Virus record (IMG/VR): IMGVR_UViG_3300050821_006672
Span: 1-64,000 of that record
Strand: one strand, 5' to 3'
From: a virus
DNA: 64,000 nt
Translations under genes and position numbers: made by a program
Notes under the pieces: generated by a model
What the model saw: the letters and a program-made list of their open reading frames with translations, nothing else
The model's database searches: none
What the model was told of the DNA's origin: nothing
In this document: positions 1 through 64,000 of the stretch, piece by piece
Layout: each line of letters begins with the position of its first letter
How positions within the stretch are numbered: position 1 is the first letter of the stretch

Positions 1-1
1 G

Positions 2-148
2 CCTCCGCCGCCTCCGCCTCCGCCCCCGCCGGTTCCCTCGACAGTGACGCCTCCGGTTGTGGCAACGCCTCCGATCACTGCTCCGAATGCATCTCCTCCG
101 AGCACTCCTCCGGCGACCGCTACGACTGCGCTCGGTTCTCGGCGTTAA
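2..148 (+). CDS. C-terminal end of a proline-rich protein (partial)
   Basis: The frame is open from the window edge and ends with Gly-Ser-Arg-Arg and TAA. The visible 48 residues begin with ten prolines and continue as a Pro/Thr/Ala/Val-rich low-complexity tail. Such tails are common at the ends of phage virion proteins, but no fold can be assigned. It lies at the downstream end of the rightward late genes, just before a hairpin terminator and the lysis-type genes. The start is outside the window. Confidence 0.6.
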   Translation, partial: PPPPPPPPPPVPSTVTPPVVATPPITAPNASPPSTPPATATTALGSRR

Positions 149-167
149 GTGTTACGACCCAGTACTG

Positions 168-203
168 GGGTGGAGCCTTTCTTGGTTCCACCCACTTTCT
201 TTT
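168..203 (+). terminator. Rho-independent terminator-like hairpin
   Basis: A 10-bp stem (168-177 with 184-193, one G-U pair) closes a six-base loop TTTCTT and is followed by AC and TTTCTTTT. It sits 20 bases after the stop of the proline-rich gene and before the holin-like gene, so it may separate structural from lysis transcription. Confidence 0.6.
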
Positions 204-223
204 GGGAACAGGAGTAAGGACTA

Positions 224-706
224 ATGACAGACTTAGCGCCGTACTATTCGGTTTTCAGGAGTGTGGCAATCTATGGTTCGGGTCTTGCCACAGCGTTTGG
301 ATTTATGACTGCCAGTGAGTCCGGGGATATTGCGGCCGGCGTTGATCACATCATAGCTGGCACGAAAGAAATTGTTGTCGGTGTAGGCATGATTGCGCCG
401 GTCGTTATGACTGCGTGGGGCGCCTGGACTCATACAAAGGCGTCGGTCCTTACCCGAGTTGCAACAATGCCAGGTGCTGACAAGCTAATCGCTTTCCAAG
501 GCATTTCAGACAGCGCTAAGCTTGCGGCCGTTGAGGCTATTCCGCAGGTGCAGAAGATTGTTGTCGATCGGACGGCTACGGATGGCGTGGCTGATGCCGC
601 GCAGGACCCCAGTAGGCCGAAAGTGGTAGTGACAGAGATGCCTTCCACAAGACCACCCACAAGACCATTCGAGCAAGGCCGAGTTTCTGACGGTAGCCGT
701 TTATAA
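224..706 (+). CDS. Holin-like small membrane protein
   Basis: 160 residues with two hydrophobic segments near residues 15-31 and 49-68 and a charged, Pro/Thr-rich cytoplasmic-type tail. Size, two-span topology and position directly before a papain-like protein and a peptidoglycan-binding protein suggest a class II holin, which would release lysis enzymes across the inner membrane. A GGAGT Shine-Dalgarno precedes the ATG. The role is inferred from topology and context; other small membrane proteins would look the same. Confidence 0.5.
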   Translation: MTDLAPYYSVFRSVAIYGSGLATAFGFMTASESGDIAAGVDHIIAGTKEIVVGVGMIAPVVMTAWGAWTHTKASVLTRVATMPGADKLIAFQGISDSAKLAAVEAIPQVQKIVVDRTATDGVADAAQDPSRPKVVVTEMPSTRPPTRPFEQGRVSDGSRL

Positions 707-733
707 TTTCGACCATCAAAGGCGAGTACAAAA

Positions 734-1480
734 ATGTTGAAGCTTGGTAAGAAGCCAGCGCGAGTAGGGTCCATAAGGTTTGGATTTGCTCAGTTCTTTA
801 ATGCCTCTGACCTGCCTAAACCTCCGCTGGTATTCGGGCGAGTAGGTCTTATTCGCGACTGGGGTATGTTGGGGAATGATAAAGTCTCGGATTGCGTATT
901 CGCTGGAGCCGCACACGAGACGATGCTGTGGCGAGCGTGGGCCGGCGCTCCAGTCCCGACGTTCACCGACCAGAATGTGATTTCTGACTACGCTAAAGTG
1001 ACGGGATACGACGGCTCCGAGGCCAGCGACCAAGGCACTGATATGCAAGCCGCTGCTGCGTACCGGAAGCAGGTTGGCGTGGTAGACGATAGCGGGACGC
1101 GTCACCAGATCGACGCCTACGTTTCACTGCGTCCGGGCAATCTAGATGAACTGGCTCTTGCCACTTACCTATTCGGCGCTGTTGGTCTCGGTTTTGAAAT
1201 GCCTTCCAGTACACAAGACCAGTTTGATAACGCGGAGCCGTGGACGCCGGTAAAGAGTTCGCCCAATGACGGCGGGCATTACGTAATGTGCTGTGGCCGC
1301 AACTCAGCCGGCAATTTTCTTGTAGTAACCTGGGGTAGGTTACAAGCAGTTACTCCCGACTTCATCCTTGACAAGATGGACGAGGGTTGCTGCTATTTAT
1401 CGTTTGAACAGATGCGAGGAAACATCAATCCGCGCGGTTTTGACGAGGCGGGACTACAAAAAGCGTTGGCGGAACTGTGA
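734..1480 (+). CDS. Papain/C39-like cysteine peptidase-fold protein, possible endolysin
   Basis: 248 residues. The arrangement WGMLGNDxxxDCxxAGAAH (Cys54) followed much later by GGHYV (His182) and a TWG motif (Trp200) matches the Cys-His-polar order of papain-like C39-type peptidases. No signal peptide is visible. Placed between a holin-like gene and a peptidoglycan-binding protein, it could be the catalytic lysis enzyme cutting peptide cross-links. A structural or non-catalytic role is possible because activity cannot be judged from motif spacing alone. Confidence 0.5.
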   Translation: MLKLGKKPARVGSIRFGFAQFFNASDLPKPPLVFGRVGLIRDWGMLGNDKVSDCVFAGAAHETMLWRAWAGAPVPTFTDQNVISDYAKVTGYDGSEASDQGTDMQAAAAYRKQVGVVDDSGTRHQIDAYVSLRPGNLDELALATYLFGAVGLGFEMPSSTQDQFDNAEPWTPVKSSPNDGGHYVMCCGRNSAGNFLVVTWGRLQAVTPDFILDKMDEGCCYLSFEQMRGNINPRGFDEAGLQKALAEL

Positions 1481-1650
1481 CCGACGAGTGGCGATGGGGC
1501 GGCAATCCTGCGGACGATCGCTGCTGGCGGGTGACGAGGGTAAGCCATCCGTCGCCAGCTTCGAGAACGGGAATACTCCACAAGGATACGACCGAGCGCT
1601 GTGACTGCGACGCTTACACAAACGAACGCTGCGTGAAAAGGAGTTTAACC

Positions 1651-1842
1651 ATGCCAGTAAAGGGCAAGCAGATCGACCCCGATGAGATACAAGTTGGAAT
1701 CATTGCGGCAAAGGAAGCTGCATCCCATATCACTTATATGGGGATCGATGTAGGATCACGCATTACCGACGATCAGTACCGCAGCATTGTAACAGCAATC
1801 GTTACAGCAGTAGAGAACTACCGTTCTGGCACTAGCATATGA
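1651..1842 (+). CDS. Small conserved-type protein, function unknown
   Basis: 63 residues starting MPVKGKQIDPDEIQ, with no signal peptide or membrane span. The ATG at 1651 is chosen because AAGGAG lies seven bases upstream. A GTG at 1477 overlapping the previous stop would add 58 residues of low-complexity sequence and is less convincing, so the 170 bases from 1481 to 1650 look non-coding. The stop overlaps the next start (ATATGA), implying translational coupling in the lysis-type cassette. Confidence 0.55.
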   Translation: MPVKGKQIDPDEIQVGIIAAKEAASHITYMGIDVGSRITDDQYRSIVTAIVTAVENYRSGTSI

Positions 1843-1970
1843 GAGCCCTGCTTCTCGTTGTGCTAGTCGCCTTAGCGTTGGGCACCTCAGCGGTAGCCGA
1901 GCGTATCGCTTACGAGCTGGGATGTCAGATGGGAGCTGATTGGCGCTGTCTAGGGGTTGTGCGTAGATGA
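1839..1970 (+). CDS. 43-residue exported or membrane-anchored peptide
   Basis: MRALLLVVLVALALGTSAVA is a clear N-terminal hydrophobic signal, followed by about 23 residues with two cysteines. The start overlaps the preceding stop and the stop overlaps the next start (AGATGAG), so it belongs to the coupled lysis-type cassette. Candidate roles are a small spanin-like or holin-modulating protein. No family is recognised. Confidence 0.6.
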   Translation: MRALLLVVLVALALGTSAVAERIAYELGCQMGADWRCLGVVRR

Positions 1971-2302
1971 GTAGCATTGGTGGGTTCTTCGATGTCCTGC
2001 TACACAATCGCGCAGACTTAGAAGATGTAATCCAAAGACTTGGTGGGCTCGACGCTACCGTAAGATTTGCGGCTGGTGCCGGGCCGGACCTGATCCGCAT
2101 CCTGCAAACATTTGCAAAGCATCAGGACCCAGTAGCGGCCGTTGCAACGGCGCAAAGCGTTCTCACTTACAATCAAGAAACCGAAGACCGTGTTAAAGCC
2201 TTCCAAGCTACGCATGGGTTAGTAATGGATGGCATCGTCGGAGATAAAACTTGGAGCAAAGTAGAAGAGTTGATACAACCTACGAAAGGAATGGAGATAT
2301 GA
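1967..2302 (+). CDS. Peptidoglycan-binding domain protein
   Basis: 111 residues. The C-terminal half (about 68-104) fits a PG_binding_1 domain: an Asn-Gln-Glu-Thr lead, VKAFQATHGL, then DGIVGDKTW. The N-terminal 60 residues look helical and are unassigned. No catalytic motif is present, so it probably targets a separate lytic enzyme, such as the papain-like protein at 734-1480, to the cell wall. It is coupled to its neighbours by ATGA-type overlaps. Confidence 0.75.
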   Translation: MSSIGGFFDVLLHNRADLEDVIQRLGGLDATVRFAAGAGPDLIRILQTFAKHQDPVAAVATAQSVLTYNQETEDRVKAFQATHGLVMDGIVGDKTWSKVEELIQPTKGMEI

Positions 2303-2661
2303 AGAAGATCGCTATGCTTACTCTCGCAGCGACCCTCAGCCTAGGCAGTTGCGCTGGCACTACCAGCATCACGCCAGCCACTATCCAATCAGCAGTTACT
2401 CAAGTACAGCAGGCTACTGTGGCAATTTGTGGCGTATTGCCCTTCGCTAACGTTGCGCTAGCTACTCTATCTACCGTTGTGCCTGGTGCGGCTTCTATCG
2501 ACGCGGCGATCGCGGCCACCGCAAATCAATTGTGCATGACTGCAGTTTCGCGCGCTCCTTCGCTTGGCGTTTCTGCAAGAACGACACTTCGTGCGTCTGC
2601 TCCGATTGGGAAGATTGTCGATACTGCAAGATGGAACCAGTACTTGAAAAGCTCGCGTTAG
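2299..2661 (+). CDS. Small lipoprotein, possible outer-membrane spanin
   Basis: 120 residues with a lipoprotein signal: MKKIAM, a hydrophobic stretch, and lipobox LGSC with Cys18 as the lipidated residue. The mature part is Ala/Thr/Val-rich. The ATG overlaps the preceding stop and follows GGAATGGAG. As the last gene of the lysis-type cassette it could act at the outer membrane in the final lysis step, which points to a Gram-negative host. It is longer than typical Rz1, so the spanin role is inference. Confidence 0.65.
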   Translation: MKKIAMLTLAATLSLGSCAGTTSITPATIQSAVTQVQQATVAICGVLPFANVALATLSTVVPGAASIDAAIAATANQLCMTAVSRAPSLGVSARTTLRASAPIGKIVDTARWNQYLKSSR

Positions 2662-2683
2662 AGGCCCTTGGGCGGTTTGTGTG

Positions 2684-3172
2684 CTAAGTCACGCTGGGGA
2701 CGGGAGGCGCCGCGGCAGGTTCCTTGGCGAGGGCGCGGAGCCGATTACATACGTCGAGGGCACCATAAGCGCGACCGCGCGCCAATTCATCTCCTGGTGC
2801 CCCTTCTTGCCATGCCACGGCGACGGCTTCACCAATTGCGATGCACCGCTCGATCGTCGCGGCTTCGATGGCGTCGCGCTCTGCCAGCACCTCGTAAATC
2901 GTCCTCATCGCGCTGGTGTTCTCCAACTCCCGCACGCGGGCTTCGGCAGCCTCGGCCCGATGTAGCCGATCCCCCGATAGTCGCTCTGCATTGAAAAGCA
3001 TGCGTTTCGTTTGCTCGATCTCCTGCGCCTGCGCGGCGACTCTCGCCTCTGCAGCTTCTGCGCGTGCGCCCAATTGGTCGATCAGTTCGTGCGGATCATC
3101 CTGAGATTCGCTACTGAGCGCATCAACTGCTCGCTGGACCAAGTCCGAGATCGGTTCTGCGGTGTCGGTCAT
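2684..3172 (-). CDS. Coiled-coil protein, Ea22-like
   Basis: 162 residues with a long heptad-rich stretch from about 33 to 105 (two EAAEARV repeats) and a helical C-terminus. It resembles the loosely defined phage Ea22-like proteins in having a central coiled coil and a C-terminal helical part. This is the last gene of the leftward block, tail to tail with the lipoprotein gene. Function unknown. Confidence 0.65.
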   Translation of the reverse strand: MTDTAEPISDLVQRAVDALSSESQDDPHELIDQLGARAEAAEARVAAQAQEIEQTKRMLFNAERLSGDRLHRAEAAEARVRELENTSAMRTIYEVLAERDAIEAATIERCIAIGEAVAVAWQEGAPGDELARGRAYGALDVCNRLRALAKEPAAAPPVPSVT

Positions 3173-3181
3173 TTGGCGTTC

Positions 3182-3340
3182 TCACCATAGCCGTCCGATA
3201 CCCACACCCAGGCATAGGTGCTCCAAGGCCACGCATACCAGCGGGGTCTTCGATGCGTCGGTCATGTTGGCGGTTCCTCGTTGGGCCTTCTCTTGTGCGC
3301 CGCGCGTCATTGGGGGGCCCTGTACTGGTTTCTCGTCCAT
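3182..3340 (-). CDS. Small protein of unknown function, start uncertain
   Basis: The open frame ends ten bases before the downstream gene. Possible starts are ATG at 3340 (52 residues), GTG at 3370, or ATG at 3265 (27 residues, preceded by GAGGA). No domain is recognised. It is included because the leftward block leaves almost no non-coding space and one start has a fair ribosome site. Confidence 0.35.
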   Translation of the reverse strand: MDEKPVQGPPMTRGAQEKAQRGTANMTDASKTPLVCVALEHLCLGVGIGRLW

Positions 3341-3418
3341 AAGCTTCGCGTCCTCTGTGAGCCTCACCACCTCGCACGTCGCTTAGGGGGTGTACCGGCA
3401 TCCTTAAGGGGAGTAGCG

Positions 3419-3613
3419 CTATAAACCCCGTCCTGGGTTTTGTAGCGTTACTACTCCACCGGGGGATTTTACCCGTCTGCTTCGAATGTATTCTTCCAAC
3501 GTTATAACCGGACCAGCATAATATTGCATGAACTTATTGTACTCGTCGCGATAGCGAGCAAGATCGCCCTGCGTTATGTGAATAGTCGGCTCTTCGATGA
3601 TTTTGATACTCAT
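3419..3613 (-). CDS. Small protein of unknown function
   Basis: 64 residues with an acidic/aromatic helical centre and a basic tail. ATG at 3613 overlaps the preceding stop as ATGA and has GGAG upstream, so it is translationally coupled to the 3610-3852 gene. No recognisable domain. Confidence 0.6.
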   Translation of the reverse strand: MSIKIIEEPTIHITQGDLARYRDEYNKFMQYYAGPVITLEEYIRSRRVKSPGGVVTLQNPGRGL

Positions 3614-3852
3614 GATTCCTTCTCCATCGTAACTTTGATTACGTCGCCGATTTCCAGCCCTTCCGGCTTCTCCTTCCCCACATACAGCGCTTCGTAGCTG
3701 CCTTCCAGCGCAAGGAACCAGCCTAGCTGTTCTGTGCGTAGTTCCACGTTGTCCGCGGTCGCCGACTTGTTGCGATCGAGGATGCGTCCTGAGGCTATTC
3801 GCTCGCGCGGCTCTAGTTTGACGACGCGGGTGTGAAAGACTATTGGGGGCAT
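3610..3852 (-). CDS. Small phage protein of unknown function
   Basis: About 80 residues starting MPPIVFHTRVVKLEPRER. The alternating charged/hydrophobic pattern and the GDVIKVTME end suggest a small beta-rich fold. ATG at 3852 is preferred; a GTG nine bases upstream would add three residues. It overlaps the end of the zinc-ribbon frame upstream and is coupled to the next gene by ATGA. Confidence 0.6.
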   Translation of the reverse strand: MPPIVFHTRVVKLEPRERIASGRILDRNKSATADNVELRTEQLGWFLALEGSYEALYVGKEKPEGLEIGDVIKVTMEKES

Positions 3853-4026
3853 AATGTGCACCGCGGATAGCCGAAGCCGTCGTCTTCTTTATGTATGCAG
3901 GTTTGGCGATAGCTCATATCCATTGCGCCGCATTGTGGGCAGGGATCAAGATCGTCGAAGCACTGGCTCAAGGAGCGCTGTACTAATTCTAGCTTCCTCG
4001 ATTACGTCTTCCCATCTATCTGTCAT
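3840..4026 (-). pseudogene. Small zinc-ribbon protein split across two frames
   Basis: ATG at 4026 overlaps the preceding stop (ATGA) and encodes MTDRWEDVIEEARIST... but hits TGA at 3946. A second frame, open from about 3990 to TAG at 3840, encodes LDPCPQCGAMDM ... YPRCTLCPQ, two CxxC knuckles of a small zinc ribbon resembling Lar-type proteins. A one-base change near 3950-3980 would fuse them into one protein of about 60 residues. It may be a real frameshift mutation, an indel error, programmed +1 frameshifting, or two genes (second start TTG at 3971). Confidence 0.5.
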
Positions 4027-4340
4027 TTTTTGCTCACTCTGTACTTTCCATAACTGTCGTGTATCAACACGCCTCTTCGTGTTAGGTACCCCACTGCATT
4101 ATATATCGCTTTTGTTGGGGCATCTGGGTAGCTTTTCAGTAATTCTTCTATAGTAAGTTCCTCTCGTCCACTGAGGAAGCGAATTACAGAGTGCGCCGCA
4201 GTACCGAAGCGCTTGCCTGCAACGAATGGTGGCAAGGAATCACTCAACTCGCCGACAAGTTGATATCGGGATGTCATTGACAAAGTACGAACTAGGGTTC
4301 GTATCAAAATCATAGTTTCCCGATCTTGCTGCTGGTCCAC
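4023..4340 (-). CDS. Small winged-helix-like DNA-binding protein
   Basis: 105 residues. The C-terminal part (LTIEELLKSYPDAPTK, then VGYLTRRGVL and a short beta hairpin YGKYRVSK) fits a winged helix-turn-helix. The GTG start at 4340 is supported by GGAGGTGA ten bases upstream. It lies directly after another HTH protein and may regulate the leftward block. Target and partners are unknown. Confidence 0.6.
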   Translation of the reverse strand: MDQQQDRETMILIRTLVRTLSMTSRYQLVGELSDSLPPFVAGKRFGTAAHSVIRFLSGREELTIEELLKSYPDAPTKAIYNAVGYLTRRGVLIHDSYGKYRVSKK

Positions 4341-4342
4341 GC

Positions 4343-4693
4343 TTACTTTCTCACCTCCGTAGGCTTGAGTCCCTTTCTCAAGGGGACTCCCGCTTGTTGG
4401 CAGATAACCCAGACTGTTTTGCGATCAACGCCATGGTCGTCGCAAATATCTTTGATTTTTCTACCGCTCCTATATTCAATCTCGACTGCCTTCCTTGTTT
4501 CTGGCGAGTTCCCCGGCCGTCTCTTTTTGCATCCCATATGTCTTGCAATTCTTGAGATACCTCCAATGCTCATCTCATACTTTGCGGCGATCGCATTGGT
4601 TGGCAGTCCTGCGTTGTAGTCTCGCAGGATAGCGACGTTTCTTGTCCATCTGCGCTCATAGTCGCGCTGGATCGAAAGATAGCTACTTTTCAT
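4343..4693 (-). CDS. Tandem helix-turn-helix protein
   Basis: 116 residues with two HTH units, about 29-50 (AGLPTNAIAAKYEMSIGGIS) and 75-100 (IKDICDDHGVDRKTVW), separated by a basic linker with KKRRPG. The layout resembles the DNA-binding half of homing endonucleases such as the one at 17335-18186, but no nuclease domain follows. It could be a regulator or a truncated homing-endonuclease relic. The start overlaps the end of sbcC by 11 bases. Confidence 0.65.
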   Translation of the reverse strand: MKSSYLSIQRDYERRWTRNVAILRDYNAGLPTNAIAAKYEMSIGGISRIARHMGCKKRRPGNSPETRKAVEIEYRSGRKIKDICDDHGVDRKTVWVICQQAGVPLRKGLKPTEVRK

Positions 4694-6527
4694 CGTACTT
4701 AATCATACTCTCTTGTTTCTTATTTTTAACGACAGTCGTTACGGACGAAAAGTCTGAGGACTGGACGGCCATATGATCGACCAAAAATACAATCTTGTTG
4801 TTAGCCCTTGCTCGCTCGGCAAGGAAGGGAAGAAGATCGCGTACGCCTTCCTGGGAGAGATGTGACGTCGGTTCGTCGAGTATTTCTAGGTTGGTCGTTA
4901 CCCCCGCATGATTTAGCAGCACGTCGGATAGGGCTAAAGCCCCAACAAGGCGTAGACGTTGGCCCTCCCCTCCCGACCAGCATTTCCATCGCACGGGCTT
5001 GTCATTGCTCGGTGATAGGATAGTAACGTGCAGTCCGGATTGCAAAGTGCCGGCCTGGGTTTCCTTCTCGATCGAAAATTTGATCTGCCAATCCTCTAGG
5101 CCGATATCGGCCAGCATCGCATTGCTTACGAACTCCAACTCTTGTAGAACCTCGGTAATGACGTACAGTTGCACATCTTTGAAGCCTTTGATCCAAAACC
5201 GCGTCCGTTCGATTTTACGCCTTAGCGTCTTTTGTTCTTCTTGCATTTCTTCTCGCTCTTTGAACGCCTTGCCCCGCTGCCGAACGAAATCGCGAACCTG
5301 TTCCAGGTAGGTATTTCGGCCGCTGGAAAGTTCTGTGATAAGGTTCTTGATCGTAGCAATCTTGATTTTGAGGTCGTTGCAGTCGCGTCCGTAAAGGCTG
5401 ACTTGGGAAAGGGCTTCCTCGTGCTTTGACTTGAAATCTTCGTAAGCTGCCTGCGCTATCTTGAGTTTTTCTACGTCTTTGGCTGGGTCGATTCCGGCCA
5501 TTTTTGTTTTAAGCTCGGAGACTTGCCGGCGCTTGCCTAGGAAGTCCTTCTTGATCTCAGCGACGTGCTCTTTCAGATTGATGGGCTTGATGTTTTGTCC
5601 GCAAGTCGGGCATGTTTTGCTCTCTGCGATAAAGTGGCGCTCTTTGTCAAGTCTCTTAATTTCAGTAGCTAGGTATCTAATCTCAATAGTGCAGTTGCTG
5701 CGCTCGCTATTGGCTTTGTTGATCGCACTCTTTAGGTAATCAATCTCTTTTACGAGCGCTTTGATCTCAGTCGCTTTACCTTCCTCACTTAGCGTAGCAG
5801 TGTCGAGTAGTTTTTGCTTTGTCTTGAACTGCTTTTCTAAGGTGGCTAGCTCAGCTTCTTGCTCTTCCAAACGCTCCTTACGAGCCGCAGCCCATTCGTC
5901 AGCCTTCTTATTGGCTGTGGTAATCGTAAGTTCCAGGTGATCCAAAAGCCCATCGAGTGCGGATACCTCGCCAGACTTGTGATCGTATTCGCTTTGTAGT
6001 TCGTTTGTACGCTCGGAAGCGATCTTGGATCGAGCGGCCCAACGCTCCGAATTGAGCGCAGCGGCGAGGATACGCATTGCGTCGCTTGGGGCAAGATCGA
6101 AGAAGAGTGGCTGTCCTTGCCCGAGTAGGATTGTGTGGGAAAACAACTCGAAGCTGACGCCAATTAATTTTTCGATATCTTCAGGACCGGTGACCTTATC
6201 GTTGATGAGAAGCCTGTTGGGACTTATGGTACGCGTAATTTCATCTTTGTTTAGCTTGAGGGTGACTTGAGTTTTGCCAGAATGAACCCAGGGGCTAACG
6301 TCGGTGTTGCGCCGGCCGTCTATCGTCTTGCCAAAAAGACACCAGGACATCGCGTTGAACAGAGTTGACTTGCCGCTGCCGTTTGCGCCTAACTGCGGCT
6401 CATACTCATTTCGGCCTTGAAGGAAATGGAGGCCTGGTCCGTACTGATAAAAAACAAAGTGCTGTTTGACAAAGCTGCCAAAGTAGGAAATCTCTAGGGA
6501 ATTGAAATGTAGGTTCAAAAAATACAC
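4683..6527 (-). CDS. sbcC: SbcC/Rad50-type recombination ATPase (gp46-like)
   Basis: 614 residues from GTG 6527, which has AAGGA upstream and lies three bases after the previous stop. Walker A GANGSGKST is near residue 47. A long coiled coil is interrupted by a CPTCGQ zinc hook. The ABC signature SGGEGQRLR, Walker B LEILDEPT and a D-loop/H-loop region follow at the C-terminus. Together with SbcD (6814-7851) it should form a DNA-end-processing nuclease complex used in recombination-dependent replication, like T4 gp46/gp47. A small coiled-coil gene separates the two subunits. Confidence 0.93.
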   Translation of the reverse strand: MYFLNLHFNSLEISYFGSFVKQHFVFYQYGPGLHFLQGRNEYEPQLGANGSGKSTLFNAMSWCLFGKTIDGRRNTDVSPWVHSGKTQVTLKLNKDEITRTISPNRLLINDKVTGPEDIEKLIGVSFELFSHTILLGQGQPLFFDLAPSDAMRILAAALNSERWAARSKIASERTNELQSEYDHKSGEVSALDGLLDHLELTITTANKKADEWAAARKERLEEQEAELATLEKQFKTKQKLLDTATLSEEGKATEIKALVKEIDYLKSAINKANSERSNCTIEIRYLATEIKRLDKERHFIAESKTCPTCGQNIKPINLKEHVAEIKKDFLGKRRQVSELKTKMAGIDPAKDVEKLKIAQAAYEDFKSKHEEALSQVSLYGRDCNDLKIKIATIKNLITELSSGRNTYLEQVRDFVRQRGKAFKEREEMQEEQKTLRRKIERTRFWIKGFKDVQLYVITEVLQELEFVSNAMLADIGLEDWQIKFSIEKETQAGTLQSGLHVTILSPSNDKPVRWKCWSGGEGQRLRLVGALALSDVLLNHAGVTTNLEILDEPTSHLSQEGVRDLLPFLAERARANNKIVFLVDHMAVQSSDFSSVTTVVKNKKQESMIKYDEK

Positions 6528-6529
6528 CC

Positions 6530-6817
6530 CTAGTCCTTTACAAAGGCAATGACTGCCTTTGCATATTCCGACCATTGGGCGATGTTACGTAGAGCTGTAA
6601 TTAGTGCCGCCTTCTCGACTTCGAGCTCTACTATGTAACTTTGCGCAGCGCCGACTGCCGATTCTGTTTGCTTCCATCGCTCTGGCACTGACGACCGCAG
6701 TATCCTACTATCCTCCTTAATATCGGCGCGGAGGCGGTCGCGCTCGGCTAGCAGTGCTGTATATTGAGGACATGGGGCGGCACCGTCTGGCATCATGCAT
6801 CCAGGATGATCGTTCAT
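6530..6817 (-). CDS. Small coiled-coil protein between sbcC and sbcD
   Basis: 95 residues: an N-terminal HPGCMMPDGAAPCPQY stretch with two cysteines, then one long helical/coiled region. GGAGGA precedes the ATG, which overlaps the sbcD stop as ATGA. It resembles the small Ea22/tail-fibre-chaperone-like coiled coils often found in phage early regions. Function unknown. Confidence 0.6.
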   Translation of the reverse strand: MNDHPGCMMPDGAAPCPQYTALLAERDRLRADIKEDSRILRSSVPERWKQTESAVGAAQSYIVELEVEKAALITALRNIAQWSEYAKAVIAFVKD

Positions 6818-7851
6818 ATTTCCTCCAACAGAGACAATCCCGTTTTCAGCACAGGCTCGTCTACCTTGCGCAGTCTTCCGTAGTCCTTGAGTGCTTGAGA
6901 ATCAGAACGTGCGGCGCTTACTGCCTGCTTCGAAGCCATACTCGATTTGGCTTTTAGTAAGGGCTGGACGATGTGCGGAACCAATCCCTGCTTTGTGCAC
7001 CACTCCCTGATCGCTTCCCGCGTCTCGGGCCAGCGCTCGATACTGTCTACTGCAATTCTTATTTTGAGAATGTCGCCGCTCGTCGCAACTTTTTCGCACT
7101 CGCGCTTCGCCCCTTCAAGGGATATTGCCTCAATAAGGCGTTTCTGAGGACCGTCGCAAGGAATTGCTTTGAATGAATGCGCGTTGGACCAACCACGTTC
7201 TGTGTCTAAAAGCAAGACGCGAGGAAAGTAATTGTCTCCAAAGTCTACTGTGTAGGGAGCCCCTACATATGTAACCCGTCCGAACGTCTGAGGAACATGT
7301 ATATCCCCAGAGATTATCTGAGCCTTCCCTGGCAGCAATTCATCTGGGTCGATCCCTTCCAGCTTGCGTGGACCGATGCTAGCGCCATTGAAGGTCTGGT
7401 GGGCGAAGATCAGTTCTGCTCCCTTTGTATCTATCCCGGCCCACTCTTTTTTGGGGTTGTTCGTGTGGGGTAACCAAAGGGAAGGCCTTGTAAAAACGCC
7501 AGAGCCGCTCGTAGACACGTTTTTTTCGGTTGTAGGCTGGTTGATATAGCGAATTCCTCCTACACGTCGTAGCAACATGAAGAATGGATGCGCTTCACTA
7601 ACATAGTCGTGGTTGCCGCGCAGAACAATAACGTGTTCGCAAATTCCAGCGAGTTTATAGAAGTGGTCTACAATCTGATTTACCAACCATGACGAATGTC
7701 TGTCCTTGGCATCCGTTATATCACCAAGTATTATGGCAGTATCTACTTTGTGCTTGCGACATAGGTCACGGAAAGTGCGCAGGAAGAGGTGTCTGTAGTG
7801 ATCTCTTACTTGGTCGTTCAAGTGAAGGTCGGCGGTCACAAGAGCGCGCAT
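6814..7851 (-). CDS. sbcD: SbcD/Mre11-type calcineurin-like nuclease (gp47-like)
   Basis: 345 residues with the metallophosphoesterase motifs in order: DLH (8-10), GD (43-44), GNHD (79-82), AHQ and GDIHVPQ, which bind the two metal ions. It is the nuclease partner of SbcC. The C-terminal third would be the cap and partner-binding region. A 37-bp sequence inside this gene recurs between the polymerase and clamp genes. ATG 7851 is used, with AGAGGT at somewhat long spacing. Confidence 0.92.
   Translation of the reverse strand: MRALVTADLHLNDQVRDHYRHLFLRTFRDLCRKHKVDTAIILGDITDAKDRHSSWLVNQIVDHFYKLAGICEHVIVLRGNHDYVSEAHPFFMLLRRVGGIRYINQPTTEKNVSTSGSGVFTRPSLWLPHTNNPKKEWAGIDTKGAELIFAHQTFNGASIGPRKLEGIDPDELLPGKAQIISGDIHVPQTFGRVTYVGAPYTVDFGDNYFPRVLLLDTERGWSNAHSFKAIPCDGPQKRLIEAISLEGAKRECEKVATSGDILKIRIAVDSIERWPETREAIREWCTKQGLVPHIVQPLLKAKSSMASKQAVSAARSDSQALKDYGRLRKVDEPVLKTGLSLLEEI
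7488..7524 (+). repeat. 37-bp dispersed repeat, copy 1 (inside sbcD)
   Basis: 34 of 37 positions match the copy at 18556-18592, including a 22-bp identical core at 7494-7515 (AAACGCCAGAGC...). This copy is within the sbcD coding sequence. Confidence 0.85.
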
Positions 7852-7871
7852 GTTTCTGCCGACCTCTTGCT

Positions 7872-9089
7872 TTACTTCTTGCCCATTCCAGAAAGCCAGT
7901 CAGTCAAGGCTGATGGTAGCCACCACAAAGATACCTGACTGGGAAGTTTGCCGTCCCAACGGTTAGCGGTAGTGCGCGTCGCTTCGGCTGTTGCCAGGGC
8001 CTGCACGGTCGGAGCAGACGCCTCTAACTGCTCTGCAATCTCTTTCTCACGGTCGGCGATGTACCGCCGATTGATTGCATCTTGAACCCGAGTGTCGAAC
8101 GAGAAAGTATCGGCCCAACCTATGTAGTCGAGAGTGATACCCCGCGAGGCAAGATATGTCGCGACCGTTCCTTGTATAGCCAACATGATCGTTGTGGCGT
8201 CTGAATTGACCCTATCCAAGGGTCGCGCAGCAATTTCGTTGCATACCAGTGCTTGCACCTTTCCCCGACCGACGCCATCCATAACCTGAGCTAACGATCT
8301 TCCAGAGAAGACCGAGGTAAATATTACCTCAGGCTTGCTGCGGTCGCCTTGCGGAGGATTGACCCCAAACCAGTAGAGAAACTTAGCTGCATCCTGTTCC
8401 GTCACAAATGCACTGATGCTTATTCCAACAGTTACGTCCAGCCCCTCAGCACTTTGGCAGGGAAAGGATTCATCCTTAGCCGACGTGCCCCGATGTATTG
8501 AGGCAACCCACTCCCGATTGTAGGGGGTGCGGTCGACGATGATTAGGCGGCCTGTCGGCACAAAGTAGTCAGCCCAGAATGCTGATCCTGCTAGCTTGGC
8601 GTGCGGTATCTGAAAGCGCTTGGCCGGTATCTTGTTTGCGTTGAGGTAATCGACCGAGCCGAAGGACGATTGATTGTCTTTATTGGCACCGGCATCCGGT
8701 ACAAAGAAAGCCGACTCATTGGGTAGGACAAAGTAGACCTCGGCGTAATCCGTCTTGTCGTAGTAGGCTTGGGGTCGGTCTGCACCAAACAGGCATAATA
8801 GAAGTAGAATCGCCAAGTTGGTTTTGGCTAACTCAACTAGTGCCTTAAGAGGTCGCCACCAAATTGCTATCAGAACTAGAACGAAGAAAATTGTCGTTAC
8901 TGCTCCCAATCCGCGAAACATTGACGTAATCAAGGATGGGATCACAAAGCCTTCGTTAGTGTTGTCGAATTGCTGTCCTGCGATTTGCCCTGTAATGAGA
9001 GTTGCTGGAACGTTGATAATGAAGCTGGCTGCGCTCCACATTAAGAATGCAACCGCCGTTAGAAAACCTCTCCAAACATAGCTTGCCAT
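7872..9089 (-). CDS. Membrane-anchored SPFH/prohibitin-like protein
   Basis: 405 residues from ATG 9089 (CAGGAGGG upstream). Three hydrophobic segments fall in the first 100 residues, followed by an SPFH-like domain: VTVGISISAF, a repeated Val/Ala-rich helix, a long IAARPLDRV helix, and DAINRRYIADREKEI, a charged coiled tail typical of stomatins and prohibitins. Family members form membrane rings or microdomains. In this phage it lies between sbcD and recombination genes; it may scaffold replication complexes at the membrane or protect against host FtsH-type proteolysis or exclusion. Role inferred. Confidence 0.75.
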   Translation of the reverse strand: MASYVWRGFLTAVAFLMWSAASFIINVPATLITGQIAGQQFDNTNEGFVIPSLITSMFRGLGAVTTIFFVLVLIAIWWRPLKALVELAKTNLAILLLLCLFGADRPQAYYDKTDYAEVYFVLPNESAFFVPDAGANKDNQSSFGSVDYLNANKIPAKRFQIPHAKLAGSAFWADYFVPTGRLIIVDRTPYNREWVASIHRGTSAKDESFPCQSAEGLDVTVGISISAFVTEQDAAKFLYWFGVNPPQGDRSKPEVIFTSVFSGRSLAQVMDGVGRGKVQALVCNEIAARPLDRVNSDATTIMLAIQGTVATYLASRGITLDYIGWADTFSFDTRVQDAINRRYIADREKEIAEQLEASAPTVQALATAEATRTTANRWDGKLPSQVSLWWLPSALTDWLSGMGKK

Positions 9090-9109
9090 TTTTACCCTCC
9101 TGCTTTTGC

Positions 9110-9610
9110 TCAATAAGGGAACTTCGTCTTCAGCACGTCTTCCAAGTACCGAACCTCTACAGAAGATGTCGTAACGCGGGGAGGTTCTAGACAGAACATA
9201 CGTAGCCCCCTATGTCGGCAGATTACCAAGGGCTTGCGATGGTTCTCCTGCGCTATCAACAGTGGTTGTCGCATATGATCTCGTGCCTGCTTACACGCCA
9301 CCTTCCAGAACTTGGTTAGTATCCCCTTGTCGCCGTCTAGAAGGAATGAAGCAATATCGAGCTTTTTGACATGCTTGTTCTCAATAAAGAATTTATTGGT
9401 GAGTACGTGACCTTCGGGAGCTACCGAGCAGACATCGCCTGCTTGACGGACATCACGTCCGGCACGTTTATGAATGGTGGCTCGACCTCCGCTCATGGCC
9501 GCTCGCCAAAACAAGTCTTGTTTGGTTCCTCCTGAAACCCACAACGAGAGTAAGACGCAGAGCTTACGTTCTGCGGCTGCGCCTTTACTTTTGCCACCGC
9601 CTCTGCGCAT
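9110..9610 (-). CDS. PD-(D/E)XK nuclease, probable Holliday junction resolvase
   Basis: 166 residues from ATG 9610, just after the recA stop. An N-terminal basic KGAAAERK helix, a GD pair (QAGDVCSV) and FFIENKHVKKL give the E...D...ExK order of archaeal-type Hjc-like and related phage resolvases. Lying directly downstream of recA, it would cut recombination or replication branches before packaging. A repair-type endonuclease of the same superfamily is possible. Confidence 0.7.
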   Translation of the reverse strand: MRRGGGKSKGAAAERKLCVLLSLWVSGGTKQDLFWRAAMSGGRATIHKRAGRDVRQAGDVCSVAPEGHVLTNKFFIENKHVKKLDIASFLLDGDKGILTKFWKVACKQARDHMRQPLLIAQENHRKPLVICRHRGLRMFCLEPPRVTTSSVEVRYLEDVLKTKFPY

Positions 9611-9611
9611 T

Positions 9612-10610
9612 TTATGCGTACTTTTTTCTGGTAGGAAGGAACTCTTTCTCGACAACGTACCAGTGCTTTTCCAACACGTCATATATTTTGTCCACGTGAA
9701 GCCAGTAGTCGTTGTCCTTTAGCTTGTCCAAATCATTGATGTAGTCCTTGACCCCCGTCGCTTTGATTCCCAGACCATTGAGTCCTTTACTGAGCTTCAA
9801 CCATTCAAGGCAGGACTCGATGTCATTCACACCATAACCGAAGTCAATTCTAAACTCGGCTTCCCTGAACGGCAACGAAATTTTATTCTTATCTACCTTG
9901 GCCTTCACCTTGATGGCCACAGGACGGGTCACACCCGACCGTGTACGGGAAACACGTCCAAGCTGTGCTAAAATGATAATTTGGCTGGCATAGAAATTAA
10001 GAGCTTTGCCACCTGATCGCTCAAACTTACGTCCAAATGTAACTCCTATCTTGTCGCGTATTTGCGACACGATAAGCAAGGTCACTTTCGACTTTGCGAG
10101 CTGCCCAGTCAAGCGCCTGAACAACTGCGACATTTGCTTGGCTTTACCGGCACCGTAAGTTCCTTGATCAATATCGCGCCCCATCTCCGAACGATCTGAC
10201 AAAGCGTCAAGGGAATCCAGGATGTACAATGTCGGATGCTTTGCTTTGGCACAGCATTTTGTCAAGTCTTCGTGAAGGTCTTCCACTGTCTCCAAGGGGG
10301 CGTCGCCAAAGTCAATATAGTCAATTGGCATTCCGAGAGCCTTTGCGTAGGGCTTGTCGAAGGCTGACTCGGCTTCGCGGTATTTGACTTCGCTTTTGTA
10401 TTTCTTGATGAAGTTTGCAGCGGCTTCGATCATTAGCAATGTCTTGCCAGTGCTACTATCTCCGATGATATTGGCTATACGTTGCTCGGCCCAGCCCCCA
10501 CCGAGGGCCAGGTCGAGCAATTTGCTGCCAGACGAGAAGAAGGCAATGTTTGACTTTGGGGAGGAAAAGTAGTTCCCCCCGTTGGTTTTCGATTTGACCC
10601 GCTCAACCAC
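9612..10610 (-). CDS. recA: RecA-family recombinase
   Basis: 332 residues from GTG 10610. Walker A GDSSTGKT (50-57), Walker B LYILDSLDALS, a loop region GTYGAGKAKQMSQ and a VSQIRDKIG strand match phage RecA/UvsX proteins, which are shorter than bacterial RecA. It catalyses strand exchange for repair and recombination-dependent replication. Adjacent SSB and a UvsY-like protein complete a T4-like presynaptic set. The gene follows SSB by six bases. Confidence 0.92.
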   Translation of the reverse strand: MVERVKSKTNGGNYFSSPKSNIAFFSSGSKLLDLALGGGWAEQRIANIIGDSSTGKTLLMIEAAANFIKKYKSEVKYREAESAFDKPYAKALGMPIDYIDFGDAPLETVEDLHEDLTKCCAKAKHPTLYILDSLDALSDRSEMGRDIDQGTYGAGKAKQMSQLFRRLTGQLAKSKVTLLIVSQIRDKIGVTFGRKFERSGGKALNFYASQIIILAQLGRVSRTRSGVTRPVAIKVKAKVDKNKISLPFREAEFRIDFGYGVNDIESCLEWLKLSKGLNGLGIKATGVKDYINDLDKLKDNDYWLHVDKIYDVLEKHWYVVEKEFLPTRKKYA

Positions 10611-10615
10611 GGATT

Positions 10616-11623
10616 CTACCTACGCCGTTTGGTTTTGCTGGGGCGTTCTTCTTCCTCATCATCTTCGAATGGAGGTTCTTCTTCATCTTCGTCTACGCGG
10701 CTTTTCGCGCGAGTTGTGGGCTTCTTCTTGGCTGGACGTTCATCCTCTTCTTCAACATCTTCCTCAGGCTCGTCATCCTCGTCGCGCCGACTTCGTGAGC
10801 GTTTCGGACGTTCATCTTCCTCTTCATCTTCGTCGCGTGCAGGACGTTTACGTGGCGTATTTTCCTCGTCAGCATCCTTGGTCTCGTCGGTCTCGTCGAG
10901 TTCTTCGTCCTTGTCTTCGGTAGCGCCGGTGACGACCTGTTTCAGATGCTCATAGGAGTAGAACTTGAGTTGGTCCGGGATGGGATTCTCCGTAATGAAC
11001 TCCCGGATATCCTCCAGTTTCTTGTCGTCGTCGATCAGGGGAGACGACTCGTGGTCGATCTGGAAACCGAAGTACTTGGTCTTGATGTCAGCGCCCTTCC
11101 GGGTGAAAGAGACATCATACCCTTCGTAGGGATGATCGATGAAAAGGATTTTGCCTGTGCGTTTGTTCTTGCACAGTGCCGCGATATCGCGATCGACCGT
11201 CCACGACATCGAGTATATCTGTGGGTCGGGATCGCGGTCGCCGCGATCAAGAATCCAGCAGATGAAACGCTTAGTGGGAGAGAGCTGTTTCGCGTCATCC
11301 TCTTCGCCAGCGCGTTTTGCTTCCAGTTGCGCTTCGCAGATTGGGCACGGCTTCTTCTTCATCTTGTTCAGACAAAGATAACTGCTGTTGTCGGCGCCGA
11401 CGCGGTTGTGGATGAAAATCTCGTAGCCGTAATGACGGTGATCATCCCAGGTTGGTTCGAGAAACCTGATGGTATTCTCCCCCTGCTTTGGGGACCAGGT
11501 ATCGACGTTCTGCTTGAAGATCGAGTCGAAATTGCCGCCTGACTGATTGGCGTGTTCGTCCACGTCTTTCTCGGAACGTGGAACGTATTTTCTCACGTTG
11601 GACTTTGAACTACTCTTGGCCAT
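10616..11623 (-). CDS. ssb: gp32-like single-stranded DNA-binding protein
   Basis: 335 residues. The N-terminal basic segment, a central region with a Cys knuckle (LCLNKMKKKPCPICEA, plus an upstream His) and OB-fold-like strands match T4 gp32-type SSBs. From about residue 235 the tail is a long alternation of acidic blocks (EDEEEDE, EEDVEEEDE) and short basic blocks (KRSRSRR), far longer than the usual acidic tip. The tail likely recruits replication proteins. AAGGAG precedes the ATG. Confidence 0.88.
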   Translation of the reverse strand: MAKSSSKSNVRKYVPRSEKDVDEHANQSGGNFDSIFKQNVDTWSPKQGENTIRFLEPTWDDHRHYGYEIFIHNRVGADNSSYLCLNKMKKKPCPICEAQLEAKRAGEEDDAKQLSPTKRFICWILDRGDRDPDPQIYSMSWTVDRDIAALCKNKRTGKILFIDHPYEGYDVSFTRKGADIKTKYFGFQIDHESSPLIDDDKKLEDIREFITENPIPDQLKFYSYEHLKQVVTGATEDKDEELDETDETKDADEENTPRKRPARDEDEEEDERPKRSRSRRDEDDEPEEDVEEEDERPAKKKPTTRAKSRVDEDEEEPPFEDDEEEERPSKTKRRR

Positions 11624-11789
11624 TGGCTTCTCCTTGTCTTGGATTGAACTTTGTCATCTCGGATGAGATACGTCGGAAGTGGTTTAACTTGTGCTCAAAG
11701 TACATCTTACAAGCGTAATCGATCCAGATCATACCAAAGAAAAAGACGAACAAACCGCAACTTACAAACATTACCAGCCAATCAAACAT
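11610..11789 (-). CDS. 59-residue single-span membrane protein
   Basis: MFDWLVMFVSCGLFVFFFGM begins a single hydrophobic segment, followed by a charged, basic tail of about 35 residues. GAGGT lies upstream of the ATG and the end overlaps the SSB start by 14 bases in another frame, so it is translated within the mediator-SSB-RecA series. Function unknown; it may tether something to the membrane. Confidence 0.65.
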   Translation of the reverse strand: MFDWLVMFVSCGLFVFFFGMIWIDYACKMYFEHKLNHFRRISSEMTKFNPRQGEANGQE

Positions 11790-11797
11790 TTTGGTTA

Positions 11798-12301
11798 TTA
11801 CCTCTGTCTGCGCAATCGGTCCATCTCGCGGCGATTATTTTCGGCATCATGTTCTTTCATACGCGATGTCGAGCTATCCAGGTTGGCGCCAAAATACCCG
11901 GCAACGTAGAGGTCACACATGGCCTTCAGCATGTAGCTGCGTTGCATGAATGCTTCTTTGAGCGCTTGCCACTGTCCGACCTGCTTGTTGAGTTCCAGGA
12001 GTCTGTCGGTGGCTTTGATGACATCCTTGTCCCGACGCTTGTCGCTCTCGATCTGACGTTCTGTTGTCTTAGTATCCGTGACTTCGGCATCGTGACGGAG
12101 TTGCGCGTCAATACGCGCCTCGATCTCTTTCTTCTCTTGGTCGGCAGCATCGCGTTGAGAGATCAGTAGCGTGAGTTGTTTAGTTACGCGGTAAAACAGA
12201 TCAGGATGGATCACGAGCTCATCATCCAATGAGTTCTCGTCGATATGTAATCCTTTTTCCAGGTCTGCGATACTAGGTGTTGTGATTGATCTGATGGTCA
12301 T
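11798..12301 (-). CDS. UvsY-like recombination mediator
   Basis: 167 residues, mostly helical. The pattern DKDVIKATDRLLELNKQVGQWQALKEAF ends the core (shown in part: a KDV...K...L motif, then a W and an alternating helix) and resembles T4 UvsY, which loads the recombinase on SSB-coated DNA. It is the gene before SSB and RecA, where a mediator would be expected. The assignment rests on pattern and context. The start overlaps the previous stop (ATGA). Confidence 0.6.
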   Translation of the reverse strand: MTIRSITTPSIADLEKGLHIDENSLDDELVIHPDLFYRVTKQLTLLISQRDAADQEKKEIEARIDAQLRHDAEVTDTKTTERQIESDKRRDKDVIKATDRLLELNKQVGQWQALKEAFMQRSYMLKAMCDLYVAGYFGANLDSSTSRMKEHDAENNRREMDRLRRQR

Positions 12302-12609
12302 TTCTGCTCCCCTTGTATCTCGATGCAGTCAAACTCAACAATTTCCATGTCTTCCTTCTTCCGGTGATGCTGCTTTTCAGGGACGGCCCAAGTCCCCTCA
12401 TCTGTACCTTCATAGTTAATATGAGTTTCGTTCTTGAAAATCCCTTGTAGCCAGTTGGACAGGAAGGCCCGCGCTGCCTGCTTGTTGTGGAAGATGCGTG
12501 GCTCGCGTTCGTTAGAGGGTTCCAGCCAAGAGCCGCCGCGTCGCTTACCTGTTTCCAGGCGCGGGATGAATAGGCCCGTTGATTTCTGGCGGACGGCATA
12601 GACTTTCAT
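12298..12609 (-). CDS. Small phage protein of unknown function
   Basis: 103 residues starting MKVYAVRQKSTGLFIPR, a short beta-hairpin-like N-terminus, then GGSWLEPSN and a helix with HNKQAARAFLSNWLQG. This layout (a display-like sheet followed by an ARAFLxxW helix) is common in small phage proteins without known function. ATG 12609 is chosen for GGAAGG six bases upstream. Confidence 0.6.
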   Translation of the reverse strand: MKVYAVRQKSTGLFIPRLETGKRRGGSWLEPSNEREPRIFHNKQAARAFLSNWLQGIFKNETHINYEGTDEGTWAVPEKQHHRKKEDMEIVEFDCIEIQGEQK

Positions 12610-12611
12610 TA

Positions 12612-14600
12612 TCACCCTTCCGTAAACAGTACTCGTCCGATTGCGGTAATCAATGGTGCCAGCTTATCAGACTGATTGAAGGGCTGTGAGAATGCATCAA
12701 GAATTCCCAACGCATGACAGGCGGCACGATCGGTCTTCGCTCCTTTGGCAACGCTCGCCATGTAGTTAGCCACCACAATGCGGATTGACTCTGGGTTTTC
12801 GCCATCGAGTTGTTCGAGTAGTCCCATTGCCTTCATCCATGATCCCCCCTTGACCAGGAAGCGGCAGAGTTCGATCATGGCATCGGACTGAGAAGCAGTG
12901 TGGAGTAGTTCGCTGGCTTCTTTACGAGACCTGGCGTTTCGACACAACTCGAGGTTGACAAGGAGTTGGCGTGGCGAGCCACGGGCTTCCTTGATGATGG
13001 TATCGCCGACATCTCCAGGGAGTTCCAGGTCCTCAGCTTCGGCAACTTTGTCATACAATTTGCCAAGGTCGGTATTGGGAACATCACGCAGAGTGTAGCT
13101 GGCAGCACGGGTCTTGATTGTATCTGGCACTTTCGATGGTTCGGTTGTGCAGAAGAACCAAAAAGCATGTTCCGGGGGTTTCTCAGTGATCTTCAATAGT
13201 GACTGCCATGCATTTTTCGATAAACTGTGACAGTTGTGTACAATAACATTGGCGACGCTAAATGATGGGTGCTCTTTTATTTCTAAGTCATAGAACTCAA
13301 ATAGCGCTTCACCGTCCAGACTACCGCACGGGAATTGCCCGATATTTGTGAGTTCTTGAAGCGAAGGATGGTCCACCCCAATGACTGTAGTCGCTCGTCC
13401 TTGAGCTTGTCTATTTGGCGTTGTTGTCGAGAGTTGTGTGTTCCACCATCCACCTCGATACCCAATCGCTGCTTCGGAAAACCGATGTCGATTTTGTAAC
13501 AGGATGGCCATCCCTTTAGCCTTCGACCATGCCCAAACGTAACAACATGTTCCAACTGCCCACCAACTAAGGAGTGTAGTAACGTTTGTTCCCGAGTTGG
13601 TCCCTTGCCATTCCCACCGCGTTCGCCTGTCCATATGTGAAGCGTGCCATTGGTATCTTTCACGCGTAGCATCTTTTCTACTGTCGCTTGATTGCGCATT
13701 GGGTTGTTGTGACGCATTCGAATACTGCATCGTTTGGCAATGCCAGCCCACATCTCTGGTTTTTTGTGTTTGCTTCGAAGCACTCCCGCACGTTGATTGT
13801 TTTTTCTTTGCTGGGAGTGAGATCGTCCAACTCGTTTCAAACCACCAAGTTTGGCTCCGCATTTTCGTGAACACGTAGTTACAGGGGATGTTGGCCGCGC
13901 TCGAAAGTATTCTCCACAAATTACGCATTTTCTCTTCAAGCACTCTGGACAGAATATTGATCCACTTTTTTTGCTCGTATACCGGGTCCCACATTGACGA
14001 CAAGTGTTGTGGTATATTGGAGGCGTTAGTGGGTAACCTTTTGGCATGTAAATCCCTCGCGTTGATCCAACCGCCAAATGTCAGAAATGGATGTTCTTGC
14101 GAGGAGATTATATGATGCCCGCTTTCCAGGCGCAATCTAACAATGTGTGATAAAGGAACTAGTCGTTTGCTCACTGATGCGACAGTTTGCTCGCCGTGAG
14201 CGCCTAGTACTTTGTCTCCTGACAGGAGCTGTTCAATGGGAACATCCCCGTTAGGAGTGTTTACTAAGGTGCCTTTAACAAAGCATTCGTCCAAGATGAC
14301 GGCGCGTTTCGTTCCCTGCCCGAATGGTTTGTAACGAAGCATCTCCTGGATTGAGCGCATATCGTCAACGCCAGTACGAGATGCGGCGTCAATCTCGGTG
14401 ATGTTGGCATCGAGACATCCTGCTGTTCGCGCAGATATCCTTGCCAAAGTCGTCTTTCCACATCCCGATGGCCCACAGAAAAGGAAGGTTTGCGCTCCCC
14501 CTCTTAAGATAATGGCTTTCAATGATTTGATAATAGTTGTATGACCAATGACCTCATCAAAGGTTCTAGGTCGATACTTGTCGTGCAGTACCTCTGTCAT
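12612..14600 (-). CDS. Clamp-loader AAA+ ATPase interrupted by an intein
   Basis: 662 residues before splicing, about 311 after removal of the 351-residue intein. ATG 14600 overlaps the previous stop (ATGA). The extein has the KYRPRTFDEVIG box of DnaX/RFC loaders, Walker A GPSGCGKTT (43-51), an intein inserted directly after Walker B VILDE (Cys106), then CHSLSKNAWQSLLK and the sensor-1 CTTE. The loader opens the DnaN-like clamp (18636-19682) around primed DNA. Only one loader gene is visible. Insertion in the Walker B/DEAH motif is typical because that site is invariant. Confidence 0.9.
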   Translation of the reverse strand: MTEVLHDKYRPRTFDEVIGHTTIIKSLKAIILRGGAQTFLFCGPSGCGKTTLARISARTAGCLDANITEIDAASRTGVDDMRSIQEMLRYKPFGQGTKRAVILDECFVKGTLVNTPNGDVPIEQLLSGDKVLGAHGEQTVASVSKRLVPLSHIVRLRLESGHHIISSQEHPFLTFGGWINARDLHAKRLPTNASNIPQHLSSMWDPVYEQKKWINILSRVLEEKMRNLWRILSSAANIPCNYVFTKMRSQTWWFETSWTISLPAKKKQSTCGSASKQTQKTRDVGWHCQTMQYSNASQQPNAQSSDSRKDATRERYQWHASHMDRRTRWEWQGTNSGTNVTTLLSWWAVGTCCYVWAWSKAKGMAILLQNRHRFSEAAIGYRGGWWNTQLSTTTPNRQAQGRATTVIGVDHPSLQELTNIGQFPCGSLDGEALFEFYDLEIKEHPSFSVANVIVHNCHSLSKNAWQSLLKITEKPPEHAFWFFCTTEPSKVPDTIKTRAASYTLRDVPNTDLGKLYDKVAEAEDLELPGDVGDTIIKEARGSPRQLLVNLELCRNARSRKEASELLHTASQSDAMIELCRFLVKGGSWMKAMGLLEQLDGENPESIRIVVANYMASVAKGAKTDRAACHALGILDAFSQPFNQSDKLAPLITAIGRVLFTEG
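13233..14285 (-). mobile_element. Intein in the clamp loader, with an internal endonuclease gene in another frame
   Basis: 351 codons between DE and CHSLSK. Block A is CFVKGTLVNTPNGD, block B is SSQEHPFLTFGGW, block F is FYDLEIKEHPSFS, and the end is VIVHN followed by Cys+1, so the splicing residues look intact. The region between block B and block F translates in the intein frame as a Ser/Thr/Trp/Gln-rich sequence without a recognisable endonuclease, because the endonuclease lies in another frame (13283-14047). The intein frame nevertheless has no stop codon there. Confidence 0.9.
13283..14047 (-). CDS. Vsr/DUF559-like homing endonuclease nested in the intein, other frame
   Basis: 254 residues from ATG 14047, with GAGGG eight bases upstream; both lie inside intein block B coding sequence. 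The N-terminus carries Cys knuckles (CRQCG, FCPECLKRKCVICGE, CSRKCG), the middle a basic RSHSQQRKNN region, and the C-terminus a Vsr/DUF559-like nuclease: YKIDIGFP, LGIEVDGGTHN, then LKDERLQSLGWTILRF. Its TAG stop falls within the codons for intein block F (YDLE) in the other frame. It is probably translated on its own and drives homing of the intein allele. Confidence 0.85.
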   Translation of the reverse strand: MPKGYPLTPPIYHNTCRQCGTRYTSKKSGSIFCPECLKRKCVICGEYFRARPTSPVTTCSRKCGAKLGGLKRVGRSHSQQRKNNQRAGVLRSKHKKPEMWAGIAKRCSIRMRHNNPMRNQATVEKMLRVKDTNGTLHIWTGERGGNGKGPTREQTLLHSLVGGQLEHVVTFGHGRRLKGWPSCYKIDIGFPKQRLGIEVDGGTHNSRQQRQIDKLKDERLQSLGWTILRFKNSQISGNSRAVVWTVKRYLSSMT

Positions 14601-15019
14601 TTCTTTTCCCATGGAAATACTAGCCAAGTATCTTGTTCGACTTTTACAGAGAATGTATCAATGAATTGTGTTTCCGTAGGTTTTGCGTACACCACTGCAT
14701 AATGAGCAGTAAGCACTTTTTGTACGCTTTCTATCGTTTTTCCTGTACTAATAGTGTCATCAACTACTAATACGGGACTAGGCATGAGACGGGGAAACTT
14801 GGTGATGTGAAGAAGACTGCCTCGTTGTTTGTTTTCGTCGTAGCTTTCTATGCATAGGGTTTCAATCATACGAATGTTGAGTTCGTGTGCAATTATTGTG
14901 GCTGGAACCAAGCCCCCTCGGGATACTGCAATAATTGATGCGAAGCCCCGTGGCAGTTGTTTGATGAGTGCTCTGGTGTCCTGATGAAATCGTTCCCAGG
15001 TGATGTTGATGGTATTCAT
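14597..15019 (-). CDS. Phosphoribosyltransferase (xanthine/hypoxanthine type)
   Basis: 140 residues. VSRGGLVPA near residue 33 and the PRPP-binding motif VLVVDDTISTGKT near residue 83 match Gpt-like purine phosphoribosyltransferases. It would make XMP or GMP-type nucleotides from free purine bases. In a phage that consumes GTP to build deazaguanine, guanine salvage is a plausible role. Both ends overlap neighbours by ATGA, so it is coupled to polymerase and clamp loader. Confidence 0.8.
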   Translation of the reverse strand: MNTINITWERFHQDTRALIKQLPRGFASIIAVSRGGLVPATIIAHELNIRMIETLCIESYDENKQRGSLLHITKFPRLMPSPVLVVDDTISTGKTIESVQKVLTAHYAVVYAKPTETQFIDTFSVKVEQDTWLVFPWEKK

Positions 15020-18000
15020 GATCGCTTATGTCCCCAAATTTCTACGGAACTGAACTTGCCAATCTCGGTCAGGTCACACCAGTTTTCTCCAACTGAGACT
15101 TCCACCCCTAGAGGAACATTTACCCATGGGAACTCTACGCGGGTCATCTCACGTACTACAATTTCCAAGTTCTTGTCGATTTCGTGCTTGGGCCAGATGA
15201 AAGTCAAATCATCATGTATCTCCATATTGGCTTGGAAACGTAATTGTTCATATTCGGACAATCGCGCCATAGCAGAACATACAATTTTCGATTCAAGTGC
15301 TTGGATAGGGCTGTTGATTCTTTGGTTAGGTGAGATTGGTGCACGACGCCTGAAACCGGACAGTCCCGTGATGTACCCTAGTTTGTAGTACATCTTTTCT
15401 AAGTCGTCATGCCACTTTTTGATATCAGGAAACTTACTCCAGAATGTCTCTTGTAGTTTGACGCCGATGTGTTTCGGAACACCCAACCCTCCCGATACAT
15501 TTTCTGCCTGCGCGCCGAAGAACGAGGGAAATACGAACTTGTTCTTCGACTCCTGCCGGAGTTCCTTTGCAAGTTCCTTGTCTTTGAGTGATTTTCCACG
15601 CAACCATTGCGGATACATTTTGGCGAGCCGATACATCCAGTCCGAATGAATGTCATAGTTGTTCCAGAATGCATCTACCAAAGCTTTATCACATGACTCC
15701 ATAGCAACATTACGTGCTTGAATACCTGAGAAATCAACTGTGACAACACGCAAATCCCCTCCCGGCTTAACCTGCTTTCGCAACTTACGGTTAGGCCCAT
15801 GCTTTACTATGTTTTGGCTATTAGGATCATTACTACTCGTTCGCCACGTGCGAGTACTATGCGTGCTAATGTGAGGATGAACGCAGCCATCCGAGTATAA
15901 AGTATCCGAGCCCTTCTTGAAGGGAAGTATATACGTGGAATGCATCTTGTTGGCTTCGCGCCAATCCAAGACCAAGTTTACAAAAGGATGTTTGATCTGT
16001 TTGAGTTCGTTTTCATCCACGCTCTCGACGGGATGATTGAGTATCTTCTCAATGACGAACTTGACATCCTGATTGGCTGATGGTCGAAATTCTGTCTTTT
16101 TTATCCGAGCAAACTTCTTTACGACGTCGAGTTGTGTCAGGTCTTTCTCTATCTTGCTACGACGTTGCGTAAATTCCTTGTCAAACTCGTTAACGACATC
16201 CTGGTTTGCTGGAATGCCTTTCAATTGGGTGAGAACCATCGTTGGGATGCGCCGCAACTGATGCTCGTACACACCCATCAAATCTTCGTCACGCAGACGT
16301 TTACGCTGTGGGAAGTACAAGTAGCGATGGGCTTTGCTATCGAGTGCGTTGTAACGTAGGACTTGGTCTAATGGTTCCTTGTCCAGGTTGTTCTTATCGA
16401 GCTTCCCAAACAACGCTTTTACGTCCAGCCCAAAGTACTGGATGCAAAGGAACTCGAGGCTGTGGCATCCGGGGTTGCCTCCCATACGTTCATCCAGGAT
16501 GTAGGCTTGTGAAAGCGTGTCTTCCCAGGGTTGGGCGCGGAGTACCTTCCTGCCATAGAAATATGCTGACCACTCCATTTCAAAGGAGAGTGAATGTACC
16601 ACCTTCTTACAAGGAGCGGTCAGGAGAAACTCTAGCAGAGTATCTTCTACGCGTTCGATCTGACGATCAGACCAGTCACATTCTGGATGATACAAGGGAA
16701 ATGATGCGGCAACCTCATATCCCGCCATTGCCACTGTGAGTATTTTTGAGGTCTTCTTGTATGGGCGTAATCCTTTTGTTTCGTAGTCATAGCCGACGAT
16801 CTTTTCGTTATGCATCGCCTTGATGAACTTGATTGCGGCATCGGGATTTGTAATGATCTCTACGTCACGTGAGAGGTCCTCGACGGTGAAAACCTTGGGT
16901 TCGGGGAGTTTGTCAACGATGGCAAATGCATTACGCAGATCATTAGCAAATGCGAACTCGATGTCCGAGCCATAGCTGTTTTTATCCCTTGGCTCAAACT
17001 TGCGGGACCGTCCTACGTAGGACGGATGCATCATGGGGAAGAACCAGCAAATGTGATTCCCTACCTTGATGGGAACATGTCTGCCATTCCACTTGGTAAT
17101 GCCTTGCTGCTTGAGCGCCCATTGAAGGGGCACGTTTCCAAAACCGAAGATTGCTTTTGGCTTTGTCTTTTCTACGTCGGACGTAATTGATGGACGGCAG
17201 CACTCCACTTCTACCTGGGTAGGTTCACGGTTCTTGGGTGGTCGAGTGTTGCTTACGACATGATTTTCCGCTACATACCAACCTTCGTCGGTTTCTAAGT
17301 TGTATATAAATCCTTCAAAGGGTTGGGTATCAATATGAATGACATTGTCAAACTGTATAAGAGTGGGGTTAGTTTGTGTCAACTTGAAGAGCAACTCGGA
17401 ACCTCCAAGTTCTTGATTAAGAAAATCCTCCTTTCTAATGGGGTGCGAATGCGTACCCATAGAGAGTCCAGAAATATTGAAGCGGCTAAGCCCTTGTGGA
17501 GACCTCCATCCGTTAAGGAAGTCTGTGATAGGTACGTCGCCGGTGAAAGCACGGAAGAACTCGCTAAAATTTATCATGTCCGCCCGCGTACTGTAAGTAG
17601 TTTTCTCAAACGGAACGGTATTAAAATCAGAAATGTTAGTGAACAGCTGCGTGTTTGGGCAAAGCGAAATCCCAGTGTTATCGATAGGAAACGTCGCTTC
17701 GGTCAGGGTATTAGATTGGGGGCCAATCTCAGAGAGGTTTGTACTCGCGAGGCACGTGCTAGAAGACTTCAACAAACACTTTCTGTTGCCTCTGATATTG
17801 AGCTGCTGTTGATTCCCGAACTTAAGCGGAGAAGCATTCGATTTATCAGACAGTACCCAGTTGGGACTTACAACCTCGACTTCGCCTGTTCCAATATCGC
17901 CGTGGAAATTGAAGTTAGTGTCAACCATCCGTTGGCTATGCCCCACAAGAGATTGCGCTGCAAAAAGCTCATCGAGGCGGGATGGTTTGTTTTGTTCGTG

Positions 18001-18537
18001 TGGATAAATTCCTCCCATCCATTGGTTCCTGCTACCGTAGTTAACTATTTGATCTCCAAGAGAAAGTTGATACGCGAAAAGCCATCCTTGGGATGTAAGT
18101 ATTGGGTGGTGCGGGGTACAGGGGAGTTCGTCTCCAAAACGCGTCTTGACTATTATAAGCTCACCCACGAAGTAGCGGCGGAATAACTTCTTTATTCTGG
18201 ACGGTGTTGTTACTTTTACTGAACCAGGAAAGCAGCGCACTACATTGGTCCATCGAATCTTATCATTCCATTTCTCAGGAATGCGAAAGCGTAGTATCTG
18301 GCCCGTCTTCCCGACAAACTGCTTTCCTTGCTCGTCTTCCGAGGCCCCAGGGGCTTCCCCAATTACTAAAATTGTAGGATGATCGGAACCAGTTGGCTCC
18401 ATGTGTGGATGTTTTAGCCCGCGCTGATGGTTGAGCGGACAGACCGCGCAGCCATGGCGATGAAGGAAATCTACAGATAGGTTTTTGGGAACCAGTGATT
18501 CATTGTTGCGAGCTGGGGACGTTGGAAGGAAACCCAT
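15016..18537 (-). CDS. polA: DNA polymerase I fused to an N-terminal uracil-glycosylase-like domain, with intein
   Basis: 1173 residues before splicing, about 844 after. Residues 26-100 plus the post-intein part form a family-4-type uracil-DNA glycosylase domain: Cys30/Cys33, GEAPGASEDEQGKQFVG, then the intein, then TRPPKNREP and a CC pair. A 3'-5' exonuclease follows (YDYETKGL, the HSLSFEMEW region), then a family A polymerase: motif A VVTVDFSGIQAR, the motif B region, and motif C MEIHDDLTF. The spliced junction VVR-TRPP replaces the usual Cys of this UDG motif with Thr. This is the replicative polymerase. Confidence 0.92.
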   Translation of the reverse strand: MGFLPTSPARNNESLVPKNLSVDFLHRHGCAVCPLNHQRGLKHPHMEPTGSDHPTILVIGEAPGASEDEQGKQFVGKTGQILRFRIPEKWNDKIRWTNVVRCFPGSVKVTTPSRIKKLFRRYFVGELIIVKTRFGDELPCTPHHPILTSQGWLFAYQLSLGDQIVNYGSRNQWMGGIYPHEQNKPSRLDELFAAQSLVGHSQRMVDTNFNFHGDIGTGEVEVVSPNWVLSDKSNASPLKFGNQQQLNIRGNRKCLLKSSSTCLASTNLSEIGPQSNTLTEATFPIDNTGISLCPNTQLFTNISDFNTVPFEKTTYSTRADMINFSEFFRAFTGDVPITDFLNGWRSPQGLSRFNISGLSMGTHSHPIRKEDFLNQELGGSELLFKLTQTNPTLIQFDNVIHIDTQPFEGFIYNLETDEGWYVAENHVVSNTRPPKNREPTQVEVECCRPSITSDVEKTKPKAIFGFGNVPLQWALKQQGITKWNGRHVPIKVGNHICWFFPMMHPSYVGRSRKFEPRDKNSYGSDIEFAFANDLRNAFAIVDKLPEPKVFTVEDLSRDVEIITNPDAAIKFIKAMHNEKIVGYDYETKGLRPYKKTSKILTVAMAGYEVAASFPLYHPECDWSDRQIERVEDTLLEFLLTAPCKKVVHSLSFEMEWSAYFYGRKVLRAQPWEDTLSQAYILDERMGGNPGCHSLEFLCIQYFGLDVKALFGKLDKNNLDKEPLDQVLRYNALDSKAHRYLYFPQRKRLRDEDLMGVYEHQLRRIPTMVLTQLKGIPANQDVVNEFDKEFTQRRSKIEKDLTQLDVVKKFARIKKTEFRPSANQDVKFVIEKILNHPVESVDENELKQIKHPFVNLVLDWREANKMHSTYILPFKKGSDTLYSDGCVHPHISTHSTRTWRTSSNDPNSQNIVKHGPNRKLRKQVKPGGDLRVVTVDFSGIQARNVAMESCDKALVDAFWNNYDIHSDWMYRLAKMYPQWLRGKSLKDKELAKELRQESKNKFVFPSFFGAQAENVSGGLGVPKHIGVKLQETFWSKFPDIKKWHDDLEKMYYKLGYITGLSGFRRRAPISPNQRINSPIQALESKIVCSAMARLSEYEQLRFQANMEIHDDLTFIWPKHEIDKNLEIVVREMTRVEFPWVNVPLGVEVSVGENWCDLTEIGKFSSVEIWGHKRS
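17248..18234 (-). mobile_element. Intein in the UDG domain of the polymerase, with an antisense endonuclease gene
   Basis: 329 codons inserted between NVVR and TRPPKN. It starts CFPGSVKVTT, has block B-like PCTPHHPILTSQGW and a C-terminal part FEGFIYNLETDEGWYVA ending HVVSN before Thr+1. The penultimate residue is Ser, not the usual His. The middle of the intein frame is open but codes no recognisable domain, because the opposite strand carries a complete endonuclease gene (17335-18186). Confidence 0.88.
17335..18186 (+). CDS. Homing endonuclease encoded antisense inside the polymerase intein
   Basis: 283 residues from ATG 17335 with AAAGGG upstream; a TTG at 17323 would add four residues. 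Two N-terminal HTH units (about 1-30 and 60-90, e.g. STEELAKIYHVRPRTVSSFL) precede a basic region and a Vsr/DUF559-like nuclease: SDIELLLIPELKRRSIRF, YNLDFACSNIAVEIEV, KLIEAGWFVLFVW. The gene runs against the intein, and its last 45 codons or so lie opposite the N-terminal Hint region. It is the only clear rightward gene inside the leftward block. It likely promotes intein homing. Confidence 0.85.
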   Translation: MNDIVKLYKSGVSLCQLEEQLGTSKFLIKKILLSNGVRMRTHRESRNIEAAKPLWRPPSVKEVCDRYVAGESTEELAKIYHVRPRTVSSFLKRNGIKIRNVSEQLRVWAKRNPSVIDRKRRFGQGIRLGANLREVCTREARARRLQQTLSVASDIELLLIPELKRRSIRFIRQYPVGTYNLDFACSNIAVEIEVSVNHPLAMPHKRLRCKKLIEAGWFVLFVWINSSHPLVPATVVNYLISKRKLIREKPSLGCKYWVVRGTGEFVSKTRLDYYKLTHEVAAE

Positions 18538-18555
18538 ACAAGCCCCGAAATCTCA

Positions 18556-18592
18556 TTGTAGAAACGCCAGAGCCGCTCGTAGAAACGCTTTT
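18556..18592 (+). repeat. 37-bp dispersed repeat, copy 2 (between polymerase and clamp)
   Basis: Same orientation as the copy at 7488-7524, with the identical core at 18562-18583. It lies in the 98-base gap upstream of the polymerase start. A 44-codon frame (18605 to 18471, minus) runs through it, but it lacks a ribosome site and overlaps the polymerase start. Confidence 0.85.
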
Positions 18593-18635
18593 CGGCAGAA
18601 ACCATGGGTTACCATAGGAGACAAATCAAACATTG

Positions 18636-19682
18636 CTATGCCATTGCTGCGACCATGTAGATCGCTCCGCGCGCATTCGTCAGGATCATACATTTGTTTG
18701 TAATGAGCATCTTGGTGTAGGTGTCGAGGCCGGATTTGATATGACGGCAGTCAATCTTGAGTGATACGTCGGGATGATCCTCTTTGAGTTTCATCGAGTC
18801 CATCATTTCACCACGCAATTGTGAGTTCGTTTCCATCCTGAGACGACCATCCCCAATCGTAATCGTCGTATAGTTCTTTTCTGAAGCTACATCAGCGATG
18901 ATGATTGCGCGCTCGATCATTTCCTTGAGACGTACAGGAATAACGATCGCGGACTTCTTGATATCCTGCGGGACATTGTGGTTGACGATCTTATGGAACT
19001 CGATGGGTCTATCGGTTTCGATCAGTTTCCCGAACAGGGTGACGTTACCTGAGGTGAGCAGACTGTACTCGTCATTGATCTCGATCTTGCTTGCTCCTGA
19101 CTTGGCAATCTTGACGGCCTGCTTGCAGAACTCTGTCGACAGCGTCACGCGGTTCTTGATGGGAGGTACGCTGGTCAGATTGAGTGGCACGTAGGTCAAT
19201 GTCAAATCGTTGGTCCCGAACATCGCCAGGAACTTTTCGGTGCGGACCAGGGTCACACCAAGTTGCTCGGGTTTTGATGGATCGGTTCCTGCCGATTGTA
19301 GGCATAGTTCGAGTCCTTCGAAAAACGTATCGGGGAAATTGGTAGTATCCTTCGCCGGCTTGGGCATCTCGAAGATGAAGGACGACGCAGGCATCGTGGG
19401 GAATGCTATGTTTACCCCACCTGCTTTTAGACGTAGATTGTTCTCGTCTTGGGTGAGATTGACCTCCTCGGCACGAAGCGTCTTGACCAGACTGGTAAAC
19501 GTGTTCCCCTGGATCGCGCATTCGAAATCTGTCTTGAGGCGTGTAGAAACCGCAATGGCATCGTTGTAAGCCATTATGCCGGCCCCAGTGAACCAGATGT
19601 GGTTCAGGATGGGAATAATGTCGTGATTGGCAAGGGCTGGACTGACGAGATCGACGCAATCGACTAAGTCTGTTCGGCGCAT
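18636..19682 (-). CDS. dnaN: DnaN-like sliding clamp
   Basis: 348 residues, close to the three-domain bacterial beta clamp. Recognisable features are ARGAIYMVAAMA at the C-terminus, in place of the bacterial MPMRL-type end, an internal IVIPVRLKEMI strand-helix and a regular beta-alpha-beta pattern. It tethers the polymerase and is loaded by the 12612-14600 product. The start has AAGGA nine bases upstream and overlaps the end of dpdA by 19 bases, linking clamp and deazaguanine genes in one transcript. Confidence 0.88.
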   Translation of the reverse strand: MRRTDLVDCVDLVSPALANHDIIPILNHIWFTGAGIMAYNDAIAVSTRLKTDFECAIQGNTFTSLVKTLRAEEVNLTQDENNLRLKAGGVNIAFPTMPASSFIFEMPKPAKDTTNFPDTFFEGLELCLQSAGTDPSKPEQLGVTLVRTEKFLAMFGTNDLTLTYVPLNLTSVPPIKNRVTLSTEFCKQAVKIAKSGASKIEINDEYSLLTSGNVTLFGKLIETDRPIEFHKIVNHNVPQDIKKSAIVIPVRLKEMIERAIIIADVASEKNYTTITIGDGRLRMETNSQLRGEMMDSMKLKEDHPDVSLKIDCRHIKSGLDTYTKMLITNKCMILTNARGAIYMVAAMA

Positions 19683-20716
19683 AATTCAATTTCCTTCATG
19701 TGCTCGACAAAATCATGATAGCGTCGAATGACATAACTCTCGTTATTCCAATCATACACACTACGCCGCATTTTGCATTGAACCAATCCTGATGTCATAT
19801 ACTTTTCGAACCGCTCTTGTTTGGTCTCGCGGAGTTCAAAGTAAGACAACAATCTAAAATTTGCGCCACGTCGTGTCAGCGAAATGTTCTGCGGGTTAGT
19901 TTTTATCATGGTGGCAAATACTACGTTGAAATCATCTGTTTTACGCGTTTCCCGAACGTGTTTTTGTAGTCCTTGATAGTAGATGATGTTTAGGTCTTGT
20001 CGTGTGTGTGGCGTGTTGCATACGCTCTCAATGGGGAGGTCGAGTTGATCTCGGACGTACTTATTGAGTGAATGCCTGAGTCCCGCGTCAAGTCCGAGCA
20101 TCCCATAAGAAATGCCGGAGGCAGTTGTTATGCGTGGTGAAAAACGTACTGAGGTTGGGCGTGAGAAATCTGGTTCTTTGTTTCCCAACGCGGGGATGTA
20201 AACCTGCCCAAAGCCTCCTTTGAGTGCCCAACTCGTTGAGTCCACAGTTGTCCAGGGATAACGCAAAAGTAGGTTGGGTCCAGTTGCGCCGAACCCGTGT
20301 GTTTTGATTGGTTTCTTCCCCTGACGTTTTGCCAGTATTCCGAAGCAGCGATCCAGCCAGCGATGAAGCTCGTTGGGATGGGAGCGTAAGTAGGGGGAAA
20401 TCCCAATGTAGGATTCTTTGTCATCGATCAGGCGTTCGAGCCAATCAAAGTTTTCTCCCTGATGAAACACGGGGATGGGATTCAACCCTTTGTCTTTAAT
20501 GCGCTGTAGATTCTCGTAGGAAAGGCGTGCGGAGCGTTCGACAGATTCGTGGGTCCGGATGAGCTTTCCCTTTGATCCAGGGATAACGTCCATGTTGACG
20601 TAGGCAAAGATCAACTCCTTGTTGCGTTTGATGAACTCGACGTATTCGTCGATGCTGATGGAAATGTCACGACGCCACGCCGAAAATGCGCCGCTGTCCA
20701 AAAGGAGAGTAATCAT
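19664..20716 (-). CDS. dpdA: DpdA-like DNA deazaguanine transglycosylase
   Basis: 350 residues from ATG 20716, which shares a base with the folE stop (TGATG). The TGT-like fold is indicated by LLLDSGAFSAW (Asp7), PVFHQGENFDWLERL, a KTHGFGATG turn and TTVDSTSW (Asp159), the two Asp regions used by tRNA-guanine transglycosylases. DpdA proteins exchange guanine in DNA for preQ0 or preQ1. Genomic linkage to folE, queC and queD, with queE and queF elsewhere in the window, fixes the DNA-modification role. Sequence specificity and the base accepted cannot be read here. Confidence 0.85.
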   Translation of the reverse strand: MITLLLDSGAFSAWRRDISISIDEYVEFIKRNKELIFAYVNMDVIPGSKGKLIRTHESVERSARLSYENLQRIKDKGLNPIPVFHQGENFDWLERLIDDKESYIGISPYLRSHPNELHRWLDRCFGILAKRQGKKPIKTHGFGATGPNLLLRYPWTTVDSTSWALKGGFGQVYIPALGNKEPDFSRPTSVRFSPRITTASGISYGMLGLDAGLRHSLNKYVRDQLDLPIESVCNTPHTRQDLNIIYYQGLQKHVRETRKTDDFNVVFATMIKTNPQNISLTRRGANFRLLSYFELRETKQERFEKYMTSGLVQCKMRRSVYDWNNESYVIRRYHDFVEHMKEIELCAEQT

Positions 20717-21291
20717 CAATCACCATTGGAACTGTTGACCAGCGCCATGAATTCAGCGCGGCATTCCGGCTCATCTTTTATACAGCCTCGCAAAGCAGAC
20801 GTCGTCGTCGTAGTGCCTTGGCGTTGGACGCCCCTTGATTCGAGGCAAAGATGTCGAGCACGGATTACAACGCCAACGCCTCTTGGCGTGAGTTCTGCAT
20901 TTAGGGCGTTAGCAATTTGTGTACAAAGACGTTCTTGAACAGTCAAGCGCCGCGCAAAAATGTCAACTACACGGCTCAGTTTGGATAGGCCCACAATCTT
21001 ACGGCCACGAGGAATGTAACCAATACACGCAGTACCAAAGATTGGCGTCATGTGGTGACAGCAATGCGAGTAAATTGGTATTCCTGCTTGGAAGATCAGT
21101 TCGTCAACAGGAGTTTCCTCCTCGAACAACTTGATTACATCCTCAACATTCTGTTGGTAGCCGGACATCCAGAAACGCCAGGCACGTATGACGCGCGCCG
21201 GCGTTTCTCGAAGCCCCTCACGGTCGACATCTTCACCCAGGCGCGAGAGGAGTTCTTTAATCAACTCTTCGTCAGTAACGTGGGTGAGCAT
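20716..21291 (-). CDS. folE: GTP cyclohydrolase I
   Basis: 191 residues with the zinc site SHCCHHMTP (Cys and His ligands), IGLSKL-like VGLSKLSRVVDIFARRL, VQERLCTQIA and the RGVGVVIRARHLCLESRGV core. It opens GTP to dihydroneopterin triphosphate, the first step of the deazaguanine route, then used by QueD. Full length for type I enzymes. AGGGG precedes the ATG. Confidence 0.93.
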   Translation of the reverse strand: MLTHVTDEELIKELLSRLGEDVDREGLRETPARVIRAWRFWMSGYQQNVEDVIKLFEEETPVDELIFQAGIPIYSHCCHHMTPIFGTACIGYIPRGRKIVGLSKLSRVVDIFARRLTVQERLCTQIANALNAELTPRGVGVVIRARHLCLESRGVQRQGTTTTTSALRGCIKDEPECRAEFMALVNSSNGD

Positions 21292-21301
21292 GGGTTTCCC
21301 C

Positions 21302-21943
21302 TTACAGTTCGATCTCGAGAAGACCTGCGTCGACCAGGGCCTTCATGGTGTCACGCGTATCGGCGCGCATCGAACCGATGGTCATTTCGGTCCCCTTGTA
21401 ACCCTCGTCCTTGAGTTTGGACATCAGGTCTTCGACGCTGATACTGGGCTTCTTGATGACGATCTGCTTGAGGCGGCGGCGCATCGAAAGTGGCTTCTTC
21501 TCGCCACTGCCGTTCTTCTTTGAAGCCGCCGTCTTCTTCGCGGCAGGCTTATCAGCAGCCTTCTTTGCCGGTGTCTTCTTGGTGGCAGCGATTTTCTTCG
21601 TCTTTGTCTCCATTACCTCTTCTTCTCCTGGTTCATCGTTGGTATCATCTTCGGGTTCTTCTTCCCCACGTTCGTCTTCCCCGTCTTCGACTACTCCGTC
21701 ATCTTCGTCGGGGAAAGGAGGTACGTCATCGGCACTCAACTCGAGAATTTCGCCGTCGGCATGTTTCTTGCCGGCCTCGATTACCGAGTTGTAGAACTCT
21801 TGGGCTTCGGTGCTTAGACTTTCCCAGCCCTCCTCATCAAGCGTTTCCGCCTTGCTGATCAGTCTCTTGATCAGGTCGGCGTCGACCTCGTTCTTTTTGG
21901 GCTTTACGCCCGTCGCTTCGAGTAGCATTTCACGGATTGACAT
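21302..21943 (-). CDS. Acidic/lysine-rich protein with a histone-H1-like middle
   Basis: 213 residues in three parts: a helical N-terminus (1-80), a strongly acidic stretch (about 80-110), and an AKKTPAKKAADKPAAKKTA-type Lys/Ala/Pro tract followed by a small folded C-terminal domain (SVEDLMSKLKDEGYKG...). The Lys/Ala tract resembles histone-H1-like bacterial nucleoid proteins. It may bind DNA or link DNA to another protein. It lies between folE and queC, so a link to modified DNA is possible but unproven. Confidence 0.7.
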   Translation of the reverse strand: MSIREMLLEATGVKPKKNEVDADLIKRLISKAETLDEEGWESLSTEAQEFYNSVIEAGKKHADGEILELSADDVPPFPDEDDGVVEDGEDERGEEEPEDDTNDEPGEEEVMETKTKKIAATKKTPAKKAADKPAAKKTAASKKNGSGEKKPLSMRRRLKQIVIKKPSISVEDLMSKLKDEGYKGTEMTIGSMRADTRDTMKALVDAGLLEIEL

Positions 21944-21958
21944 GTAGCATTGTCCCCG

Positions 21959-22645
21959 TCAGTTTGCATAGCCTGTCGGATCGGACACGCCTGCTTTGGC
22001 GAATCCCTCTTTACGAGCACGGCATGTGGGACAAGCGCCACAGTGCTGCTCTCCCCCGGCGTAACAGGACCACGTTAATGACCAGTCTACACCGAGTTCT
22101 TCACCAAGTTTGATAATGTCGTGTTTAGCCAACCACTCTAACGGTGTGGCCAGACGAATCGTGTGATAGGTGCCGATGTAGATGGCGTTTGCCATCGCGC
22201 CAATCCACTCCGGCGTGCAATCGGCGTAGGCCCAATTTTGGGCATCCTCGGCATGGGCACCAAAGTAGATTGTCCATTCCGTTCCTTGTTGCAGCTCAGC
22301 TTTTACGTAATCGCCGACCACTGTGGATGTAATGGCTGAAAGAATTAAGCCGTTTCGAAATGGAACGTAGGTTGGGGAGATGCCCTTGATATCGTTGTAG
22401 GACATATTGGGAATTTTTACGTTTGGGTCAGTCAGCATGGTTGGTGGAATAATTGACGAAAGGTCTCGTACCCGATGGGGAATGTCAAGGGCTTGGCAAG
22501 TCATTTTCGCGTGTTTGATCTCTTTCTTATGGCGCTGCCCGTAATCAATACTGATTGCTTCTATGGGTTCGTGGCGTGTGTGTGCCAAATATAAACACGT
22601 CGTACTGTCAATCCCTCCGCTGAGGAGGACGTAGGCTTTTGACAT
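21959..22645 (-). CDS. queC: 7-cyano-7-deazaguanine (preQ0) synthase
   Basis: 228 residues. PP-loop SGGIDSTTCLYLA near residue 9, SIDYGQRHKKE, the FRNGLILSA-type core, and the C-terminal zinc site CYAGGEQHCGACPTCRARK are all diagnostic. It converts 7-carboxy-7-deazaguanine to preQ0 using ATP and ammonia. GAGGAT lies upstream. No Gat-type amidotransferase fusion is present, so archaeosine-type modification is not indicated. Confidence 0.95.
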   Translation of the reverse strand: MSKAYVLLSGGIDSTTCLYLAHTRHEPIEAISIDYGQRHKKEIKHAKMTCQALDIPHRVRDLSSIIPPTMLTDPNVKIPNMSYNDIKGISPTYVPFRNGLILSAITSTVVGDYVKAELQQGTEWTIYFGAHAEDAQNWAYADCTPEWIGAMANAIYIGTYHTIRLATPLEWLAKHDIIKLGEELGVDWSLTWSCYAGGEQHCGACPTCRARKEGFAKAGVSDPTGYAN

Positions 22646-22651
22646 GGAAGA

Positions 22652-23149
22652 TCATCCTCGATGATTGAAGTCAGATAACCTTACATACGCGGAATTACCG
22701 GCGTGCTCGCGTACCTCTAGTTTGACCAGTCGCACTCTTGGGGAATGGCCTTTCAAATCCAACCAACTTTCCAGGCGTTCAAACGTGAGTAATGCAATTG
22801 CCTCACATCCGGTGTTCTCTACCGTGCGAATGTCCAGTGCGTTGCCTTCCGTGGCTTTGACAAACAAGTCAAACATTGGGTCGTCTTTGGCGACCAGTGT
22901 TGTGTGATCGAACATGACTTCCAACCACTGTCGAAAATCTCCCAATCCTCCGAAGTCAATTGTCCAGTTGTTGTCGTCGAGTTCTGTAGCTTCGAACGTC
23001 GCTGAGAACTCCAACGCATAGCCATGCAAATGCTTGCAATGAGAAGAGGCCCGCCACTGGCGGAACGCCGTGGATAGTCCAACGCTAGATGTGTAAGTCT
23101 TGGTCGATCCAAAAACAATGTCGGTCCGATCGGTGATCTTACGAGCCAT
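22652..23149 (-). CDS. queD: 6-carboxy-5,6,7,8-tetrahydropterin synthase
   Basis: 165 residues. SHCKHLHGYALEF gives the catalytic Cys and zinc His region, followed by WTIDFGGLGDFRQWL and FDHTTLV. The first zinc His of classic QueD (F..AH) is replaced: the sequence reads STAFRQWRAS. This variant appears in phage-type QueD proteins, but zinc ligation should be checked. The enzyme converts dihydroneopterin triphosphate, between FolE and QueE. It starts inside the end of the upstream small gene. Confidence 0.88.
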   Translation of the reverse strand: MARKITDRTDIVFGSTKTYTSSVGLSTAFRQWRASSHCKHLHGYALEFSATFEATELDDNNWTIDFGGLGDFRQWLEVMFDHTTLVAKDDPMFDLFVKATEGNALDIRTVENTGCEAIALLTFERLESWLDLKGHSPRVRLVKLEVREHAGNSAYVRLSDFNHRG

Positions 23150-23306
23150 GGTTCATTCCATTGGAAATGAGTAACTCTGCCACCCTCTTGCTGATGGGAA
23201 GTGCAAAGCAATTTCCTTCTGGGTCTTCGCTGACGATAGAATACACCTTCTTGCCGTTTTGGCGTTCCAGCCGGATTAGAATGCGTCGTGGCTTCTTATT
23301 TTTCAT
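23139..23306 (-). CDS. 55-residue basic protein
   Basis: MKNKKPRRILIRLERQNGKK starts a small, basic, beta-rich protein. GGGAGAG upstream and tight packing (stop of the sigma-like gene two bases before, queD start overlapped by 11) support translation. No recognised domain. Confidence 0.65.
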   Translation of the reverse strand: MKNKKPRRILIRLERQNGKKVYSIVSEDPEGNCFALPISKRVAELLISNGMNHGS

Positions 23307-23307
23307 C

Positions 23308-23826
23308 TTACTCTCCCAAGCAGTGCTTTATCTCTGCTACCAGGTCAATCATACTAGGATCACATCCAGTAAGTGTGCACAGCTTCTCGTTCGTAGTCTG
23401 GCGCTTGCCATCACTGTAATGGCGTGTTGGCGCGCGGAGTTTGTCAGCCTGCTCTACAAGAGCACAAATGGCATTACGCACAGTCGTTGCTGCATGGGCG
23501 AGACCGTACAAGTCACTGACGCTGACATCGTTGCGTTCGATGAATGTCGCTTCGGTTTCTTCTGAAGACACGCAGTCAGCGATTGGCAAGTCGAGTTGGG
23601 CCGTGCGTTTCTTGGATAAATCATGTACACGGCTTGTAAAGGTCCTTTGGAATAAACGCATCACGTGAGGGCGATCAACTGCGTCGGGATAGTGGCGTAT
23701 AACGTATAACCAGCATTCGTATCCTTCTTGCACAAGATCATCGAGTTCGTACCATGAAGCGACACGCCAATAGTTTTTGTGTGCGTATTTGAACATCCAA
23801 CGCTGAGCGCTCTTATCCATATCCAT
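23308..23826 (-). CDS. Sigma-70 region 2-like protein
   Basis: 172 residues from ATG 23826 (GGGGAT upstream). The segment WYELDDLVQEGYECWLYVIRH resembles the core-binding DDLVQEG motif of sigma region 2. A Phe/Arg-rich helix (LFQRTFTSRVHDLSKKR) follows where the -10-binding helix would be. The C-terminal HTH expected of region 4 is weak (NEKLCTLTGCDPSMIDL). It could redirect host RNA polymerase or be a degenerate sigma-like protein found in phage replication regions. Promoter preference cannot be told. Confidence 0.6.
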   Translation of the reverse strand: MDMDKSAQRWMFKYAHKNYWRVASWYELDDLVQEGYECWLYVIRHYPDAVDRPHVMRLFQRTFTSRVHDLSKKRTAQLDLPIADCVSSEETEATFIERNDVSVSDLYGLAHAATTVRNAICALVEQADKLRAPTRHYSDGKRQTTNEKLCTLTGCDPSMIDLVAEIKHCLGE

Positions 23827-24085
23827 GATTTGATCCCCGCGTGTTGAAAGAGGTTGGTTGGCCTTGCTGGCATCCGCCACCAATCCCGCGTTCGCGGTTT
23901 CTCATTCGGATTAGAATGACAGGCCCATAGAAAGTTAAGTGGGCGGTTGGCATTTAGGGGACCGCCCGGCTCCCATAGGAGAGTGATCGGAGTGCTACGC
24001 GGGGACGAGGGCGCTCGCGATCTCCTTGTTGCCTCAAGGAACTGTGTTTGTTCCCGCTGGGTCAGAATCAATATACCCTTAGTTT
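23827..24085 (-). other. 260-base interval with only a doubtful reading frame
   Basis: A minus-strand frame runs from TTG 24059 through the interval and beyond the start of the sigma-like gene, but it is Pro/Arg/Trp-rich and overlaps that gene extensively. A small hairpin CTCC-CATA-GGAG lies near 23970. I see no confident gene or promoter. Confidence 0.4.
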
Positions 24086-25084
24086 CTACATCGCAACTGC
24101 CTCTAAAAGTTCCTTGTGTGACGTGAGTTCTCCTGGGTCTTTTGTCCCTTGCGATAGCCTACTAATTTGGACGTTGAGATCACGTAGCTGTGCTGTGATT
24201 CTCATTGCCACATGTAATGTGCCCCGATCTAGCAGAAGAACTCGTCGCTTGAATCTTGGTAGAAGCTTGTGCAAAAGATTAACTTGCTGCCCACTTGGGG
24301 CGCTTGTAAAAAAGCATGTGCTACAAATGCCATATCTCTGACCGAGTACATTTACTTTAAGGCTATCGAAAGGTCCCTCACAGAGAACAATGGTATTACA
24401 ATTACTGGTATTTAGATCGTCGAACCAAAGTAGGTAGTTAGAGATGGGACCAACTGCGATAGGAACACCGGCTTTGTGAGCCTGCTCACTATCTATCGTC
24501 AGGCTCTTGTAGCGTATTGTCAAACGAGATGAAATCGTGCGACCTGTCCAGGACACGAGTTCCCCATTGAAGTATACAGGAAAGATAATACGTCCTTTGA
24601 ACGCACCTGAAACGCAGTAATGAAGATCGTAGTCGCGTGTGAGTTTTTCAGGTGAGGTAAACCCACGTCGATGAAGATAGCTAATGTAAGGTCTGGCTGA
24701 GGGTAGTTGTCGAAACGGGCGAAACGTGTCGGGGAGTTCCAGTGGGATCGGGATTGGCTTCTCTGGTGGGTCCAGAGCTTGTTGGACTCGTTCCAGAAAA
24801 TTACTTGGGATGTTGGTCGATGTTACTCCTGTAATTGCCAACGCTTGTTGCCACGAGCAGTTAGTGAGTACCTGCACGAGTCGTGCTGGGTTCCGGCCAC
24901 GATGGTCGGGATTGCGTAGACAACGATATCCCGGTTCGCCAATGGCGAGATGTTGGGATGGGTCTGCGTTGCCACACCAAGGACATTGAATTGCCACAAG
25001 GTCGCGGCGAGGCAGGTTCGGACTTTTGGTCACGAACGCAATGCCCCGCTGCGATAGAAAGTTGATCCAGTCGAATGAGGTCAT
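24086..25084 (-). CDS. dnaG: DnaG-type DNA primase
   Basis: 332 residues. A zinc-binding domain (Cys34, Cys37, Cys55, His61, the CPWC...C...H order) is followed by a TOPRIM region: IVLCEGPFDSLKV, then a SAPSG turn and LLLDRGTLH, where bacterial primases have DxD. It is shorter than bacterial DnaG and lacks the helicase-binding C-terminal domain. It would prime synthesis beside DnaB (33358-34824). The DRG at the metal site instead of DxD should be examined. Confidence 0.85.
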   Translation of the reverse strand: MTSFDWINFLSQRGIAFVTKSPNLPRRDLVAIQCPWCGNADPSQHLAIGEPGYRCLRNPDHRGRNPARLVQVLTNCSWQQALAITGVTSTNIPSNFLERVQQALDPPEKPIPIPLELPDTFRPFRQLPSARPYISYLHRRGFTSPEKLTRDYDLHYCVSGAFKGRIIFPVYFNGELVSWTGRTISSRLTIRYKSLTIDSEQAHKAGVPIAVGPISNYLLWFDDLNTSNCNTIVLCEGPFDSLKVNVLGQRYGICSTCFFTSAPSGQQVNLLHKLLPRFKRRVLLLDRGTLHVAMRITAQLRDLNVQISRLSQGTKDPGELTSHKELLEAVAM

Positions 25085-25088
25085 GGAC

Positions 25089-26423
25089 TCAGTTTAATTC
25101 GATGCATTCCCCGAATGGAACTGAATCCATTCGATGGCACAACTGTTTGATGAACATAGGCTGTTCATACCCAGCCCATAGGACCCGGTAGGGAGGTTCT
25201 GATCCGAACGAACTTGAGTCGAGATCAGTAAGGTAAACGACTCCAGCCACATCCGGAGCATTTTCAGTGAACCATGCAAATGCCGGATCGAATCGTGTCC
25301 CGCCTCGGCCTTTGGCCTTCAAGTCGATGATCTCGCCCATTACGTACTCGGTGACGCTCTGGACACGATCATCGCAGAACACGACGGTGAGCTTGTCGAT
25401 CTTGCCGTCGTCGAGTGCTGCCTGCGCCTCACTCGCGAACTGTTGCAACATTTCTGACGATACCGACGCCGAATCATCGACCGCGATACCAACGTGATGG
25501 ATGCCGTCAGTTGTAGTGCCCGGTGCGATGATACCAAAGGGCAACATGCGTCGGTTCGGTCTTGCCCATGTGTAATCCTTGGTCGAGGACGGCTCAATCC
25601 AGGAACGTAGTACATCCCGCCAGTCGACTTTGGGTCGATTGAGGTTGGTGATGATTTCCTCGATAAACCCAGGAAGTCGACCTTCGCCCTGACGACGTGC
25701 AAAGTTTGTAGCCTGCCGGACTGCGACATTCCATTCTTCAGCTACGTCGTCCAGAGTCGATTGGTCGTTCTGTGGAGCGGCGTCGATGACGGCGCCGCAA
25801 TCGCCCGGGTCTGATATTGGCGCGTTTGTGCCGTTCGCTGAATCATCCCCAGCATTACCAGAGTTGCTCCCATTAGCAGGGCTATCAGCGTCATCAGTGC
25901 CCTGACCTGTGCTTCCTGTTTCTGCGTCCACATCGTCGTCATTCCCATCCTTGTCGCCGCTTTGGTTTTGTCCATCATCCTCACCATCACCTTCTTGGTC
26001 ATCGCTCTCTTCGGGCTGTTCCTGCTGCTGGGTCTTAAGGATGCGATATACATCGTCGGCATGCATCCCCTTGAACTGAACGTCGCAGTACGCTTCTTGT
26101 GGAACAACGAATCCGGCCTCTCGCAGGGAAAGGTTCACGACGTGATCACATGCGACGTTCCACAATTCAGGATCGCGGTTACCACGCCGTGTAGTGTGGT
26201 TGAGGGCGCAGTGAAGAACCTCGTGCGCCCCCACGAATAGCAGCTTTGGATCATTGCAGCGATCGAGAAACGCTGGGTCGTAAAGCCAGCGTTTGCCATC
26301 CGTCGCCATCGTGCCAATCCCGGGTGCCGACATCAGTTGAAGTCGCGATGCCAGGAACCCGAAGAAGGGATGGTGTACTATGAGCTGCGAGCGCAGCCTT
26401 GTCATTCGTGGGTCGATGTCCAT
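25089..26423 (-). CDS. VWA-like protein with an HExxH metallopeptidase-like domain (DUF2201-type)
   Basis: 444 residues. HEVLHCALNH (67-76) looks like a zinc HExxH helix. A long acidic Gln/Asp/Glu/Asn-rich linker covers about 148-220, and the C-terminal VWA-like domain begins VGIAVDDSASVSSEML, a MIDAS-like DxSxS. It is paired with a MoxR-type AAA ATPase immediately upstream, the usual arrangement for such systems, which remodel or assemble complexes. Its phage role is unknown. GGGGG lies before the ATG. Confidence 0.8.
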   Translation of the reverse strand: MDIDPRMTRLRSQLIVHHPFFGFLASRLQLMSAPGIGTMATDGKRWLYDPAFLDRCNDPKLLFVGAHEVLHCALNHTTRRGNRDPELWNVACDHVVNLSLREAGFVVPQEAYCDVQFKGMHADDVYRILKTQQQEQPEESDDQEGDGEDDGQNQSGDKDGNDDDVDAETGSTGQGTDDADSPANGSNSGNAGDDSANGTNAPISDPGDCGAVIDAAPQNDQSTLDDVAEEWNVAVRQATNFARRQGEGRLPGFIEEIITNLNRPKVDWRDVLRSWIEPSSTKDYTWARPNRRMLPFGIIAPGTTTDGIHHVGIAVDDSASVSSEMLQQFASEAQAALDDGKIDKLTVVFCDDRVQSVTEYVMGEIIDLKAKGRGGTRFDPAFAWFTENAPDVAGVVYLTDLDSSSFGSEPPYRVLWAGYEQPMFIKQLCHRMDSVPFGECIELN

Positions 26424-26432
26424 TATGTCCCC

Positions 26433-27482
26433 CTAGATCAAAACATGCTGATTGCGAACGGCCCACTCCGTGTAACCCTTCGCGACCTTCAAGGAAGGAT
26501 CACGCTTGGTTGCAGACTGGGCGACGATCACTTGATATTCCTCAGGCAGACGCGCCAGGTACGTGAAGATCGGTCCTGACGTTTTGGCGGTCATTAGATT
26601 ACCCAACATCCCTGCTACGGCATACTGAACATCGGGTTGCGCCCCACTTGGCACTCGAGCTGCTTTGGGATCAGAGATGATATCGTCGATAGAGATCATA
26701 TTGGAGTAGACTCGCCAGAACGCTTCGAACTCGTCGGCCGCAGCCGGTCCGACGTAGCCCGAGAATATCTTACGGCGCATTGCGGGAGCTTCGTCGATGA
26801 ACTGGAACGCATTGGTCCAGGACCGGGCCGATGGGAACGCTGTCTCGTCCTTGCCAACCGAGAATGCCGTCTGTCCCGCGATGCCGATTGTCTCGCCCGG
26901 CATGACGTGGAACAGTGCGGGGCGGAACCGGAGGAAGGCGACACCGCGATGATCGACATGTTCCAACGCGTACTGTTCAAGCCACGATGTAAGATCGGGC
27001 TCGACGCACTGCACGTTGAAGCGATTGGCGAGCGCGGTTGACATGCGCTGGGCCGCTGCACGATCAGCGACGTTGTTGCCAGATGCCATTGCAACCCAGC
27101 CGCCAGGCATTGTCCAAGAACCAATCCGTCGCTCCTGAATGATGCCGTAGGCCGTAGCCTGCATCAGTTGACTGACCACGTTGATCTCGTCGAACAGCAT
27201 GATGCCATCAGGACCGTGCTTCTTCTCGTCGGGAAGATCATCGGGACAGAACCAACGCAGCTTGCCAGTCTTGGCATCGGGAATGCGGATGCCACCGACA
27301 TCGACTGGGTCCCGCAACGTCAGTCGAAAGTCGATGAATCCGATCTCCATGGTTTGGCATGTCTTCTCGAACAGCGAGGTCTTACCCATGCCGGGCTTGC
27401 CGAGAAGCATCAAGGGGCGGCGTTTACCGTAGTGACTTTTGATCATCGCCGCTGCGTCGAGCATTGAGATTGAGTGTGTCAT
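26433..27482 (-). CDS. MoxR-type AAA ATPase
   Basis: 349 residues. Walker A LLGKPGMGKTSL (26-37), Walker B GIMLFDEIN, a sensor region VAMASGNN and an AAA lid match the MoxR group. It probably acts on or with the VWA protein encoded downstream and with the 27679-28578 product. CATAGGAGAG gives a strong ribosome site. The cluster is common in phages and plasmids but its function is not established. Confidence 0.85.
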   Translation of the reverse strand: MTHSISMLDAAAMIKSHYGKRRPLMLLGKPGMGKTSLFEKTCQTMEIGFIDFRLTLRDPVDVGGIRIPDAKTGKLRWFCPDDLPDEKKHGPDGIMLFDEINVVSQLMQATAYGIIQERRIGSWTMPGGWVAMASGNNVADRAAAQRMSTALANRFNVQCVEPDLTSWLEQYALEHVDHRGVAFLRFRPALFHVMPGETIGIAGQTAFSVGKDETAFPSARSWTNAFQFIDEAPAMRRKIFSGYVGPAAADEFEAFWRVYSNMISIDDIISDPKAARVPSGAQPDVQYAVAGMLGNLMTAKTSGPIFTYLARLPEEYQVIVAQSATKRDPSLKVAKGYTEWAVRNQHVLI

Positions 27483-27682
27483 GTTTCTCTCCTATGATTC
27501 CGTAGTCTACCTTCCGCCTTTGCGCGTTCACGTCCACGCTGTTCGTGAGTAAATAAAGCGTGGCGTTCCTTTTCTCGCCGCGTTAGTTCTTCGCGTAGTT
27601 TGAATTTGTACGTGTCAGTAGTCGCAATTTTGATCAGGTTGCGAATTTGACGCGTACTGAGTTGTTGGAGTAACTCATTCAT
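27479..27682 (-). CDS. Small basic protein upstream of the MoxR gene
   Basis: 67 residues, mostly helical and rich in Arg, Glu and Lys (LREELTRREKERHA). Both ends overlap neighbours by ATGA, so it is translationally coupled to the MoxR ATPase and the 27679-28578 gene. No domain recognised. Confidence 0.65.
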   Translation of the reverse strand: MNELLQQLSTRQIRNLIKIATTDTYKFKLREELTRREKERHALFTHEQRGRERAKAEGRLRNHRRET

Positions 27683-28578
27683 GACATGAACGCCGCGACA
27701 TCGGTGAGAATCTTGTCCGCAGCTTTGGCGACTGCGCCACGGACACTATCATTCTCGCGGAGCGTATCGGCGTCATTCAGACACAACTCCGATTCGATCC
27801 GCTTTGTCAGGGCGGTGAGCTTTGCATCGCCCGTCAGGTTGAAGGCCGGCAACAACGCAACCAACTCGCGCACGTTTTCGACGAGTGAATCACGGAACAG
27901 GCCCTCGGCGCGATTGTCTTCGTCGCCGGGTTTGTAAGCCTTGAGCCGCTCCGCCATATGCCCGACCAACTTGGTGATACGCTCCTTGACGTCCTGCATT
28001 GCCGAGTCTAGTGCACCCCTCATGCGCTCTTCGACGTCCTGTTGGACCATCGAGAGATGTTCTTGCGCGATATCAACGCGGAAGTCCTTCGCATCTGGAC
28101 AGGGCATGACCTTGATGTCAAAACCAAAGTGGTTCCGGATCGAGTTTGGCGAGGGGTAGTCATCCTCGTTGAACATACCGTTGAGCCGCGACTTCGCACG
28201 CTTGATGATGCCTGCGTAGTTCTTCGCGAAGGTGTCGGCCGCTGCATCGTACTCTACCTTGAGCTTTCGCATCTCATCGACGTAGCTCATGTAGAGCGCT
28301 GCCGGCAAAAGACGACTACCATCATCCAACCAGGGTTGGGTCAGCATGTAGTGACGTTGGCGGGCCGCTGTCCTGATCTGGTTGAGTTCCTTGATGTCGA
28401 TTTTGTCGACCAGGAGCTTGTTGTAGCGCCCGGCATCGGGCGTCGCATGATTGCGGCGATTGGTCTCCTCGGTGACCGATGCATCATATCGACGCGCGGT
28501 CCACATTGAGACGTTGACAGCGGCGAGGACCGCTTTCTGCGCCAGTAAATTTGGCGCGGTTGTTTTTGACTTGGACAT
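27679..28578 (-). CDS. Conserved phage protein linked to MoxR/VWA (DUF3150-like)
   Basis: 299 residues from ATG 28578, with AAAGGAGGG upstream. It is mostly helical, with WTARRYDASVTEE, KIDIKELNQIR and a long coiled C-terminal half. Its place beside MoxR and VWA genes and its helical layout fit the DUF3150-type proteins reported in such clusters, a tentative assignment. It may be an adaptor or substrate of the ATPase. Confidence 0.6.
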   Translation of the reverse strand: MSKSKTTAPNLLAQKAVLAAVNVSMWTARRYDASVTEETNRRNHATPDAGRYNKLLVDKIDIKELNQIRTAARQRHYMLTQPWLDDGSRLLPAALYMSYVDEMRKLKVEYDAAADTFAKNYAGIIKRAKSRLNGMFNEDDYPSPNSIRNHFGFDIKVMPCPDAKDFRVDIAQEHLSMVQQDVEERMRGALDSAMQDVKERITKLVGHMAERLKAYKPGDEDNRAEGLFRDSLVENVRELVALLPAFNLTGDAKLTALTKRIESELCLNDADTLRENDSVRGAVAKAADKILTDVAAFMS

Positions 28579-28579
28579 T

Positions 28580-28753
28580 TCATCCCTCCTTTGAGACCAG
28601 CCACAGGCCAAACCCCGCGTTTGAATCCGTGCCGGCGCGATCCGGTCCAGGCCCCCATCGTTTGATCATTGCCTTACGCCGCGCCTCTTTCTCGGTCGCG
28701 GCTTCGACGATGGTCACTTCATCTTTCGGGCCGTTAAAGGTCCAGGTTGGCAT
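28580..28753 (-). CDS. 57-residue protein of unknown function
   Basis: MPTWTFNGPKDEVTIVEA begins a small alpha/beta protein: a strand, then an EKEARRKAMIKRWGPG helix. The layout is typical of small phage proteins with an ARxxAxxxRWG helix. ATG 28753 is chosen over 28756 because it overlaps the previous stop (TGATG) and lies six bases from AGGAGG. Confidence 0.7.
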   Translation of the reverse strand: MPTWTFNGPKDEVTIVEAATEKEARRKAMIKRWGPGPDRAGTDSNAGFGLWLVSKEG

Positions 28754-28998
28754 CATTTCCCTCCTATGAGTTGATCGTAGTGATCCCAGCGTGACCGAGG
28801 GAGCATCGTTGCATGTCCTTCCTGGGTCACGGCGTAGACCATTTTGGTGATGTCATTTCCGGCCGCGGTCTTGGCTTCCCACCATGACAAGCAATACTGC
28901 TTTACGCGGGTGCTCGGCGTGTGCCCTGAAACGACGGTGAAGTAGGACGCGCTCTTGACGATCGCGTCCTCCCATTCTTCCTGTGTGGGGACTGTCAT
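28753..28998 (-). CDS. Small protein of unknown function
   Basis: 81 residues starting MTVPTQEEWEDAIVKSASYF, mixed alpha/beta, ending DHYDQLIGGK. The ATG at 28998 overlaps the upstream stop (ATGA). No recognised domain. Confidence 0.65.
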   Translation of the reverse strand: MTVPTQEEWEDAIVKSASYFTVVSGHTPSTRVKQYCLSWWEAKTAAGNDITKMVYAVTQEGHATMLPRSRWDHYDQLIGGK

Positions 28999-29141
28999 AC
29001 TCGTCTGCCGTGCCAGATGATCTTGATCCACAGTATTGCGTAGCGATTGCCACGTGCTGCGTCGAGGATCATTTCAGCGGCTTTGAAAGGTGGGTGTCCA
29101 GCCGCTTTGAGCATGGCGTAGATTCTCGGATATCGTCTCAT
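28995..29141 (-). CDS. 48-residue protein of unknown function
   Basis: MRRYPRIYAMLKAAGHPP begins a short amphipathic, basic protein; the KAAEMILDAARGNRYA stretch is a likely helix. GGGGAG lies upstream, and ATGA overlaps occur at both ends, which is strong evidence for translation despite the size. Confidence 0.7.
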   Translation of the reverse strand: MRRYPRIYAMLKAAGHPPFKAAEMILDAARGNRYAILWIKIIWHGRRV

Positions 29142-29959
29142 TTCTTCTCCCCGATCGTGATGAATTTGTGCTCGGTGTCGTACCGAAGCAGGAAAGGACC
29201 GCGAGGCCCCGCCTTCTTTAGGTACTCGGCGACCGTCATCTTCGGCTTGTACATTGCGAAGAGATCGTAGGCAGCCGAACCGGGCTGCTTGGGATTCTTC
29301 TCGCTGACGACCGTGATGACGTGCTCGGGAGGGAAGTGCTTCCCGCGCTTGCGTCCCTTTTCCTTTGGAGCTGGTGCTTCGTCGTGCGCCTTGCCGTTTG
29401 CAACTGGCTTACGCTTTTCTTGCTGAGCGCGGAGAATCTCGCGCCCGGCCGGCTCGATGTTCTTGGGAAGGCTGAAGTCACGCACCTCGTTACGTTCCTC
29501 CTTACCGAGCGCCTTGCGTTGGTTCTCTTCCAGCTTGGCTTTCTGCTCCGGTGTCAGTGGCTTGCGGTTTTCGACTTTGAGAAAGCCGGGAATGCCGTTG
29601 TCGACGGGCTGTAGGTGCTTGTTAAGGCAGTTTACCATCTGGCCCCAAGGTGCCGGCTTGTCCCATTTGACCTCAGAGACAGTAGGACCGACAACTAGCA
29701 CCGTCCCGTGAATGTCGGGGCGCAGGACGCCATCCACTTGATCGTGAATGTTGTGGACCCGATCCTTGACGTTGGGCTGGTATGCGGGCTGGTCGAGTTT
29801 ATTCCACTGATATCGCGTGACGGTCTTCTGTCCCGAGGTTGTCAGTATCTTCTCCAATTCGAAATCGGCGCCTTCCTTGGCGTCGGCTCCGAGCGTGGCG
29901 AGTGCGGCTTTGATTGCGCGGTCGCGCTTGTCGAACGTCTTGGGTTGAGTTGCTAGCAT
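29138..29959 (-). CDS. Conserved-type protein of unknown function
   Basis: 273 residues from ATG 29959 (ATAGGAGAG upstream). A mixed N-terminal domain (1-140) is followed by a long charged linker with coiled and Lys/Pro-rich stretches (APAPKEKGRKRGKH) and a C-terminal segment with MTVAEYLKKAG. No catalytic motif is visible. The gene opens a run of small genes next to the MoxR/VWA cluster. Confidence 0.6.
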   Translation of the reverse strand: MLATQPKTFDKRDRAIKAALATLGADAKEGADFELEKILTTSGQKTVTRYQWNKLDQPAYQPNVKDRVHNIHDQVDGVLRPDIHGTVLVVGPTVSEVKWDKPAPWGQMVNCLNKHLQPVDNGIPGFLKVENRKPLTPEQKAKLEENQRKALGKEERNEVRDFSLPKNIEPAGREILRAQQEKRKPVANGKAHDEAPAPKEKGRKRGKHFPPEHVITVVSEKNPKQPGSAAYDLFAMYKPKMTVAEYLKKAGPRGPFLLRYDTEHKFITIGEKK

Positions 29960-30138
29960 GTTTGTCTCTCCTATGCAGAGCGCGTTTCTGATCGCTCCCA
30001 ATAACGCCGGGATTAGCCGGCGCTACCAGCAACGAGTTCAGCTTACTTTTATGATGACACGATCTTGCCGAGATATTCCTCTCCTATGTTCCGCATGAAG
30101 CGGCTGGGACCCTCTCTTGCGAAAGGGTCCGGGTCGCG
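29960..30138 (-). other. Non-coding interval with two hairpins and an orphan ribosome site
   Basis: A 7-bp stem (30107-30113 with 30124-30130) lies directly after the stop of the 30139-30333 gene. A CGCCGG/CCGGCG hairpin lies near 30009-30026. An ATAGGAGAG element at about 30068-30076 has no ATG, GTG or TTG at normal distance; the only in-phase option is a 12-codon frame from ATA. The interval may carry mRNA-processing signals or the remains of a lost gene. Confidence 0.45.
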
Positions 30139-30333
30139 TCAGGTTTTCGCGTTCTCGCGTTCATTCATTTCGTCGCGTAGGTCGTTTGCTGATTTAAGCG
30201 CTGCCGTAGCTGTGATCTTTGCTTTTTTATCAACGTTGAAGTACCTGAACACTGCGCCGGCATCATAGCGAACGTAATAGCCATAAATGCGTCTGCCGCT
30301 TGCGTCAGCAGTTACATAGAAGCGCTTTTCCAT
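30139..30333 (-). CDS. Small protein of unknown function
   Basis: 64 residues: MEKRFYVTADASGRRIYGYY, a beta-hairpin-like N-terminus, and a basic/acidic C-terminal helix (LRDEMNEREN). AAGGGAGG lies upstream. The size and fold type are common in phage early regions. Function unknown. Confidence 0.65.
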   Translation of the reverse strand: MEKRFYVTADASGRRIYGYYVRYDAGAVFRYFNVDKKAKITATAALKSANDLRDEMNERENAKT

Positions 30334-30345
30334 AGCTAGCCTCCC

Positions 30346-30831
30346 TTAGGCTCGGCTCAGGTAAGCCGTCGTAGCAGCCCGTGTAATCAGGTAGATCAGT
30401 GCGGGAATAACTGCGCCGAGCACCGCGGCGGGGTAGACCATCCAGCCCGTCGCCTGGCAAGCAAATGCCAGCGCATTCATTACCGCCGAACCGGCCAGCG
30501 TGCCGACGATAGCGGGTCTGGCGTGCTTGGATATCTTGCGGCGAATGACCTCGCTCACCGCGGTAACTAACAGCAGTTCCAGGGAAATGAAGCCCAGGTC
30601 GATGCCGACTGCCATCGCCCAGCTTTCCCAGATGGGGCACTCGGTCATAAGCTTGATGCCCGTCGCGAGATGGTGCAGCGACAACGCAGTCAGCGTTGCC
30701 GCTACCAGCCCAGCTGTGACCGCCATCGTCGCCTGCCGCCGTACCGCCTTGGTCGCCCGGGCAACTGCCCGATGCTTGCGGGCCTGCGAGTTAGTGCGAG
30801 GCAAGTTCACCACGTTTGCCGTCATAGTCAT
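30346..30831 (-). CDS. Multi-span membrane protein, DUF2637-like
   Basis: 161 residues from ATG 30831 (ATAGGAGAG upstream). A basic N-terminus is followed by four hydrophobic segments near 40-58, 75-97, 112-130 and 135-152. The layout, with an Asp in the second span (GIDLGFISLELLLV), recalls DUF2637-type phage and plasmid membrane proteins. It may alter the host membrane early in infection. Assignment tentative. Confidence 0.6.
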   Translation of the reverse strand: MTMTANVVNLPRTNSQARKHRAVARATKAVRRQATMAVTAGLVAATLTALSLHHLATGIKLMTECPIWESWAMAVGIDLGFISLELLLVTAVSEVIRRKISKHARPAIVGTLAGSAVMNALAFACQATGWMVYPAAVLGAVIPALIYLITRAATTAYLSRA

Positions 30832-30891
30832 GTTCTCTCTCCTATAGGGCATTGACGCCCGATATGCGGCCCGTAAGCGGCACGTCGCGGG

Positions 30892-31128
30892 TCAAGACGG
30901 ATGCTTAATACGGACCACGCGGAGTGTAACTGCCGTCTCTTGGCCCAAGGGCGTCATTACCCGCAAGTGCTCAGAAGCTATGAACTCCAGGTCATCAAGA
31001 CTGCGAATATCGACGCATCCGCTATGTCCGTTGTTCACAAACACGCGGTAATTCGGGGGCAAGTCCTTGGTCTTGTCGGCTTGCGCTTCTGCAGAAATGG
31101 CGCGAATAAGCGATCCGGTATGCTTCAT
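30892..31128 (-). CDS. Small protein of unknown function
   Basis: 78 residues starting MKHTGSLIRAISAEAQ, mixed charge, with a predicted strand-rich C-terminal half (VTLRVVRIKHPS). ATAGGAGAAGG precedes the ATG and contains the stop codon of the upstream small gene, so the two are coupled. Confidence 0.6.
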   Translation of the reverse strand: MKHTGSLIRAISAEAQADKTKDLPPNYRVFVNNGHSGCVDIRSLDDLEFIASEHLRVMTPLGQETAVTLRVVRIKHPS

Positions 31129-31138
31129 TTTCCTTCTC

Positions 31139-31294
31139 CTATAGCCTGTCATCTTTCAGGACTGCGCGGGCTAATGCGCAATCGACGGGCGGCAACTTTA
31201 GCCGCTCCGTTTCGACTTTTTCATCTAGAAGCTTGCGCCTCACTAACCATCCCCCGGCGCGCCCACATCCCCGGATTATCTTTCCGGCGGTCAT
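31139..31294 (-). CDS. 51-residue protein of unknown function
   Basis: MTAGKIIRGCGRAGGWLVRR begins a small basic protein whose C-terminal half (LPPVDCALARAVLKDD) is a likely helix. AAAGG lies two bases before the ATG, which is close. Its TAG lies inside the ribosome site of the next gene. It is the most upstream likely gene of this transcript segment. Confidence 0.5.
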   Translation of the reverse strand: MTAGKIIRGCGRAGGWLVRRKLLDEKVETERLKLPPVDCALARAVLKDDRL

Positions 31295-31634
31295 CGCCTT
31301 TGTGGAGGACTATGCCGATGCCTACCCGGCTTGGCGTTACCTCGGGGCGGATGGCTGGCTCTTGGCTTCAGGCCATGTCCCCTCGGGCTCTCCCGCTTCG
31401 ACCCCCAGGTCGTTGGCCTCGGGCCGTTCTGATTTCCCCGATCCCATCTCCCCGTTCCAATGATCAGAGTGTAGTCATAAATCATACATATGACAACTGA
31501 TTTGTTGCTTTTTTCTGACTTTTTCTTACTTATTTTTAGTTATCCCCAGGGAAAAGTAGTCATTGGCTAGTCTACGCGACTAGATGACTAGGGAATTACT
31601 CTGTTGTAGGGTTAGGTTCCTACTTGCGTAGGGA
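31295..31634 (-). other. Intergenic region upstream of the small-gene run
   Basis: 340 bases with no confident gene. Short frames exist on both strands (plus 31233-31463; minus MGSGKSERPEAN, 36 codons) but none has a good ribosome site plus context. The part near 31500-31560 is A/T-rich. CTAGTC at 31567-31572 is followed by two GACTAG copies (31578-31583, 31586-31591), a small inverted-repeat cluster that could be an operator. Confidence 0.5.
31468..31496 (-). promoter_or_regulatory. Sigma-70-like promoter, leftward
   Basis: On the minus strand, TTGTCA (31491-31496) and TACACT (31468-31473) are separated by 17 bases and precede the run of small genes from 31294 leftward. It would allow expression of these genes independent of the DnaB-helicase transcript upstream. 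Prediction from hexamer match only. Confidence 0.45.
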
Positions 31635-33182
31635 TTACTTCCTACCACGTAGAATGGACTTGAGCAGGTCTTCACCGGCCGATAACGCATTGAAGATACG
31701 CTGGTCATAAGTGCCGGCTACTACCAAGTCGTAAATGAATACGCGATCGTGCTGCGAGCCCTGGCGTTCGACGCGTCTACGTGTCTGCTTGCGCATGGAC
31801 GGTGTCACAGGGGATTCGTAAAATATCCCGTACTTGGAAATCTGAATGTTGAGGCCCAACCCCGAGTTGTTCTGCAACAGCATCACGCGACAGGACTGAT
31901 CATTGGCAAAGCGTTTGCGCATCTTGTCATGATCTTTGGTCTTGCCGTAGATGCGTACATGATTGATGCTGCGCTCCGACAATTCACGAGATATCATGTC
32001 GGCCGAGTAGTTGAATTCGTAGAACACGATGATCTTGTGCTCGGGACGAATGCTCTCGATGAGACTCAGCAACATGTCAAGCTTTGGGTGATCCTCGAAC
32101 TCGAACTGTGCTTTGGTGCCTTCATCGTCATCGTAATAACCCAGGTAGCCGGATGAAATCTGTCTCATGCGGAGAAATGCATTCTTCATCAAACGATAGT
32201 CGCCACGCGCATTGAGCAACGCCTGTTCCGTGCGTTCAGCGTAAACGAGAGCATCAACAGGAAGCTTGATTGCTTTCTTGATTTCTACGACTTTGGGCAA
32301 GTCGGCGGCGTTTGCTTCATAGCCCAGGCTACGATTAGCCAGCATGCGATTGAGAGTACCATTCATCTTCTCTTTGAATGTGTAGTCAATTCCTCCCCAG
32401 TAATTGGGTTTGCTAACAAAGAACGTCTCGCGGAATAGTCCTAGGGTCTTCCCTAGTGTCTTGCCCTGATCCACTAGGTACATCTGCGACCAGAGATCAA
32501 TGGGATCGTCAAATGGGGTACCTGAGAGCGCGAAGACGATCTCGGCCTTCTTTGATATTTGTCGACAGATACGAAAAGGCAGCTTCCCACGGGTCTTCAC
32601 CATGGTGGAGGCTTCTTCAAGGATGAGACCGTTCACGACCGAAAGAAGCTCTTTCAACTTGCCCTTGTCGGGAATGAGTCCATTCCTGTCTTTTTTATTC
32701 TTGCGTTTGATTACTCCTAACGTGCAGACCATGTGGAGCAGACCAGCGTAGGTCGTAATGGCAATCATGTAATTGCCATCCAGCAGCGCACGCCACTTCT
32801 CTTTTGACGATCCTTCCAGAATGCAGTAAGTGGTTTTTGGGGAATGCTTCTCGATCTCGAGTGCCCACTCGGTCACAACGGACTTTGTGGGAGCAAGGAC
32901 CAACGCACACTTGAGTGTCTTCAGCTTTTTGAAATATCGAACCAACGCTACAGACAAAAGCGTCTTGCCGGTACCCGTGTCACACATGTAGTATAAGCGT
33001 TTGAGTTTCGCGCCAGCGATGAAACACACTTTCTGGTGATGGTACAGCTTGAACCAGATTGGAGGCTGTACGGGCAGCCGATCCATTCGATTGTCGAGCT
33101 GCTCGTCGGAAAGGGCTTTGTATGCATTGCAATCGCGCAGAGGCCTTTGTAGGAACGTTTTGATTGTTCTGCGGGGGATCAT
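31635..33182 (-). CDS. SNF2-type superfamily 2 helicase
   Basis: 515 residues. Motif I DTGTGKTLLSVAL (68-80), Ia LVLAPTKSVV, motif II in the unusual form LILEEAS instead of DEAH, motif III FALSGTPFDD, and C-terminal motifs including IIVFYEFNYSA, NNSGLGLNIQ and RKQTRRRVERQGS match phage SNF2/UvsW-like ATPases. It probably remodels branched DNA or displaces proteins from DNA. The altered Walker B leaves a Glu pair but no Asp. Confidence 0.85.
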   Translation of the reverse strand: MIPRRTIKTFLQRPLRDCNAYKALSDEQLDNRMDRLPVQPPIWFKLYHHQKVCFIAGAKLKRLYYMCDTGTGKTLLSVALVRYFKKLKTLKCALVLAPTKSVVTEWALEIEKHSPKTTYCILEGSSKEKWRALLDGNYMIAITTYAGLLHMVCTLGVIKRKNKKDRNGLIPDKGKLKELLSVVNGLILEEASTMVKTRGKLPFRICRQISKKAEIVFALSGTPFDDPIDLWSQMYLVDQGKTLGKTLGLFRETFFVSKPNYWGGIDYTFKEKMNGTLNRMLANRSLGYEANAADLPKVVEIKKAIKLPVDALVYAERTEQALLNARGDYRLMKNAFLRMRQISSGYLGYYDDDEGTKAQFEFEDHPKLDMLLSLIESIRPEHKIIVFYEFNYSADMISRELSERSINHVRIYGKTKDHDKMRKRFANDQSCRVMLLQNNSGLGLNIQISKYGIFYESPVTPSMRKQTRRRVERQGSQHDRVFIYDLVVAGTYDQRIFNALSAGEDLLKSILRGRK

Positions 33183-33206
33183 AGGCCTGGAATGGCAAAA
33201 CCGTGT

Positions 33207-33383
33207 CTACGAGCGTCCTTCGCGGGAATTAGGGCGCCGCAATGTCTGTACAATCCTATCTCGCTCCCATAAATTCAATCCGAGAAGAAAACCTCGATAG
33301 TCTTTCCCGGCAATTTCGTGTCGATAGGGTATCGCTTCCAACTTGGTTGCTAGTTCTTCATCTTTTGGGTCTGTTGCTGTCAT
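33207..33383 (-). CDS. Small protein of unknown function
   Basis: 58 residues starting MTATDPKDEELATKLEAIPY, with a basic C-terminus. The ATG at 33383 lies seven bases from GGAGG and within the end of the dnaB gene (different frame), so it is translated with DnaB. No domain recognised. Confidence 0.6.
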   Translation of the reverse strand: MTATDPKDEELATKLEAIPYRHEIAGKDYRGFLLGLNLWERDRIVQTLRRPNSREGRS

Positions 33384-34824
33384 AGTCATCCTCCTCGTCT
33401 TCGTCGCCACCACTCCCCTTCATATCCTTTAGGAAGTCGAAGTATTTGGGCTCCAAAAGCATCGAGTCAATACAGAATTGTCCAACCTTGTAGTTCTGCG
33501 TAATCAGCACACCAAAGTGATCTTCTTCCGATCGGGCCTTGGCGATGTACATCCTGGCCAGCCCACGTTTGCGTTCTTCATCTGTACATGAATACACGGC
33601 AACCTGATCGGCGCTGTTGGTCAAGGCCCACGCCTCTGAGATTTGCGTCATTGACACCGTAGTTGATAATGCACTGATTCGTCCTGTCTGCTGCGCTGTG
33701 ATACCTGCGACGTTACGTTCTTCACAGAGCCCTTTGAACTCTTCTCCAATACGTCCCAGTGAGTTCGTGTGATCACGTGGGTCGGTCCGGGTTACGCCTA
33801 TATAATCCAAAAGAAGCATGTCCGGGATGAAATGTTCGACGACCTCGAGATGATCCAGGTAAGCCCGCAATCCATTCATGGTCAGCGAACGCATCGGAAA
33901 CTTGCGAATGATGATGTTGTCAAAGCGCGTACCGACATGGCTGATACGTGTTTGCAACTCATCCGAGATCGTCGGGTCCTCCCACGCAAAGTCGGGTTCG
34001 ATGATCTCTTGTTCAGCGCTTTCGAAGCGTCCCAGTTTGTCCACGTTGAGTGTCGTCGATAGAAACTCTTTCTCCTGGCGTTTTGGCATCGAGAACAAAC
34101 GTTGGTAGTAGCGTTGCGCGACTTCATCTTCGGTGAGTTCAAGAGTAATGTGCGCGATCTTCTTGCGTTGGAGGAATGCACGAGCACCCTGATCGATTAA
34201 GTACCAGCTTTTGCCAAATCCCGTAGGCGCCAGAAACAACGTGACGGCTCCGCGTGCCGGTACGAAGCGCCTTCTGTCGAACTGTTCAATGCCTGAAATG
34301 AATTCGACCTGGCGGTTCTGTAGGTTCTCAATGACGCGTTCGTAGTTGCTCAGGTGTAGTCCGGGTTTGAAGTCAATCTCGCGGGTGTGAAGAATATCAT
34401 TCCAGATTTCCTCGACCTCGGCGATTGCCAACTCGTTGTTGGATTCGAGGCGCTGGGCCGAGCGCAATACCGCGTCTTTCAACCGTTGCGTGCGATGAAA
34501 AGAACTGAGCTTGTTTACGACGTATTCCCCGTTGATGCTCTCGGATAACTCCAGCATTGCAACGAGGATGTTGTTATAAGTCTGCGCCTTTCGGTTGTTG
34601 GGATCATCGATGATATCGGCAACGAGGTCCTGCGTGTGCTGTTTGGGTGCCTTACTGTGCTGGCGCCAGTAATCGATACAGCGTTCTACAATGATACGTA
34701 GTTCGCCCTCGAACAACTGGGGCTCGATCAGATTGACAACAATTTTTCCATAGATGTCGTTATGCGCAATGACTGTCGCCAGGTTCTCCTGCAACGTCCT
34801 TGTCAGGAGTTTCTTATCTGCCAT
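33358..34824 (-). CDS. dnaB: Replicative DNA helicase, DnaB type
   Basis: 488 residues. The N-terminal helical domain (1-150) is followed by a RecA-like core: Walker A LAPTGFGKSWYLIDQ, THITLEL-like AHITLELTEDE, Walker B DMLLLDYIGV and the GITAQQTGR sensor. It unwinds ahead of the polymerase with the DnaG-type primase at 24086-25084. The acidic C-terminal tail (GGDEDEEDDYD) may bind partners. It directly follows thyX. Confidence 0.9.
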   Translation of the reverse strand: MADKKLLTRTLQENLATVIAHNDIYGKIVVNLIEPQLFEGELRIIVERCIDYWRQHSKAPKQHTQDLVADIIDDPNNRKAQTYNNILVAMLELSESINGEYVVNKLSSFHRTQRLKDAVLRSAQRLESNNELAIAEVEEIWNDILHTREIDFKPGLHLSNYERVIENLQNRQVEFISGIEQFDRRRFVPARGAVTLFLAPTGFGKSWYLIDQGARAFLQRKKIAHITLELTEDEVAQRYYQRLFSMPKRQEKEFLSTTLNVDKLGRFESAEQEIIEPDFAWEDPTISDELQTRISHVGTRFDNIIIRKFPMRSLTMNGLRAYLDHLEVVEHFIPDMLLLDYIGVTRTDPRDHTNSLGRIGEEFKGLCEERNVAGITAQQTGRISALSTTVSMTQISEAWALTNSADQVAVYSCTDEERKRGLARMYIAKARSEEDHFGVLITQNYKVGQFCIDSMLLEPKYFDFLKDMKGSGGDEDEEDDYDSNRPKR

Positions 34825-34825
34825 A

Positions 34826-35494
34826 TCAATCTGTACTTTCCCACGCCGCTATGCAAACAGGCGTAACGCCTCTTGCCAGTTCCTTCATGGCGTCAGCGTA
34901 AACCCTTATTTCATACTGTGCATGGGTGTCACAGCGCAGAGTTAAAAATCGAAGTAGATTGAGTAGATTCACCGTTGCAAACATATGAGAGTAGGTCGCA
35001 ACCGGCAATACCGACCGCGCTAGTTCGCGGGGAACATCCTGCGCCAAAAGAGAACGATACGCTGCAAATGCCGCACGGCAACTGTGATCGATCATGGATG
35101 GGACTAACATGTCGCGTTCAGTAGACAAGTCACGACCTTGTTTGTTCGATTTCGACTGTGATCCAATATGTTCAGGCCTTGGTACGTAGAACACCTCAGG
35201 CAATTCTTTGTATCTAGCACTCAACTCGTTGTAACTGAAAGTTCTGTGGCGATGCCACTGCCGAAAGACAAAGATCGGAGCCATTACCTCGAACGTAAAC
35301 GTCACTGCTTCGAACGGTGTAGTGTGCTTGTGTTTCCACAAGTAGTTGATCAGGCGTGTATCAGATTTCTCATCCTCACCTGCGCGCCACGCAGCATCGT
35401 AAGACACGCGCGCAGCCCGCACTACTGACAGGTCGGAACCCATACTATCGACAAGTCGTACAAAACCGTGATCTAGCACGTCAATTTTTTGCAT
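34826..35494 (-). CDS. thyX: FAD-dependent thymidylate synthase
   Basis: 222 residues with the diagnostic RHRTFSYNELSARY (82-95). It makes dTMP from dUMP using methylene-tetrahydrofolate, FAD and NADPH, supplying dTTP for replication. Full length. GGAGAG precedes the ATG, which lies inside the end of the frameshifted DUF3310 gene. Confidence 0.96.
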   Translation of the reverse strand: MQKIDVLDHGFVRLVDSMGSDLSVVRAARVSYDAAWRAGEDEKSDTRLINYLWKHKHTTPFEAVTFTFEVMAPIFVFRQWHRHRTFSYNELSARYKELPEVFYVPRPEHIGSQSKSNKQGRDLSTERDMLVPSMIDHSCRAAFAAYRSLLAQDVPRELARSVLPVATYSHMFATVNLLNLLRFLTLRCDTHAQYEIRVYADAMKELARGVTPVCIAAWESTD

Positions 35495-35718
35495 TGTTGC
35501 TCTCCAAGTTGGAAATCTCGCGGTTAAGATACCATCTCGCCTTTTTCAGGTCCTCAAGTGCCGAATCTTTCTTTCCGGCTCGGCAGATGTACTTGACACA
35601 GTTCCCAAGCGGGAAATTAAGACCCCACGCCTCGATAACCTTGATCGCTTCGTAAAGGTTGTCGGCACCGCCGTAGTTGTGGAGGATGGTTGATCTTTTC
35701 AGATGGGCTGTCTGCCAT
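35481..35718 (-). pseudogene. DUF3310-family gene with a one-base frameshift
   Basis: From ATG 35718 the frame reads MADSPSEKINHPP. The family pattern HYGGADNLYEAIKV, GNCVKYICRAGKK and DLKKARWYLNREI continues in another frame to TGA at 35481. Removing one A from CCACAACTAC (about 35676) restores one protein of about 78 residues. Either the gene is inactivated or the sequence has an indel error. DUF3310 proteins are common next to nucleotide-metabolism genes and may act in nucleotide turnover. Confidence 0.8.
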
Positions 35719-35723
35719 AGCGT

Positions 35724-35888
35724 TTATTCTCTAAACGCCATCTGGAACTGCTCGCGTACTAGCCTTGTAGTTTCGTACACGACACGTTGTGCCTCTGTCA
35801 GCATCTCACGGTCACCCGCTTGCATACTCATAGTCGCGGGGGCGAACTGATGGAGTACGGCAAGAGCCTCGGGGAGAGTCAGTGTCAT
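35724..35888 (-). CDS. 54-residue protein of unknown function
   Basis: MTLTLPEALAVLHQFAPAT begins a fully helical small protein. Start ATG 35888 overlaps the previous stop (ATGA) and has CAGGAG upstream. No domain recognised. Confidence 0.6.
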   Translation of the reverse strand: MTLTLPEALAVLHQFAPATMSMQAGDREMLTEAQRVVYETTRLVREQFQMAFRE

Positions 35889-36358
35889 TTCGTGGTCTCC
35901 TGTCTGACGATAAGCTTGAGTAATCCAGCTTTCGCATATCCGGGGAAGTTCTGGTCGATCACAGCAGGAATACGGTTCAGATTGCGTAGTAAGGTATTCC
36001 CTGTGGTTGGCACACGTTGGCGGGTCATATATTGCCATAACAGGTCAATTGCAGTTGTGAGTAATGCTTCTTGCTCGAGGCGGGTACTGACGGCTTTCTC
36101 GGCGAATGAAATGGCCAGGTTGATCTTGTTAAGCTGCCCAGTCTTGTTGACTGCGAACTTTGGGCATTCGATCCCGCGGGCGTTGAGCACAGAACAAATC
36201 ACATTGACCACAATGTCTGGATCAAGGCCACCATTGACCTTCTTGACAACAGGCTGTGTAGACCCTTTCAAGGCTTTTATCCGTTGGTGTAATGCATCCA
36301 ATTCCCGGGCAGACAGGAACGGCAATTTGGAGATGATCTCATGTAAATCGGAACGCAT
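35885..36358 (-). CDS. Protein of unknown function, first gene of the leftward block
   Basis: 157 residues, mainly helical: an N-terminal LSARELDALHQRIKAL helix and a middle DIVVNVICSVLNARGIECP segment. A weak AAGAAG lies before ATG 36358. It is the first leftward gene next to the divergent region, a position often held by early regulators, but no DNA-binding motif is evident. Confidence 0.6.
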   Translation of the reverse strand: MRSDLHEIISKLPFLSARELDALHQRIKALKGSTQPVVKKVNGGLDPDIVVNVICSVLNARGIECPKFAVNKTGQLNKINLAISFAEKAVSTRLEQEALLTTAIDLLWQYMTRQRVPTTGNTLLRNLNRIPAVIDQNFPGYAKAGLLKLIVRQETTK

Positions 36359-36421
36359 GCATCTTCTTCATACTACGTACAAATACAATACTACATGAGA
36401 GTAGCATAGCAGGCATACCTA

Positions 36422-36446
36422 CCCTACCCGTATCCCCTCCCCTCCC
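36422..36446 (-). other. G-quadruplex motif in the divergent region
   Basis: The minus strand has five G-tracts of three or four (36422-36424, 36427-36429, 36434-36437, 36439-36442, 36444-36446) separated by one to four bases, a clear G4-forming pattern upstream of the leftward block. Confidence 0.6.
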
Positions 36447-36449
36447 GCA

Positions 36450-36491
36450 GTTTAAGTCTGCGTTTGACGTAGAGCGAAGGCAGACTTAAAC
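36450..36491 (+). repeat. Perfect 12-bp inverted repeat in the divergent region
   Basis: GTTTAAGTCTGC (36450-36461) and its exact reverse complement (36480-36491) flank 18 bases. It lies between the two divergent gene blocks and could be an operator for a dimeric regulator, a cruciform at a replication origin, or a transcript hairpin. Confidence 0.75.
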
Positions 36492-36539
36492 GTATATTCG
36501 TAGCTCTTTATCCTGCGTTTATCGCTCCGCCATGTATCG

Positions 36540-36828
36540 GTGGCCAGCCGCCTCCCCACCCATTACGTATGCCGGGCCAGCATGAGGGGGTAGTACGGGA
36601 TTTACATCCCAGGAGCATTTATCCCTCAGGGCAAGCTACACCCAGTCGGGCCGTCGGGTTAACCGGCGCAGGTATGACTAGAATCTTTGATGGGATGTTT
36701 ATGGGCTTTGGAGGGGTTGCAACCAGGAACTCAATCGACTATAAGCCGGGTTCCGGTTGGATGCTCGCCGTCGGAAGCTCCATCCAATCAGCCCCGGCAA
36801 GGTCACTCTTGGCCGGGGCATCTTTTTG
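36540..36828 (+). ncRNA. Possible structured non-coding RNA ending at a terminator
   Basis: About 290 bases without a convincing gene but with several stems: GGGAT/ATCCC near 36598, a palindrome GGTTAACC near 36657, a 9-bp stem (GGTTGGATG with CATCCAATC) around 36756-36789, then the strong terminator. No upstream promoter is clear. An open frame (36569-36844) crosses the terminator and is unlikely to be translated. It may be a small RNA or an origin-associated region. Confidence 0.35.
36791..36828 (+). terminator. Strong Rho-independent terminator
   Basis: GCCCCGGC (36791-36798) pairs with GCCGGGGC (36812-36819), with an inner CAAG/CTTG extension and one bulge, followed by ATCTTTTTG. It lies just before the rightward promoter at 36841-36868 and stops transcription entering from the left. 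Confidence 0.8.
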
Positions 36829-36840
36829 TATAGACCCAAA

Positions 36841-36868
36841 TTGATTTGTCGACAACCCTCTGTATGAT
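36841..36868 (+). promoter_or_regulatory. Sigma-70-like promoter for the QueF-QueE-NusG operon
   Basis: TTGATT (36841-36846), a 16-base spacer and TATGAT (36863-36868), 28 bases before the first rightward start at 36897. It follows a strong terminator, as expected for a new transcript start. Confidence 0.6.
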
Positions 36869-36896
36869 AGTCATGAATTCAATGGGAGGTTGATAG

Positions 36897-37190
36897 ATGT
36901 ATTCCTTGACCAATGTTCCCAAGAAATCCGACGATCTCGAAATCAAAGGCATCGTTGATGGTGAGAACATCCGCATTGTTTGTGCTAAGCGCCACGCAGA
37001 TGCTAATGATGATTGGTTAGGTATGGCGGATAGCTATCTAGGTGACCACATGCTCACGAAACCCGCTGCTTTGCGTAAGATGTATGCAGACGATTTGGTG
37101 ACTGCTATTCGTCTGGCCCGTGATGCCGGTTATGCACAAGCCCAACACGACATTCGTTTGGCGTTGGGCATTTCTCGTGAAAGGATTTAA
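36897..37190 (+). CDS. First protein of the rightward operon, function unknown
   Basis: 97 residues starting [19 protein letters not shown] beta-rich N-terminus is followed by helices with [27 protein letters not shown] lies before the ATG. Directly upstream of queF with a 2-base gap, so likely co-expressed with the deazaguanine genes. No family recognised. Confidence 0.6.
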
Positions 37191-37192
37191 CC

Positions 37193-37651
37193 ATGGACCT
37201 TTCAGAACTCACCCAACTCGGCAGTGTCAGCGAAATCCCTGAGTCGCCGGATAGAGCAGTCATCGAGATCGTCAACAACCCTTATCCGCAGTTGCCCTAC
37301 ACGTGTCGGTTCACCTGTCCTGAAATGACCTCTTTGTGCCCACGGACGGGTGCTCCCGACTTCGCAACGATCGTCATCGACTACCAACCCAAAGAGTTCC
37401 TGATCGAATCCAAATCCCTCAAACTGTTCATCGCGTCGTTTCGCAATCACAGAGGCTTCCATGAAGTCTGTACCGTCATGATCTGTGATCGCCTCTATCA
37501 AGCAGTTTCACCATGTTGGATTCGTGTCGTCGGTATGTGGATGCCGAGGGGCGGAATTCCTATCGACGTTGTGATCGAGGTCGGTTGTCCTGAAGGCGAT
37601 CAGCTTCCTCCCGAGATGCCAATCGACCTTCGTGCTTATCGGGCAAGGTGA
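37193..37651 (+). CDS. queF: preQ0 reductase (7-cyano-7-deazaguanine reductase), type I
   Basis: 152 residues, the length of single-domain QueF. Cys49 in [14 protein letters not shown] is the catalytic thiol, Asp56 the acid, ESKSLKLF (72-79) the NADPH/fold signature, and [10 protein letters not shown] (82-91) supplies the conserved His/Glu. It reduces the preQ0 nitrile to the aminomethyl group of preQ1 with 2 NADPH. Its presence in a phage with DpdA predicts preQ1 rather than preQ0 in DNA. Confidence 0.93.
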
Positions 37652-37654
37652 GAT

Positions 37655-37954
37655 ATGGCCAACATTGCGGAGTTGATCACACAGATTGAAACTTTTCTGG
37701 AAGATGCTGATCGTTTCGAACTTGCTGATGACAGTGTGGTTGATATCTGGCCGGCTACTAGAGCACTGGATGAGTTGAAACTCGTCCTCGCCGCGCAGGC
37801 GCAGGAGATCGAGCGGCTAAGAGACGCACTAGAGGCCTGTCGCCAACATGTCCGGCATCACAACAATTCGGGAAGTTGGTGGAACGATCCAATAGTTTGG
37901 AAATTAATGCGAGAGAAAATTGACCCAGCACTTGGAATAGAGACGCGAGAATGA
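37655..37954 (+). CDS. Small helical protein of unknown function
   Basis: 99 residues: an N-terminal helix (IAELITQIETFLEDADRF) and a coiled segment (AAQAQEIERLRDALEA) of the type seen in the other small phage coiled-coil proteins of this window. GGTGAGAT lies before the ATG; the stop overlaps the amidoligase start. Function unknown. Confidence 0.6.
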   Translation: MANIAELITQIETFLEDADRFELADDSVVDIWPATRALDELKLVLAAQAQEIERLRDALEACRQHVRHHNNSGSWWNDPIVWKLMREKIDPALGIETRE

Positions 37955-38871
37955 CTCTATCATTCGGGGCAGAGCACGAGTGGGCCGACTTCCCACTCGA
38001 TGGGGTATTTCCTTATGGATTCAAGCATAACAAGAAAGATCACACCGTCGTCAATTCTAATGGCATTGCCAATGACCCGTCTGGTAGGCTCTACAAGTTT
38101 GGTGGTGAGATCAATTCCCCACCGACAGATTCGATAGGCGATCAACTCGACATCACCGAGAGATTAATTGACTACTTGGACATGGCGAAAGTGAACTATC
38201 GCTCCAACTTGCATATTCATCTACGTGTTCCCGGGTTGCGTGATGATCTTGCCATGCTCAAACAGGTCCAGAGATACACTCACACGAACATGCCTGCCGC
38301 GTTGCAACTCATCGAGCCCATTCCCAAGCCTTCTCATCGGGACAAACAATTCGAGAATCATTTCCAAGCTTACGAAGGTGCTCTGCGCCGCTACAAACGC
38401 AGGTGCGTCAGTCATCACACGTTGCTGACGCCTAAACGTCTGGCCTACCAACTCGAGGCCAGGACATGCGATGAGTTCTTCAGGCTAGAAGTTCCTGCCG
38501 CCCCCAATGGACGCGTGCTATGGCATCTCCAACCAAGACTGTGTGTGTCTTTGAGACAAATGCTGGAGACCGATACGATCGAGTTTAGGCATTGGCCGGG
38601 TACGCTTGATATAGACGAGTTATCGACATGTTTCCAATGGTGCAAACGTTTCATCATTGCGGCGATGAATGATCGGCCTATACTCGACTTGTTGGCATGG
38701 GCCAGGAAACAAACGTTCCCGAAGTTCCCGGATTACGTCCACTGGATGGAGTTACGTTATCGTGCCACGGTCCATGATGGGTCCCTGTCCAAGGACGAGA
38801 TCAAGCGTAATATCGCGAGAATACTCGATGGTAAGTTTGATGAACACGGAATAGGCGAGTCATTGCCATGA
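37951..38871 (+). CDS. Amidoligase-like enzyme (COOH-NH2 ligase family)
   Basis: 306 residues. FGAEHEWADF near residue 5, FGGEINSPPTDS near 50, the metal/nucleotide-site HIHLRVPG near 86, and the late TIEFRHWPGTLD near 210 follow the order of Amidoligase_2 enzymes, ATP-dependent ligases that join a carboxylate to an amine. It overlaps its neighbours by ATGA and lies between queF and queE, so an attractive substrate is the amine of preQ1, free or in DNA. This role is inference; peptide or protein modification is the alternative. Confidence 0.7.
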   Translation: MTLSFGAEHEWADFPLDGVFPYGFKHNKKDHTVVNSNGIANDPSGRLYKFGGEINSPPTDSIGDQLDITERLIDYLDMAKVNYRSNLHIHLRVPGLRDDLAMLKQVQRYTHTNMPAALQLIEPIPKPSHRDKQFENHFQAYEGALRRYKRRCVSHHTLLTPKRLAYQLEARTCDEFFRLEVPAAPNGRVLWHLQPRLCVSLRQMLETDTIEFRHWPGTLDIDELSTCFQWCKRFIIAAMNDRPILDLLAWARKQTFPKFPDYVHWMELRYRATVHDGSLSKDEIKRNIARILDGKFDEHGIGESLP

Positions 38872-39320
38872 ACATCCTCGTTGTCTGCCTTGGTAACATC
38901 TGGCGCTCGCCATTGTGCGCAGCGGTCCTGTCACGTGAAAAAGGATTAAGTGTCAAGTCCGTGGCGTTCCTCAAAGGAGGCAGGCGTGCCGCTCCCGGTG
39001 CGAGAGATTATGCACAAAACAAATTGAACGTGGACCTATCCGAACACCGCTCGCAGCAGATTACCGCGGCTGACATTGGCTGGGCCGATATCATAGTATG
39101 TATGAACGAAAGGCACATTCAACGTTTGAAGGCACTCGTCCCGCGTAAACAACTGTGGTGGGTGCGTAATCTCGGGGATTACGCCGATCCTGTAAGATCG
39201 TCAATTCCCGATCCCAACTTCATCTCTGATCCGATCCGCCTTGCGAAAACGTTGGATTTGATCTACAAGGCGTCTACCAACTTGGGAAGGCAACTCGTAG
39301 CCAAGACGGTGTCAAAATGA
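38868..39320 (+). CDS. Low-molecular-weight protein tyrosine phosphatase-like
   Basis: 150 residues. VCLGNIWRSP (Cys7 to Arg13) is the CX5R phosphate loop, and DYADP near residue 108 carries the general acid Asp. Overlaps the amidoligase by ATGA. Members dephosphorylate phosphotyrosine or act as arsenate reductases, and may cut other phosphoesters. In this operon it could process a phosphorylated intermediate of base modification, but this is guesswork. Confidence 0.8.
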   Translation: MNILVVCLGNIWRSPLCAAVLSREKGLSVKSVAFLKGGRRAAPGARDYAQNKLNVDLSEHRSQQITAADIGWADIIVCMNERHIQRLKALVPRKQLWWVRNLGDYADPVRSSIPDPNFISDPIRLAKTLDLIYKASTNLGRQLVAKTVSK

Positions 39321-39514
39321 CCGTCGTTATTTTCCGTGATGTTCAGATTGGTGATATGATCTTGGCTATTCGAGCAGCAAAATGGTTGTTGGCGCAGGAC
39401 CTAGGTCAGAAAGATGCTATACTGGCTTATGGTAAAGGTGATGATGAGAAAAGCTTCTATGTCAAACGCAACAAAAGCAGCATTACGGTGAGGTCGTGCT
39501 CCCGATCTTTGTGA
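39317..39514 (+). CDS. Small protein between phosphatase and QueE
   Basis: 65 residues starting MTVVIFRDVQIGDMILAIR, ATGA-coupled to the phosphatase and overlapping the queE start by 19 bases. The N-terminal half looks natural (beta strand and helix); the Ser/Arg-rich end may be incidental. No family recognised. Confidence 0.5.
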   Translation: MTVVIFRDVQIGDMILAIRAAKWLLAQDLGQKDAILAYGKGDDEKSFYVKRNKSSITVRSCSRSL

Positions 39515-40239
39515 ACGAGATATTTGGCCCAACTATCCAAGGCGAGGGTCCGTCAGCGGGAATGCCTTGCATGTTCTTGCGGACAGCATACTGCAATTTA
39601 TCTTGCCGGTGGTGTGACACCCCCTACACGTGGAATTGGATTGGTTCGGCGCCAGGAAATCATCCAGACAAGTTCATTCGTGAGAATGAAGTTCATAAGA
39701 TGACGGTTGATGAGGTGCTTACCCAGTTGGGGGAAGTTTCAACTTCAACAATAAGAGTACTTCCTCCTGTTCGTTCTTTGGTGATCTCGGGTGGAGAACC
39801 TATGCTGCAACAGCGCCGACTCATGCCTGTAGTTAGTATGTTGGTGATGGCAGGTTGGTGGATCGAGATCGAGACAAATGGGGCGGTCATGCCCATCGCG
39901 GCATTCACGGGGATGTTGGATCAGATCAATTGCTCCCCCAAGTTGTCCAACTCAGGAGACTCGCTAGAGCGGCGAATCAAAGAAGGACCATTGCAGGCTC
40001 TTGCGAAGGACGATAAGACAATCTTCAAGTTCGTAGTAGGCTCGGAGCCGGACCTGGATGAGGTCAATGCATTGGTCAGACAGTTCTGTATGAGGAACGT
40101 GTGGCTCATGCCGCAGGCGCGGACCAAGGAAGAGTTGGAGAAGAACTATCCGTTGGTCTGTGCATGGGGGAAGCAACTCGGGTACAATGTGAGTTCGCGT
40201 AAGCACATTGAATTGTGGGGGTCAAAACGGGGTGTTTGA
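39496..40239 (+). CDS. queE: 7-carboxy-7-deazaguanine synthase (radical SAM)
   Basis: 247 residues. The radical-SAM cluster CNLSCRWC (Cys33, Cys37, Cys40) follows FGPTIQGEGPSAG, and SLVISGGEP and EIETNG are further core motifs. It contracts carboxytetrahydropterin to 7-carboxy-7-deazaguanine, the substrate of QueC. GTG at 39496 is chosen, with GTGAGG close upstream. Confidence 0.95.
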   Translation: MLPIFVNEIFGPTIQGEGPSAGMPCMFLRTAYCNLSCRWCDTPYTWNWIGSAPGNHPDKFIRENEVHKMTVDEVLTQLGEVSTSTIRVLPPVRSLVISGGEPMLQQRRLMPVVSMLVMAGWWIEIETNGAVMPIAAFTGMLDQINCSPKLSNSGDSLERRIKEGPLQALAKDDKTIFKFVVGSEPDLDEVNALVRQFCMRNVWLMPQARTKEELEKNYPLVCAWGKQLGYNVSSRKHIELWGSKRGV

Positions 40240-40433
40240 TGGCAGGATTACTTGAGCCACAAAGACTTGACTACTGTAATTGGTATTACGAATACCCGAC
40301 GTATATGCTACTTGTTCATGAGGTAAGGGATAAAAAGGGCAAGCTGCTCACTACTGATAGCATTAAAATTCAGTGGCGTAAGATTCAGGCTTCATTGAAG
40401 CGCAGTTACAAGCCTAAGAGAAAGCCGCGTTGA
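40239..40433 (+). CDS. Small basic protein of unknown function
   Basis: 64 residues starting MAGLLEPQRLDYCNWYYEY, ending in a Lys/Arg-rich KRSYKPKRKPR tail. The start shares a base with the queE stop (TGATG). The basic tail suggests nucleic-acid binding. No family recognised. Confidence 0.6.
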   Translation: MAGLLEPQRLDYCNWYYEYPTYMLLVHEVRDKKGKLLTTDSIKIQWRKIQASLKRSYKPKRKPR

Positions 40434-40477
40434 AGCCTCTTGCAATTTTATTGCGCATCCTCTATTGTATTCGACCC

Positions 40478-40969
40478 ATGACAGGCGGACGTTGGATAGT
40501 CGCGGTCACACAACCCAACCGGGAGGGCTGGGCACTCGAAAATATCGAGCGCCAGTCCTACAAATATTACTTCCCGCAAGTAGCCGAACGCGTCAAGACA
40601 TCCCGACATTTGATGGAGTTCCGTGCCCGCCCATTATTTCCCAGACACGTGTTTGTCTACATTGAAGACAAGTGGCATTCGCTCCTGAGTACATTTGGTG
40701 TCAGGAGTATTATTATGTTCGGAGGCAATGTCGCTGTCGTTCCAGAGCGCGACATACAAAGAGTCCGTGCCATGGAAGATCAGATGGGATTGGTAATACT
40801 TCCCAGACTCCGTGAAGGTCAAGAGGTAATCCTCAAACGTGGAGCCTTCTCAGGCCAACGCGGTATCTACCAGGGTCAAAGTTCGAAAGATCGTTGTAAA
40901 GTGTTGCTTGCTTACCTGGGTCGTGTAGTTCCGGTTTTGGTTGATAGTGACATACTCAAAGCAGCTTGA
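40478..40969 (+). CDS. NusG/RfaH-like transcription factor
   Basis: 163 residues from ATG 40478; a TTG at 40430 overlapping the previous stop would add 16. RWIVAVTQPNREGWALENI opens the NGN domain, FRARPLFPRHVFVYIE is the conserved core, and a KOW domain follows (EGQEVILKRGAFSGQRGI). Such proteins bind RNA polymerase and suppress pausing or termination; RfaH types act on specific operons. Here it is followed at once by a promoter and a structured leader of the late operon, a natural target. Confidence 0.87.
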   Translation: MTGGRWIVAVTQPNREGWALENIERQSYKYYFPQVAERVKTSRHLMEFRARPLFPRHVFVYIEDKWHSLLSTFGVRSIIMFGGNVAVVPERDIQRVRAMEDQMGLVILPRLREGQEVILKRGAFSGQRGIYQGQSSKDRCKVLLAYLGRVVPVLVDSDILKAA

Positions 40970-40976
40970 GTATGAT
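40947..40976 (+). promoter_or_regulatory. Probable late promoter
   Basis: GTGACA (40947-40952), an 18-base spacer and TATGAT (40971-40976), starting transcription near 40983 just before the structured leader and the packaging and structural genes. A perfect 9-bp inverted repeat (CATACTCAA 40951-40959, TTGAGTATG 40966-40974) spans the spacer and the nusG-like stop codon and could be an operator. Confidence 0.6.
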
Positions 40977-40982
40977 AAGATG

Positions 40983-41240
40983 CAAGGGGCACCAAACGTC
41001 GGCCCTTGACTGCCCAGCAACCGATTAGGTGCCTAAGCTGGGAATAGTAAGATCGGTCAAGGCCGCCGCGGTCAGGCCTAGCAGTTCTAATAGAACTGCC
41101 CTTGCTGAGGAGGCGTTATCCCAGCACCCGGACGGTAGTGCACCTTCAAAGTAGAGATGTGGGCTGGCCAGACAGGACATACGCCGATGCGCGCAGGGTT
41201 TGGCGACGACGCAGCCCACATCTGTACTTTGGGATGAAAA
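40983..41240 (+). ncRNA. Structured 5' leader RNA of the late operon
   Basis: Four stems in 230 bases: GGCC(C)TTGAC 41001-41010 with GTCAAGGCC 41056-41064; inside it CCCAGC 41013-41018 with GCTGGG 41037-41042, topped by TTAG/CTAA; a perfect 8-bp hairpin 41081-41088 with 41092-41099; and a 19-bp stem (one mismatch) 41148-41166 with 41212-41230. No gene fits the interval. Beside a NusG/RfaH-like gene, it may be an antitermination (put-like) or recruitment RNA, or a riboswitch-like regulator. Confidence 0.6.
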
Positions 41241-41465
41241 GTGGGAATCCTGATTACGGGTCTCAACAAAGGCCCCTACCCGCGTAAGAGTTGGATCATT
41301 CTAACTTGTGATGCACGCCACTCTGGATTTCTTGGCGTACCAAATCAGAGATTTGATCAGGACGGCTTCATCAAACAGTATTCTGCCGCGATGAAAGCGG
41401 GTTGGAAAGACACATTTCGTAATGGTGACCGTGTATTTCTTTGTCCCGGTTGTTCAGGAAAATGA
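41241..41465 (+). CDS. Small phage protein with C-terminal Cys pair
   Basis: 74 residues from GTG 41241 (GGGA upstream, at the foot of the leader stem). ILTCDARHSGFLGVP and FLCPGCSGK carry Cys residues that could form a small zinc site. This small type (N-terminal TCD, FxGxP, C-terminal CCxG-like) occurs in phages without known function. Confidence 0.65.
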   Translation: MGILITGLNKGPYPRKSWIILTCDARHSGFLGVPNQRFDQDGFIKQYSAAMKAGWKDTFRNGDRVFLCPGCSGK

Positions 41466-41468
41466 GAG

Positions 41469-42116
41469 ATGGTGAATACGTTCCGTCCAATTCGAGAGCG
41501 TGCAGAGCTGTTGCTTGTTAAGCAAGCCTTGGCCATCAAGGCCGGTTGTGTTTACGCCTTATGCGATAGTAAAGGCTACGCATTCTACGTTGGCAAGACG
41601 ATACGCCCAAAGCGGCGATTTGCTGAACATGTATGGTCTTTGAAAGGAGGTCATGCGAACGTTGCCTTGCACAAGAAGGTAACGGAGCTTGGTGATGATA
41701 TTCGTGTTGCCATATTGACTTACGGTCGGACATCAGAGGAATTAAATAAGTTAGAAAGAGAGAACATTGCCCGCCGTCCCTGGACATTGAATTTGATTGG
41801 AGCGGATCATTGGGCATGGAGTTCCCGTCATGACACCAAGCCTTGGATGGCGGGTACTGGGGTACGAATGCCGTCTCAGTTACTTTTAGAGGGTTGCAGT
41901 AAAGGTTTTCGACAATTCGTTGCTCGTGACCTAAAAAGAATGAATGATGTCGATCGCTGTCGTATGGAAATTGGTATTTTTCAGAAGCTACCATTTTTTA
42001 GACAGAAAAGAGCAGAGAAGTGGTATGCTATAGTATATTGGAAACTCCTTAAATTTGTGGAAGCGGCTGCTAAAGCAGGTATTGGTTATGGCCCAATCAT
42101 TGTTTCTGGGAACTGA
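41469..42116 (+). CDS. GIY-YIG homing-type endonuclease
   Basis: 215 residues. The GIY-YIG core reads VYALCDSKGYAFYVGKTIRPKRRF in outline (VYAL ... YVGKT ... RRFAEH), then a conserved Glu region (ELNKLERENI). It is a free-standing endonuclease immediately upstream of terS, a frequent site for such elements. No intron or interrupted gene is visible around it. Confidence 0.82.
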   Translation: MVNTFRPIRERAELLLVKQALAIKAGCVYALCDSKGYAFYVGKTIRPKRRFAEHVWSLKGGHANVALHKKVTELGDDIRVAILTYGRTSEELNKLERENIARRPWTLNLIGADHWAWSSRHDTKPWMAGTGVRMPSQLLLEGCSKGFRQFVARDLKRMNDVDRCRMEIGIFQKLPFFRQKRAEKWYAIVYWKLLKFVEAAAKAGIGYGPIIVSGN

Positions 42117-42120
42117 TACC

Positions 42121-42687
42121 ATGGCGGCTCCGAAAGGGAATAAGTTCGCCGTTGGCAATCGTGGTGGTAGTGGTCATCCGTCACAGTATAAGCCGGCTTA
42201 CGCAGATCAAGCTAAAAAAGCCTGTGAGGCCGGCTTCACTGATAGTGAGTTGAGTCAGTTGTTTGGTGTGTCAGAAATGACTATCAATAATTGGAAGTTG
42301 GCTCATAAAGACTTTGCTTTAGCCCTAAACGCTGGAAAGGGTGTTGCTGACAGCCGCGTCGAGCGCAAGTTATATGAGAGAGCTTGCGGATTTTGGGTCA
42401 AGACTGAAAGGTTGTTTGTGCTCAAGGAAGATACCCTCGATAAGAGGGGGAAGGTTGTTGGATCGAAGCAATACGTGCATCACGAGCCAACAAAAGACTA
42501 TTATCCTCCAGAGGTAAGTGCCATGATATGGTGGCAGAAGAACCGCCAGCCCGATAAGTGGCGAGACAAGCACGAGATCGACGGCACGATCCGCAATGAG
42601 CATGTCTTCACCTTCAATATATTTGAGAACGATCTAAGCGCCGGTATGAAGACGATAGAAGGTAAGAAATCGGAGCGCAGACCGTGA
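42121..42687 (+). CDS. terS: Terminase small subunit
   Basis: 188 residues from ATG 42121. An N-terminal HTH (ACEAGFTDSELSQLFGVSEMTINNW) and a C-terminal WWQKNRQPDKWRDK motif are typical of terminase small subunits, which recognise the packaging site and load TerL. Position before terL supports it. An in-frame upstream start at 42055 overlaps the GIY-YIG gene and is unlikely. Confidence 0.85.
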   Translation: MAAPKGNKFAVGNRGGSGHPSQYKPAYADQAKKACEAGFTDSELSQLFGVSEMTINNWKLAHKDFALALNAGKGVADSRVERKLYERACGFWVKTERLFVLKEDTLDKRGKVVGSKQYVHHEPTKDYYPPEVSAMIWWQKNRQPDKWRDKHEIDGTIRNEHVFTFNIFENDLSAGMKTIEGKKSERRP

Positions 42688-42950
42688 GTGAATTTGAGCA
42701 GGACGCAAAACGCTGGCGTGAGTTCTGCCGCCTTGCATCGTTTCAGCGCGAGGGCTTCAACAGCCGCGACGAAGAGGGATTTACTATTCGTGTCAAGGTT
42801 CCATTGGATTGGGACTTATCGTTCGTCCAGGCAATTGATGCTTCGATAAGAGCGCAGATCGTGAAGAGGATTCTAAATGAAACTGTTGTGGTGGGAACAG
42901 ATAGGGCAGCAACTAGGCCGTCCGATGAAGATGCTGCCGCAGGAACTTGA
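42684..42950 (+). CDS. Small protein of unknown function
   Basis: 88 residues from GTG 42684, overlapping the terS stop (GTGA). DAKRWREFCRLASFQREG and a later Ile/Val-rich helix. Its last 74 bases overlap the next gene in another frame. No family recognised. Confidence 0.5.
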   Translation: MSEFEQDAKRWREFCRLASFQREGFNSRDEEGFTIRVKVPLDWDLSFVQAIDASIRAQIVKRILNETVVVGTDRAATRPSDEDAAAGT

Positions 42951-43083
42951 AAAGGGAGAGGCGCAGTTCAGGCGCTTCCTGGAAGATCAGGATCAGGCTT
43001 TCCAGATAGCGCTAGCCGATGCGGTGCGGAAGGGATTAGAGAATACGCCCAAGTGCCCGAGCCTCGACGAAATATTAAGCTAA
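42877..43083 (+). CDS. Small helical protein of unknown function
   Basis: 68 residues starting MKLLWWEQIGQQLGRP with GAGGA upstream, helical with acidic/Gln-rich stretches. It overlaps the preceding gene by 74 bases. In its last codons the other frame encodes PEPRRNIKL, a copy of the TerL N-terminus. Confidence 0.6.
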   Translation: MKLLWWEQIGQQLGRPMKMLPQELEKGEAQFRRFLEDQDQAFQIALADAVRKGLENTPKCPSLDEILS

Positions 43084-43088
43084 ATCCG

Positions 43089-43484
43089 ATGCGCGTCTTA
43101 GTCTGTGGGGGTCGCAATTTTAATAACAAGGATTTGGTTGTGCAAACTTTGAATGCGATAGCGGATGAGTTCGAGCTTTGGGCGCCTCCGGACGAATACG
43201 GCAATACGCTTCCTTTAGGCTTAACGATTATTGCTGGAGGGGCTTCTGGCGCCGATCGACTTGCTGCTGAATATGCCGCAGTAAATTGGGCGGGGTATAA
43301 GGAATTTCCTGCCGATTGGGTTAAGTATGGGCGATCGGCCGGTCCCGTCAGAAACCAGCAGATGCTGTTTGAAGGCAAGCCCGATATGGTTGTGGCTTTT
43401 CCAGGAGGACGGGGGACTGCCCATATGGTTACGGTAGCCCGACGAGCAGGCGTCCCCGTTCGTGAGATTGGGACCGATGGCTAG
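43089..43484 (+). CDS. SLOG/YspA-like nucleotide-binding protein
   Basis: 131 residues from ATG 43089. MRVLVCGGRNF, IIAGGASGADRLAAEYA and MVVAFPGGRGTAHMV are the Rossmann-type glycine-rich motifs of DUF2493/SLOG proteins, which bind or generate nucleotide-derived ligands and often appear in conflict systems. An in-frame GTG at 43053 would fuse the TerL-like PEPRRNIKL peptide to its N-terminus. Inserted between terS and terL. Confidence 0.8.
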   Translation: MRVLVCGGRNFNNKDLVVQTLNAIADEFELWAPPDEYGNTLPLGLTIIAGGASGADRLAAEYAAVNWAGYKEFPADWVKYGRSAGPVRNQQMLFEGKPDMVVAFPGGRGTAHMVTVARRAGVPVREIGTDG

Positions 43485-43674
43485 CGAAGCTGAGGTTGAG
43501 GCGGCTGCGAAGATTATTGAACGGCTTCTGCCTCGCGATCTTGGTCGTGCAAGGCAATATGCCTCTGCTGTTCTCGAAGCTGCCGAGCGAGTGCGTGAAG
43601 AAGAATTTGCCCGCAAGACTGATTGCGATGAAGCGACTGAGCGTGTTCGCAAGGTGCGCGCCAAGTTTGGTTAA
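43477..43674 (+). CDS. Small helical protein in the SLOG cassette
   Basis: 65 residues starting MASEAEVEAAAKIIERLL, almost wholly helical with many charged residues. It overlaps the SLOG gene and the terL start (TAATG). Likely part of the same inserted cassette. Function unknown. Confidence 0.55.
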   Translation: MASEAEVEAAAKIIERLLPRDLGRARQYASAVLEAAERVREEEFARKTDCDEATERVRKVRAKFG

Positions 43675-45005
43675 TGCCAGAACCGCGCCGTAATATTAAG
43701 CTGAGCTACACTCAGCCCTATCTCTATCCGAAGCAGAAAGCGGCGATATTTGATGCGCACCGTATCTCCGTTATCGAAGCTTCCACGAAGTCGGGCAAGA
43801 CCTCGGGATGCATCGTTTGGCTGCTTGAACAGGCTTTCGCAGGTAAATCAGGACAGAATTATTGGTGGGTAGCGCCGATCTCCCGAGTAGCACGTATCGC
43901 TTTTACCCGAGCCATGCGGGCTATGAACAAGGACCTGTACGTTGCCAACCTGGGAGATCACACTCTTACTCTTGTTAATGGGGCCATCGTTTGGTTTCTT
44001 GGCGCTGACAATCCTGATTCCCTCTTTGGTGAAGATGTTCACGCGGCGGTCATTGACGAAGCCTCCCGAATGAAGGCAAGCGCCTTCCATGCTATTTACA
44101 CGACGCTTACGGCGACCCGAGGCAGGCTGAGAATTATCGGAAACGTGAAAGGCCGGCAGAACTGGTTCCACGAAAAGGCGAGGTACGCCCAGCAAGGGAA
44201 AGACCCAGAATATGCCTACCACAAGATCATCTCGCACGACGCAATCGAAGCCCACGTCCTTACCGAGGACACTGTCGAAGCAGCAAAGCGTTCCTTGCCT
44301 GACTCAGTATTTCGTGAGCTCTACCTCGCGGAGGCTAGTGATGATCAGGGAAATCCCTTCGGAATTGAGGCAATCCGAAAATGCATTGGTCCTATGTCTA
44401 CGGCCAAGCCTGAAGTGTGGGGTTGGGACTTAGCCAAGAGCCACGATTGGACGGTGGGGATTGGGCTAGATAGTGAAGGTCGGGTATGTCGGTTCGAGCG
44501 CTGGCAGTCTCCTTGGGAAGCTACCCATCTACGTATAACTGGCCTTACGATGAGAGTGAGGGCATTGGTCGATAGCACAGGCGTAGGAGATCCCATCGTG
44601 GAACGCCTCCAGAAGGTTGTTGGATCGAAATACGAAGGCTACAAGTTCACGGCAGGTAGCAAGCAGCAGCTTATGGAGGGGTTAGCGGTCGCGATTCAGA
44701 CTAAGGCGATTACGTTTCCTCCCGGCCCGATCGTTGAAGAACTAGAGGTTTTCGAATACACCTACACGGGGCACGGTGCTTCTAGGAATGTGAATGATGA
44801 AGAGTTTGAGCCAAAAGGCCACGGTATTCGCTATAGTGCTCCTGATGGTTATGACGATGATTGTGTTATGGCGCTTGCCCTTGCTGTCTATCATCGCTCT
44901 CATTCCGTGCCGCGCTTGCATGTGACGCGCGATATTGTCAATAAGTCGAAGCTGCGGGTATTTGGTAATCAAGGCTTTCATATCTCTCAGATGGGGAGAT
45001 GGTAA
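43674..45005 (+). CDS. terL: Terminase large subunit
   Basis: 443 residues. ATPase: Walker A STKSGKT (37-43), Walker B VIDEAS, coupling motif region GNVKG. RNase H-like nuclease: GWDLAKSHDWT, a mid Asp (LVDSTGVGD) and GYDDDCVMALAL. It cuts concatemers and drives DNA into the prohead with TerS. The start shares a base with the upstream stop. The N-terminal PEPRRNIKL is duplicated at 43056-43082. Confidence 0.93.
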   Translation: MPEPRRNIKLSYTQPYLYPKQKAAIFDAHRISVIEASTKSGKTSGCIVWLLEQAFAGKSGQNYWWVAPISRVARIAFTRAMRAMNKDLYVANLGDHTLTLVNGAIVWFLGADNPDSLFGEDVHAAVIDEASRMKASAFHAIYTTLTATRGRLRIIGNVKGRQNWFHEKARYAQQGKDPEYAYHKIISHDAIEAHVLTEDTVEAAKRSLPDSVFRELYLAEASDDQGNPFGIEAIRKCIGPMSTAKPEVWGWDLAKSHDWTVGIGLDSEGRVCRFERWQSPWEATHLRITGLTMRVRALVDSTGVGDPIVERLQKVVGSKYEGYKFTAGSKQQLMEGLAVAIQTKAITFPPGPIVEELEVFEYTYTGHGASRNVNDEEFEPKGHGIRYSAPDGYDDDCVMALALAVYHRSHSVPRLHVTRDIVNKSKLRVFGNQGFHISQMGRW

Positions 45006-45169
45006 TGTCAGAAATCTGGCTAGCGGATTTGGAAGCCCGGTTAGTACAGCAGGAGAGAATTACAGAGCAATTGTTGACCACGATTGAATACCTGAATATA
45101 AGCGTAGCAAATTTGGACAAAGCCTTGCAGCTGTTGCTGAAGCGGCAAACTGCTGATCTGCCTAACTGA
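45005..45169 (+). CDS. 54-residue coiled protein
   Basis: MSEIWLADLEARLVQQERIT opens a single helical, leucine-rich protein whose start shares a base with the terL stop (TAATG). It lies between terL and the next structural gene. Function unknown. Confidence 0.65.
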   Translation: MSEIWLADLEARLVQQERITEQLLTTIEYLNISVANLDKALQLLLKRQTADLPN

Positions 45170-45183
45170 AGGAAACTTTGGAT

Positions 45184-45975
45184 ATGACCTACAGACTTCG
45201 CCAACTCGATCGCGATCCCGGTAAATCTGTATCTCCGATAGGAGGACGTTTCGGCGGACGTGCGAGCGAGAAATCTGGCCAGCGTGATAGTGCAGTGGCG
45301 ATGGATGAGTGGTCTCCTGAGGCAAGGGAGGCTGCTGCAAAGGCTCGTGGGTCAAAGTCGAATTTTTCAACCCGACATCCCGAGGCAGTTAGCCATTCTG
45401 AGCATCAAGCGATGGTTCAGAAGATGAATCGGGAAATGTCTCAGCGTAAAGCCTTGAAAGCTGGAGGCAAAGATGCCCAAGGCTCCTCCGAACTCGAAAA
45501 CGAATACAACGAGGGCACCGACGAATACCGCGACGAAGCTGCCGAAGCCGCTGCGGAATCTCGCGGCCGTCAAGATGATCGTGAGCAGGTAGCGACTGGT
45601 CCCACTAACGAATTCAGGGAACCAGTAGGTATCGCCGATGCGCGGACAAGGCGCTTTGGTGGTCGCGGCTCGGATAAGGCGGGTGGGAGGGATGTAGAGT
45701 TTTCAAGGGAAACCCACGCTAAGCTTGCCAAGCATTTTGAGGAAATGGCCGCAAAGTCGCAGAACTATCCAGACGCGCAGAAGAGGCATAAAGAGTTAGC
45801 TGAGCATAATAGGAGAAAAGCGGAAGAATTGGGTCGCGATCTTGCTATGGACCCGCTGGAGAAAGGCTCTGGCAAAGAAACGATTTCGCACAACATTAGC
45901 GAGATGGTACACAGCGGCCATCCACAGAACCAGGCTATTGCTGCCGCGATGCATTCTGCGGGCAAGTCGCGCTAG
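45184..45975 (+). CDS. Charged structural-region protein with internal repeats
   Basis: 263 residues from ATG 45184 (AAGGA upstream). Two similar units GGRFGGRASEKSGQRD and RRFGGRGSDKAGGRD lie near 20 and 155, separated by Glu/Ala/Arg-rich helices. The C-terminus ISHNISEMVHSG...QAIAAAM resembles a short domain common at the end of phage proteins near terminase. Function unknown; possibly virion-associated. Confidence 0.6.
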   Translation: MTYRLRQLDRDPGKSVSPIGGRFGGRASEKSGQRDSAVAMDEWSPEAREAAAKARGSKSNFSTRHPEAVSHSEHQAMVQKMNREMSQRKALKAGGKDAQGSSELENEYNEGTDEYRDEAAEAAAESRGRQDDREQVATGPTNEFREPVGIADARTRRFGGRGSDKAGGRDVEFSRETHAKLAKHFEEMAAKSQNYPDAQKRHKELAEHNRRKAEELGRDLAMDPLEKGSGKETISHNISEMVHSGHPQNQAIAAAMHSAGKSR

Positions 45976-46637
45976 TGACTATTTCAATTACTGCTATCGG
46001 TACCGGAACCACCTCCATCTCCATAGGCGCGGGCGGTGTGCCTGCCGGATCGCAAATTGTTCTTTGTTGCTGCGATGATGGAAACGGGAGCATTGCGCAA
46101 GCTACCGTTACAGACACAGCAGGGAACACCTACGTCTCGGTTACAGGCTCGACGCTGGCTGCTCCTTACGTTGATATCATTCGTGCCCGCACAGGTCTCG
46201 CTCTAGTTAACGGCAATACGATAACCTACACGCGTAGCAGTGGCGGAACGCATTCCAACATTGAAGCCTTCTACGCAACTGGCCTCGCTAATGTCGTTGC
46301 TCAGGCTCAAGCTACGAATAGTGGAATAGCTGGAGCGTCGCCTACAGTGACTTCAGGAACTCCTAACGATGTAGGCTTCTTGTTTGTGGGAGTAGTGGGT
46401 GGTTCTGCTGCTATTTCATCCTTCACTCAAGATAGTACAAATGCGGCTTGGGGCTCTCCCCCAGGACAAGTATCGATTGCATTGCCCCCGCTGGGGGGCG
46501 GTACTGTGATTAATAGCAACAAGTCGGCGTTGACATATAATCCTGCTTTTGGAACGCCTACGAATTGGGGTGCGGTGATCACCGCTCTGCGCGGCGAGTT
46601 TACAGATATGACCAGCCGCGCTTTAATGATGTCCTGA
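45975..46637 (+). CDS. Beta-rich virion protein, Ig-like/decoration type
   Basis: 220 residues from GTG 45975 (overlapping the preceding TAG). Thr/Ser/Gly/Ala/Val-rich beta sequence with VTDTAGNTYVSV and a trailing WGAVITALRGE. Similar in composition and layout to the 50242-50898 product, so the two may be related decoration or tail-associated proteins. Not a known enzyme. Confidence 0.6.
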   Translation: MTISITAIGTGTTSISIGAGGVPAGSQIVLCCCDDGNGSIAQATVTDTAGNTYVSVTGSTLAAPYVDIIRARTGLALVNGNTITYTRSSGGTHSNIEAFYATGLANVVAQAQATNSGIAGASPTVTSGTPNDVGFLFVGVVGGSAAISSFTQDSTNAAWGSPPGQVSIALPPLGGGTVINSNKSALTYNPAFGTPTNWGAVITALRGEFTDMTSRALMMS

Positions 46638-46638
46638 G

Positions 46639-48273
46639 ATGCTCGACCGCGTAACTAAGCCAAAACCCATACGTAACGCTTCACCTAAGAGGGTGAAAGT
46701 TACTCCATGGATAGTCGCGCGAGATAGGCTCCACGCTAATCTGCTTAAGCAGCGCGAGCGCAGGCAGTCTAGTCAAACTAAGTTATTCGAGCCCGCACCT
46801 AACATCTTTCCTCCCGAGGTCGGACCAAAGGTTGCTCCCAATATGCCTAAGCTGGCGATGGACGACAATATGTCGTCTACGCTGTCGTGGGCGCAGAATG
46901 CGATACAGTCTACATTTGCGGAAGGCTTGACATTCCTCGGCTACGCTTTCCTTGCACAGCTTGCTCAACGTCCAGAATATCGCCGAGCCGCCGAAATCCT
47001 TGCGGAGGAGATGACTCGCAAATGGATCAAGCTGCAATCGGTAAGCGACGATATCGACAAGACGGATCGCATCAAAATACTCACCGATGTCATTGATAAG
47101 TTCAAGATCAAAGATCATTTCCGCAAGCTCGCCGAACAAGATAACTATTTTGGTCGCGCGCATCTCTACGTTGATCTTAAAGGAGCGAAAGACGACCACG
47201 ACGAGCTGAAGACCTCGATTGGTACGGGCCGCGACGATACATCTAAGCTCAAAGTCGGTCAGGGGAGTTTGCTAGGCTTTAAATGCGTTGAGGCTGTGTG
47301 GTGTTATCCGACTACTTACGACTCCTACGATCCACTAGCGGGCGATTGGTACAATCCCACTCTGTGGTACGTAATGGCGAGGCCTATTCATGCCACCCGA
47401 CTTCTCAAATTTGTCTGCCGAGAGGTCCCCGACCTCCTCAAGCCCGCTTACGCTTTTGGAGGGTTGTCGCTTTCGCAGATGGGCAAACCTTATGTCGATA
47501 ATTGGCTTAGAACGAGACAGAGTATTGCCGATCTTATCCACTCATTCTCCGTATTTGTTCTTAAGACCAACTTATCTTCGTCTCTCCAAGACGGAGGCGA
47601 AGAGTTCTTCGAGCGATTGAACCTCTTCGTATCCAACCGCGATAACCAAGGCGTGATGGCGATCGATAAGGATACGGAGGATTTTGGTAATGTCTCGGCC
47701 TCGATTGCTGGCCTCGAAGGACTGCAGGCGCAGACGCAGGAACATCTGTGCGCGGTTTGGGGTATCCCCGCTATCAAATACCTCAACATCCAGCCAGCGG
47801 GCTTTAATGCAAGTTCCGAGGGTGAAATCCGAACGTTCTACGATACCATCTTGGCTTTGCAAGAGCGTTTCTTCCGACCTAACTTGACGCGGGTACTCGA
47901 TTTCATAATGCTCCATCTGTGGGGCGAGGTCGATCAGGAGATTACATTTGCGTTCGAACCGCTATGGTCGCTCGATGAAGAGCGTATGGCGGCTAAGCGC
48001 AAGACAGAGGCGGATACGGATGTAGCGCTTATGGATGCGTCCGTACTTTCTCCGGAAGAAATACGTAAGCGCGTAGCGGCTGATCCCAATTCTCCTTACT
48101 CGTCGATTGACGTAGACGACTTGCCTGAGCCGCCTGCTGAGGAAGGGATGGGAGGCGAAATGGAGGGAGAAGGTGGTGAAGAAACCGAAAACTCTGAGGC
48201 CCCTTCATCCGAACACAGGGATCGAGGCGGCGTATCGCAAGAAGATAATGGCCCTAGTAGAAGAGATGAATGA
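46639..48273 (+). CDS. Portal protein (DUF1073-type)
   Basis: 544 residues. RPEYRRAAEILAEEMTRKW, the Gly/Tyr-rich DNYFGRAHLYVD strand and the later GIPAIKYLN...GFNASSEGEIRTFYD match the portal proteins of the DUF1073 group. It forms the ring through which DNA enters and leaves the head. An acidic Gly/Glu-rich tail (EEGMGGEMEGEGGEE) overlaps the MuF gene by 101 bases. Confidence 0.87.
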   Translation: MLDRVTKPKPIRNASPKRVKVTPWIVARDRLHANLLKQRERRQSSQTKLFEPAPNIFPPEVGPKVAPNMPKLAMDDNMSSTLSWAQNAIQSTFAEGLTFLGYAFLAQLAQRPEYRRAAEILAEEMTRKWIKLQSVSDDIDKTDRIKILTDVIDKFKIKDHFRKLAEQDNYFGRAHLYVDLKGAKDDHDELKTSIGTGRDDTSKLKVGQGSLLGFKCVEAVWCYPTTYDSYDPLAGDWYNPTLWYVMARPIHATRLLKFVCREVPDLLKPAYAFGGLSLSQMGKPYVDNWLRTRQSIADLIHSFSVFVLKTNLSSSLQDGGEEFFERLNLFVSNRDNQGVMAIDKDTEDFGNVSASIAGLEGLQAQTQEHLCAVWGIPAIKYLNIQPAGFNASSEGEIRTFYDTILALQERFFRPNLTRVLDFIMLHLWGEVDQEITFAFEPLWSLDEERMAAKRKTEADTDVALMDASVLSPEEIRKRVAADPNSPYSSIDVDDLPEPPAEEGMGGEMEGEGGEETENSEAPSSEHRDRGGVSQEDNGPSRRDE

Positions 48274-48961
48274 CTCTATCCGACATTGGCTTGAGGCTTC
48301 TTATCGCAAGAATGAGCCAATACTGGCGCAGGATGCCTTGCCGGCAAACAAGCTGCGCAAGACTAGGCAAGAGTTGCGCAAGCGCTGGGAGAAGCGTTTC
48401 GATGATATGGCGCCGAAGCTGGCTGAGTATTTTGCGAAGACTGTTTCACGTCGTTCGGATTCGACGCTCCAACGTATCTTCAACCAAGGCGGCGTGTCCG
48501 TTAAGTTCAAGGCAACAAAGGCGCAGAACGATGTATTACAAGCCTCGGTACATGAGAATGTATCTCTTATCCGATCGATACCAGCGCGACATCTGGACGA
48601 GATTGAGGGCTTGGTAATGCGTTCGGTACAGCAAGGCCGTAACCTGGGCGAGTTGAGCAAGGAGCTAAACAAGCGTTTTGGAGTAACGAGGCGTAGGGCG
48701 GCTCTTATCGCGCGAGATCAAAACAATAAGGCTAGCGCCAGCTTCCATCGTGTAAGACAGCTTGAGTTAGGAATAACTCGCGCTTTGTGGGTTCACAGCG
48801 GCGGTGGTAAGCATCCTCGTCCTACTCATGTAAAAAATAATGGCAAATCTTTCGACGTAGCCAAGGGATGGCTCGACCCTGCTATCGGCAAGCGCATATG
48901 GCCTGGTACTGAAATTCAATGCAGATGCGTCAGCCGCGCAGTAGTTCCTGGATTTAGTTGA
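48173..48961 (+). CDS. MuF-type minor head protein
   Basis: 262 residues from GTG 48173 with GGAGGGAG upstream, inside the portal tail. The C-terminal half has RRRAALIARDQNNKASASFHRVRQ in outline and the terminal CRCVSR motif typical of the Mu F domain. A minor capsid/morphogenesis protein that binds the portal. Confidence 0.87.
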   Translation: MVKKPKTLRPLHPNTGIEAAYRKKIMALVEEMNDSIRHWLEASYRKNEPILAQDALPANKLRKTRQELRKRWEKRFDDMAPKLAEYFAKTVSRRSDSTLQRIFNQGGVSVKFKATKAQNDVLQASVHENVSLIRSIPARHLDEIEGLVMRSVQQGRNLGELSKELNKRFGVTRRRAALIARDQNNKASASFHRVRQLELGITRALWVHSGGGKHPRPTHVKNNGKSFDVAKGWLDPAIGKRIWPGTEIQCRCVSRAVVPGFS

Positions 48962-49770
48962 TGCCTGGCGGCTATCCCTTTGGTATAGAGTGCTGTAATG
49001 CGCAGGACGTGGGCACGATATCCAGCGGCTCGGTTGGAACGTCCGTTACTTGCGGTACGGCAAACGTCAAGGGCGGCTGGACACAGCTTATCTCGTCTTT
49101 AGGCGCCGATTGTTGCTGGACAGTAGTAGAATTGGCCTGCTTATCGCTTGCCAAAAGCGTGTTGGTGGACATCGGTATTGGCAGTCTTAATAATGAACAG
49201 CCTGTAGTAAACAATTTATGGTTTAGAAGCCCGGCTGGGGTTGGATCAATTGATGTTGTTAAGTACTGTTTCCCTCTACAAATACCCTCGGGCTCTCGGA
49301 TATCTGTAAGAGGTCAGTCGAATACTGCGGCACAGGTATTTACAGCGAAGATGTCCTGCTATGATGGCGCTTTTACTATGATGGAGGGCGCTGCTAGGAT
49401 CGATATGGTAGGGGTCAGTACCGCCACCAGCAGTGGTACTGCAGTTATGCCAAACGCAACGGCTAACACGAAAGGGAGCTTTGCCCAATTAATCCTTTCC
49501 ACAACTAAGGACTATTGTGGACTAATTGTGGTAGTAGGTTTGATAGGTACAGTATCAACTGATTACCTTTTCGATATTGCTATTGGAGGGGCTGGTAGCG
49601 AACAAGTAATTATTCCAAATATACACGGAATGCCGCAGACCTCTGCCCCTATGATGACCGTTTTTGTGCCAATCCCTGTACCGAGTGGGTCGAGACTATC
49701 GGCTAGAGCCCAGGCAAATGGAGCTTCTGCTGCCAACTGTCAAATTGCGGCGGGAGGGATTTATATATGA
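48961..49770 (+). CDS. Duplicated beta-domain virion protein
   Basis: 269 residues from ATG 48961 (TGATG with the MuF stop). Two copies of one domain can be aligned: about 25-120 and 145-250, each ending IPxPSGSRxSxRxQ. Gly/Ser/Val-rich beta sequence with several Cys. Likely a head-decoration or tail-tube-associated protein; no named family recognised. Confidence 0.65.
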   Translation: MPGGYPFGIECCNAQDVGTISSGSVGTSVTCGTANVKGGWTQLISSLGADCCWTVVELACLSLAKSVLVDIGIGSLNNEQPVVNNLWFRSPAGVGSIDVVKYCFPLQIPSGSRISVRGQSNTAAQVFTAKMSCYDGAFTMMEGAARIDMVGVSTATSSGTAVMPNATANTKGSFAQLILSTTKDYCGLIVVVGLIGTVSTDYLFDIAIGGAGSEQVIIPNIHGMPQTSAPMMTVFVPIPVPSGSRLSARAQANGASAANCQIAAGGIYI

Positions 49771-50096
49771 CTTGGACACTCTCCCAAAGCGGTACTACAT
49801 CGGCGCTTTCCATAGGCGTCGAAACAACTTTGGCTACAGATACCAATAACGCTACATTTGTGTTGGAGGTGGATACGAGCAATCTGACGCTTGGGGATGA
49901 ATTGGAGATACGTATTTACACCATTATGTTGGGTGGGGGTTCTCTTACTCAGGCGTGGAAGGGTGCGTACCAACACGCACAGATAAATAACCACAAGATC
50001 AGCCCCCCAGTTGCTAGTGACCAGTCGATTAAGTGTACGCTTAACCAGACGGCTGGGACTGGACGAACGTTTGCTTGGAAGATGTTGAGAATATAG
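49767..50096 (+). CDS. Small beta-rich virion protein
   Basis: 109 residues, all-beta pattern with TLGDELEIRIYTIML and a KMLRI end. ATGA-coupled to the preceding gene. Probably a minor structural or adaptor protein. No family recognised. Confidence 0.55.
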   Translation: MTWTLSQSGTTSALSIGVETTLATDTNNATFVLEVDTSNLTLGDELEIRIYTIMLGGGSLTQAWKGAYQHAQINNHKISPPVASDQSIKCTLNQTAGTGRTFAWKMLRI

Positions 50097-50101
50097 CGAA
50101 G

Positions 50102-50251
50102 ATGTTCAATTTACAGAATTACGGACTGACTACGGAATTGCCAGCTGCTAGTACTTCTTCGAATACTTACGCTCAGGGATTTTTCATGGTCCCATGCTTA
50201 ACTTGGTTTGTGTTGTGGATTAGCGTCGTGGGTGCGGGCGTATGGCTCTGA
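50102..50251 (+). CDS. 49-residue protein with one membrane-like span
   Basis: MFNLQNYGLTTELPAAST, then a hydrophobic C-terminal FFMVPCLTWFVLWISVVGA. Its end overlaps the next start by ten bases in another frame. It could be a membrane peptide embedded in the structural operon or a hydrophobic virion peptide. Confidence 0.5.
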   Translation: MFNLQNYGLTTELPAASTSSNTYAQGFFMVPCLTWFVLWISVVGAGVWL

Positions 50252-50898
50252 TATTTAGAGGAGGGGGTTTTATTCCTCCAGCAATTGCGGGTGGCCTTGT
50301 TGTATTAGATGCTGTCGGTACTGTAACTCAGCATACAACAACTTATACTGGAATGACAGTTGGTTCTGGGTTAGTTGGTGGTGCACTGGTAATTGTGATA
50401 AATACTGCGACAGCTCAAACGGTTACGTCTGTCCCTGTGTGGGGTTCACAGACAATGACGTTGATAGGCTCCGTAAATCTTGGTAATGTTGGGGTAACTG
50501 GCGCAACAACATACATGTATGGATTATTAAATCCCCAGTCTGGTAATCAAACTGTGACGTATGCATTAACTGGTAACAACGCTAGTGTTTGTGGCATCTC
50601 ATTCAGCGGAGTCAATTCGGTATTTGGAACAGCGTTCCAACACTATAATTCTAACGGTGCTATTGCGTCGTCAATTTCTACGTCCATTGTGAGTGCTACC
50701 AACCATATGGTTTTGGGTGTGGCTGGAGACCCGCAAAACAGCATCAACACCATTTCTGGTACGCAAAAATGGCTTAGCAATGCTTTCATTGTTGATACTG
50801 CAGGCTGTATCAATCCGGGTGCGGCCAGTGTCAATGTTTCAGCAACATTCAGTGCGGCAGATCAAGTCGGCGTAGCTGGTGTGGACATAAGCTTCTAG
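50242..50898 (+). CDS. Beta-rich virion protein, related to the 45975-46637 product
   Basis: 218 residues of Gly/Thr/Val/Ala-rich beta sequence with TYTGMTVGSGLVGGALV and an end VGVAGVDISF. Layout like the other decoration-type protein of this operon. Immediately upstream of the tailspike; may attach to or stabilise it. Confidence 0.55.
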   Translation: MALIFRGGGFIPPAIAGGLVVLDAVGTVTQHTTTYTGMTVGSGLVGGALVIVINTATAQTVTSVPVWGSQTMTLIGSVNLGNVGVTGATTYMYGLLNPQSGNQTVTYALTGNNASVCGISFSGVNSVFGTAFQHYNSNGAIASSISTSIVSATNHMVLGVAGDPQNSINTISGTQKWLSNAFIVDTAGCINPGAASVNVSATFSAADQVGVAGVDISF

Positions 50899-50899
50899 G

Positions 50900-53800
50900 A
50901 TGTCACTCGACGCTGAAAATGTTTCAGGCCAAGGTGGCGGTTCCAATCTTGTGTATAGGAACCTGCGTTCTTCTGCCTTTGGGGATTTTCCATCCTATAA
51001 CACAACTGACAGGCCGGCGCGTAGTTCTGCCGATTGGTTGCATATGGATGGGTTACTATTGTGTTATCCTTACGACCTCACTGCGATGGGGACGTGGGGA
51101 ACTAACATATCGACAGCGAAGGGTTTTCGTTATGTATGGTTCATAGCCCCTGACCATGATTCTGAATATGCGTGGGGCCTTGACGCGGAAATGATTTATC
51201 GTGGGTTCAGTAATGACCCAACAATACTGCCTGATCCCTCGACGCTTGTTCCTATCGTTTCAGTGCTCGGTACCACGCAGACGGGCACGGCTGCTAGTTT
51301 TACGGCGTCTATTGCTGGCGATGGAGTAACATTGAATGTATCTGGAATCTCGTCGGGCATTATTGCTTTAGGCTATCAGATTGCTGGTACAGGTATTACC
51401 GGATCACCCCATATTGTGTCTATGGGAACTGGGATGGGAGGTACGGGTACTTACGTCTTATCGGTTAACCAGGGTGGAGCTATTGGTAGCGAGGGGATGA
51501 CGGCCACTGTGACAGGCAGTGGGCTATTTAATGGCCACTTTTTTCCGTGGTTTGTGTTCAATGCAGATACCAATCAGGGTCATCTCTATCTCCAATGCAT
51601 CGTCACGTCCGGCATCAATGATAACGCTTGGAACGAAGGCTGTTGGACGACAACAGATATTGATAACTACACTTTCCAAGGCATTGCGTTTACTAACAGT
51701 CTAAACCCCGGTTTCGGCTTTGCCTCGGGGATGACGGTGTATCGTCTCGGCGTCAATAATTGGATAGCTTTTGGGTCGGCGGACACGGGTTCTAACGACG
51801 GCAAAAAAGGCTACTGGACATCAACAGATGGCCTGCGCTTTACGTTCCAGGGGCAGATAACCGGCAAGGTTGGGTCTAGTGTTTATACTATCCAGGGGGC
51901 GCCTAAGTTCACGGTCGGGGGGCAGGATTATGTTCTGACGTGGGAGGACGCGAGGGGCAATGCATGGAGTAGTTCGACGACTTATGCTATTGGAGATCGC
52001 GCAAATATTATAACTTACAGCGGACCTCGCAACGAGCATTATTACGAGTTTCAGACTTACCAGTCGTTGACTAACGGTAATCTGAATAACAACCCATCTA
52101 CTAGTCCGGCGAATTGGGTCACTGTGACTGATGGTGGGCAGTTTCTCGCGCAAGTCGTAATCGATTCACATGGCAACGTTTTAGCCTCTCCTGCTCCGGT
52201 TAGACAGTCGGCTATGTATACGGGAACGTTTCCTGGCCCTACTTACGTCAGCTATGTTAGCGGCATCATGGAGAGTGGTTTTTGCGTTGCGCTCGTTCTT
52301 CATGGATTTTACCCAGCACTGAATCCAGCGACACTTCCTGCGCCCTATATTCAGGGCGGTGGGTTGAGTGAAGAATACCTAGACGTATATCCGGTTATTG
52401 TGGACGCAACAGCAGCACCTAACGCTGCTCCATTTGGAGTTAGGTGTTCATGCGCTGGTGGCAACATCCTGATCCGTTGGTTTGATATCAGCCCTGGACA
52501 CAATTACCGCGTCAAGCGTGCGACGAGTCTTGGGGGCACCTACGCGAACCTCGCTGACGTGACAGTTGGACAATACATTGATACGACTGGGACGCTTGGG
52601 ACGGTTTACTATTATAAGGTCGTGACGCTCAATGGTGGTGTTGAAAAAGATTCGCGTACTGTCAGCACTTATTGCGGTCAGTATGACAGCTTCACTTGCG
52701 CTCATGTGACGCGCGCTCTGGCGGCTGGTGCGGATGCGACAACGATATCTGAGTGGCGCATTGCCAAGGTGGTGCGGTGGCTCATTGAGCATGATAAGCT
52801 CAAGCACCTCCGTGTGGGGACGGCTGCTTGGATGGGCGTCGTTCAGGATGGCAGTCACAACATCAGCAGGATATTCGATCTCGGCACTACTCTCTTGCCC
52901 CGGATGGGCGACCTAACACCAACAACGGCTACGGGGACGACTTACAGTGCGACAGCGATCAATTCAGTAACACCGGGATGGATTAACGCCAACAATAACT
53001 CATTTGGAATGTACGGTAATTTTGGCAAAGGGACAGGATCGCAGGGGCGTTTGAATAATATCCGTAAGTGGGATGCCTGCACGTTCTTTGCCAGCTACCA
53101 AAAGTCAAATGCTAATCAGACAACATTCGTGTCCACTGGGGAATTTAACAGCGGCTTGACGCTTCGAGTCGCAGCAGGTTCACCCGGCACGCCGCAATTC
53201 CTGATGGCAGACAAGGTGACGAGCCACACTGCAACGGGGCCGGCGTTGTCTGGCGCAACACCCCACATCATTGCCGGCACTTACGACGGGAATGGTACGG
53301 CCAAGTGCTATACAGAAGGTGTGGCCGGCACTCCTGTTACTGGGATTGCAGACAATTCGGTATTGCTTGGGCAGACAGGTGTGGCGGTTCTTAATTTTTT
53401 CTTAGGGACTGGGACTACGAGCCTAAAGTTTGGTGCCAATTCCTCTCCCCCAGGGCCAGGGGGAACCTATGTATTTGAGAACAACGAAGCTCAGTATAAC
53501 GGGCATGCGAATTTTGGATTCGACGTACTGTTTACCGATCCCGAGATTGCTTCGTTCACCCAACTACTTCGCGACGATACGACGGCCACTATAGTTGACG
53601 ATATTAAGGCCACCTACGGCGCGAAGGGTGATGGCCAGAAACTGCTGTCTACCTGGACTACTAGCGGGATGACGCTGACGTGCAATGGCACCAGCCCATT
53701 TGTTTCCGGCGACACTGGCAAGTATTTTGCGTTGAGTGGTGCTGGCACTGCTGGCGGCATATTAAGTGGAACGCTGACTTTTGTTAGTTCCACTCAGGTA

Positions 53801-55702
53801 ACAATGAGCGTCAGCGCTATCACGCCTTTGACTTCTTCGTCGCAGACATTAGAATGGGGAACGAACGATAGCGCCACTTTTGCTGCTTTTAATACTGCGA
53901 GGGCGGGCAGCACATCTCCGGTTGAATTGGATATTCCTGCTGGGCGGTATTGCTTCATGGGGGCTGGGTTGGGGATTGGTTTTACTTGGAACGTAAAAAA
54001 TCTTCGCGTTGTTGGTAGCGGAACTGCGGTGTTCACGGATATGTCCGGAACAGGGAGAGGATGGTTCTTGGGCGGTTGCGCGGGAGGTCAATCGAATAAT
54101 AACACGAGTCAGGCTCGTACCAGTACCGCGAACGCCGGTAGTTCGATGATCACCCTGAAGAACTCCTCCGATGCCTCGCGGTTCTCTCCGCCATGTTGGG
54201 CATTGATGACCGGATTAGATATACAAGGATTCGGATATCCGAGTAACCAGCAATTTTATGAGTGGGTATACGTTACGTCGATTGTTGGCGCGGCTGTTAA
54301 TCTGCAGTCGCCGCTCGTCAACACTTACAAAGATACGTGGCCGGTATTCAACGCCGGCAATGCTAGTAATGTAGACTGTGGGGGTCCTGCTACGCTCTAC
54401 GCGATCGAGGCGGGGTGGGATTGTGACCATGAATACGTCAACATCCAGCAAGAATCGACTGGGCAAATAAATAGCATCGGCCGTAACGTCACTTATACTG
54501 GAGGTGGTTCCATCGCCGGCAACAGTGCGGGATGTTGTGTCTACCCTTCGAGAAATAAGGTGTGGACGTGCAATGGCGTGGACACGACGGCTGGTAGTTC
54601 TGAGATCGATAAGTTGATTGCCAACGTGGTCGTGAATGGTGGTCATTGGAGTAGACCAAAAACCCAGAGTCCATCCCCAGATAGTATGACGTTTGAGAAC
54701 GTTGTCATGAACAGCAATATGCTGGGGTCACCGAAGAATACGAGTCTCAAGGGCTGCTACCTCAACGGCGGCGCGTCATTTGGGCCAACTGCTTTTGGCT
54801 ACGGAACGTCTGTTTATTCCGAGGCGTGTTCTTTTGCTAATGTGGGTGCCAGTAGCGGTTTTATCGGCGGAGTAGCTGAGAGCGACGTGTTGGGGGCTGG
54901 GGCGTACCAATTCATTGGCGGCGGGATCATCAAGAGACTTAAGTCTGGTGGATCAGGATCGCCCCCTCAATGGGGAACTTCTAATGGAATTTGTTTCATC
55001 GGCACTAATTCTCTGACCACAGAATATATATTTCAAGTCACAGATATTTACGAGGATGGGACTTATATTTACATTCGAACTACACTGGACGGATTTCCGA
55101 CTATTCCTGGCCCCACGTGGAACATTCACACTCACCCGTGCCCGCAGCTTACTATGGTTGCGTGCGTAGGCTGCGTTGATGCAATCGATATGTCGGGGGC
55201 ACCGACTGCTAGAGCACCGATATACTCATACACCAAGCGGACGTTCTCAAACTGGGCTGCTCAGCAGCAGAGCACATCTTGGATTTGGGGAAGGTTGGTA
55301 TCGTATACGCTTGGCGGATATCCAGGAGATACACCTTATACGGGTGTGTTAGGTACGCTAAAGCTGGAGCCTGCAGCACAGTTGGGAGCGGCCTGCGTTT
55401 CTCCTACGGGAGGAGCCTCTATATTCTATGATCCAGTGTTAAACATGATAGTTGGAGGGCAGCGTATTCTACTACCTGGGTCTGTTTCTGCACAATCAGG
55501 CGATGTCCTTGGCGCAGCTCCAGGAGCATTATGGTTTACCAAGAGCGTGTCTCCATTTCTAGACAGTAGCATTTCGGGAGAATCCTCTTCTGTTTGGCCA
55601 ACGATTACTATTGAGCTAGTAACTGATCAGACTGTTATTCAAGTTCCTTACCAAACTAATCTACCTAGCAGCCAGCGTGGTTTTTTCCGTCATGTCGTCT
55701 AA
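50900..55702 (+). CDS. Very large tailspike with glycan-binding and beta-helix domains
   Basis: 1600 residues. The order visible is: an N-terminal region (1-120); a phage Ig-like insert (134-190); a beta-propeller-like, GH43-like region (to about 350); a CBM5/12-like segment (AWSSSTTYAIGDRANI); an FN3-like domain near 510-590; a LamG-like region near 700-860; and a pectate-lyase-type right-handed beta-helix from about 900 (ATYGAKGDGQ). It is likely the receptor-binding and polysaccharide-degrading tailspike. Enzyme specificity cannot be read. Confidence 0.82.
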   Translation: MSLDAENVSGQGGGSNLVYRNLRSSAFGDFPSYNTTDRPARSSADWLHMDGLLLCYPYDLTAMGTWGTNISTAKGFRYVWFIAPDHDSEYAWGLDAEMIYRGFSNDPTILPDPSTLVPIVSVLGTTQTGTAASFTASIAGDGVTLNVSGISSGIIALGYQIAGTGITGSPHIVSMGTGMGGTGTYVLSVNQGGAIGSEGMTATVTGSGLFNGHFFPWFVFNADTNQGHLYLQCIVTSGINDNAWNEGCWTTTDIDNYTFQGIAFTNSLNPGFGFASGMTVYRLGVNNWIAFGSADTGSNDGKKGYWTSTDGLRFTFQGQITGKVGSSVYTIQGAPKFTVGGQDYVLTWEDARGNAWSSSTTYAIGDRANIITYSGPRNEHYYEFQTYQSLTNGNLNNNPSTSPANWVTVTDGGQFLAQVVIDSHGNVLASPAPVRQSAMYTGTFPGPTYVSYVSGIMESGFCVALVLHGFYPALNPATLPAPYIQGGGLSEEYLDVYPVIVDATAAPNAAPFGVRCSCAGGNILIRWFDISPGHNYRVKRATSLGGTYANLADVTVGQYIDTTGTLGTVYYYKVVTLNGGVEKDSRTVSTYCGQYDSFTCAHVTRALAAGADATTISEWRIAKVVRWLIEHDKLKHLRVGTAAWMGVVQDGSHNISRIFDLGTTLLPRMGDLTPTTATGTTYSATAINSVTPGWINANNNSFGMYGNFGKGTGSQGRLNNIRKWDACTFFASYQKSNANQTTFVSTGEFNSGLTLRVAAGSPGTPQFLMADKVTSHTATGPALSGATPHIIAGTYDGNGTAKCYTEGVAGTPVTGIADNSVLLGQTGVAVLNFFLGTGTTSLKFGANSSPPGPGGTYVFENNEAQYNGHANFGFDVLFTDPEIASFTQLLRDDTTATIVDDIKATYGAKGDGQKLLSTWTTSGMTLTCNGTSPFVSGDTGKYFALSGAGTAGGILSGTLTFVSSTQVTMSVSAITPLTSSSQTLEWGTNDSATFAAFNTARAGSTSPVELDIPAGRYCFMGAGLGIGFTWNVKNLRVVGSGTAVFTDMSGTGRGWFLGGCAGGQSNNNTSQARTSTANAGSSMITLKNSSDASRFSPPCWALMTGLDIQGFGYPSNQQFYEWVYVTSIVGAAVNLQSPLVNTYKDTWPVFNAGNASNVDCGGPATLYAIEAGWDCDHEYVNIQQESTGQINSIGRNVTYTGGGSIAGNSAGCCVYPSRNKVWTCNGVDTTAGSSEIDKLIANVVVNGGHWSRPKTQSPSPDSMTFENVVMNSNMLGSPKNTSLKGCYLNGGASFGPTAFGYGTSVYSEACSFANVGASSGFIGGVAESDVLGAGAYQFIGGGIIKRLKSGGSGSPPQWGTSNGICFIGTNSLTTEYIFQVTDIYEDGTYIYIRTTLDGFPTIPGPTWNIHTHPCPQLTMVACVGCVDAIDMSGAPTARAPIYSYTKRTFSNWAAQQQSTSWIWGRLVSYTLGGYPGDTPYTGVLGTLKLEPAAQLGAACVSPTGGASIFYDPVLNMIVGGQRILLPGSVSAQSGDVLGAAPGALWFTKSVSPFLDSSISGESSSVWPTITIELVTDQTVIQVPYQTNLPSSQRGFFRHVV

Positions 55703-55988
55703 ATCAATCTTTAACGGCTCCGGCTACTTCCTCAGCGACAACCGCGCTTCGGGTGGAAAGCTCGAAGAAGATGATCTCTTAGGGTGTGGGCACTGCCCCC
55801 GTCCTGTCAAGAAGCGTAAATGGTCTCTTAAAGGGGGAATGTGTTTCGTTTGTGCTAACGCGCTGTGTTTCGAATGCTATTCAAAAGTTCACATAACCGG
55901 TTGTACGGGGCCGGATGTAGACAAACTCCTGCGGGCGGTTAACGAAGAATACCGCAAGCAGCAGAATGCCAAAGTGCTTGGCATTTGA
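55692..55988 (+). CDS. Small Cys-rich zinc-finger-like protein
   Basis: 98 residues from ATG 55692, in the end of the tailspike gene. GCGHCPRP, GGMCFVCANALCFECYS and TGC supply eight Cys plus a His, the layout of a double zinc knuckle found in small phage proteins next to tail genes. Function unknown. Confidence 0.7.
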   Translation: MSSKSIFNGSGYFLSDNRASGGKLEEDDLLGCGHCPRPVKKRKWSLKGGMCFVCANALCFECYSKVHITGCTGPDVDKLLRAVNEEYRKQQNAKVLGI

Positions 55989-56033
55989 AAGAGGCCTGGA
56001 GTGGTGACTAGGCATGACTAAAGGAGCAAGACA

Positions 56034-56507
56034 ATGCCTACGATGACTTCAGGTAACGGTGCTTTCACGCCGAGCACCAGCACCGACAATTGGACTTGGG
56101 ATACCCAAACCGCCAACGTATTTGGCAAAGTGGTCGCGATTGGTTGGGGTGGTCGCCTTACGACCTCGACCGCATATCGTACTCGATGGACCCGACCGAC
56201 CACCGCCGCTGCCGGTACCTTCACGGCCTTGACCTCTGCGTTCCATCAGCCGAACTACACTTCATTCGGTTCTCGCGTTGGTACTTTCAGCAACGCTGCG
56301 ACGCTCGCGTCCGATCCTAGTGGCAATCTTTGGGCGCAAGATTGGAACGCGCAAGGCGGTGTCGGCATGATCGTCATGCCCCTTGCAAACCCCTGGTGGT
56401 GCGTTGGTGCGGCGGGTGCTGGCGCTTTGCAAGGCCAGATTTCATGCCGCAACATCGCTGGTACTGACGCTTCCGGCAGTAGCTATGAAGTCACGATCGA
56501 GGAGTAA
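56034..56507 (+). CDS. Beta-rich virion protein
   Basis: 157 residues: Thr/Ser/Trp/Ala-rich with WTWDTQTANVFGKVV and an end YEVTIEE. AAAGGAG is present before the ATG, one of the strongest ribosome sites of the late region, suggesting high expression, e.g. a decoration or tail protein. No family recognised. Confidence 0.6.
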   Translation: MPTMTSGNGAFTPSTSTDNWTWDTQTANVFGKVVAIGWGGRLTTSTAYRTRWTRPTTAAAGTFTALTSAFHQPNYTSFGSRVGTFSNAATLASDPSGNLWAQDWNAQGGVGMIVMPLANPWWCVGAAGAGALQGQISCRNIAGTDASGSSYEVTIEE

Positions 56508-56512
56508 TTGCT

Positions 56513-56800
56513 ATGGCAGTCAACATCAAGTTTAGAGGCGTCAATCGCGCCGATGCCTTCGACGAACTGGCACACGCGGATAACGTTCCTTCGGGTCTGC
56601 GCCAACTTGTTCACACTGCAATCGACCAGCTTCCCGAGTCTGAACTGGAAGTCGAGATTGCCTACGATAGAGACGATAGCGGCGTGACGGCGAGTGTTGC
56701 TGTAAAAGTGCTGGGCCTTGCGCGACCGATGCCAGTGACTTTTACGCGTGATCAAGTGGTCGAACAGCGTAATCGAACCGGCACGATTATGAAGGGCTGA
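56513..56800 (+). CDS. Small virion-region protein
   Basis: 95 residues, starting MAVNIKFRGVNRADAFDELA, alpha/beta with an acidic middle. GAGGAG precedes the ATG. Co-expressed with virion genes. Function unknown. Confidence 0.55.
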   Translation: MAVNIKFRGVNRADAFDELAHADNVPSGLRQLVHTAIDQLPESELEVEIAYDRDDSGVTASVAVKVLGLARPMPVTFTRDQVVEQRNRTGTIMKG

Positions 56801-56802
56801 CC

Positions 56803-57105
56803 GTGCCGGGGTTTAGCTTACAAGTGGGGTCAGGCGCACGTCGCCTGACCATCCATTGTCGTTATTGCGGGGCGACGTTACCTTGTCCTCCTGAAGAAGC
56901 TGATTTGTGGGTTTGGATGAAAAAGGACGATGTAAAGGAATTCTATCGTTCTCACAGAGAGCATGCTGGCGTCTTTGCGGACAAGCTCGTCGGTGCTGAG
57001 ATTGAGTTCGATGAGGATTTGGTTCCCAAGAAAAAAGAGGACTTACCACCTCTCATGAACTTACTGAGTCCTGAAGGCATGCAAGCTATCGCGGCGAATA
57101 AGTAA
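56803..57105 (+). CDS. Small protein with a CxxC pair
   Basis: 100 residues from GTG 56803, with HCRYCGATLPCP, a likely half zinc-knuckle, and a Glu/Lys-rich C-terminal half. Its stop shares a base with the next start (TAATG). Function unknown; possibly virion assembly. Confidence 0.55.
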   Translation: MPGFSLQVGSGARRLTIHCRYCGATLPCPPEEADLWVWMKKDDVKEFYRSHREHAGVFADKLVGAEIEFDEDLVPKKKEDLPPLMNLLSPEGMQAIAANK

Positions 57106-59186
57106 TGTTTGTTTTATCATCAACTCGCCAGATACCGCAAGATCATCCTCTGCCGCGGATGTTTGCTGGGGTGCAGGGGCCTAATGTCGCTCCGCCCCCA
57201 CAGATTGGCTCGATTGTCCTTAAACAGGAATATCCAGAGCGTCTGAGCTCAACATTTGCGAGTGGTGTAGCTCCGGTGCCGGCAGTTGTGTTGATGAACG
57301 GCATATTTGTTGATGCCGAACAGCCTACTTTGTATACTTCAATACTCAATACTTTAGTAGTAAGCTCTGTAGTACTATCACCAGTAGGAAAGTTGTTTAC
57401 ATCTCAGGAGCAACCTTTCCATCCGCTTCCACGCTTTAATCCAGCCGTTATCCCCGGCAATGTCGCAGCAATACCTCAGATAGGTCGGTTGGTAACAGTA
57501 CAAGAACTGCCTGCTCAGCCTCCATCTATATTGGCGGTCGGTCCTCCCGCCCTACCTTCCTCTGTGTCCCCGGTTGGGGGAATACTTGTACGAGAGGCAG
57601 AAGTCGCTCCTCGACCCGTTCTGAGATTTGTGTTCGGCGTATTTCTGACGACGCCAACTCCACTAGTTACATCTCCTTTACTAGTAAAACAAGAACAGCC
57701 GATTCAGCCCACATCGTCGTTAGCGGCTAGTGGTTCGTTCGTTGCTCCGGCAATAATTCCGCCGGTATCTACTCTAGTATTGACATTGCAAGAGCGACCC
57801 ATTCAATCCCCGTCGTTCGTTGCTCCAGGAAGATTCTTGGGCGCGGCTGCTATTACGTTGCCTAGTGTACTGCCAATTCTGGTTAAGCAAGAATTTCAAG
57901 ATCATCCAATTCCTAAGATATTTAGCGGTCTGCCCCCAGTACCAGCCTCAGTCCTGATGAATGGCGTATTCGTTGATGCCGAGCAGCCTACTTTGTATAC
58001 TCCAATAACTAATGCTGGAGTTCAAACGCCGGTTATTGCGACTTCTCTCAGTCCCGGTTTCGTTTTTGGTAAAGCAGAGGTTCCAACCTACTCGCAACTT
58101 GCGTTGGTGTTTGGTGTTCAGGGCCCAGATGTAGCACTTATTCCCTCTCCGCTGATTTCTGTCCAGGAACAACCACCCCGCTCTTATTCGAACTTGGTAT
58201 CTAGCACTATATTCTTACCTCCGATTACCCTACCACCGTTCCGCGCCCCTATTCTAACTGCGCAAGAGGGACCTTTCCATCCCGCACCTCAGATGCGAGC
58301 TAGCATTCAGGGGCCTAATGTCGCCGCTCCCCCGCAGATCGGTGAAATACTGATAACTCAGGAGCAACCTTGGCATCCGTTGCCTTCGTTGCGAGCTATT
58401 CTGCCGCCCCCCATAGTCCCTGTAATAGGAACGCCAGAGACTAGGGTTATAGTAGTAAAACAAGAATTGCCGTCCCACCCTTACCCGCAAATGAAAGCGA
58501 GTATTCAAGGGCCGAATGTGGCCCAGCTGCCCTTGGTCGGCAGGATACAGATTACACAGGAATTGCCGTTCCATCCCGGTTCAATATTTACGTCTGCGGT
58601 AATTCCTGGCAACGTCGCCGCGCTTCCGCAGGTAGGGCGCTTGGTTACGGTGCAAGAGCTTCCTGACCATCCGAAACCGTCTCTGCGAGCGCCCGCGCCG
58701 CCTTCGGTCGCTCTATTGCCTCAAGTAGGGGCAATAGTCACAACGCAGGAAATACCGTTCCATCCGTCCTCCAAGATAAGTCCTGCTCTTATCCCGGGTA
58801 ATGTTGCTGCGCTGCCCCAGGTAGGTCGGTTGGTAACAGTGCAGGAGTTACCATTCCACCCCAACTCGCAGTTCAACCCAAGCGTATTCCCGCCGCCGCC
58901 TCCGGTATCGCCCGTCGGACGTACGATCGGTTCACAAGAGCAGCCATACCATCCGGGTCCGAGGTCTTGGTCTTATCCGCCGACTTCAGTTCCCTTTACT
59001 GGAACCGGCGGTCAGTTGATGCCAGTGCAAGAATACCCGTACCATCCACCTTCAATGTTGTTCTTTACGGGATACGATCCCGAGTTCGCATCTCCCGGTC
59101 CTAACTTTGCGCGGCTGCTATTCAACACTAAGATTCGCGTTCGTACCCTCGTCAATAAGACCCCGCGCACGATTAGGTACAACTGA
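57105..59186 (+). CDS. Structural protein made of 21 QExPxHP repeats
   Basis: 693 residues, almost entirely a degenerate tandem repeat of about 30-35 residues with core xxQExPxHPxP (e.g. TVQELPFHPNS, TSQEQPFHPLP, ITQEQPWHPLP, GSQEQPYHPGP) linked by Pro/Val/Gly-rich stretches such as IPGNVAALPQVGRL. I count about 21 units. No known repeat family is recognised; it is presumably an extended virion fibre or linker. A short non-repeat C-terminus (TKIRVRTLVNKTPRTI) could be the attachment end. Confidence 0.75.
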   Translation: MFVLSSTRQIPQDHPLPRMFAGVQGPNVAPPPQIGSIVLKQEYPERLSSTFASGVAPVPAVVLMNGIFVDAEQPTLYTSILNTLVVSSVVLSPVGKLFTSQEQPFHPLPRFNPAVIPGNVAAIPQIGRLVTVQELPAQPPSILAVGPPALPSSVSPVGGILVREAEVAPRPVLRFVFGVFLTTPTPLVTSPLLVKQEQPIQPTSSLAASGSFVAPAIIPPVSTLVLTLQERPIQSPSFVAPGRFLGAAAITLPSVLPILVKQEFQDHPIPKIFSGLPPVPASVLMNGVFVDAEQPTLYTPITNAGVQTPVIATSLSPGFVFGKAEVPTYSQLALVFGVQGPDVALIPSPLISVQEQPPRSYSNLVSSTIFLPPITLPPFRAPILTAQEGPFHPAPQMRASIQGPNVAAPPQIGEILITQEQPWHPLPSLRAILPPPIVPVIGTPETRVIVVKQELPSHPYPQMKASIQGPNVAQLPLVGRIQITQELPFHPGSIFTSAVIPGNVAALPQVGRLVTVQELPDHPKPSLRAPAPPSVALLPQVGAIVTTQEIPFHPSSKISPALIPGNVAALPQVGRLVTVQELPFHPNSQFNPSVFPPPPPVSPVGRTIGSQEQPYHPGPRSWSYPPTSVPFTGTGGQLMPVQEYPYHPPSMLFFTGYDPEFASPGPNFARLLFNTKIRVRTLVNKTPRTIRYN

Positions 59187-59497
59187 TGTACTGCGGTCAG
59201 GATTGGGACCCGATCGACGCCAACGAGACGGATGTGTTCTCGATGGATTTTCGTAACGACGTTAATCCCGGTGAGGGCATAGTCTCGGCGAGCTGGTCCA
59301 TTGGTGTCAGCTACGGTAACGATCCCGTGCCTGCTATGCGCCTAGTAGGTAATCCCGGTGTATTAGGTACGATCACGTCCCAAACGCTGACTACGGCACA
59401 GTCTGGCGTCATTTACTGGTTGGCTGCACTTATAGTTACGACTACGGGCCGCAAGCTTGAGTTGTGGGGGCATGTTCCCTGCGTTATTCCGATGTGA
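59186..59497 (+). CDS. Small beta-rich virion protein
   Basis: 103 residues, beginning MYCGQDWDPIDANETDVFSM, with a VSASWSIGVSYGNDP strand region of the type seen in phage fibre or head-decoration beta domains. TGATG-coupled to the repeat protein. Probably assembles with it. Confidence 0.55.
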   Translation: MYCGQDWDPIDANETDVFSMDFRNDVNPGEGIVSASWSIGVSYGNDPVPAMRLVGNPGVLGTITSQTLTTAQSGVIYWLAALIVTTTGRKLELWGHVPCVIPM

Positions 59498-59507
59498 GGT
59501 GAGACAT

Positions 59508-59807
59508 ATGGAAGCCCTAATGCCAAAGATGCGGCCCAATCAGAAATTGATCGAGGCGCTTAAGACGATGCTTGCGAAAGCGCAGTTGGGTGAGATTACT
59601 GACGGCGTTTTGCTTGGAAAAGGCTATGCCGATCCTGGCGGCCAGGAACCTTGGTTTCATCATTTTTCTATTGAGCGCGACGAGGACGTTGTGACGTTCG
59701 TTGGTGAATTGGATATATTCAAGGATGTGATGAAAGCGAATGTTCACAATACTCGCAATCGCGCTGCTGGCGTCGGCCGTATCAAGTCGATTGGTGGTTT
59801 GTCATGA
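59508..59807 (+). CDS. Small alpha/beta protein of unknown function
   Basis: 99 residues from ATG 59508 (GAGGTGAG upstream). An N-terminal helix with QKLIEALKTMLAKAQLG is followed by a strand-rich half (WFHHFSIERDEDVVTFVGEL). No family recognised. Lies between virion genes. Confidence 0.55.
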   Translation: MEALMPKMRPNQKLIEALKTMLAKAQLGEITDGVLLGKGYADPGGQEPWFHHFSIERDEDVVTFVGELDIFKDVMKANVHNTRNRAAGVGRIKSIGGLS

Positions 59808-60004
59808 ACGAACCCGAGGAATATCTGCTTCAGTTCTTTGCTTACAGCCATCTTAAGCCTGAACTACAAGAGTTCAGCAAGCCATTTGGGGAACTTGCAA
59901 GCTCGCTTGTTGTAATGCTCCCCCGCAATCCCGAGCGAACGACAGCGCTTCGCAAGCTGCTAGAGGCCAAGGACTGCGCAGTTCGGGCTAAATTGTATAA
60001 GTAA
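59804..60004 (+). CDS. Small conserved-type phage protein with a KDCAVRA motif
   Basis: 66 residues: HLKPELQEFSKPFGELA helix, then PRNPERTTALRKLLEAKDCAVRAK. This compact two-helix pattern recurs in many phage genomes beside prohead protease or portal genes; function not established to my knowledge. ATGA-coupled on the left and TAATG-coupled on the right. Confidence 0.6.
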   Translation: MNEPEEYLLQFFAYSHLKPELQEFSKPFGELASSLVVMLPRNPERTTALRKLLEAKDCAVRAKLYK

Positions 60005-63000
60005 TGCAACCTGCTTTAAGTACCCTCCCCAACTCTGGTCTTCCACTTGCTAGGAAGCCTGTGGAAGACCAGCTTGTTCGCGCGGCGGGACTTATGGTCG
60101 TAACGCCGAACGGCGAGGCGCTATTTCTGCGATATGCGCCCGACCACGATCACAGCGGCGAGTGGGCTTGGCCGGCAGGAGGGCTAGAAGGCGATGAGGA
60201 AGCACGTGACGCAGCGGTCCGGGAAACCCGTGAAGAAACCGGGTGGATACCAAATGAAGAAATCAAGGAAGTCGATAGCTCTCAAGACGAGATCGATTTT
60301 ACGACGTTTGCGACAACTACAGGCAACCAGTTCATCCCTGAATTGAGCAGCGAACACGATAGCTGGTGCTGGGCGCCTCTTACTAACCCTCCTGAGCCTT
60401 TGCACCCCGGCGTAAAGCAGCTGTTGGCTAACGATCAGGCGCCTATTGCTCATCCCGCCGCTGCAAACATTGCCTCGCGCTCCGAACTTAATTCTATTGG
60501 ACCACCTTCTAAGCAGCCCAAAGAGACGCGCGCCATCAACGTCGCTTACGCGCATGGCGGGACTACTGGGCCCGAAGCTAAGCAGTCGTCTCAGGCAAAT
60601 CGCTACATAGACTCCGGTGGCTTGACGGAACACGACCGCGAGCGAACAGGAAAGAGCAAAGCCGTGTTGGGGAAAGATGCAGTGAAGAAGGAAGCGAGCA
60701 AGGGCCGTTTCTTTGATAGTGCGAGCGATGCTGGCGTTATTAACTACAAAGGCTATGAGATTCGTGCCGTACCTGGTGGCGATTTTCGTGTCTACAAAAA
60801 CGGACGCGAAAAAAAGAATATGTACAGCCTTTCATTAGCTGATGCTAAGCAAGGCATTGATTTTGTTGCTGGCGTCGAGAACGTAGAGCGAGAAGAGGGG
60901 CCGCTTCAACGAAACAAACTTAGCAGAGACGCCGAATACGTCGAAAAGCCTCATATTGGCCGCCTTCCGCCTCGCGAAGCTGAGCGATTGTCGCGGGATG
61001 CGGCTGAGGATGCCTCACAGCAAGTCGAGGCTTACAAGAAAGCTTTGCATGAGGGGAAAATTACTCGAAAGGAATTCGACGGTTTTATGGAAGCTCTCGG
61101 CGAGAAAAATCTGAGTGAGCAGCACAAGGAAGCTTTCAAGAATCGTCCTGCCAAAGACGCTGAGGACTACCGCTCTGAGCGAGGTTTTGTCGCTAAGCTT
61201 ACCGACGAAAAGGGCAGCACAATTGAAACCTCGCCGCTAATGATTTCGCGTAATAGTGCGCAGCGATGGCTCGACGAAAAGGCAGCAAAGTTGAAGCGCC
61301 TCGGCCGCGCGGTGCAAGGTACTATCCGCGAAAGTTTTATGGACCCTGCTTACATTAATGCCGACTCGATTGCCTTCGATGAAGGTTCTGTCCGCACTAC
61401 CGACCCAGACGGCCGCCTTCACGTCTCGACTACCAACATCTCCAAAGCAGTAGTCAATCCTTACAAGGGCAGTGAAATACCGGATTATGAGAAGCTCGGC
61501 TTAGAGCCCGACAAAATTTATCACCTGTATCGCGATCCGGACGAGTTAGCGAAAGCGGCCCCGACGTTCAATAATCTCCCCCTGCTCAAGCAGCATGTCC
61601 CTATTACTGCGGACACCCACAAGCCTGAGCTTGTATTAGGCTCGACGGGGACAGACGCTTCTTTCGAACATCCTTTCCTTAAGAATAGCCTGGTTCTGTG
61701 GAGTAAGGACGGTATTGACGATGTTACGTCCAATAAGAAAAAAGAACTGTCGTCGGCATATCGTTACATAGCAGATATGACGCCTGGTACTTGGGAAGAC
61801 CCAGAGACCGGCGAGCAGAAACCCTTTGATGGAATAATGAGGAATATCGTGGGCAATCACGTCGCCCTCGTAAAGGAGGGTCGTGCGGGTCACGACGTAG
61901 TTGTAGGAGACAGTGCAGCCGGATTGGTGGCCGGACGTAAACGAAAGAGGCGGGTCATGAGCACTATGACAAAAACGGCCGCCAATACGGTACTCGTTCT
62001 GAGTTCGTACATTCGGCCCAAACTGGCCCAGGATCAGAAGGTGAATCTGCTTCCTGTGGTTGAGGGCCTGACGGCCAAAAACTTTGATGAGCGTCGTTCC
62101 GGTATTATCCGCGAGGTCCGGAAATTGACGAAAGGAAAGCTCGCGAACGACGCTTCGATTGGTGAGATCGCAGAAGTACTCGATTTGCTCGAAGCCCACC
62201 CCGATACTGGCGAGGACGCGCCTGTTACGGATGTACAGGAGGCAATGATGTCAGAAATGACGGATGTGCCTGGCGCCTCTAACGTTAGTGGTCAGGGCAG
62301 TCCAGGCGGCGACCGGCGCGCGCGTGATACTCGTCGTGCTCGCGATACTTACGATCGTAAAGCACGGGATCGGAAAGCGCGAGATGCTTTCCCCCCTCCA
62401 CAGGACCGGGAAGATGATCGCGATCAGGAAGGCGAAGATCGTCGCGCGCGCGATGCTGATCCTACTGCCGCAGTCGAGTCCTTCTTGAAGGACAAGGTTA
62501 GCGGCTCCGATCTCCAGCACGTCTGCAATCTCATGCGCGGGGGCGCTACTCAAGACGATACGCTTTCGGATGGGGGTGACACTGAGCCCCATGCCGAGGG
62601 CGAAGAGGTTCTCGAGGAGCTAGGCGCTTCGCATGGTGCAGAGGACAATCCCGATGATGTACCGGATCGCAGCGATATTGATCGCTCTCGCGAATGGCAC
62701 GTCGGCGAGGGCGAGGAACCTGGTGCTGGTCATTCCGGCAAGACGGTTCAGGACCGCAACGCTTACGACAAACGCGGCGCGAAGGATCGCCGCGCAAAGG
62801 ATCGCAAACGGGCTCACGACGAGCCGCCTCCGTTCAAGGGAATGCCGAAAGTGGGTGAAGGTCCCGATAAGCGAGCCATGGATACCGCAGTAAAGATTGC
62901 GGTCGAACAGGCTACCAACAATCAGCGCGAAATCCGCAAGGCCGAGCGCGATGTGCGTCCGTGGGTTGGTGAGCTCGCGATGGACGAGGCCAAGTGCCCC

Positions 63001-63207
63001 GAAGATGTCTACGCCGCTGCTCTCAAGGCGCGTAACATCAAGATCGATGGAGTTCATCCGTCGGCTTACTCTGTCATCCTCAAAAACCTTCCGCTGCCGG
63101 GTCAGGGCGCAACTCGTAGTTCGTCGCCGCGTGTGGCTATGGATGCCGCAACTCGTGCTTCGTTCAACGATCGCTTCCCGAACGTTGGCCGGATTGGCCT
63201 GTTGTAA
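60004..63207 (+). CDS. NUDIX hydrolase, DUF2213 prohead protease and scaffold in one protein
   Basis: 1067 residues. The NUDIX domain (about 25-150) has an intact box, with GGLEGDEEARDAAVRETREE running from residue 59 and TGW completing it. Two linker regions with SRDA-type motifs follow (LSRDAEY, LSRDAAED, PAKDAED). Next comes a DUF2213-like prohead protease (FDEGSVRTTD, GLEPDKIYHLYRD, VGNHVALVKEGR), then a highly charged Arg/Asp scaffold tail (RRARDTRRARD, KARDRKARD). The protease would cleave the scaffold and perhaps its own linkers during head maturation. The fused NUDIX is unusual. Confidence 0.82.
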   Translation: MQPALSTLPNSGLPLARKPVEDQLVRAAGLMVVTPNGEALFLRYAPDHDHSGEWAWPAGGLEGDEEARDAAVRETREETGWIPNEEIKEVDSSQDEIDFTTFATTTGNQFIPELSSEHDSWCWAPLTNPPEPLHPGVKQLLANDQAPIAHPAAANIASRSELNSIGPPSKQPKETRAINVAYAHGGTTGPEAKQSSQANRYIDSGGLTEHDRERTGKSKAVLGKDAVKKEASKGRFFDSASDAGVINYKGYEIRAVPGGDFRVYKNGREKKNMYSLSLADAKQGIDFVAGVENVEREEGPLQRNKLSRDAEYVEKPHIGRLPPREAERLSRDAAEDASQQVEAYKKALHEGKITRKEFDGFMEALGEKNLSEQHKEAFKNRPAKDAEDYRSERGFVAKLTDEKGSTIETSPLMISRNSAQRWLDEKAAKLKRLGRAVQGTIRESFMDPAYINADSIAFDEGSVRTTDPDGRLHVSTTNISKAVVNPYKGSEIPDYEKLGLEPDKIYHLYRDPDELAKAAPTFNNLPLLKQHVPITADTHKPELVLGSTGTDASFEHPFLKNSLVLWSKDGIDDVTSNKKKELSSAYRYIADMTPGTWEDPETGEQKPFDGIMRNIVGNHVALVKEGRAGHDVVVGDSAAGLVAGRKRKRRVMSTMTKTAANTVLVLSSYIRPKLAQDQKVNLLPVVEGLTAKNFDERRSGIIREVRKLTKGKLANDASIGEIAEVLDLLEAHPDTGEDAPVTDVQEAMMSEMTDVPGASNVSGQGSPGGDRRARDTRRARDTYDRKARDRKARDAFPPPQDREDDRDQEGEDRRARDADPTAAVESFLKDKVSGSDLQHVCNLMRGGATQDDTLSDGGDTEPHAEGEEVLEELGASHGAEDNPDDVPDRSDIDRSREWHVGEGEEPGAGHSGKTVQDRNAYDKRGAKDRRAKDRKRAHDEPPPFKGMPKVGEGPDKRAMDTAVKIAVEQATNNQREIRKAERDVRPWVGELAMDEAKCPEDVYAAALKARNIKIDGVHPSAYSVILKNLPLPGQGATRSSSPRVAMDAATRASFNDRFPNVGRIGLL

Positions 63208-63221
63208 AGGAGGGCCAAACC

Positions 63222-64000
63222 ATGCCTGATTTCCCCAACCAAGTTAACACTGTTCCGGCTCCGGCCGTAGAGGGCGACTTTGCCGACACCAATCCGCGGT
63301 TCACGGCTGCGGCTGGTCCTGGCGGACTGGTCGCGGGTCCTAGTGGCGTTACCATCGGTCGTTTCTGCTGGTTCTTCGGTAGCACTTTCGACCCCGATCA
63401 AACGCCTCAGCAGGTCACGAACACTTTGCAAGGTGTTCAGCCGTTTGGTGGTACCAATGCGACGGCTCAGACTAACGTCGTGGGTCTCGTGGGACGCGCT
63501 CAGCAGGGCCTGATCACTACCTACCTGACGGCCTCGGGAATGCTCATTCCTGCTGGCTTCCCGGTCACGGTGTTCAGCGGTGGCGATTTCTTCGTTAAGA
63601 ATACTGGCACGGGTGCGGCTATCCTTGGAATGAAGGCTTACGCCAACTTCTCCAATGGTGCCGTTACGTTCGCTGCGACGGGTTCTCCCACAACCGGCTC
63701 TTGCACCGGCTCTATCGGCCCGCAGACGGTCTCGTTCACGGGCTCGATCGCCGGTAACGTGCTGACGGTCTCAGCCGTTTCGTCGGGCACGCTCGTCGCA
63801 GGCGCCGTCCTTTCCGGCGGCACAGGTATCGTAACGAACACTACGATCGTCTCGCAGATTTCGGGAACGACGGGAGGTGTTGGAAGCTACGCCGTCAACA
63901 TTCCCGAGCAGACGGTGGCTTCAGCGGGTCTTACAGGCTCCTACGGCCTCCTGACGGTCGCTACGATGACCTCGGGCACCCTTGGGGTAGGCGATACCCT
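63222..64000 (+). CDS. Virion protein with an Ig-like insert (partial)
   Basis: From ATG 63222 (AAAGGAGGG upstream) the frame is open to the window edge, at least 259 residues. A Pro/Ala/Gly-rich N-terminus (PDFPNQVNTVPAPAVEG) and a VGLVGRAQQG segment are followed from residue 172 by an Ig-like module also present in the tailspike. Its place directly after the protease/scaffold suits a head-decoration, cement or capsid-associated protein; the strong ribosome site suggests high expression. Confidence 0.6.
   Translation, partial: MPDFPNQVNTVPAPAVEGDFADTNPRFTAAAGPGGLVAGPSGVTIGRFCWFFGSTFDPDQTPQQVTNTLQGVQPFGGTNATAQTNVVGLVGRAQQGLITTYLTASGMLIPAGFPVTVFSGGDFFVKNTGTGAAILGMKAYANFSNGAVTFAATGSPTTGSCTGSIGPQTVSFTGSIAGNVLTVSAVSSGTLVAGAVLSGGTGIVTNTTIVSQISGTTGGVGSYAVNIPEQTVASAGLTGSYGLLTVATMTSGTLGVGDT

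Follow-up and report, generated by a model that had tools for sequence, protein, structure and literature searches.

A phage clamp-loader intein with a Vsr/DUF559-like endonuclease gene nested in its +1 frame, and a widespread family sharing this layout

The window analysed here is a 64,000-nucleotide stretch of viral DNA (IMG/VR record IMGVR_UViG_3300050821_006672, positions 1 to 64,000), on the minus strand of which a DnaX-like clamp-loader reading frame runs uninterrupted from 14627, at a TTG codon, to 12612. The start of this gene is probably the ATG at 14600, which overlaps the TGA of the upstream gene. The open reading frame (ORF) matches the NCBIfam profile dnaX_nterm (1.4e-47) and the clamp-loader family phrog_5846 (1.8e-65), and in its middle it matches Hint_2 at 1.9e-7, above the Pfam cut-off. 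The features of the locus are collected in Table 1, where, as in the text, a slash within a motif marks the point of insertion.

Table 1. Features of the clamp-loader locus, with positions in the 64,000-nucleotide window
Feature	Position	Strand	Basis
DnaX/gamma-tau-like phage clamp loader, N-extein up to Walker B (...VILDE)	14286..14600	-	open frame; NCBIfam dnaX_nterm; phrog_5846
Intein of 351 aa at DE/CHS, beginning with Cys1, ending in His-Asn and followed by Cys at +1	13233..14285	-	sequence; structure model
N-terminal half of the Hint splicing domain (blocks A and B)	14048..14285	-	Hint_2/Intein_splicing matches; family N-block profile
Sequence resembling a ribosome-binding site, its GAGG core 7 nt before the nested ATG	14052..14060	-	sequence; SD-like enrichment in family
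Nested gene for a (putative) homing endonuclease of 254 aa, at +1 to the intein frame; the protein has two zinc ribbons and a nuclease domain of DUF559/Vsr-like type (D187, E198, D200, H204, D213)	13283..14047	-	sequence, Pfam, structure model
Intein-frame linker, intein residues 140-300, entirely within the nested gene, T/S/Q/A/R/W-rich	13386..13868	-	model; N/S in relatives
C-terminal half of the Hint splicing domain (blocks F and G)	13233..13325	-	sequence; structure model
C-extein of clamp loader (CHSLSKNAW...)	12612..13232	-	DNA_pol3_delta2 2.9e-12; phrog_5846

The intein interrupts the Walker B motif of the clamp loader (ILDE/CHSLSK). Its block B reads ISSQEH and its block F FYDLEIKEH, and the N-block profile of the family described below matches the window genome at 14040-14297 with an E-value of 6e-15. 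Residues 1-85 and 321-351 were modelled as a Hint domain with a pLDDT above 90 over most of both halves, the best structural matches being inteins and Hint domains (Z 14-19). Between these two confident halves the linker has a pLDDT of about 37-51, or about 43 taken as a whole, and is predicted to be disordered. The first-pass annotation, a reading of the letters without database searches, had described intact splicing ends (Cys1, an SSQEH block B, block F and His-Asn-Cys) around a Ser/Thr/Trp-rich central part. Both descriptions held, the former on the sequence, the Hint matches and the model, and the latter on the composition of the linker. The element thus has the features of an intein; protein splicing itself is inferred from sequence alone, in the absence of expression data.

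The nested gene is read one base downstream of the intein frame, begins with ATG and encodes a protein of 28.8 kDa. The positions given in the first-pass annotation for intein and nested gene were confirmed. Its TAG stop codon (13285-13283) falls within block F, as had been claimed, but the companion claim that it starts in block B failed in detail, since the ATG sits just past that block and only a weaker in-frame TTG (14077) is inside it. The third frame contains 14 stops across the same region. The protein matches DUF559 (PF04480) at 9.5e-11, with 42 bits against a cut-off of 20.6 bits, and DUF559 was matched in all seven family members scanned. Paired CxxC motifs in the sequence resemble two zinc ribbons. 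The endonuclease was modelled with a pLDDT of 85.7, and the top Foldseek match of the model was I-Bth0305I (3r3p). Structure comparison revealed a PD-(D/E)XK fold of the Vsr type, the nuclease domain aligning with NGO0050 (3hrl; Z 13.2, rmsd 1.2 over 85 residues), I-Bth0305I (Z 11.9, rmsd 2.4 over 89) and Vsr (1cw0; Z 10.0, rmsd 2.1 over 95). The Vsr-like/EDxHD superfamily, to which I-Bth0305I belongs, is defined by an E-D-H-D motif. These residues occur in order in the window protein as E198, D200, H204 and D213; among 72 endonuclease sequences the last three are invariant and E198 is conserved at 90% or more. The nested nuclease satisfies both the fold and the residue tests of this group, although cleavage is inferred. 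The proposal of a complete Vsr/DUF559-like endonuclease in another frame, with its own ATG and a ribosome-site-like sequence before it, held, and the alignments suggested as a check, to Hint domains and to Vsr-like endonucleases, both gave matches.

An open intein frame across a gene of this length is not expected by chance. If the endonuclease protein is taken as given, an open intein frame has a probability of 5.6e-9 with phage codon usage and 2.0e-7 with the gene's own codons, and synonymous resampling left the frame open in 0 of 20,000 trials under each of two models. The same avoidance of stops can be seen in codon choice across the family. Where a codon in the overlap ends in T or C and is followed by AA, AG or GA, T was used in none of 1065 cases, compared with 2655 of 4695 (57%) at other overlap positions, because T at these positions would create TAA, TAG or TGA in the intein frame. 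In the host exteins the same test gave almost no bias (39% versus 41% T-ending). The Tyr of the YKxD nuclease motif is encoded by TAC in 72 of 72 cases in which the next codon starts with AA, whereas TAT is used at 163 of 256 harmless Tyr positions. This bias is not an effect of ascertainment, since the loci were gathered by endonuclease similarity and the intein frame was ignored.

Selection in the two frames was estimated from seven independent close pairs; divergent pairs have multiple hits, and the ratios are approximate. At sites that are nonsynonymous in the intein, the endonuclease has an N/S of 0.25 (0.21-0.29), indicating purifying selection. The N/S of the Hint N-half is 0.31. At sites that are nonsynonymous in the endonuclease, by contrast, the intein-frame linker has an N/S of 1.04 (CI 0.82-1.33) and is neutral with respect to its amino acids. 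Changes synonymous in the endonuclease that would create a stop in the intein occur at 0.26 times the rate of other synonymous changes. Because the linker is neutral while stops are avoided, its reading can be regarded as a spacer, kept open but without detectable sequence constraint. Only the endonuclease reading of the overlap is conserved as protein; in the intein-frame linker it is only the absence of stops that is conserved. The first-pass view that the open frame is very unlikely by chance was therefore upheld, whilst its suggestion that selection keeps both readings held only in part: the proposed tests found stop avoidance in the intein frame, but in the overlap only the endonuclease is constrained at the amino-acid level.

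Relatives of the element are numerous. Endonuclease-based and Hint-based searches together identified about 140 distinct contigs with the same layout and relative frame, and at none of the loci found does the endonuclease lie in the intein's frame. Single-sequence searches of viral and genome contigs with the window endonuclease gave no matches; only the family alignment found relatives, and the wider set was obtained by running that alignment as a profile against these contigs. In a phage collection, all 40 homologues of the endonuclease lie under helicase-type coding sequences, some annotated only as coil-containing or hypothetical. Seven phage records were compared, from Vibrio (CP-T1, K391, 1.194.O, 159E43-1b and 104E43.1), Pseudomonas (MR14) and Corynebacterium (phi673). 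All seven have a continuous coding sequence, an intein at DE/CHH and a +1 endonuclease, and in none is the nested ORF annotated; the nested, out-of-frame position explains the absence of these endonucleases from annotation.

Every locus of the profile search at which both Hint halves were detected (98/98) has the endonuclease nested at +1 within a continuous host ORF, as do, with respect to frame, four further loci with one Hint half detected; no in-frame or split version occurs among them. The endonuclease-based set, including the window, forms 78 clusters at 70% identity and 38 at 50%. No intein-frame stop is found in the 78 clusters, while the third frame averages 14.6. An independent search with the Hint N-half was run to avoid the bias of starting from the endonuclease. 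It recovered a +1 endonuclease at 76 of 80 loci (28 of the 76 on contigs already known) and mini-inteins at the other four, and likewise gave no in-frame or split version. The layout occurs in phages and in contigs binned with many bacterial phyla; no relatives were found in the plasmids searched. Distant chromosomal DUF559 genes (L108-L132, with low scores) are not nested and were counted as background.

All of the insertions are at Walker-B-like DE or DEA(H/Q) sites. Hosts include SF2/ResIII helicases, SNF2-like helicases with DE/SS and others that Pfam left unnamed, and clamp loaders are the hosts in the window, L103 and L106 (by Pfam) and in L090 and L105 (by motif). C1, H65, H350 and N351 are invariant in 58 inteins, and Cys or Ser is conserved at +1. 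The nested layout is a widespread class and not a one-off. A closed intein frame, or relatives revealing an assembly artefact, had been named at the outset as grounds for refutation; neither was borne out, the frame being open from end to end and the layout shared by relatives. Assembly artefact or chance was rejected by the resampling, the family-wide +1 layout, the codon bias and the independently sequenced phage isolates.

Comparison of filled and empty sites provides evidence for mobility. On either side of a clean intein insertion, the helicases of CP-T1 and VchM-138 share 96-97% identity; VchM-138, with the empty site, reads DE/AHH (GCT), and CP-T1, with the filled site, DE/CHH (TGC). 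Phages 142E35-1 (empty) and 159E43-1b (filled) again differ as Ala versus Cys at +1, while 1.251.O is empty with DE/CHH. Over these three helicase comparisons the exteins are 81-97% identical, with Ala versus Cys in two of the three pairs. The pattern fits homing with co-conversion of the +1 residue, although cleavage of the empty site by the endonuclease is inferred from the distribution of alleles only. A clamp-loader relative in phage R5C has an uninterrupted DECH site; for the phage of the window itself, no empty allele of near-identical sequence turned up. The intein-bearing helicases L003 and L006 have DECH at Walker B and their intein-free relatives L133 and L134 have DEAH, suggesting that a DEAH box turns into DECH after the inferred splicing.

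Mini-inteins are present at the same site in L153, L166 and L191. Those of L181 (774-1196) and L202 (3013-3450) retain the C-terminal end of the endonuclease, still at +1, and show decay by deletions that leave the intein frame open. A search for alleles lacking the intein or the nested gene, as the first-pass annotation had advised, thus turned up empty helicase sites, the uninterrupted R5C clamp loader and mini-inteins. Hint and endonuclease distances are correlated (Spearman 0.52, with 0 of 300 permutations as high), which agrees with the two travelling as a unit, but both also correlate with the host gene.

Several loci depart from the common arrangement. In L091 a free-standing relative of the endonuclease (2968-3582) lies directly upstream of an intein-free helicase (3543-5036) with DE/SHH and overlaps its start; by inference, this might resemble a state before merger, or collaborative homing. 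A second free-standing relative (L064:2950-3594) is on a phage contig with no Hint domain detected nearby. A single helicase ORF in L054 (1896-5789) contains two inteins, one of the nested-DUF559 type in Walker B and, further on, one with an in-frame LAGLIDADG endonuclease.

Very likely, the element is an intein that is mobile and splices in cis, with its homing endonuclease encoded by a separate gene nested in the +1 frame of the intein coding sequence. Sequence comparison establishes the nested layout and the fact that a large family conserves it, the selection on each frame and the existence of empty and filled sites; splicing, internal initiation and cleavage of empty sites are inferred. 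According to this model, the ribosome would read the clamp-loader precursor straight through the endonuclease region, and the two Hint halves would fold around a disordered linker that is a meaningless reading of the endonuclease gene. They would then splice the intein out, restoring the clamp loader. Other ribosomes would initiate at the internal ATG, aided by the SD-like site at the end of the Hint N-half, to produce a free endonuclease with zinc ribbons and a Vsr/DUF559-like domain. This enzyme may cut intein-free alleles at the Walker B codons, whereupon repair would copy in the whole element along with the Cys codon at +1.

Evidence on internal initiation is mixed. An ATG is present at the junction in 76 of 78 representatives, and SD-like matches of at least 5 bases precede 16% of junction ATGs compared with 5% of control ATGs (p 5e-7 and 1.6e-5). 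Such a match is, however, missing from about half of the family representatives, and upstream stop-to-start spacing, considered as a sign of internal initiation, was no different from the control (45% versus 41%). The SD-like enrichment and junction ATGs favour internal initiation, without proving it.

The alternative is programmed +1 frameshifting near block B, which would yield a fusion of N-extein, Hint N-half and endonuclease. In its favour, the relative frame is always +1, a strong SD-like site is wanting in about half of representatives and the stop-to-start spacing is ordinary; SD-like sites can also promote +1 shifts, as in prfB. Against it stand the junction ATGs and the threefold enrichment of SD-like sites, and common descent accounts for the constant frame. 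Moreover, L012, L017 and L023 have an endonuclease-frame stop directly before the start codon, leaving almost no room for a shift. Frameshifting is thus very unlikely, though a fusion is not excluded, because half of the representatives lack a strong SD-like site and the spacing matches the control. It could also be supposed that the intein is an ordinary large one and the endonuclease ORF within it merely decayed or fortuitous. There are no expression data, and the ORF is unannotated in the seven phage records. Nevertheless, the N/S of the endonuclease, the invariant or nearly invariant catalytic residues, the confident fold like that of I-Bth0305I and Vsr, the DUF559 matches in all members tested and the neutrality of the intein frame over the same stretch all but rule this out.

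A further possibility is that the insertion does not splice but stays in the host protein as a tolerated loop. The ShiLan domain (the Pacc40 insertion), a hidden out-of-frame HNH endonuclease in phage methylases (PMC11855218), shows that out-of-frame endonuclease insertions without splicing domains exist. Here, however, Cys1, the block B His, the terminal His-Asn and the Cys or Ser at +1 are conserved, the Hint fold is recognised at the Z-scores given above, an insertion left in the catalytic Walker B motif should inactivate the ATPase, and intein-bearing alleles have Cys where empty alleles have Ala. A non-splicing loop can be all but dismissed.

A nested-gene intein of this kind resembles several known systems without matching any of them. 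Canonical large inteins such as PI-SceI, PI-PfuI and Mtu RecA share the Hint fold with Cys1, His-Asn and +1 Cys, a conserved insertion site within an ATPase active-site motif, a patchy distribution, empty-site alleles and decay to mini-inteins. In these, however, the endonuclease is a domain of the intein polypeptide, of LAGLIDADG or HNH type, instead of a separate overlapping +1 gene of the Vsr/DUF559 fold. Fractured genes, in which split inteins flank a free-standing EDxHD/Vsr-like endonuclease (I-Bth0305I, PDB 3r3p), were reportedly described by Dassa et al. 2009. They have in common with the present family the phage replication genes, the Hint halves flanking a Vsr-like endonuclease gene, the nuclease fold and the E-D-H-D residues, but there the host is split, whereas here host and intein form one unbroken ORF that the endonuclease overlaps wholly. 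ShiLan likewise has an endonuclease in another frame of an open host gene and a mobile, patchy distribution. It differs in having no splicing domain or intein features, an HNH fold, no detectable ribosome site and only actinobacteriophage cases; with its Hint domain, the window element does not meet the ShiLan criterion of lacking a splicing domain. Group I introns with an internal endonuclease ORF are also self-removing elements containing a separately translated endonuclease gene. The window element differs in being removed by protein splicing, which requires a host frame free of stops across the endonuclease gene.

In the literature searched, no true intein was reported to contain an out-of-frame endonuclease, the ShiLan papers being closest; Dassa 2009, Gorbalenya 1998 and Gosselin 2025 lay outside that search. 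The last of these (Gosselin, Arsenault and Gogarten 2025, bioRxiv 10.1101/2025.01.02.630785) reportedly concerns actinobacteriophage inteins with non-canonical architecture and, judged by its title and citing context, could describe overlapping reading frames in inteins. Among the seven phage records compared, only phi673 is an actinobacteriophage. The nested-gene layout is therefore likely to be undescribed, although priority is not settled. The initial claim that it is unlike established inteins, being neither in-frame nor split, stands within the literature accessible, with ShiLan as the nearest precedent.

Inteins are usually presented as endonuclease-fused or endonuclease-less, and fractured genes are set apart from both as an oddity. 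A large family in which the splicing gene conceals a second, complete gene in its frame represents a third plan. It also provides an unusually clean natural system of overlapping genes, in which all of the protein information lies in one frame, while the other merely has to remain open. The layout suggests a route to split inteins, and the family offers many new inteins with long disordered linkers, maybe useful for engineering. A bolder reading, put forward only tentatively, treats nested-gene inteins as an old class of mobile element in its own right that has not been described before. They would go back to a single merger, in which a Walker B mini-intein and a free-standing Vsr/DUF559 endonuclease gene came to occupy overlapping frames, and would be a natural starting point for the split inteins of fractured genes. 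If so, split inteins would arise once stop avoidance in the intein frame relaxes.

Two other loci in the window bear mention. The minus-strand ORF at 15016-18537 looks by eye like a fusion of uracil-DNA-glycosylase and DNA polymerase A and carries a second, different intein (CFPGSVKV...HVVSN). The N-half of its Hint domain (18043-18264) is matched by the family Hint profile, and it contains no long nested ORF on the same strand. At 19072-19689, likewise on the minus strand, a 205-aa ORF with many R, S, Q and H residues overlaps, in another frame, a gene that by eye is sliding-clamp-like (18636-19682). This is the longest other overlap in the window, and is probably due to chance.

Follow-up and report, generated by a model that had tools for sequence, protein, structure and literature searches.

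The window analysed here comprises positions 1 to 64,000 of the IMG/VR virus record IMGVR_UViG_3300050821_006672. On its minus strand lies a gene (15016-18537) for a 1173-residue protein that joins a family-4 uracil-DNA glycosylase (UDG), a 3'-5' exonuclease and a family A DNA polymerase, with Pfam matches to UDG (1e-19), DNA_pol_A_exo1 (3e-13) and DNA_pol_A (1e-44). This UDG-PolA gene is interrupted by an intein of 329 residues (17248-18234, minus strand; C102 to N430 of the host protein), exactly where an earlier reading of the letters alone (the sequence-only reading) had placed it. Its insertion point, at a conserved motif of the host, lies within the UDG domain between the flanks NVVR and TRPPKNREP, and the site is intact in an uninterrupted homologue (L012), which reads NCVR-TRPPNNR; this is the sole empty homologue for the window's site, and a distant one (44% identical). 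Inteins are usually read in one frame, in which the endonuclease is a domain or has been lost. Here a single open frame with no minus-strand stop runs through the intein, which rules out a split intein with halves in separate ORFs, and a profile search of the sense frame found no endonuclease domain, so the element is not a canonical bifunctional intein.

The insertion might no longer be a working intein in the window phage, with host read-through keeping the frame open and the phage tolerating a fusion that is spliced in part or not at all. Consistent with such a loss, the penultimate residue is Ser, without the usual (not universal) His, and the intein family scores (Intein_splicing 8e-5, TIGR01445 0.0016) both fall under the curated cut-off. 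However, the N-terminal Cys nucleophile (C1 of the intein, C102 of the host protein), the block B T..H (TPHH), the C-terminal Asn and the Thr at +1 (VVSN / T) are all present, and the UDG domain is split where a relative stays uninterrupted. Furthermore, the relatives in MuF-type head genes described below also carry Ser or Arg ahead of the terminal Asn; penultimate Ser is found in L003, L005, L006 and L026, and His in L002 and L008. We therefore regard a defunct intein as improbable.

On the plus strand, antisense within the intein, an ATG at 17335 opens a homing-endonuclease-like gene of 283 codons that ends with the stop at 18186; TTG 17323 is an alternative start. Two helix-turn-helix (HTH) repeats with Pfam HTH matches (17335-17652, plus strand; residues ~1-50 and ~60-106) form its predicted DNA-binding part, which also matches Cbp1 (NCBIfam, 2e-5; profile against the Cbp1-like structure 2lvs, 5e-11). 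A DUF559/EDxHD (Vsr-like) nuclease domain follows (17749-18006, plus strand), identified by alignments and by Pfam DUF559 at E = 6e-7 (PF04480, 29.7 bits against a cut-off of 20.6). The alignments mark E156 (17800-17802), D182 (17878-17880) and E191 of 'AVE' (17905-17907) as conserved nuclease residues, and profile matches of the domain include 3hrl (1e-5) and the 'Mobile intron protein' 3r3p (6e-5), the latter presumably being the catalytic domain of I-Bth0305I. Foldseek with an AF2 structure model gave no match at E <0.001; the model is weak (pLDDT 64) and was not relied on. The start codon of the window's gene is displaced by 27 nt relative to the relatives and its Shine-Dalgarno is weak, and a search for a sigma-70-like promoter upstream found nothing above chance.

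The gene spans 86% of the 329-residue intein in exact codon register, each endonuclease codon being the exact reverse complement of one intein codon. The sense codons opposite it include 28 Leu and 26 Ser, none of them TTA, CTA or TCA (P ~3e-5 under the phage's codon usage), and the reverse test, in which the endonuclease codons likewise avoid these triplets, gives P ~4e-5. That the minus-strand intein frame is free of stops over the whole antisense gene, as first noticed by eye, thus exceeds chance by codon test. The remaining four frames across the intein carry 2-31 stops, the plus frame with 2 being the endonuclease frame extended over the entire intein. At 17863-17907 the nuclease core GTYNLDFACSNIAVE on the plus strand is the intein linker FHGDIGTGEVEVVSP on the minus strand, and this mirrored pair is found in most relatives, although in L004, L025 and L036 it has diverged or is missing. 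The one sense motif seen to recur in the linker, DFHGD..GEVEVV, reads on the complementary strand as the nuclease motif GxYNLDFA...AVE, and we do not claim the sense linker as a second functional domain. At 18040-18186, on both strands, the C-terminus of the endonuclease overlaps the N-terminal Hint region including block B, with TPHHP the complement of WVVRGT; over this overlap both frames tend toward constraint in relatives.

A tblastn search with the antisense protein found 109-120 phage records, and relatives are carried by about 110-125 in all. The best match, in Gordonia phage Vivi2 (E 5e-24, 94% coverage), lies antisense to a MuF-type head gene, as do the other matches that were opened. 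An in-register antisense ORF opposite an intein-bearing host frame was present at 45 of 45 loci (23 from phage records and 22 from IMG/VR or prophages, some redundant), in the same register throughout; the host is a MuF-type head gene in all 45, and apart from these the window's polymerase gene is the sole host found. Among 12 relatives compared, 11 have an antisense ORF spanning 86-92% of the intein, and 10 have its ATG at a distance of exactly 60 nt from the intein end. This ATG is usually the complement of the His codon in Hint block F '(G/C)HVYNL', with GAGGT-type Shine-Dalgarnos opposite 'NLE/NLQ'. Judged from these loci, the arrangement is not private to the window phage but shared by many unrelated phages, an antisense endonuclease being the usual design in one family of MuF inteins. 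When 369 genomes from the class to which an Atlantibacter genome (G001) belongs were searched by profile, 5 matched, with essentially 1 true relative; the collection scans for relatives succeeded with narrower alignments. In Salmonella phage GE_vB_HIL (L089) both frames are broken, but the record is marked UNVERIFIED and was not counted as decay.

Because no close relative of the window phage was found, selection was measured in the MuF relatives rather than in the window copy. Four sets of relatives show a shift, inside the intein, of the fast-evolving position to the wobble base of the endonuclease codons. Difference rates at sense positions 1/2/3 are.187/.038/.136 opposite the gene versus.009/.005/.129 in exteins for Gordonia,.078/.012/.039 versus.047/.017/.290 for the Jerseyvirus group, and.232/.044/.109 versus.245/.204/.528 for enterobacterial prophages, and the switch of codon phase is located inside the intein. 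Endonuclease dNN/dNS is.19 in Gordonia,.09 in the Jerseyvirus group and.12 in the enterobacterial prophages, compared with ~.5-.9 in well-sampled exteins, and the endonuclease frame is clearly under purifying selection in these relatives. In the sense linker dNS/dSS is ~0.4, with intervals that reach or pass 1 in most groups, which leaves purifying selection on the sense frame of these relatives supported at the Hint ends and uncertain in the linker, where the sense protein is probably mostly a passive open spacer. The claim that both strands encode conserved protein is borne out chiefly over the stretches shared by the gene and the Hint ends. Two further points of the sequence-only reading fared better: loss of the antisense frame in relatives would have counted against it, and the frame is kept in distant relatives under purifying selection; the codon-substitution analysis it had proposed, run on the MuF sets, favours the endonuclease frame by codon phase.

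These data also bear on whether the antisense ORF is a mere shadow, its strand left open by conserved in-register sense coding and its similarity accidental. The exact register does couple both proteins, GC-rich Gordonia exteins hold other in-register antisense ORFs of similar length, and absence of stops alone is not significant in Gordonia. A shadow would nevertheless not be expected to flip the codon phase to the antisense wobble or to match curated nuclease and HTH families. Shuffles that preserve the sense protein abolish the endonuclease similarity (z 8-15), and endonuclease-preserving shuffles lower sense similarity (z 3.5-9). A natural control comes from Acinetobacter phage IME285, where a family member stands free next to a MuF gene that is not interrupted; read in register, its opposite strand contains 12 stops, compared with 0 in 526 Leu/Ser codons of 14 intein-borne relatives. 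On codon phase, shuffles and this control we reject a shadow or chance ORF, which retains only a very slight probability.

The element also varies between phages. L012 and a great many Kagunavirus/Jerseyvirus records have intein-free sites, and among close alleles of the MuF relatives intein and gene are present or absent as one unit at exact sites. The Escherichia phages Snoke and fEg-Eco06 carry inteins in one and the same gene but at different positions, each phage being empty at the other's site. A conserved antisense gene could still serve another role, for example as a DNA-binding regulator or a nuclease in phage competition for which the intein is a sheltered address, and the resemblance of the HTH repeats to the CRISPR-repeat-binding protein Cbp1 fits such a role. 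Yet the nuclease core residues are kept, the match to a 'Mobile intron protein' and the gain or loss of intein and gene as one unit point to homing, and in Staphylococcus phage Alsa_3 a related HTH endonuclease lies between pieces annotated RecA/Sak4 and UvsX; we consider a role other than homing unlikely, though less so than a defunct intein. The explanation that we favour, as very probable on the sequence comparisons, is a homing intein that carries its endonuclease as an overprint on the opposite strand.

Under this overprinted-intein explanation the locus would be a compound mobile element. On the minus strand the intein would be translated as part of the UDG-polymerase, from which it should excise itself, and the plus strand, if expressed, would yield a separate HTH plus DUF559/EDxHD nuclease, most likely a homing endonuclease, that would cut intein-free alleles so that repair copies the whole element in. 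Open frames on both strands would require the intein to deny TTA, CTA and TCA to the endonuclease, and the endonuclease would dictate the intein linker. Since frameshifts or stops in the endonuclease would also harm the essential host gene, its decay may be slowed.

The same phage holds a second nesting, as the sequence-only reading had counted two. A DnaX/clamp-loader intein of 351 residues (13233-14285, minus strand) sits at Walker B (LDE / C...HN / CHSLS), and within it an ORF in the +1 frame of the same strand (13283-14047, minus) encodes a Zn-finger plus DUF559 endonuclease-like protein, relatives of which sit in the +1 frame of phage helicase inteins. The clamp-loader family is a separate, second overprinted family. 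A broader reading seems to us evenly balanced. In it, a widespread lineage of phage inteins would carry its homing endonuclease overprinted, in a single fixed codon register, on the complementary strand, with Hint block F doubling as ribosome-binding site and start codon; a second, separate intein family would have done likewise in the +1 frame of the same strand; and splicing domain and endonuclease would be so coupled that neither decays alone.

Among comparable systems, the fractured genes of Dassa et al. (2009) reportedly comprise a split phage intein with a free-standing Vsr-like (EDxHD) endonuclease gene between its halves. As there, an EDxHD endonuclease gene is tied to a phage intein without being fused to it; unlike there, the window's intein is one continuous frame and the endonuclease lies on the complementary strand. 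In the literature searched, no intein was found to harbour an endonuclease that is antisense or out of frame; the nearest case is ShiLan, a mycobacteriophage methylase insertion with an HNH endonuclease on the same strand in a third frame, in which its authors find no self-splicing domain (Arsenault, Gosselin, Gogarten 2025, PMC11855218). Both share a hidden endonuclease in a non-host frame, a phage insertion without in-frame stops and a disjunct distribution, whereas the window's endonuclease is of the DUF559/EDxHD type, lies on the opposite strand and faces a host frame in which an intein can be recognised. The clamp-loader nesting resembles ShiLan more closely, yet is also within an intein. 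In group I introns, too, a homing endonuclease gene may occupy the complementary strand of a self-splicing element (Porphyra P1 extension, PMC2585584), but there the intron strand is untranslated, while here both strands must encode protein. I-Bth0305I, of the EDxHD family described in PMC3943268, has a related nuclease core by profile search, but sits in a phage group I intron. Priority is uncertain, the main risk being a survey of actinobacteriophage inteins with 'non-canonical architecture' (Gosselin, Arsenault, Gogarten, bioRxiv 2025, 10.1101/2025.01.02.630785), which covers the phage group to which the Gordonia hosts belong, whose title suggests unusual architectures and which PMC11855218 cites for overlapping frames.

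If such coupling is real, it would change the usual gain-decay-loss cycle of homing endonucleases and make testable whether overprinting shields a selfish gene from decay. Dual coding extends over nearly the full length of the intein, with conserved catalytic motifs on the two strands lying opposite one another, and the exact register, which makes codon position alone diagnostic, offers a clean natural system for antisense overprinting, in which close phages with and without the element permit direct homing tests. Known groups are involved (Jerseyvirus, Kagunavirus, Gordonia and Pseudomonas phages), annotation there shows mostly one strand, and endonucleases may escape intein surveys confined to the host frame. 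In Snoke (MK931441) and fEg-Eco06 (PQ141284) annotators marked the MuF/minor head intein but not the antisense gene; both inteins belong to the same family, and the antisense gene is present in each.

The host gene (15016-18537, minus strand) combines a family-4 UDG domain with a 3'-5' exonuclease and a family A polymerase. A 329-residue intein (17248-18234, minus strand) with C1, a block B TPHH and a C-terminal SN followed by T interrupts the UDG domain. The intein is flanked by NVVR and TRPPKNREP, and an IMG/VR relative (L012), 44% identical to the host gene downstream of the intein, carries the uninserted site NCVR-TRPPNNR. A plus-strand endonuclease gene of 283 codons (17335-18186) lies opposite 86% of the intein; its product has HTH repeats and a DUF559 nuclease domain. 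Codons that would give stops in the opposite gene are avoided in both directions (none among 54 Leu/Ser codons, P ~3e-5, and none among 51, P ~4e-5). At 45% GC the intein is below the 51.5% of the window, which fits a recent acquisition.

The plus-strand protein matched 109 phage records in tblastn at E 1e-3 and 120 at 1e-2, and the sense intein as query returned a similar total of 105. In every MuF record opened (Gordonia Vivi2 and Malisha, Vibrio H2, Idiomarinaceae 1N2-2, Cronobacter ES2, Klebsiella RCIP0054, Escherichia Snoke and fEg-Eco06, Salmonella Jerseyviruses, Pseudomonas, Haemophilus Aaphi23) the match is antisense and lies within the annotated head gene. Annotators had already marked the intein in Snoke and fEg-Eco06, and in Salmonella phage PK1 a hypothetical gene is annotated on the plus strand at this place. 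All 45 loci compared (phage records plus 22 loci drawn from IMG/VR and one Atlantibacter genome, some of the 45 being duplicates or near-duplicates) combine a host frame open across the intein with an antisense ORF in exactly complementary codons. Among these relatives no host other than MuF-type genes was seen, the window's UDG-polymerase being the sole exception, and the antisense-endonuclease intein therefore seems to have passed from one gene to another, unrelated one. In Gordonia phages Keitabear and ViaConlectus the MuF inteins occupy the NC site used in Vivi2 but are strongly diverged, which suggests that intein alleles have been replaced among Gordonia phages. In Salmonella phage GE_vB_HIL (about 1800-2650) both frames of the MuF intein are broken; the record is marked UNVERIFIED and sequencing error is possible.

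As the register is exact, the wobble base of the endonuclease is sense codon position 1. Opposite the gene, sense positions 1/2/3 differed at rates of.187/.038/.136 in three Gordonia phages (exteins.009/.005/.129),.078/.012/.039 in seven Jerseyvirus/Kagunavirus phages (C-extein.047/.017/.290) and.232/.044/.109 in eight enterobacterial prophages (exteins.245/.204/.528). In sliding windows, position 3 changes fastest in the exteins and both Hint ends, and position 1 fastest between them. The codon-substitution analysis proposed in the sequence-only reading found the antisense frame constrained in four sets, with dNN/dNS of.19 [.12-.28] in Gordonia,.09 [.04-.17] in Jerseyvirus/Kagunavirus,.12 [.08-.17] in the prophages and.19 [.12-.30] in the Keitabear/ViaConlectus pair; extein values were ~.5-.9, except in Gordonia, where changes were too few to tell. 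The same reading held that both strands encode conserved protein where the endonuclease overlaps Hint-N. There both frames tend toward constraint, as proposed, but with wide intervals, and the Jerseyvirus endonuclease end is only weakly constrained (dNN/dNS.59). Constraint on the sense amino acids of the intein linker is uncertain.

Further evidence against a shadow ORF came from synonymous shuffling, which abolished endonuclease similarity when the sense protein was kept (z 8-15) and lowered sense similarity when the endonuclease was kept (z 3.5-9). Judged by extein codon usage, the absence of antisense stops has probabilities of 4e-12, 7e-10 and 2e-9 in three AT-richer relatives (L003, L004 and L026, respectively), and gives no information in GC-rich ones. 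In Acinetobacter phage IME285 a free-standing relative (455-1348) adjoins, and is convergent to, an uninterrupted MuF gene. Because this relative has 12 in-register stops on its opposite strand versus 0 in 14 intein-borne genes, the open opposite strand is a property of residence in an intein, not of the endonuclease protein. The IME285 relative may be a homing gene that stands alone, or may have given rise to the intein-borne form. A related HTH endonuclease in Staphylococcus phage Alsa_3 (1453-2442), with 24 in-register antisense stops, lies between pieces annotated RecA/Sak4 and UvsX and is probably intron-borne.

Signals for both products occupy the same DNA. The endonuclease ATG lies exactly 60 nt from the C-terminal end of the intein in 10 of 12 relatives compared, and is complementary to the His codon of block F, (G/C)HVYNL; a Shine-Dalgarno-like GAGGT faces the NLE/NLQ codons, and the sense motif DFHGD..GEVEVV is the complement of the nuclease core GxYNLDFA...AVE. 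The window copy has Phe in place of the block F His, and its endonuclease starts 27 nt further in.

A profile of the endonuclease family matched the Cbp1-like HTH protein 2lvs (5e-11), the DUF559 structure 3hrl (1e-5) and 3r3p (6e-5), deposited as a mobile intron protein and presumably the I-Bth0305I catalytic domain. The window endonuclease retains E156, Y179-N180, D182 and the AVE motif. Within a genus, some phages have the element and others lack it at the exact site: a joined extein query gave many one-piece matches to Kagunavirus/Jerseyvirus genes (84-96% identity), and in Snoke and fEg-Eco06 the inteins interrupt the same gene at two different positions, each phage having an empty site at the position occupied in the other. 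This distribution has the pattern of homing, and we infer cleavage and homing by the endonuclease. Group I introns include known cases of endonuclease genes on the complementary strand (PMC2585584). In the open literature searched, no endonuclease gene, antisense or out of frame, was found within an intein. The nearest known case, the ShiLan element (PMC11855218), has an out-of-frame endonuclease, but on the same strand, of HNH type and without a splicing domain. A 2025 preprint on non-canonical inteins of actinobacteriophages, cited in PMC11855218, may already describe part of the arrangement.

The clamp-loader (DnaX) intein (13233-14285, minus strand) also carries a nested gene, encoding a ZnF-DUF559 protein (13283-14047) on the same strand in the +1 frame; no third intein was found in the 109-kb viral record. 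In line with the earlier proposal of two independent out-of-frame nestings in one phage, the nuclease subfamilies and the frames both differ, and on this basis we take the nestings as independent. In 23 of 28 related IMG/VR loci the gene is nested in the +1 frame of a long ORF; in four it shares the frame of such an ORF, and in the remaining locus no long ORF overlaps it. Here too, host position 1 becomes the wobble position (.576/.363/.327 versus.418/.356/.676 in exteins). The six hosts scanned are all SF2/SNF2 helicases, and Vibrio phages K391 and CP-T1 have the intein site DE | C...HN | CHH, resembling the clamp-loader site at Walker B. The +1-frame nestings form an overprinted family of their own that deserves separate study. 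The four same-frame relatives (L075-L078) could be conventional fusions.

Follow-up and report, generated by a model that had tools for sequence, protein, structure and literature searches.

A putative conserved three-hairpin RNA beside an RfaH-like gene ahead of the packaging genes of two uncultured phages

Introduction

Does a phage carry an elongation factor of the RfaH type together with an RNA of its own at the entrance to its late genes? The question is raised by a virus record of 109,475 bases (IMGVR_UViG_3300050821_006672), in which an RfaH/NusG-like gene is followed by a folded noncoding gap and then by packaging and head genes. Capsule, conjugation, and antibiotic operons are known to employ specialised NusG paralogs. 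Paralogs of the RfaH family are antiterminators of long operons, and some of these paralogs adjoin their targets (PMC7593976, PMC7819879). We analysed positions 1-64,000 of the record (hereafter the window, 64,000 nucleotides) and compared the gap with its counterpart in a second IMG/VR phage record, L002, which is a fragment of 42 kb. The two phages are distantly related and both are uncultured.

Results and Discussion

Gene order around the RfaH-like gene

In the window, the plus-strand genes begin near 36.5 kb, ahead of the RfaH-like gene, and follow one another in the order QueF, radical-SAM, RfaH/NusG-like gene, a gap of 271 bases, a 74-aa ORF, GIY-YIG endonuclease, terminases, portal, and head genes. 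The RfaH/NusG-like gene (40430-40969, +) encodes 179 aa with an NGN domain and a C-terminal KOW-region, and the gap behind it (40970-41240, 271 nt) holds no plausible gene. The 74-aa ORF (41241-41465, +) has a GTG start and is followed by the GIY-YIG endonuclease of the homing type (41469-42116, +; PF01541, E 3.3e-7; PHROG homing endonuclease), which is missing at the corresponding place in L002. The small terminase subunit (42055-42687, +; phrog_309, E 2.5e-37) and the large subunit (43674-45005, +; PF03237 and phrog_2; 68% identical between the window and L002) come next. In both phages the terminase genes lie within a few kb 3' of the element described below, in the same direction also in L002. 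The original prediction had placed a structured element beside an NGN-family gene at the head of the late operon. The gene order agrees with a place at the entrance to the packaging genes, as the terminase small and large subunits and the portal follow; a start of late transcription here is no more than possible, given that plus-strand genes already begin near 36.5 kb. Just upstream, QueF (37193-37651, +) and the radical-SAM gene (39496-40239, +; possibly QueE) suggest a 7-deazaguanine pathway, perhaps for DNA modification, and a gene for a low-molecular-weight phosphotyrosine phosphatase lies between them (38868-39320, +).

An RfaH-like protein

The window protein matches the NGN domain PF02357 with E 4.6e-11 and 43.5 bits, above the Pfam cut-off of 22.2, which places it in the NusG/Spt5 family. 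Its residues 22-174 align along the full RfaH model TIGR01955 with 81.1 bits, and it also aligns to solved RfaH chains and matches phrog_6386 ("transcription antiterminator", E 1.7e-12). The family cut-off for RfaH (144.5) is reached neither by this score nor by that of the L002 protein (87.1 bits), and against LoaP the window protein scores 17.8 bits, below the cut-off of 125; it is much nearer to the RfaH model than to the NusG or LoaP models. The L002 protein is 69% identical to it, and among the named relatives found, proteins annotated as RfaH on Agrobacterium plasmids come closest (37% identity). In IMG/VR, L002 is the sole other phage with this protein, besides a nearly identical fragment that breaks off within the gene. 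The records of the terminase-related phages L003 and L013-L018, several of which are short fragments, showed no NusG-family gene, and the RfaH-like module seems to be optional within the TerL-related group. An AlphaFold model from the two-sequence alignment had a mean pLDDT of 33.6, too low to support a claim about the fold.

RfaH contacts its ops site through K10, H20, R23, and R73 (PMC5995543). Only one of these four residues, R23, is kept in the phage proteins; K10 is replaced by Q, H20 by N, and R73 by F in the window protein or H in the L002 protein. Within the gap, the best match to the ops sequence GGCGGTAGCGTG lies at 41131 with 8/12, and about 220 places on the plus strand score as high. 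The idea that the gap could recruit the protein in the manner of RfaH and ops is thus not supported, given this ordinary match and the loss of K10, H20, and R73. L002 has a match of 10/12 at 3640, which is non-homologous to that of the window and overlaps the start region of the next ORF.

A conserved core of three hairpins

A core of about 58 nt within the gap (41055-41112, +) has a counterpart at L002:3561, where it comes directly behind the stop codon that ends the RfaH-like gene. The core comprises three consecutive hairpins. P1 (41055-41078, +) consists of an outer helix GGTC/GGCC and an inner helix GGCCG/CGGTC closed by a CCG loop, H2 (41081-41099, +) is the hairpin GCAGTTCT-AAT-AGAACTGC, a perfect hairpin with arms 41081-41089 and 41091-41099, and H3 (41100-41110, +) is a short hairpin CCTT/GAGG with the counterpart CTCC/GGAG in L002. 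The loops compare as CCG and CCU, AAT and AATAA, and GCT and CTCGAA. Positions 41055-41099 of the window read GGTCAAGGCCGCCGCGGTCAGGCCTAG, overlapping the start of GCAGTTC-TAATA-GAACTGC, and in L002 the stop codon is directly followed by GGTCAAGGCCGCCTCGGTGAGGCCTAG, overlapping the start of its H2, GTAGGTTCC-AATAA-GGAATCTAC.

The two cores are 87% identical over 39 columns, as compared with an average of 67% and at most 84% for equal-length stretches of the neighbouring gene. Their local alignment scores 51, whereas 2000 shuffles average 18.1 and reach no more than 28. When folded in isolation, the cores of both phages adopt the same minimum-energy fold, with three hairpins in the same order and spacing. 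P1 is a stem with an internal loop; its paired bases are invariant, and its 24 nt hardly vary in sequence. Each of the three substituted pairs of H2 is compensatory, and L002 has extra apical pairs. All 32 cells counted were paired, as against at most 53% when the partners were slid, and in a neutral simulation at the divergence of the gene about 1% of the trials retained all eight pairs of the window. The covariation was matched by 57 of 500 shuffles, a control that is weak with two sequences; formal significance of the covariation is out of reach because only two sequences carry the core.

Since its paired bases are invariant, the conservation of P1 fits an RNA as well as a DNA element. The core might be a DNA site with no role as RNA (a packaging cos or pac site, a signal in replication, or the target of a DNA-binding phage protein). 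In both phages it lies about 1 kb 5' of the gene for the small terminase subunit, and this position, its palindromic GGCC motifs, and the retention of P1 as sequence without covariation are all in keeping with such a site. Nevertheless, H2 stays paired as its sequence changes, as a folded strand typically does and a protein-binding DNA palindrome does not, and the series of three hairpins retains its order and spacing in both phages, so that we consider a DNA site unlikely. Comparison of the two records makes it fairly secure that the core is a conserved, presumably transcribed RNA element of both phages.

A longer RNA of the window behaves differently in prediction: at minimum energy, P1 is engaged with bases further 5' and H3 is lost. 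This is a caution about folding and no sign of a switch. An evolved switch in which the 5' segment of the gap pairs with the core is not claimed, as the complementarity is no better than chance (217 of 2000 shuffles pair equally well).

The remainder of the gap is specific to the window phage

The original prediction was of a structured leader of 258 bases filled with stems directly after a probable promoter. Its stems, promoter-like site, and NGN-family gene are all present in the sequence, and the gap is strongly folded: the stretch 40960-41260 is more stable than 99 of 100 dinucleotide shuffles (z -2.98), and only one of 160 window tiles folds as stably. The gap is locally rich in G+C (57.6%), which accounts for part of this stability. 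The promoter-like site, GTGACA-18-TATGAT (40947-40976, +), is a sigma-70-like match by consensus only; it overlaps the stop codon of the RfaH-like gene, has a predicted start near 40983, and is one of four plus-strand sites in the 64 kb window that agree with the consensus at 10/12 positions or more. A 5' segment (40970-41054, +) carries the stem CCCAGC (41013-41018)/GCTGGG (41037-41042), with a small ACC/GGT stem nested within, and alternative pairings. A possible stem GGCACC (40988-40993)/GGTGCC (41028-41033) crosses the former, so that the two could form together only as a pseudoknot. A direct repeat, CCCAGCAACCG/CCCAGCACCCG, was also noticed at 41013-41023 and 41120-41130, both copies of which could compete for GCTGGG at 41037-41042.

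The 19-bp stem with one mismatch was borne out at 41147-41166/41212-41231, where 19 of the 20 bases in each arm are complementary. The whole hairpin (41147-41231, +) includes an inner stem GCCAGAC/GTTTGGC and lies directly 5' of the 74-aa ORF. Its stretch has a z of -3.62, with none of 200 shuffles equally good, and in a search for inverted repeats over 84 kb (up to 1 mismatch, loop up to 100) it was the longest, with an arm of 20 as against at most 16 in 20 mononucleotide shuffles. Sixteen bases of its 5' arm, 41153-41168, recur exactly at 13742-13757 on the sense strand of the clamp-loader gene; with a BLAST E of 0.023 this is possibly due to chance, and an RNA pairing in trans is conceivable.

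None of this surrounding structure has a counterpart in L002: the promoter-like site, the stems 5' of 41055 (with the rest of the 5' segment), and the long stem are all absent there, and the long stem has no homologue in the phage collection either. Of the leader as first proposed, the sub-part 41055-41112 (about a fifth of the 258 nt) is conserved, with compensatory changes in H2, while the rest, on a comparison of these two phages, is specific to the window phage. The long stem of 19 pairs is a local addition that might be cut by RNase III or might mask the ORF at 41241 from translation.

These features bear on a reading in which the structures form a 3' UTR or processing element of the RfaH-like gene, acting in mRNA stability or processing and/or in translation of the next ORF, with no antitermination. 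The L002 core follows the stop codon immediately, the long hairpin of the window has about 20 base pairs, which would suffice for RNase III, and its base borders a ribosome-site-like GGGATG before the GTG at 41241. On the other hand, the long stem is not conserved, and a plain stabilising hairpin would have no need of a near-invariant P1 of 24 nt. We regard this reading as rather unlikely.

Terminator signatures and searches for other identities

Hairpins directly 3' of the gene for an elongation factor could also be a terminator or attenuator that holds late transcription until the RfaH-like protein has been made and acts there, a form of autoregulation that would suit a protein family known to modulate termination (PMC7593976). 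In both phages, however, the core hairpins all lack a U-tract behind them, and the scans for intrinsic terminators, which covered both phages, listed no site in the core with a G+C-rich stem and a T-run; such a device is quite improbable. Both phages have a sigma-70-like match 5' of the core (at the end of the RfaH-like gene in the window, before the gene in L002), so that a transcript from either would cross the core.

Rfam returned no model at the gathering score in the window, and around the element neither phage gave a match even with E allowed to reach 5. A riboswitch, e.g., for 7-deazaguanine, would be suggested by QueF and the radical-SAM gene just upstream; against this stand the Rfam result and the lack of QueF on the L002 record (itself a fragment), and we take a riboswitch to be very improbable. 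The element had no DNA match in the phage and plasmid collections and none in a scan of GTDB genomes. The P1 motif, with up to 3 mismatches, occurs once in the 109-kb record and once in the L002 record. In IMG/VR, matches to the P1 pattern in L004, L005, L035, and L045 were set aside as they lie inside coding frames, and the remaining matches other than L002 are without the second GGCC arm. The core was rejected as coding sequence, its frame ending in a shared TAG with no nearby start codon. A homing-intron origin, raised by the GIY-YIG gene, was also set aside, as no group I intron model matched.

Comparison with known systems and a possible mechanism

Four kinds of known systems resemble this locus. 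Antitermination by LoaP depends on a small RNA hairpin in the target leader (PMC12691694), and the Bacillus dfn and mln leaders share with the phages a NusG paralog and a short structured RNA before a long gene cluster. The LoaP leader, however, has a UNCG hairpin, which the phage core lacks; the LoaP targets are antibiotic operons rather than phage late genes; and the phage RNA directly follows the gene of the protein itself. The put RNA of phage HK022 folds into two stem-loops that form a V bound to the beta' zinc-binding domain; it needs no dedicated protein, and its two copies lie in early operons. At a length of about 70 nt, it suffices on its own to act on RNA polymerase in cis (PMC9378689). 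The phage core is likewise a compact RNA in the range of about 60-70 nt with adjacent stem-loops, but it differs in its single copy, its three hairpins, the adjoining RfaH-like gene, and the lack of any sequence match found. RfaH with ops is similar in that the phage protein aligns along the whole RfaH model and in its target class of long operons; it differs as the phage protein falls below the family cut-off, has K10, H20, and R73 replaced, and has no convincing ops in the window. UpxY, TaA, and the plasmid-borne paralogs of the RfaH/ActX type are also encoded beside the operon that they serve, though with other cargo, and we know of no link between them and a three-hairpin RNA. Because defining features of each were looked for and are lacking in the phages, the system appears to be neither canonical RfaH/ops nor the LoaP UNCG hairpin nor a recognised put, and it may still work like them. 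A put-like role of the core, part of the original prediction, is possible, as is a LoaP-like one.

The best reading, in our analysis, is LoaP-like: a paralog of the RfaH type and, where the late genes start, a short structured cis RNA that would serve as its loading site or as a put-like antiterminator. The functional unit would be the RfaH-like gene and the three-hairpin RNA of about 58 nt directly after it. The core RNA would be made in one transcript with the terminase and structural genes behind it, and would then act in cis, either as a loading and specificity site for the phage protein or by contacting the polymerase itself in the manner of put. The elongating host RNA polymerase would thereby be converted, and pauses and terminators of the late block would be read through. 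In its favour, the core stands beside the RfaH-like gene in two phages, is conserved in sequence and structure, and carries no terminator signature. Against it, the core comes after the gene and does not clearly precede any one target, and no terminator was identified for it to overcome. As a whole, antitermination over the late gene block by this gene and cis RNA is an explanation that we put forward tentatively, at a little short of an even chance. The narrower proposal, that the phage protein is loaded by its own cis RNA encoded just downstream and so drives the whole late block, is more doubtful, albeit a possibility worth stating. It would, to our knowledge, be the first case of a phage in which a NusG paralog is paired with an RNA element dedicated to it. 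If true, it would show how late transcription is controlled in phages without lambda-like N or Q proteins, and would provide a compact RNA-protein pair for processive antitermination.

Additional features of the two records

Several other genes merit mention. The clamp-loader gene of the window (12612-14627, -) contains Hint/intein-splicing domains (PF13403, PF14890) and is probably split by an intein. A further ORF (15016-18537, -) combines a family A DNA polymerase and a uracil-DNA glycosylase-like domain, and its N-terminal part contains an intein-splicing match. In the late region of L002, a transposase-like ORF (L002:8940-9806, -) was found, of the IS1 type by reading. Near the end of the window, a single ORF of 1067 aa (60004-63207, +) matches NUDIX-hydrolase and head-maturation-protease families over its first 699 aa.

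Follow-up and report, generated by a model that had tools for sequence, protein, structure and literature searches.

A partial second copy of the beginning of terL, the gene for the large terminase subunit, lies about 620 bases 5' of the intact gene in this viral genome, and we consider that this copy (43053-43085) is probably what remains of the start of an older terL allele, stranded by a crossover with a diverged relative. The analysed stretch of 64,000 nucleotides (hereafter the window) is part of a 109,475-base virus record (G000). This record carries 71-nt direct terminal repeats (1-71 = 109405-109475), and the genome is therefore probably complete or circularly assembled. The features of the region are as follows.

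41469-42116, plus strand: GIY-YIG endonuclease gene (homing-endonuclease-like), directly before terS (PF01541, E = 3.3e-7; phrog_314 homing endonuclease)
42121-42687, plus strand: terS, small terminase subunit (phrog_309, E = 2.7e-37; 52% identical to terS of the relative L002)
42684-42950, plus strand: gene A, an 88-aa open reading frame without a family match
42877-43083, plus strand: gene B, 68 aa (68% identical over 40 aa to L002 3418-3612)
43053-43085, plus strand: putative vestigial terL 5' end (GTG, PEPRRNIKL and N), sharing the frame of the SLOG gene downstream
43089-43484, plus strand: SLOG gene (YspA/cpYpsA-related; PF10686, E = 1.5e-14)
43477-43674, plus strand: small helical gene of 65 aa, with ATG 43477 as the preferred start
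43674-45005, plus strand: terL, large terminase subunit, intact (PF03237 over the cut-off; phrog_2, E = 3.7e-28; 68% identical to L002 TerL)

The original prediction stated that the peptide PEPRRNIKL recurs at the terL start with synonymous DNA differences only, and that a SLOG gene and a helical gene lie between the two copies; all of this was confirmed. The peptide is encoded at 43056-43082 and again at 43677-43703, in both cases immediately preceded by a start codon in frame (GTG 43053 upstream and ATG 43674 for terL). The upstream 30-base copy (43053-43082, GTG-CCC-GAG-CCT-CGA-CGA-AAT-ATT-AAG-CTA) thus repeats the first ten codons of TerL (43674-43703, ATG CCA GAA CCG CGC CGT AAT ATT AAG CTG). 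The codon after the repeat is AAT (N) upstream and AGC (S) in the window TerL, while the L002 TerL also has N at this position. Among the direct repeats of the region, this pair is the longest (28 nt, 82% identical, same strand, with a spacing of 621 nt). PEPRRNIKL is expected by chance 3.7e-7 times in the six frames of 64 kb, and AATATTAAGCT was found at two places only in the window, both of them the repeat copies, against an expectation of zero. When repeated peptides were scanned over the 109-kb record, this was the sole nearby repeat at a gene start among the 120 of 221 matches listed.

Six of the nine codons after the start differ between the copies, all at the third position and all synonymously; for six substitutions falling at random in 27 nt, an all-synonymous outcome has a probability of about 6e-5, or 1.7e-4 with transition bias. 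These differences fit the TerL frame only, since in the frame of gene B they would alter the protein throughout. A packaging-type DNA site common to the copies was also considered and was rejected, because differences confined to third codon positions indicate that the protein, not the DNA, was conserved. Codon agreement between the copies is 3/9, comparable with the 38% of shared residues for which the window and L002 TerLs, two separate lineages with 68% amino acid identity, use the same codon. The copies thus show the synonymous divergence of separate lineages with the peptide unchanged and, judged by their codons, are best taken as diverged terL alleles, not the products of a fresh duplication, as had been proposed.

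The upstream copy doubles as the last ten codons of gene B in another frame, an overlap that the original prediction had missed. The TerL-like stretch overlaps the end of gene B by 31 nt, including the codons for its final residues (SLDEILS). Gene B has one detected relative, L002 3418-3612 in IMG/VR, and the homology with this single relative stops exactly at ...TPKCP; it is here that the TerL-like stretch sets in. The end of TPKCP is encoded by AAG TGC CCG, and the GTGCCCG therein is the beginning of that stretch. Past this point, L002 has unrelated codons, and its terL is preceded by a different gene, which encodes about 130 aa. Note that gene B and terL share the six bases TGCCCG at their boundary, so that a joint by micro-homology, in place of an ancestral overlap, would also be possible. 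In the gene B tail of L002 (3544-3580), a faint and possibly frame-shifted PDRAKGLLVA can be set against the start of its own TerL, PATAKNITLN. No better upstream match occurs within 1 kb, and its location corresponds to that of the window copy; its score is nevertheless within chance, and we did not accept it as a relic.

Of the two genes between the copies, the SLOG protein matches PF10686 above the cut-off (54 bits vs 28.2). Membership of this YspA/cpYpsA-related family would imply binding of a nucleotide-type ligand. The helical gene, whose stop is overlapped by the terL start at 43674, gave no significant family match in profile searches and has one IMG/VR relative (L033, 49% over 42 aa). 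The insert shows no GC contrast to the window, which counts against a transfer.

The SLOG homology starts at ATG 43089: the PF10686 match begins there, and phage homologues align from residue 1-2. By this comparison, the TerL-like peptide is not a normal part of SLOG. The predicted anti-Shine-Dalgarno pairing is -3.1 kcal/mol for GTG 43053, -0.6 for the SLOG ATG and -0.9 for terL; the median is -2.4 at random positions and -5.6 for long open reading frames, the latter figure being biased toward strong pairing by the use of the best start per frame. Translation of both SLOG and terL seems to be coupled to the adjacent upstream stop; SLOG is probably made from ATG 43089 in this way, with the gene B stop 5 nt before it. 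Use of GTG 43053 as a start is not needed for SLOG, and we infer that it is not used at present. Thus, the weak ribosome-binding site and the position outside the SLOG homology give the upstream copy a vestigial look, although some initiation at 43053 may still occur.

To compare the junction, relatives of TerL were searched in IMG/VR, GTDB species genomes and annotated phages, yielding eight relatives by alignment and sixteen by the N-terminal 59 residues, partly on the same contigs. The slot between terS and terL is empty in L003, L005, L009, L010, L017, L023, L029 and a bacterial MAG (L034). In seven of these, terL overlaps the preceding gene (L003, 17 nt; L009, 11 nt; L010, 14 nt; L017, 23 nt; L023, 4 nt; L029, 20 nt; L034, 29 nt), and in L005 the two are separated by a 2-nt gap. 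The 31-nt overlap of the vestige with gene B compares with these 4-29 nt. GIY-YIG genes with NUMOD3 motifs lie exactly between terS and terL in L007 (4297-4989) and L016 (3306-3977), and other small genes occupy the slot in L002, L019 and L026. L002 also encodes a SLOG protein (43% identical to that of the window), located before terS and not before terL. The terS-terL interval is demonstrably a variable slot, and the insert-free forms on which the original prediction depended do exist, all of them in distant relatives; the arrangement is accordingly not one that all relatives share. Neither parental arrangement was found: the three collections yielded neither a close relative in which gene B leads directly into terL nor one with a SLOG-helical-terL block, which counts against the crossover reading. 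None of the insert-bearing relatives L007, L016, L019 and L026 has a convincing copy of its own TerL start. A search of viral contigs with the degenerate pattern PEPRRNIK[LF] matched one locus, where the sequence following the motif, in the same frame, is not that of a TerL.

From these observations we infer the following order of events. The ancestral terL would have started from the GTG that lies within the last codons of gene B, giving a 31-nt overlap; the end of the gene B homology and the overlaps in the insert-free relatives make this the simplest history. A crossover with a relative having a diverged terL would then have joined the eleventh terL codon to the DNA just before SLOG. The incoming segment would have comprised SLOG, the small helical gene and an intact terL that starts at an ATG of its own. 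On the left, the joint would have been non-homologous or micro-homologous, whereas the right joint would have been homologous, somewhere in terL or beyond, and so would have left no trace. The old start would have survived since it supplies the last codons and the stop of gene B, and it would now be an in-frame, dispensable leader of SLOG, TerL being made only from 43674. The original prediction had a cassette bringing a foreign terL 5' end and leaving a vestige. The vestigial nature of the upstream copy is consistent with its position at the end of the gene B homology, outside the SLOG homology, and with its weak ribosome-binding site. The comparison gave no support for movement as a cassette with the terL 5' end only, and no relative has the corresponding block. 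It may be that the downstream terL arrived in full together with the SLOG and helical genes, or with still more DNA, and that the native copy is the upstream one. Against a crossover, the relic comprises ten codons only and is too short for a tree of the allele.

Other explanations were weighed against this one. An intragenomic duplication of the terL 5' end, with the SLOG and helical genes inserted or the copies drifting apart afterwards, would account for two copies in one genome on the same strand 621 nt apart. We regard it as unlikely, since exclusively synonymous differences in six of nine codons imply long TerL-type protein selection on both copies, to which a duplicate stranded before SLOG would not be subject. 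A present function of the upstream peptide, with SLOG made from GTG 43053 and its TerL-like N-terminus kept by selection, for example for meeting the same partner, is likewise improbable. The reading frame shared with SLOG, the possible GTG start, the synonymous-only differences and the SLOG ATG without a Shine-Dalgarno site (-0.6 vs -3.1 kcal/mol for the GTG) are all consistent with it. However, TerL itself shows little conservation at its N-terminus, even in L002 (MPATAKNITLN), the later ATG is where SLOG homologues begin, and the pairing of the GTG is close to the level of random positions; the terL ATG also lacks a Shine-Dalgarno site, so that coupling to an upstream stop suffices. The more specific proposal that the tag recruits SLOG to the partner of TerL, with protein-level selection producing the synonymous-only differences, seems to us very unlikely.

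A further scenario is that a GIY-YIG enzyme cut the terS-terL junction and that a diverged phage served as template for an imprecise repair, by which the SLOG and helical genes were copied in and the terL start was duplicated. The GIY-YIG gene directly before terS and those in the terS-terL gap of two relatives are in line with this, as is the report that homing endonuclease genes border exchange regions near phage terminases (PMC10448857). On the other hand, the insert contains no endonuclease gene or remnant, and the local enzyme and that of L007 are only distant relatives (25% over 73 aa). We give this scenario a low probability; it is a special case of the crossover, which an enzyme cut may have started. 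Finally, an assembly chimera of two metagenome strains, conceivable for a single metagenomic record, is extremely unlikely: the longest contiguous identity between the copies is 11 bases, shorter than common assembly word lengths, the reading frames are open across the junction, and the terminal repeats are typical of a complete genome.

As for the means of such a crossover, the phage encodes a RecA-like protein and two GIY-YIG genes, and no match to RecT, ERF or Rad52 recombinases was found in the genome. The second GIY-YIG domain gene is located at 70868-71137 of the record (L037). Most phage recombination joints are not known to leave a readable partial copy of the adjoining essential gene. 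Here the putative joint left such a copy, a partial duplication of the flanking gene from diverged alleles, with a break of homology at the joint (in one relative). In other respects the locus resembles the joints of mosaic phages, including moron insertions, in which extra small genes lie between essential genes, joints fall near gene borders and alleles of diverged origin stand side by side; illegitimate and homeologous recombination are both thought to build such mosaics (PMC2327257). The locus also shares with homing-endonuclease islands by terminase genes the terS-terL insertion hot spot and the GIY-YIG genes nearby and in the gap of relatives (PMC10448857), but its insert consists of the YspA-type SLOG gene and the helical frame with no nuclease gene, so a homing-endonuclease cassette was rejected. 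In the intron-split terL of phage ICP1 (PMC10448857), a short TerL N-terminal coding piece likewise lies upstream of the main gene, whereas the main gene here has its own complete N-terminus. A group I/II intron between the copies was rejected, because there is no Rfam match in 41300-45300 and the downstream TerL is complete. A literature search found nothing pertinent on partial gene duplication at phage joints. The relic is best read as fitting known phage mosaic evolution, not as a new kind of system. It would be an unusually legible scar of small extra genes entering a phage packaging operon, with the inserted genes still recognizable alongside both the old terL start and its diverged replacement, and would show how a phage can re-create an essential overlapping start further downstream and keep its motor gene.

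Several other repeats were observed. An exact 18-nt direct repeat, GAAGGTTGTTGGATCGAA, occurs in terS (42450-42467) and terL (44612-44629) and encodes KVVGSK in both; such a repeat is unlikely by chance within 4 kb (roughly 1e-4) but not across 109 kb. L002 does not have the KVVGSK repeat in terS, and its TerL has QKHPGSK. A 27-nt exact inverted repeat is formed by two distant sites, 3013-3039 and 37788-37814. Repeated peptides (such as IPGNVAALPQVGRLVTVQELP and FVDAEQPTLYT) are encoded at 57174-58850 in a probable structural or repeat protein.
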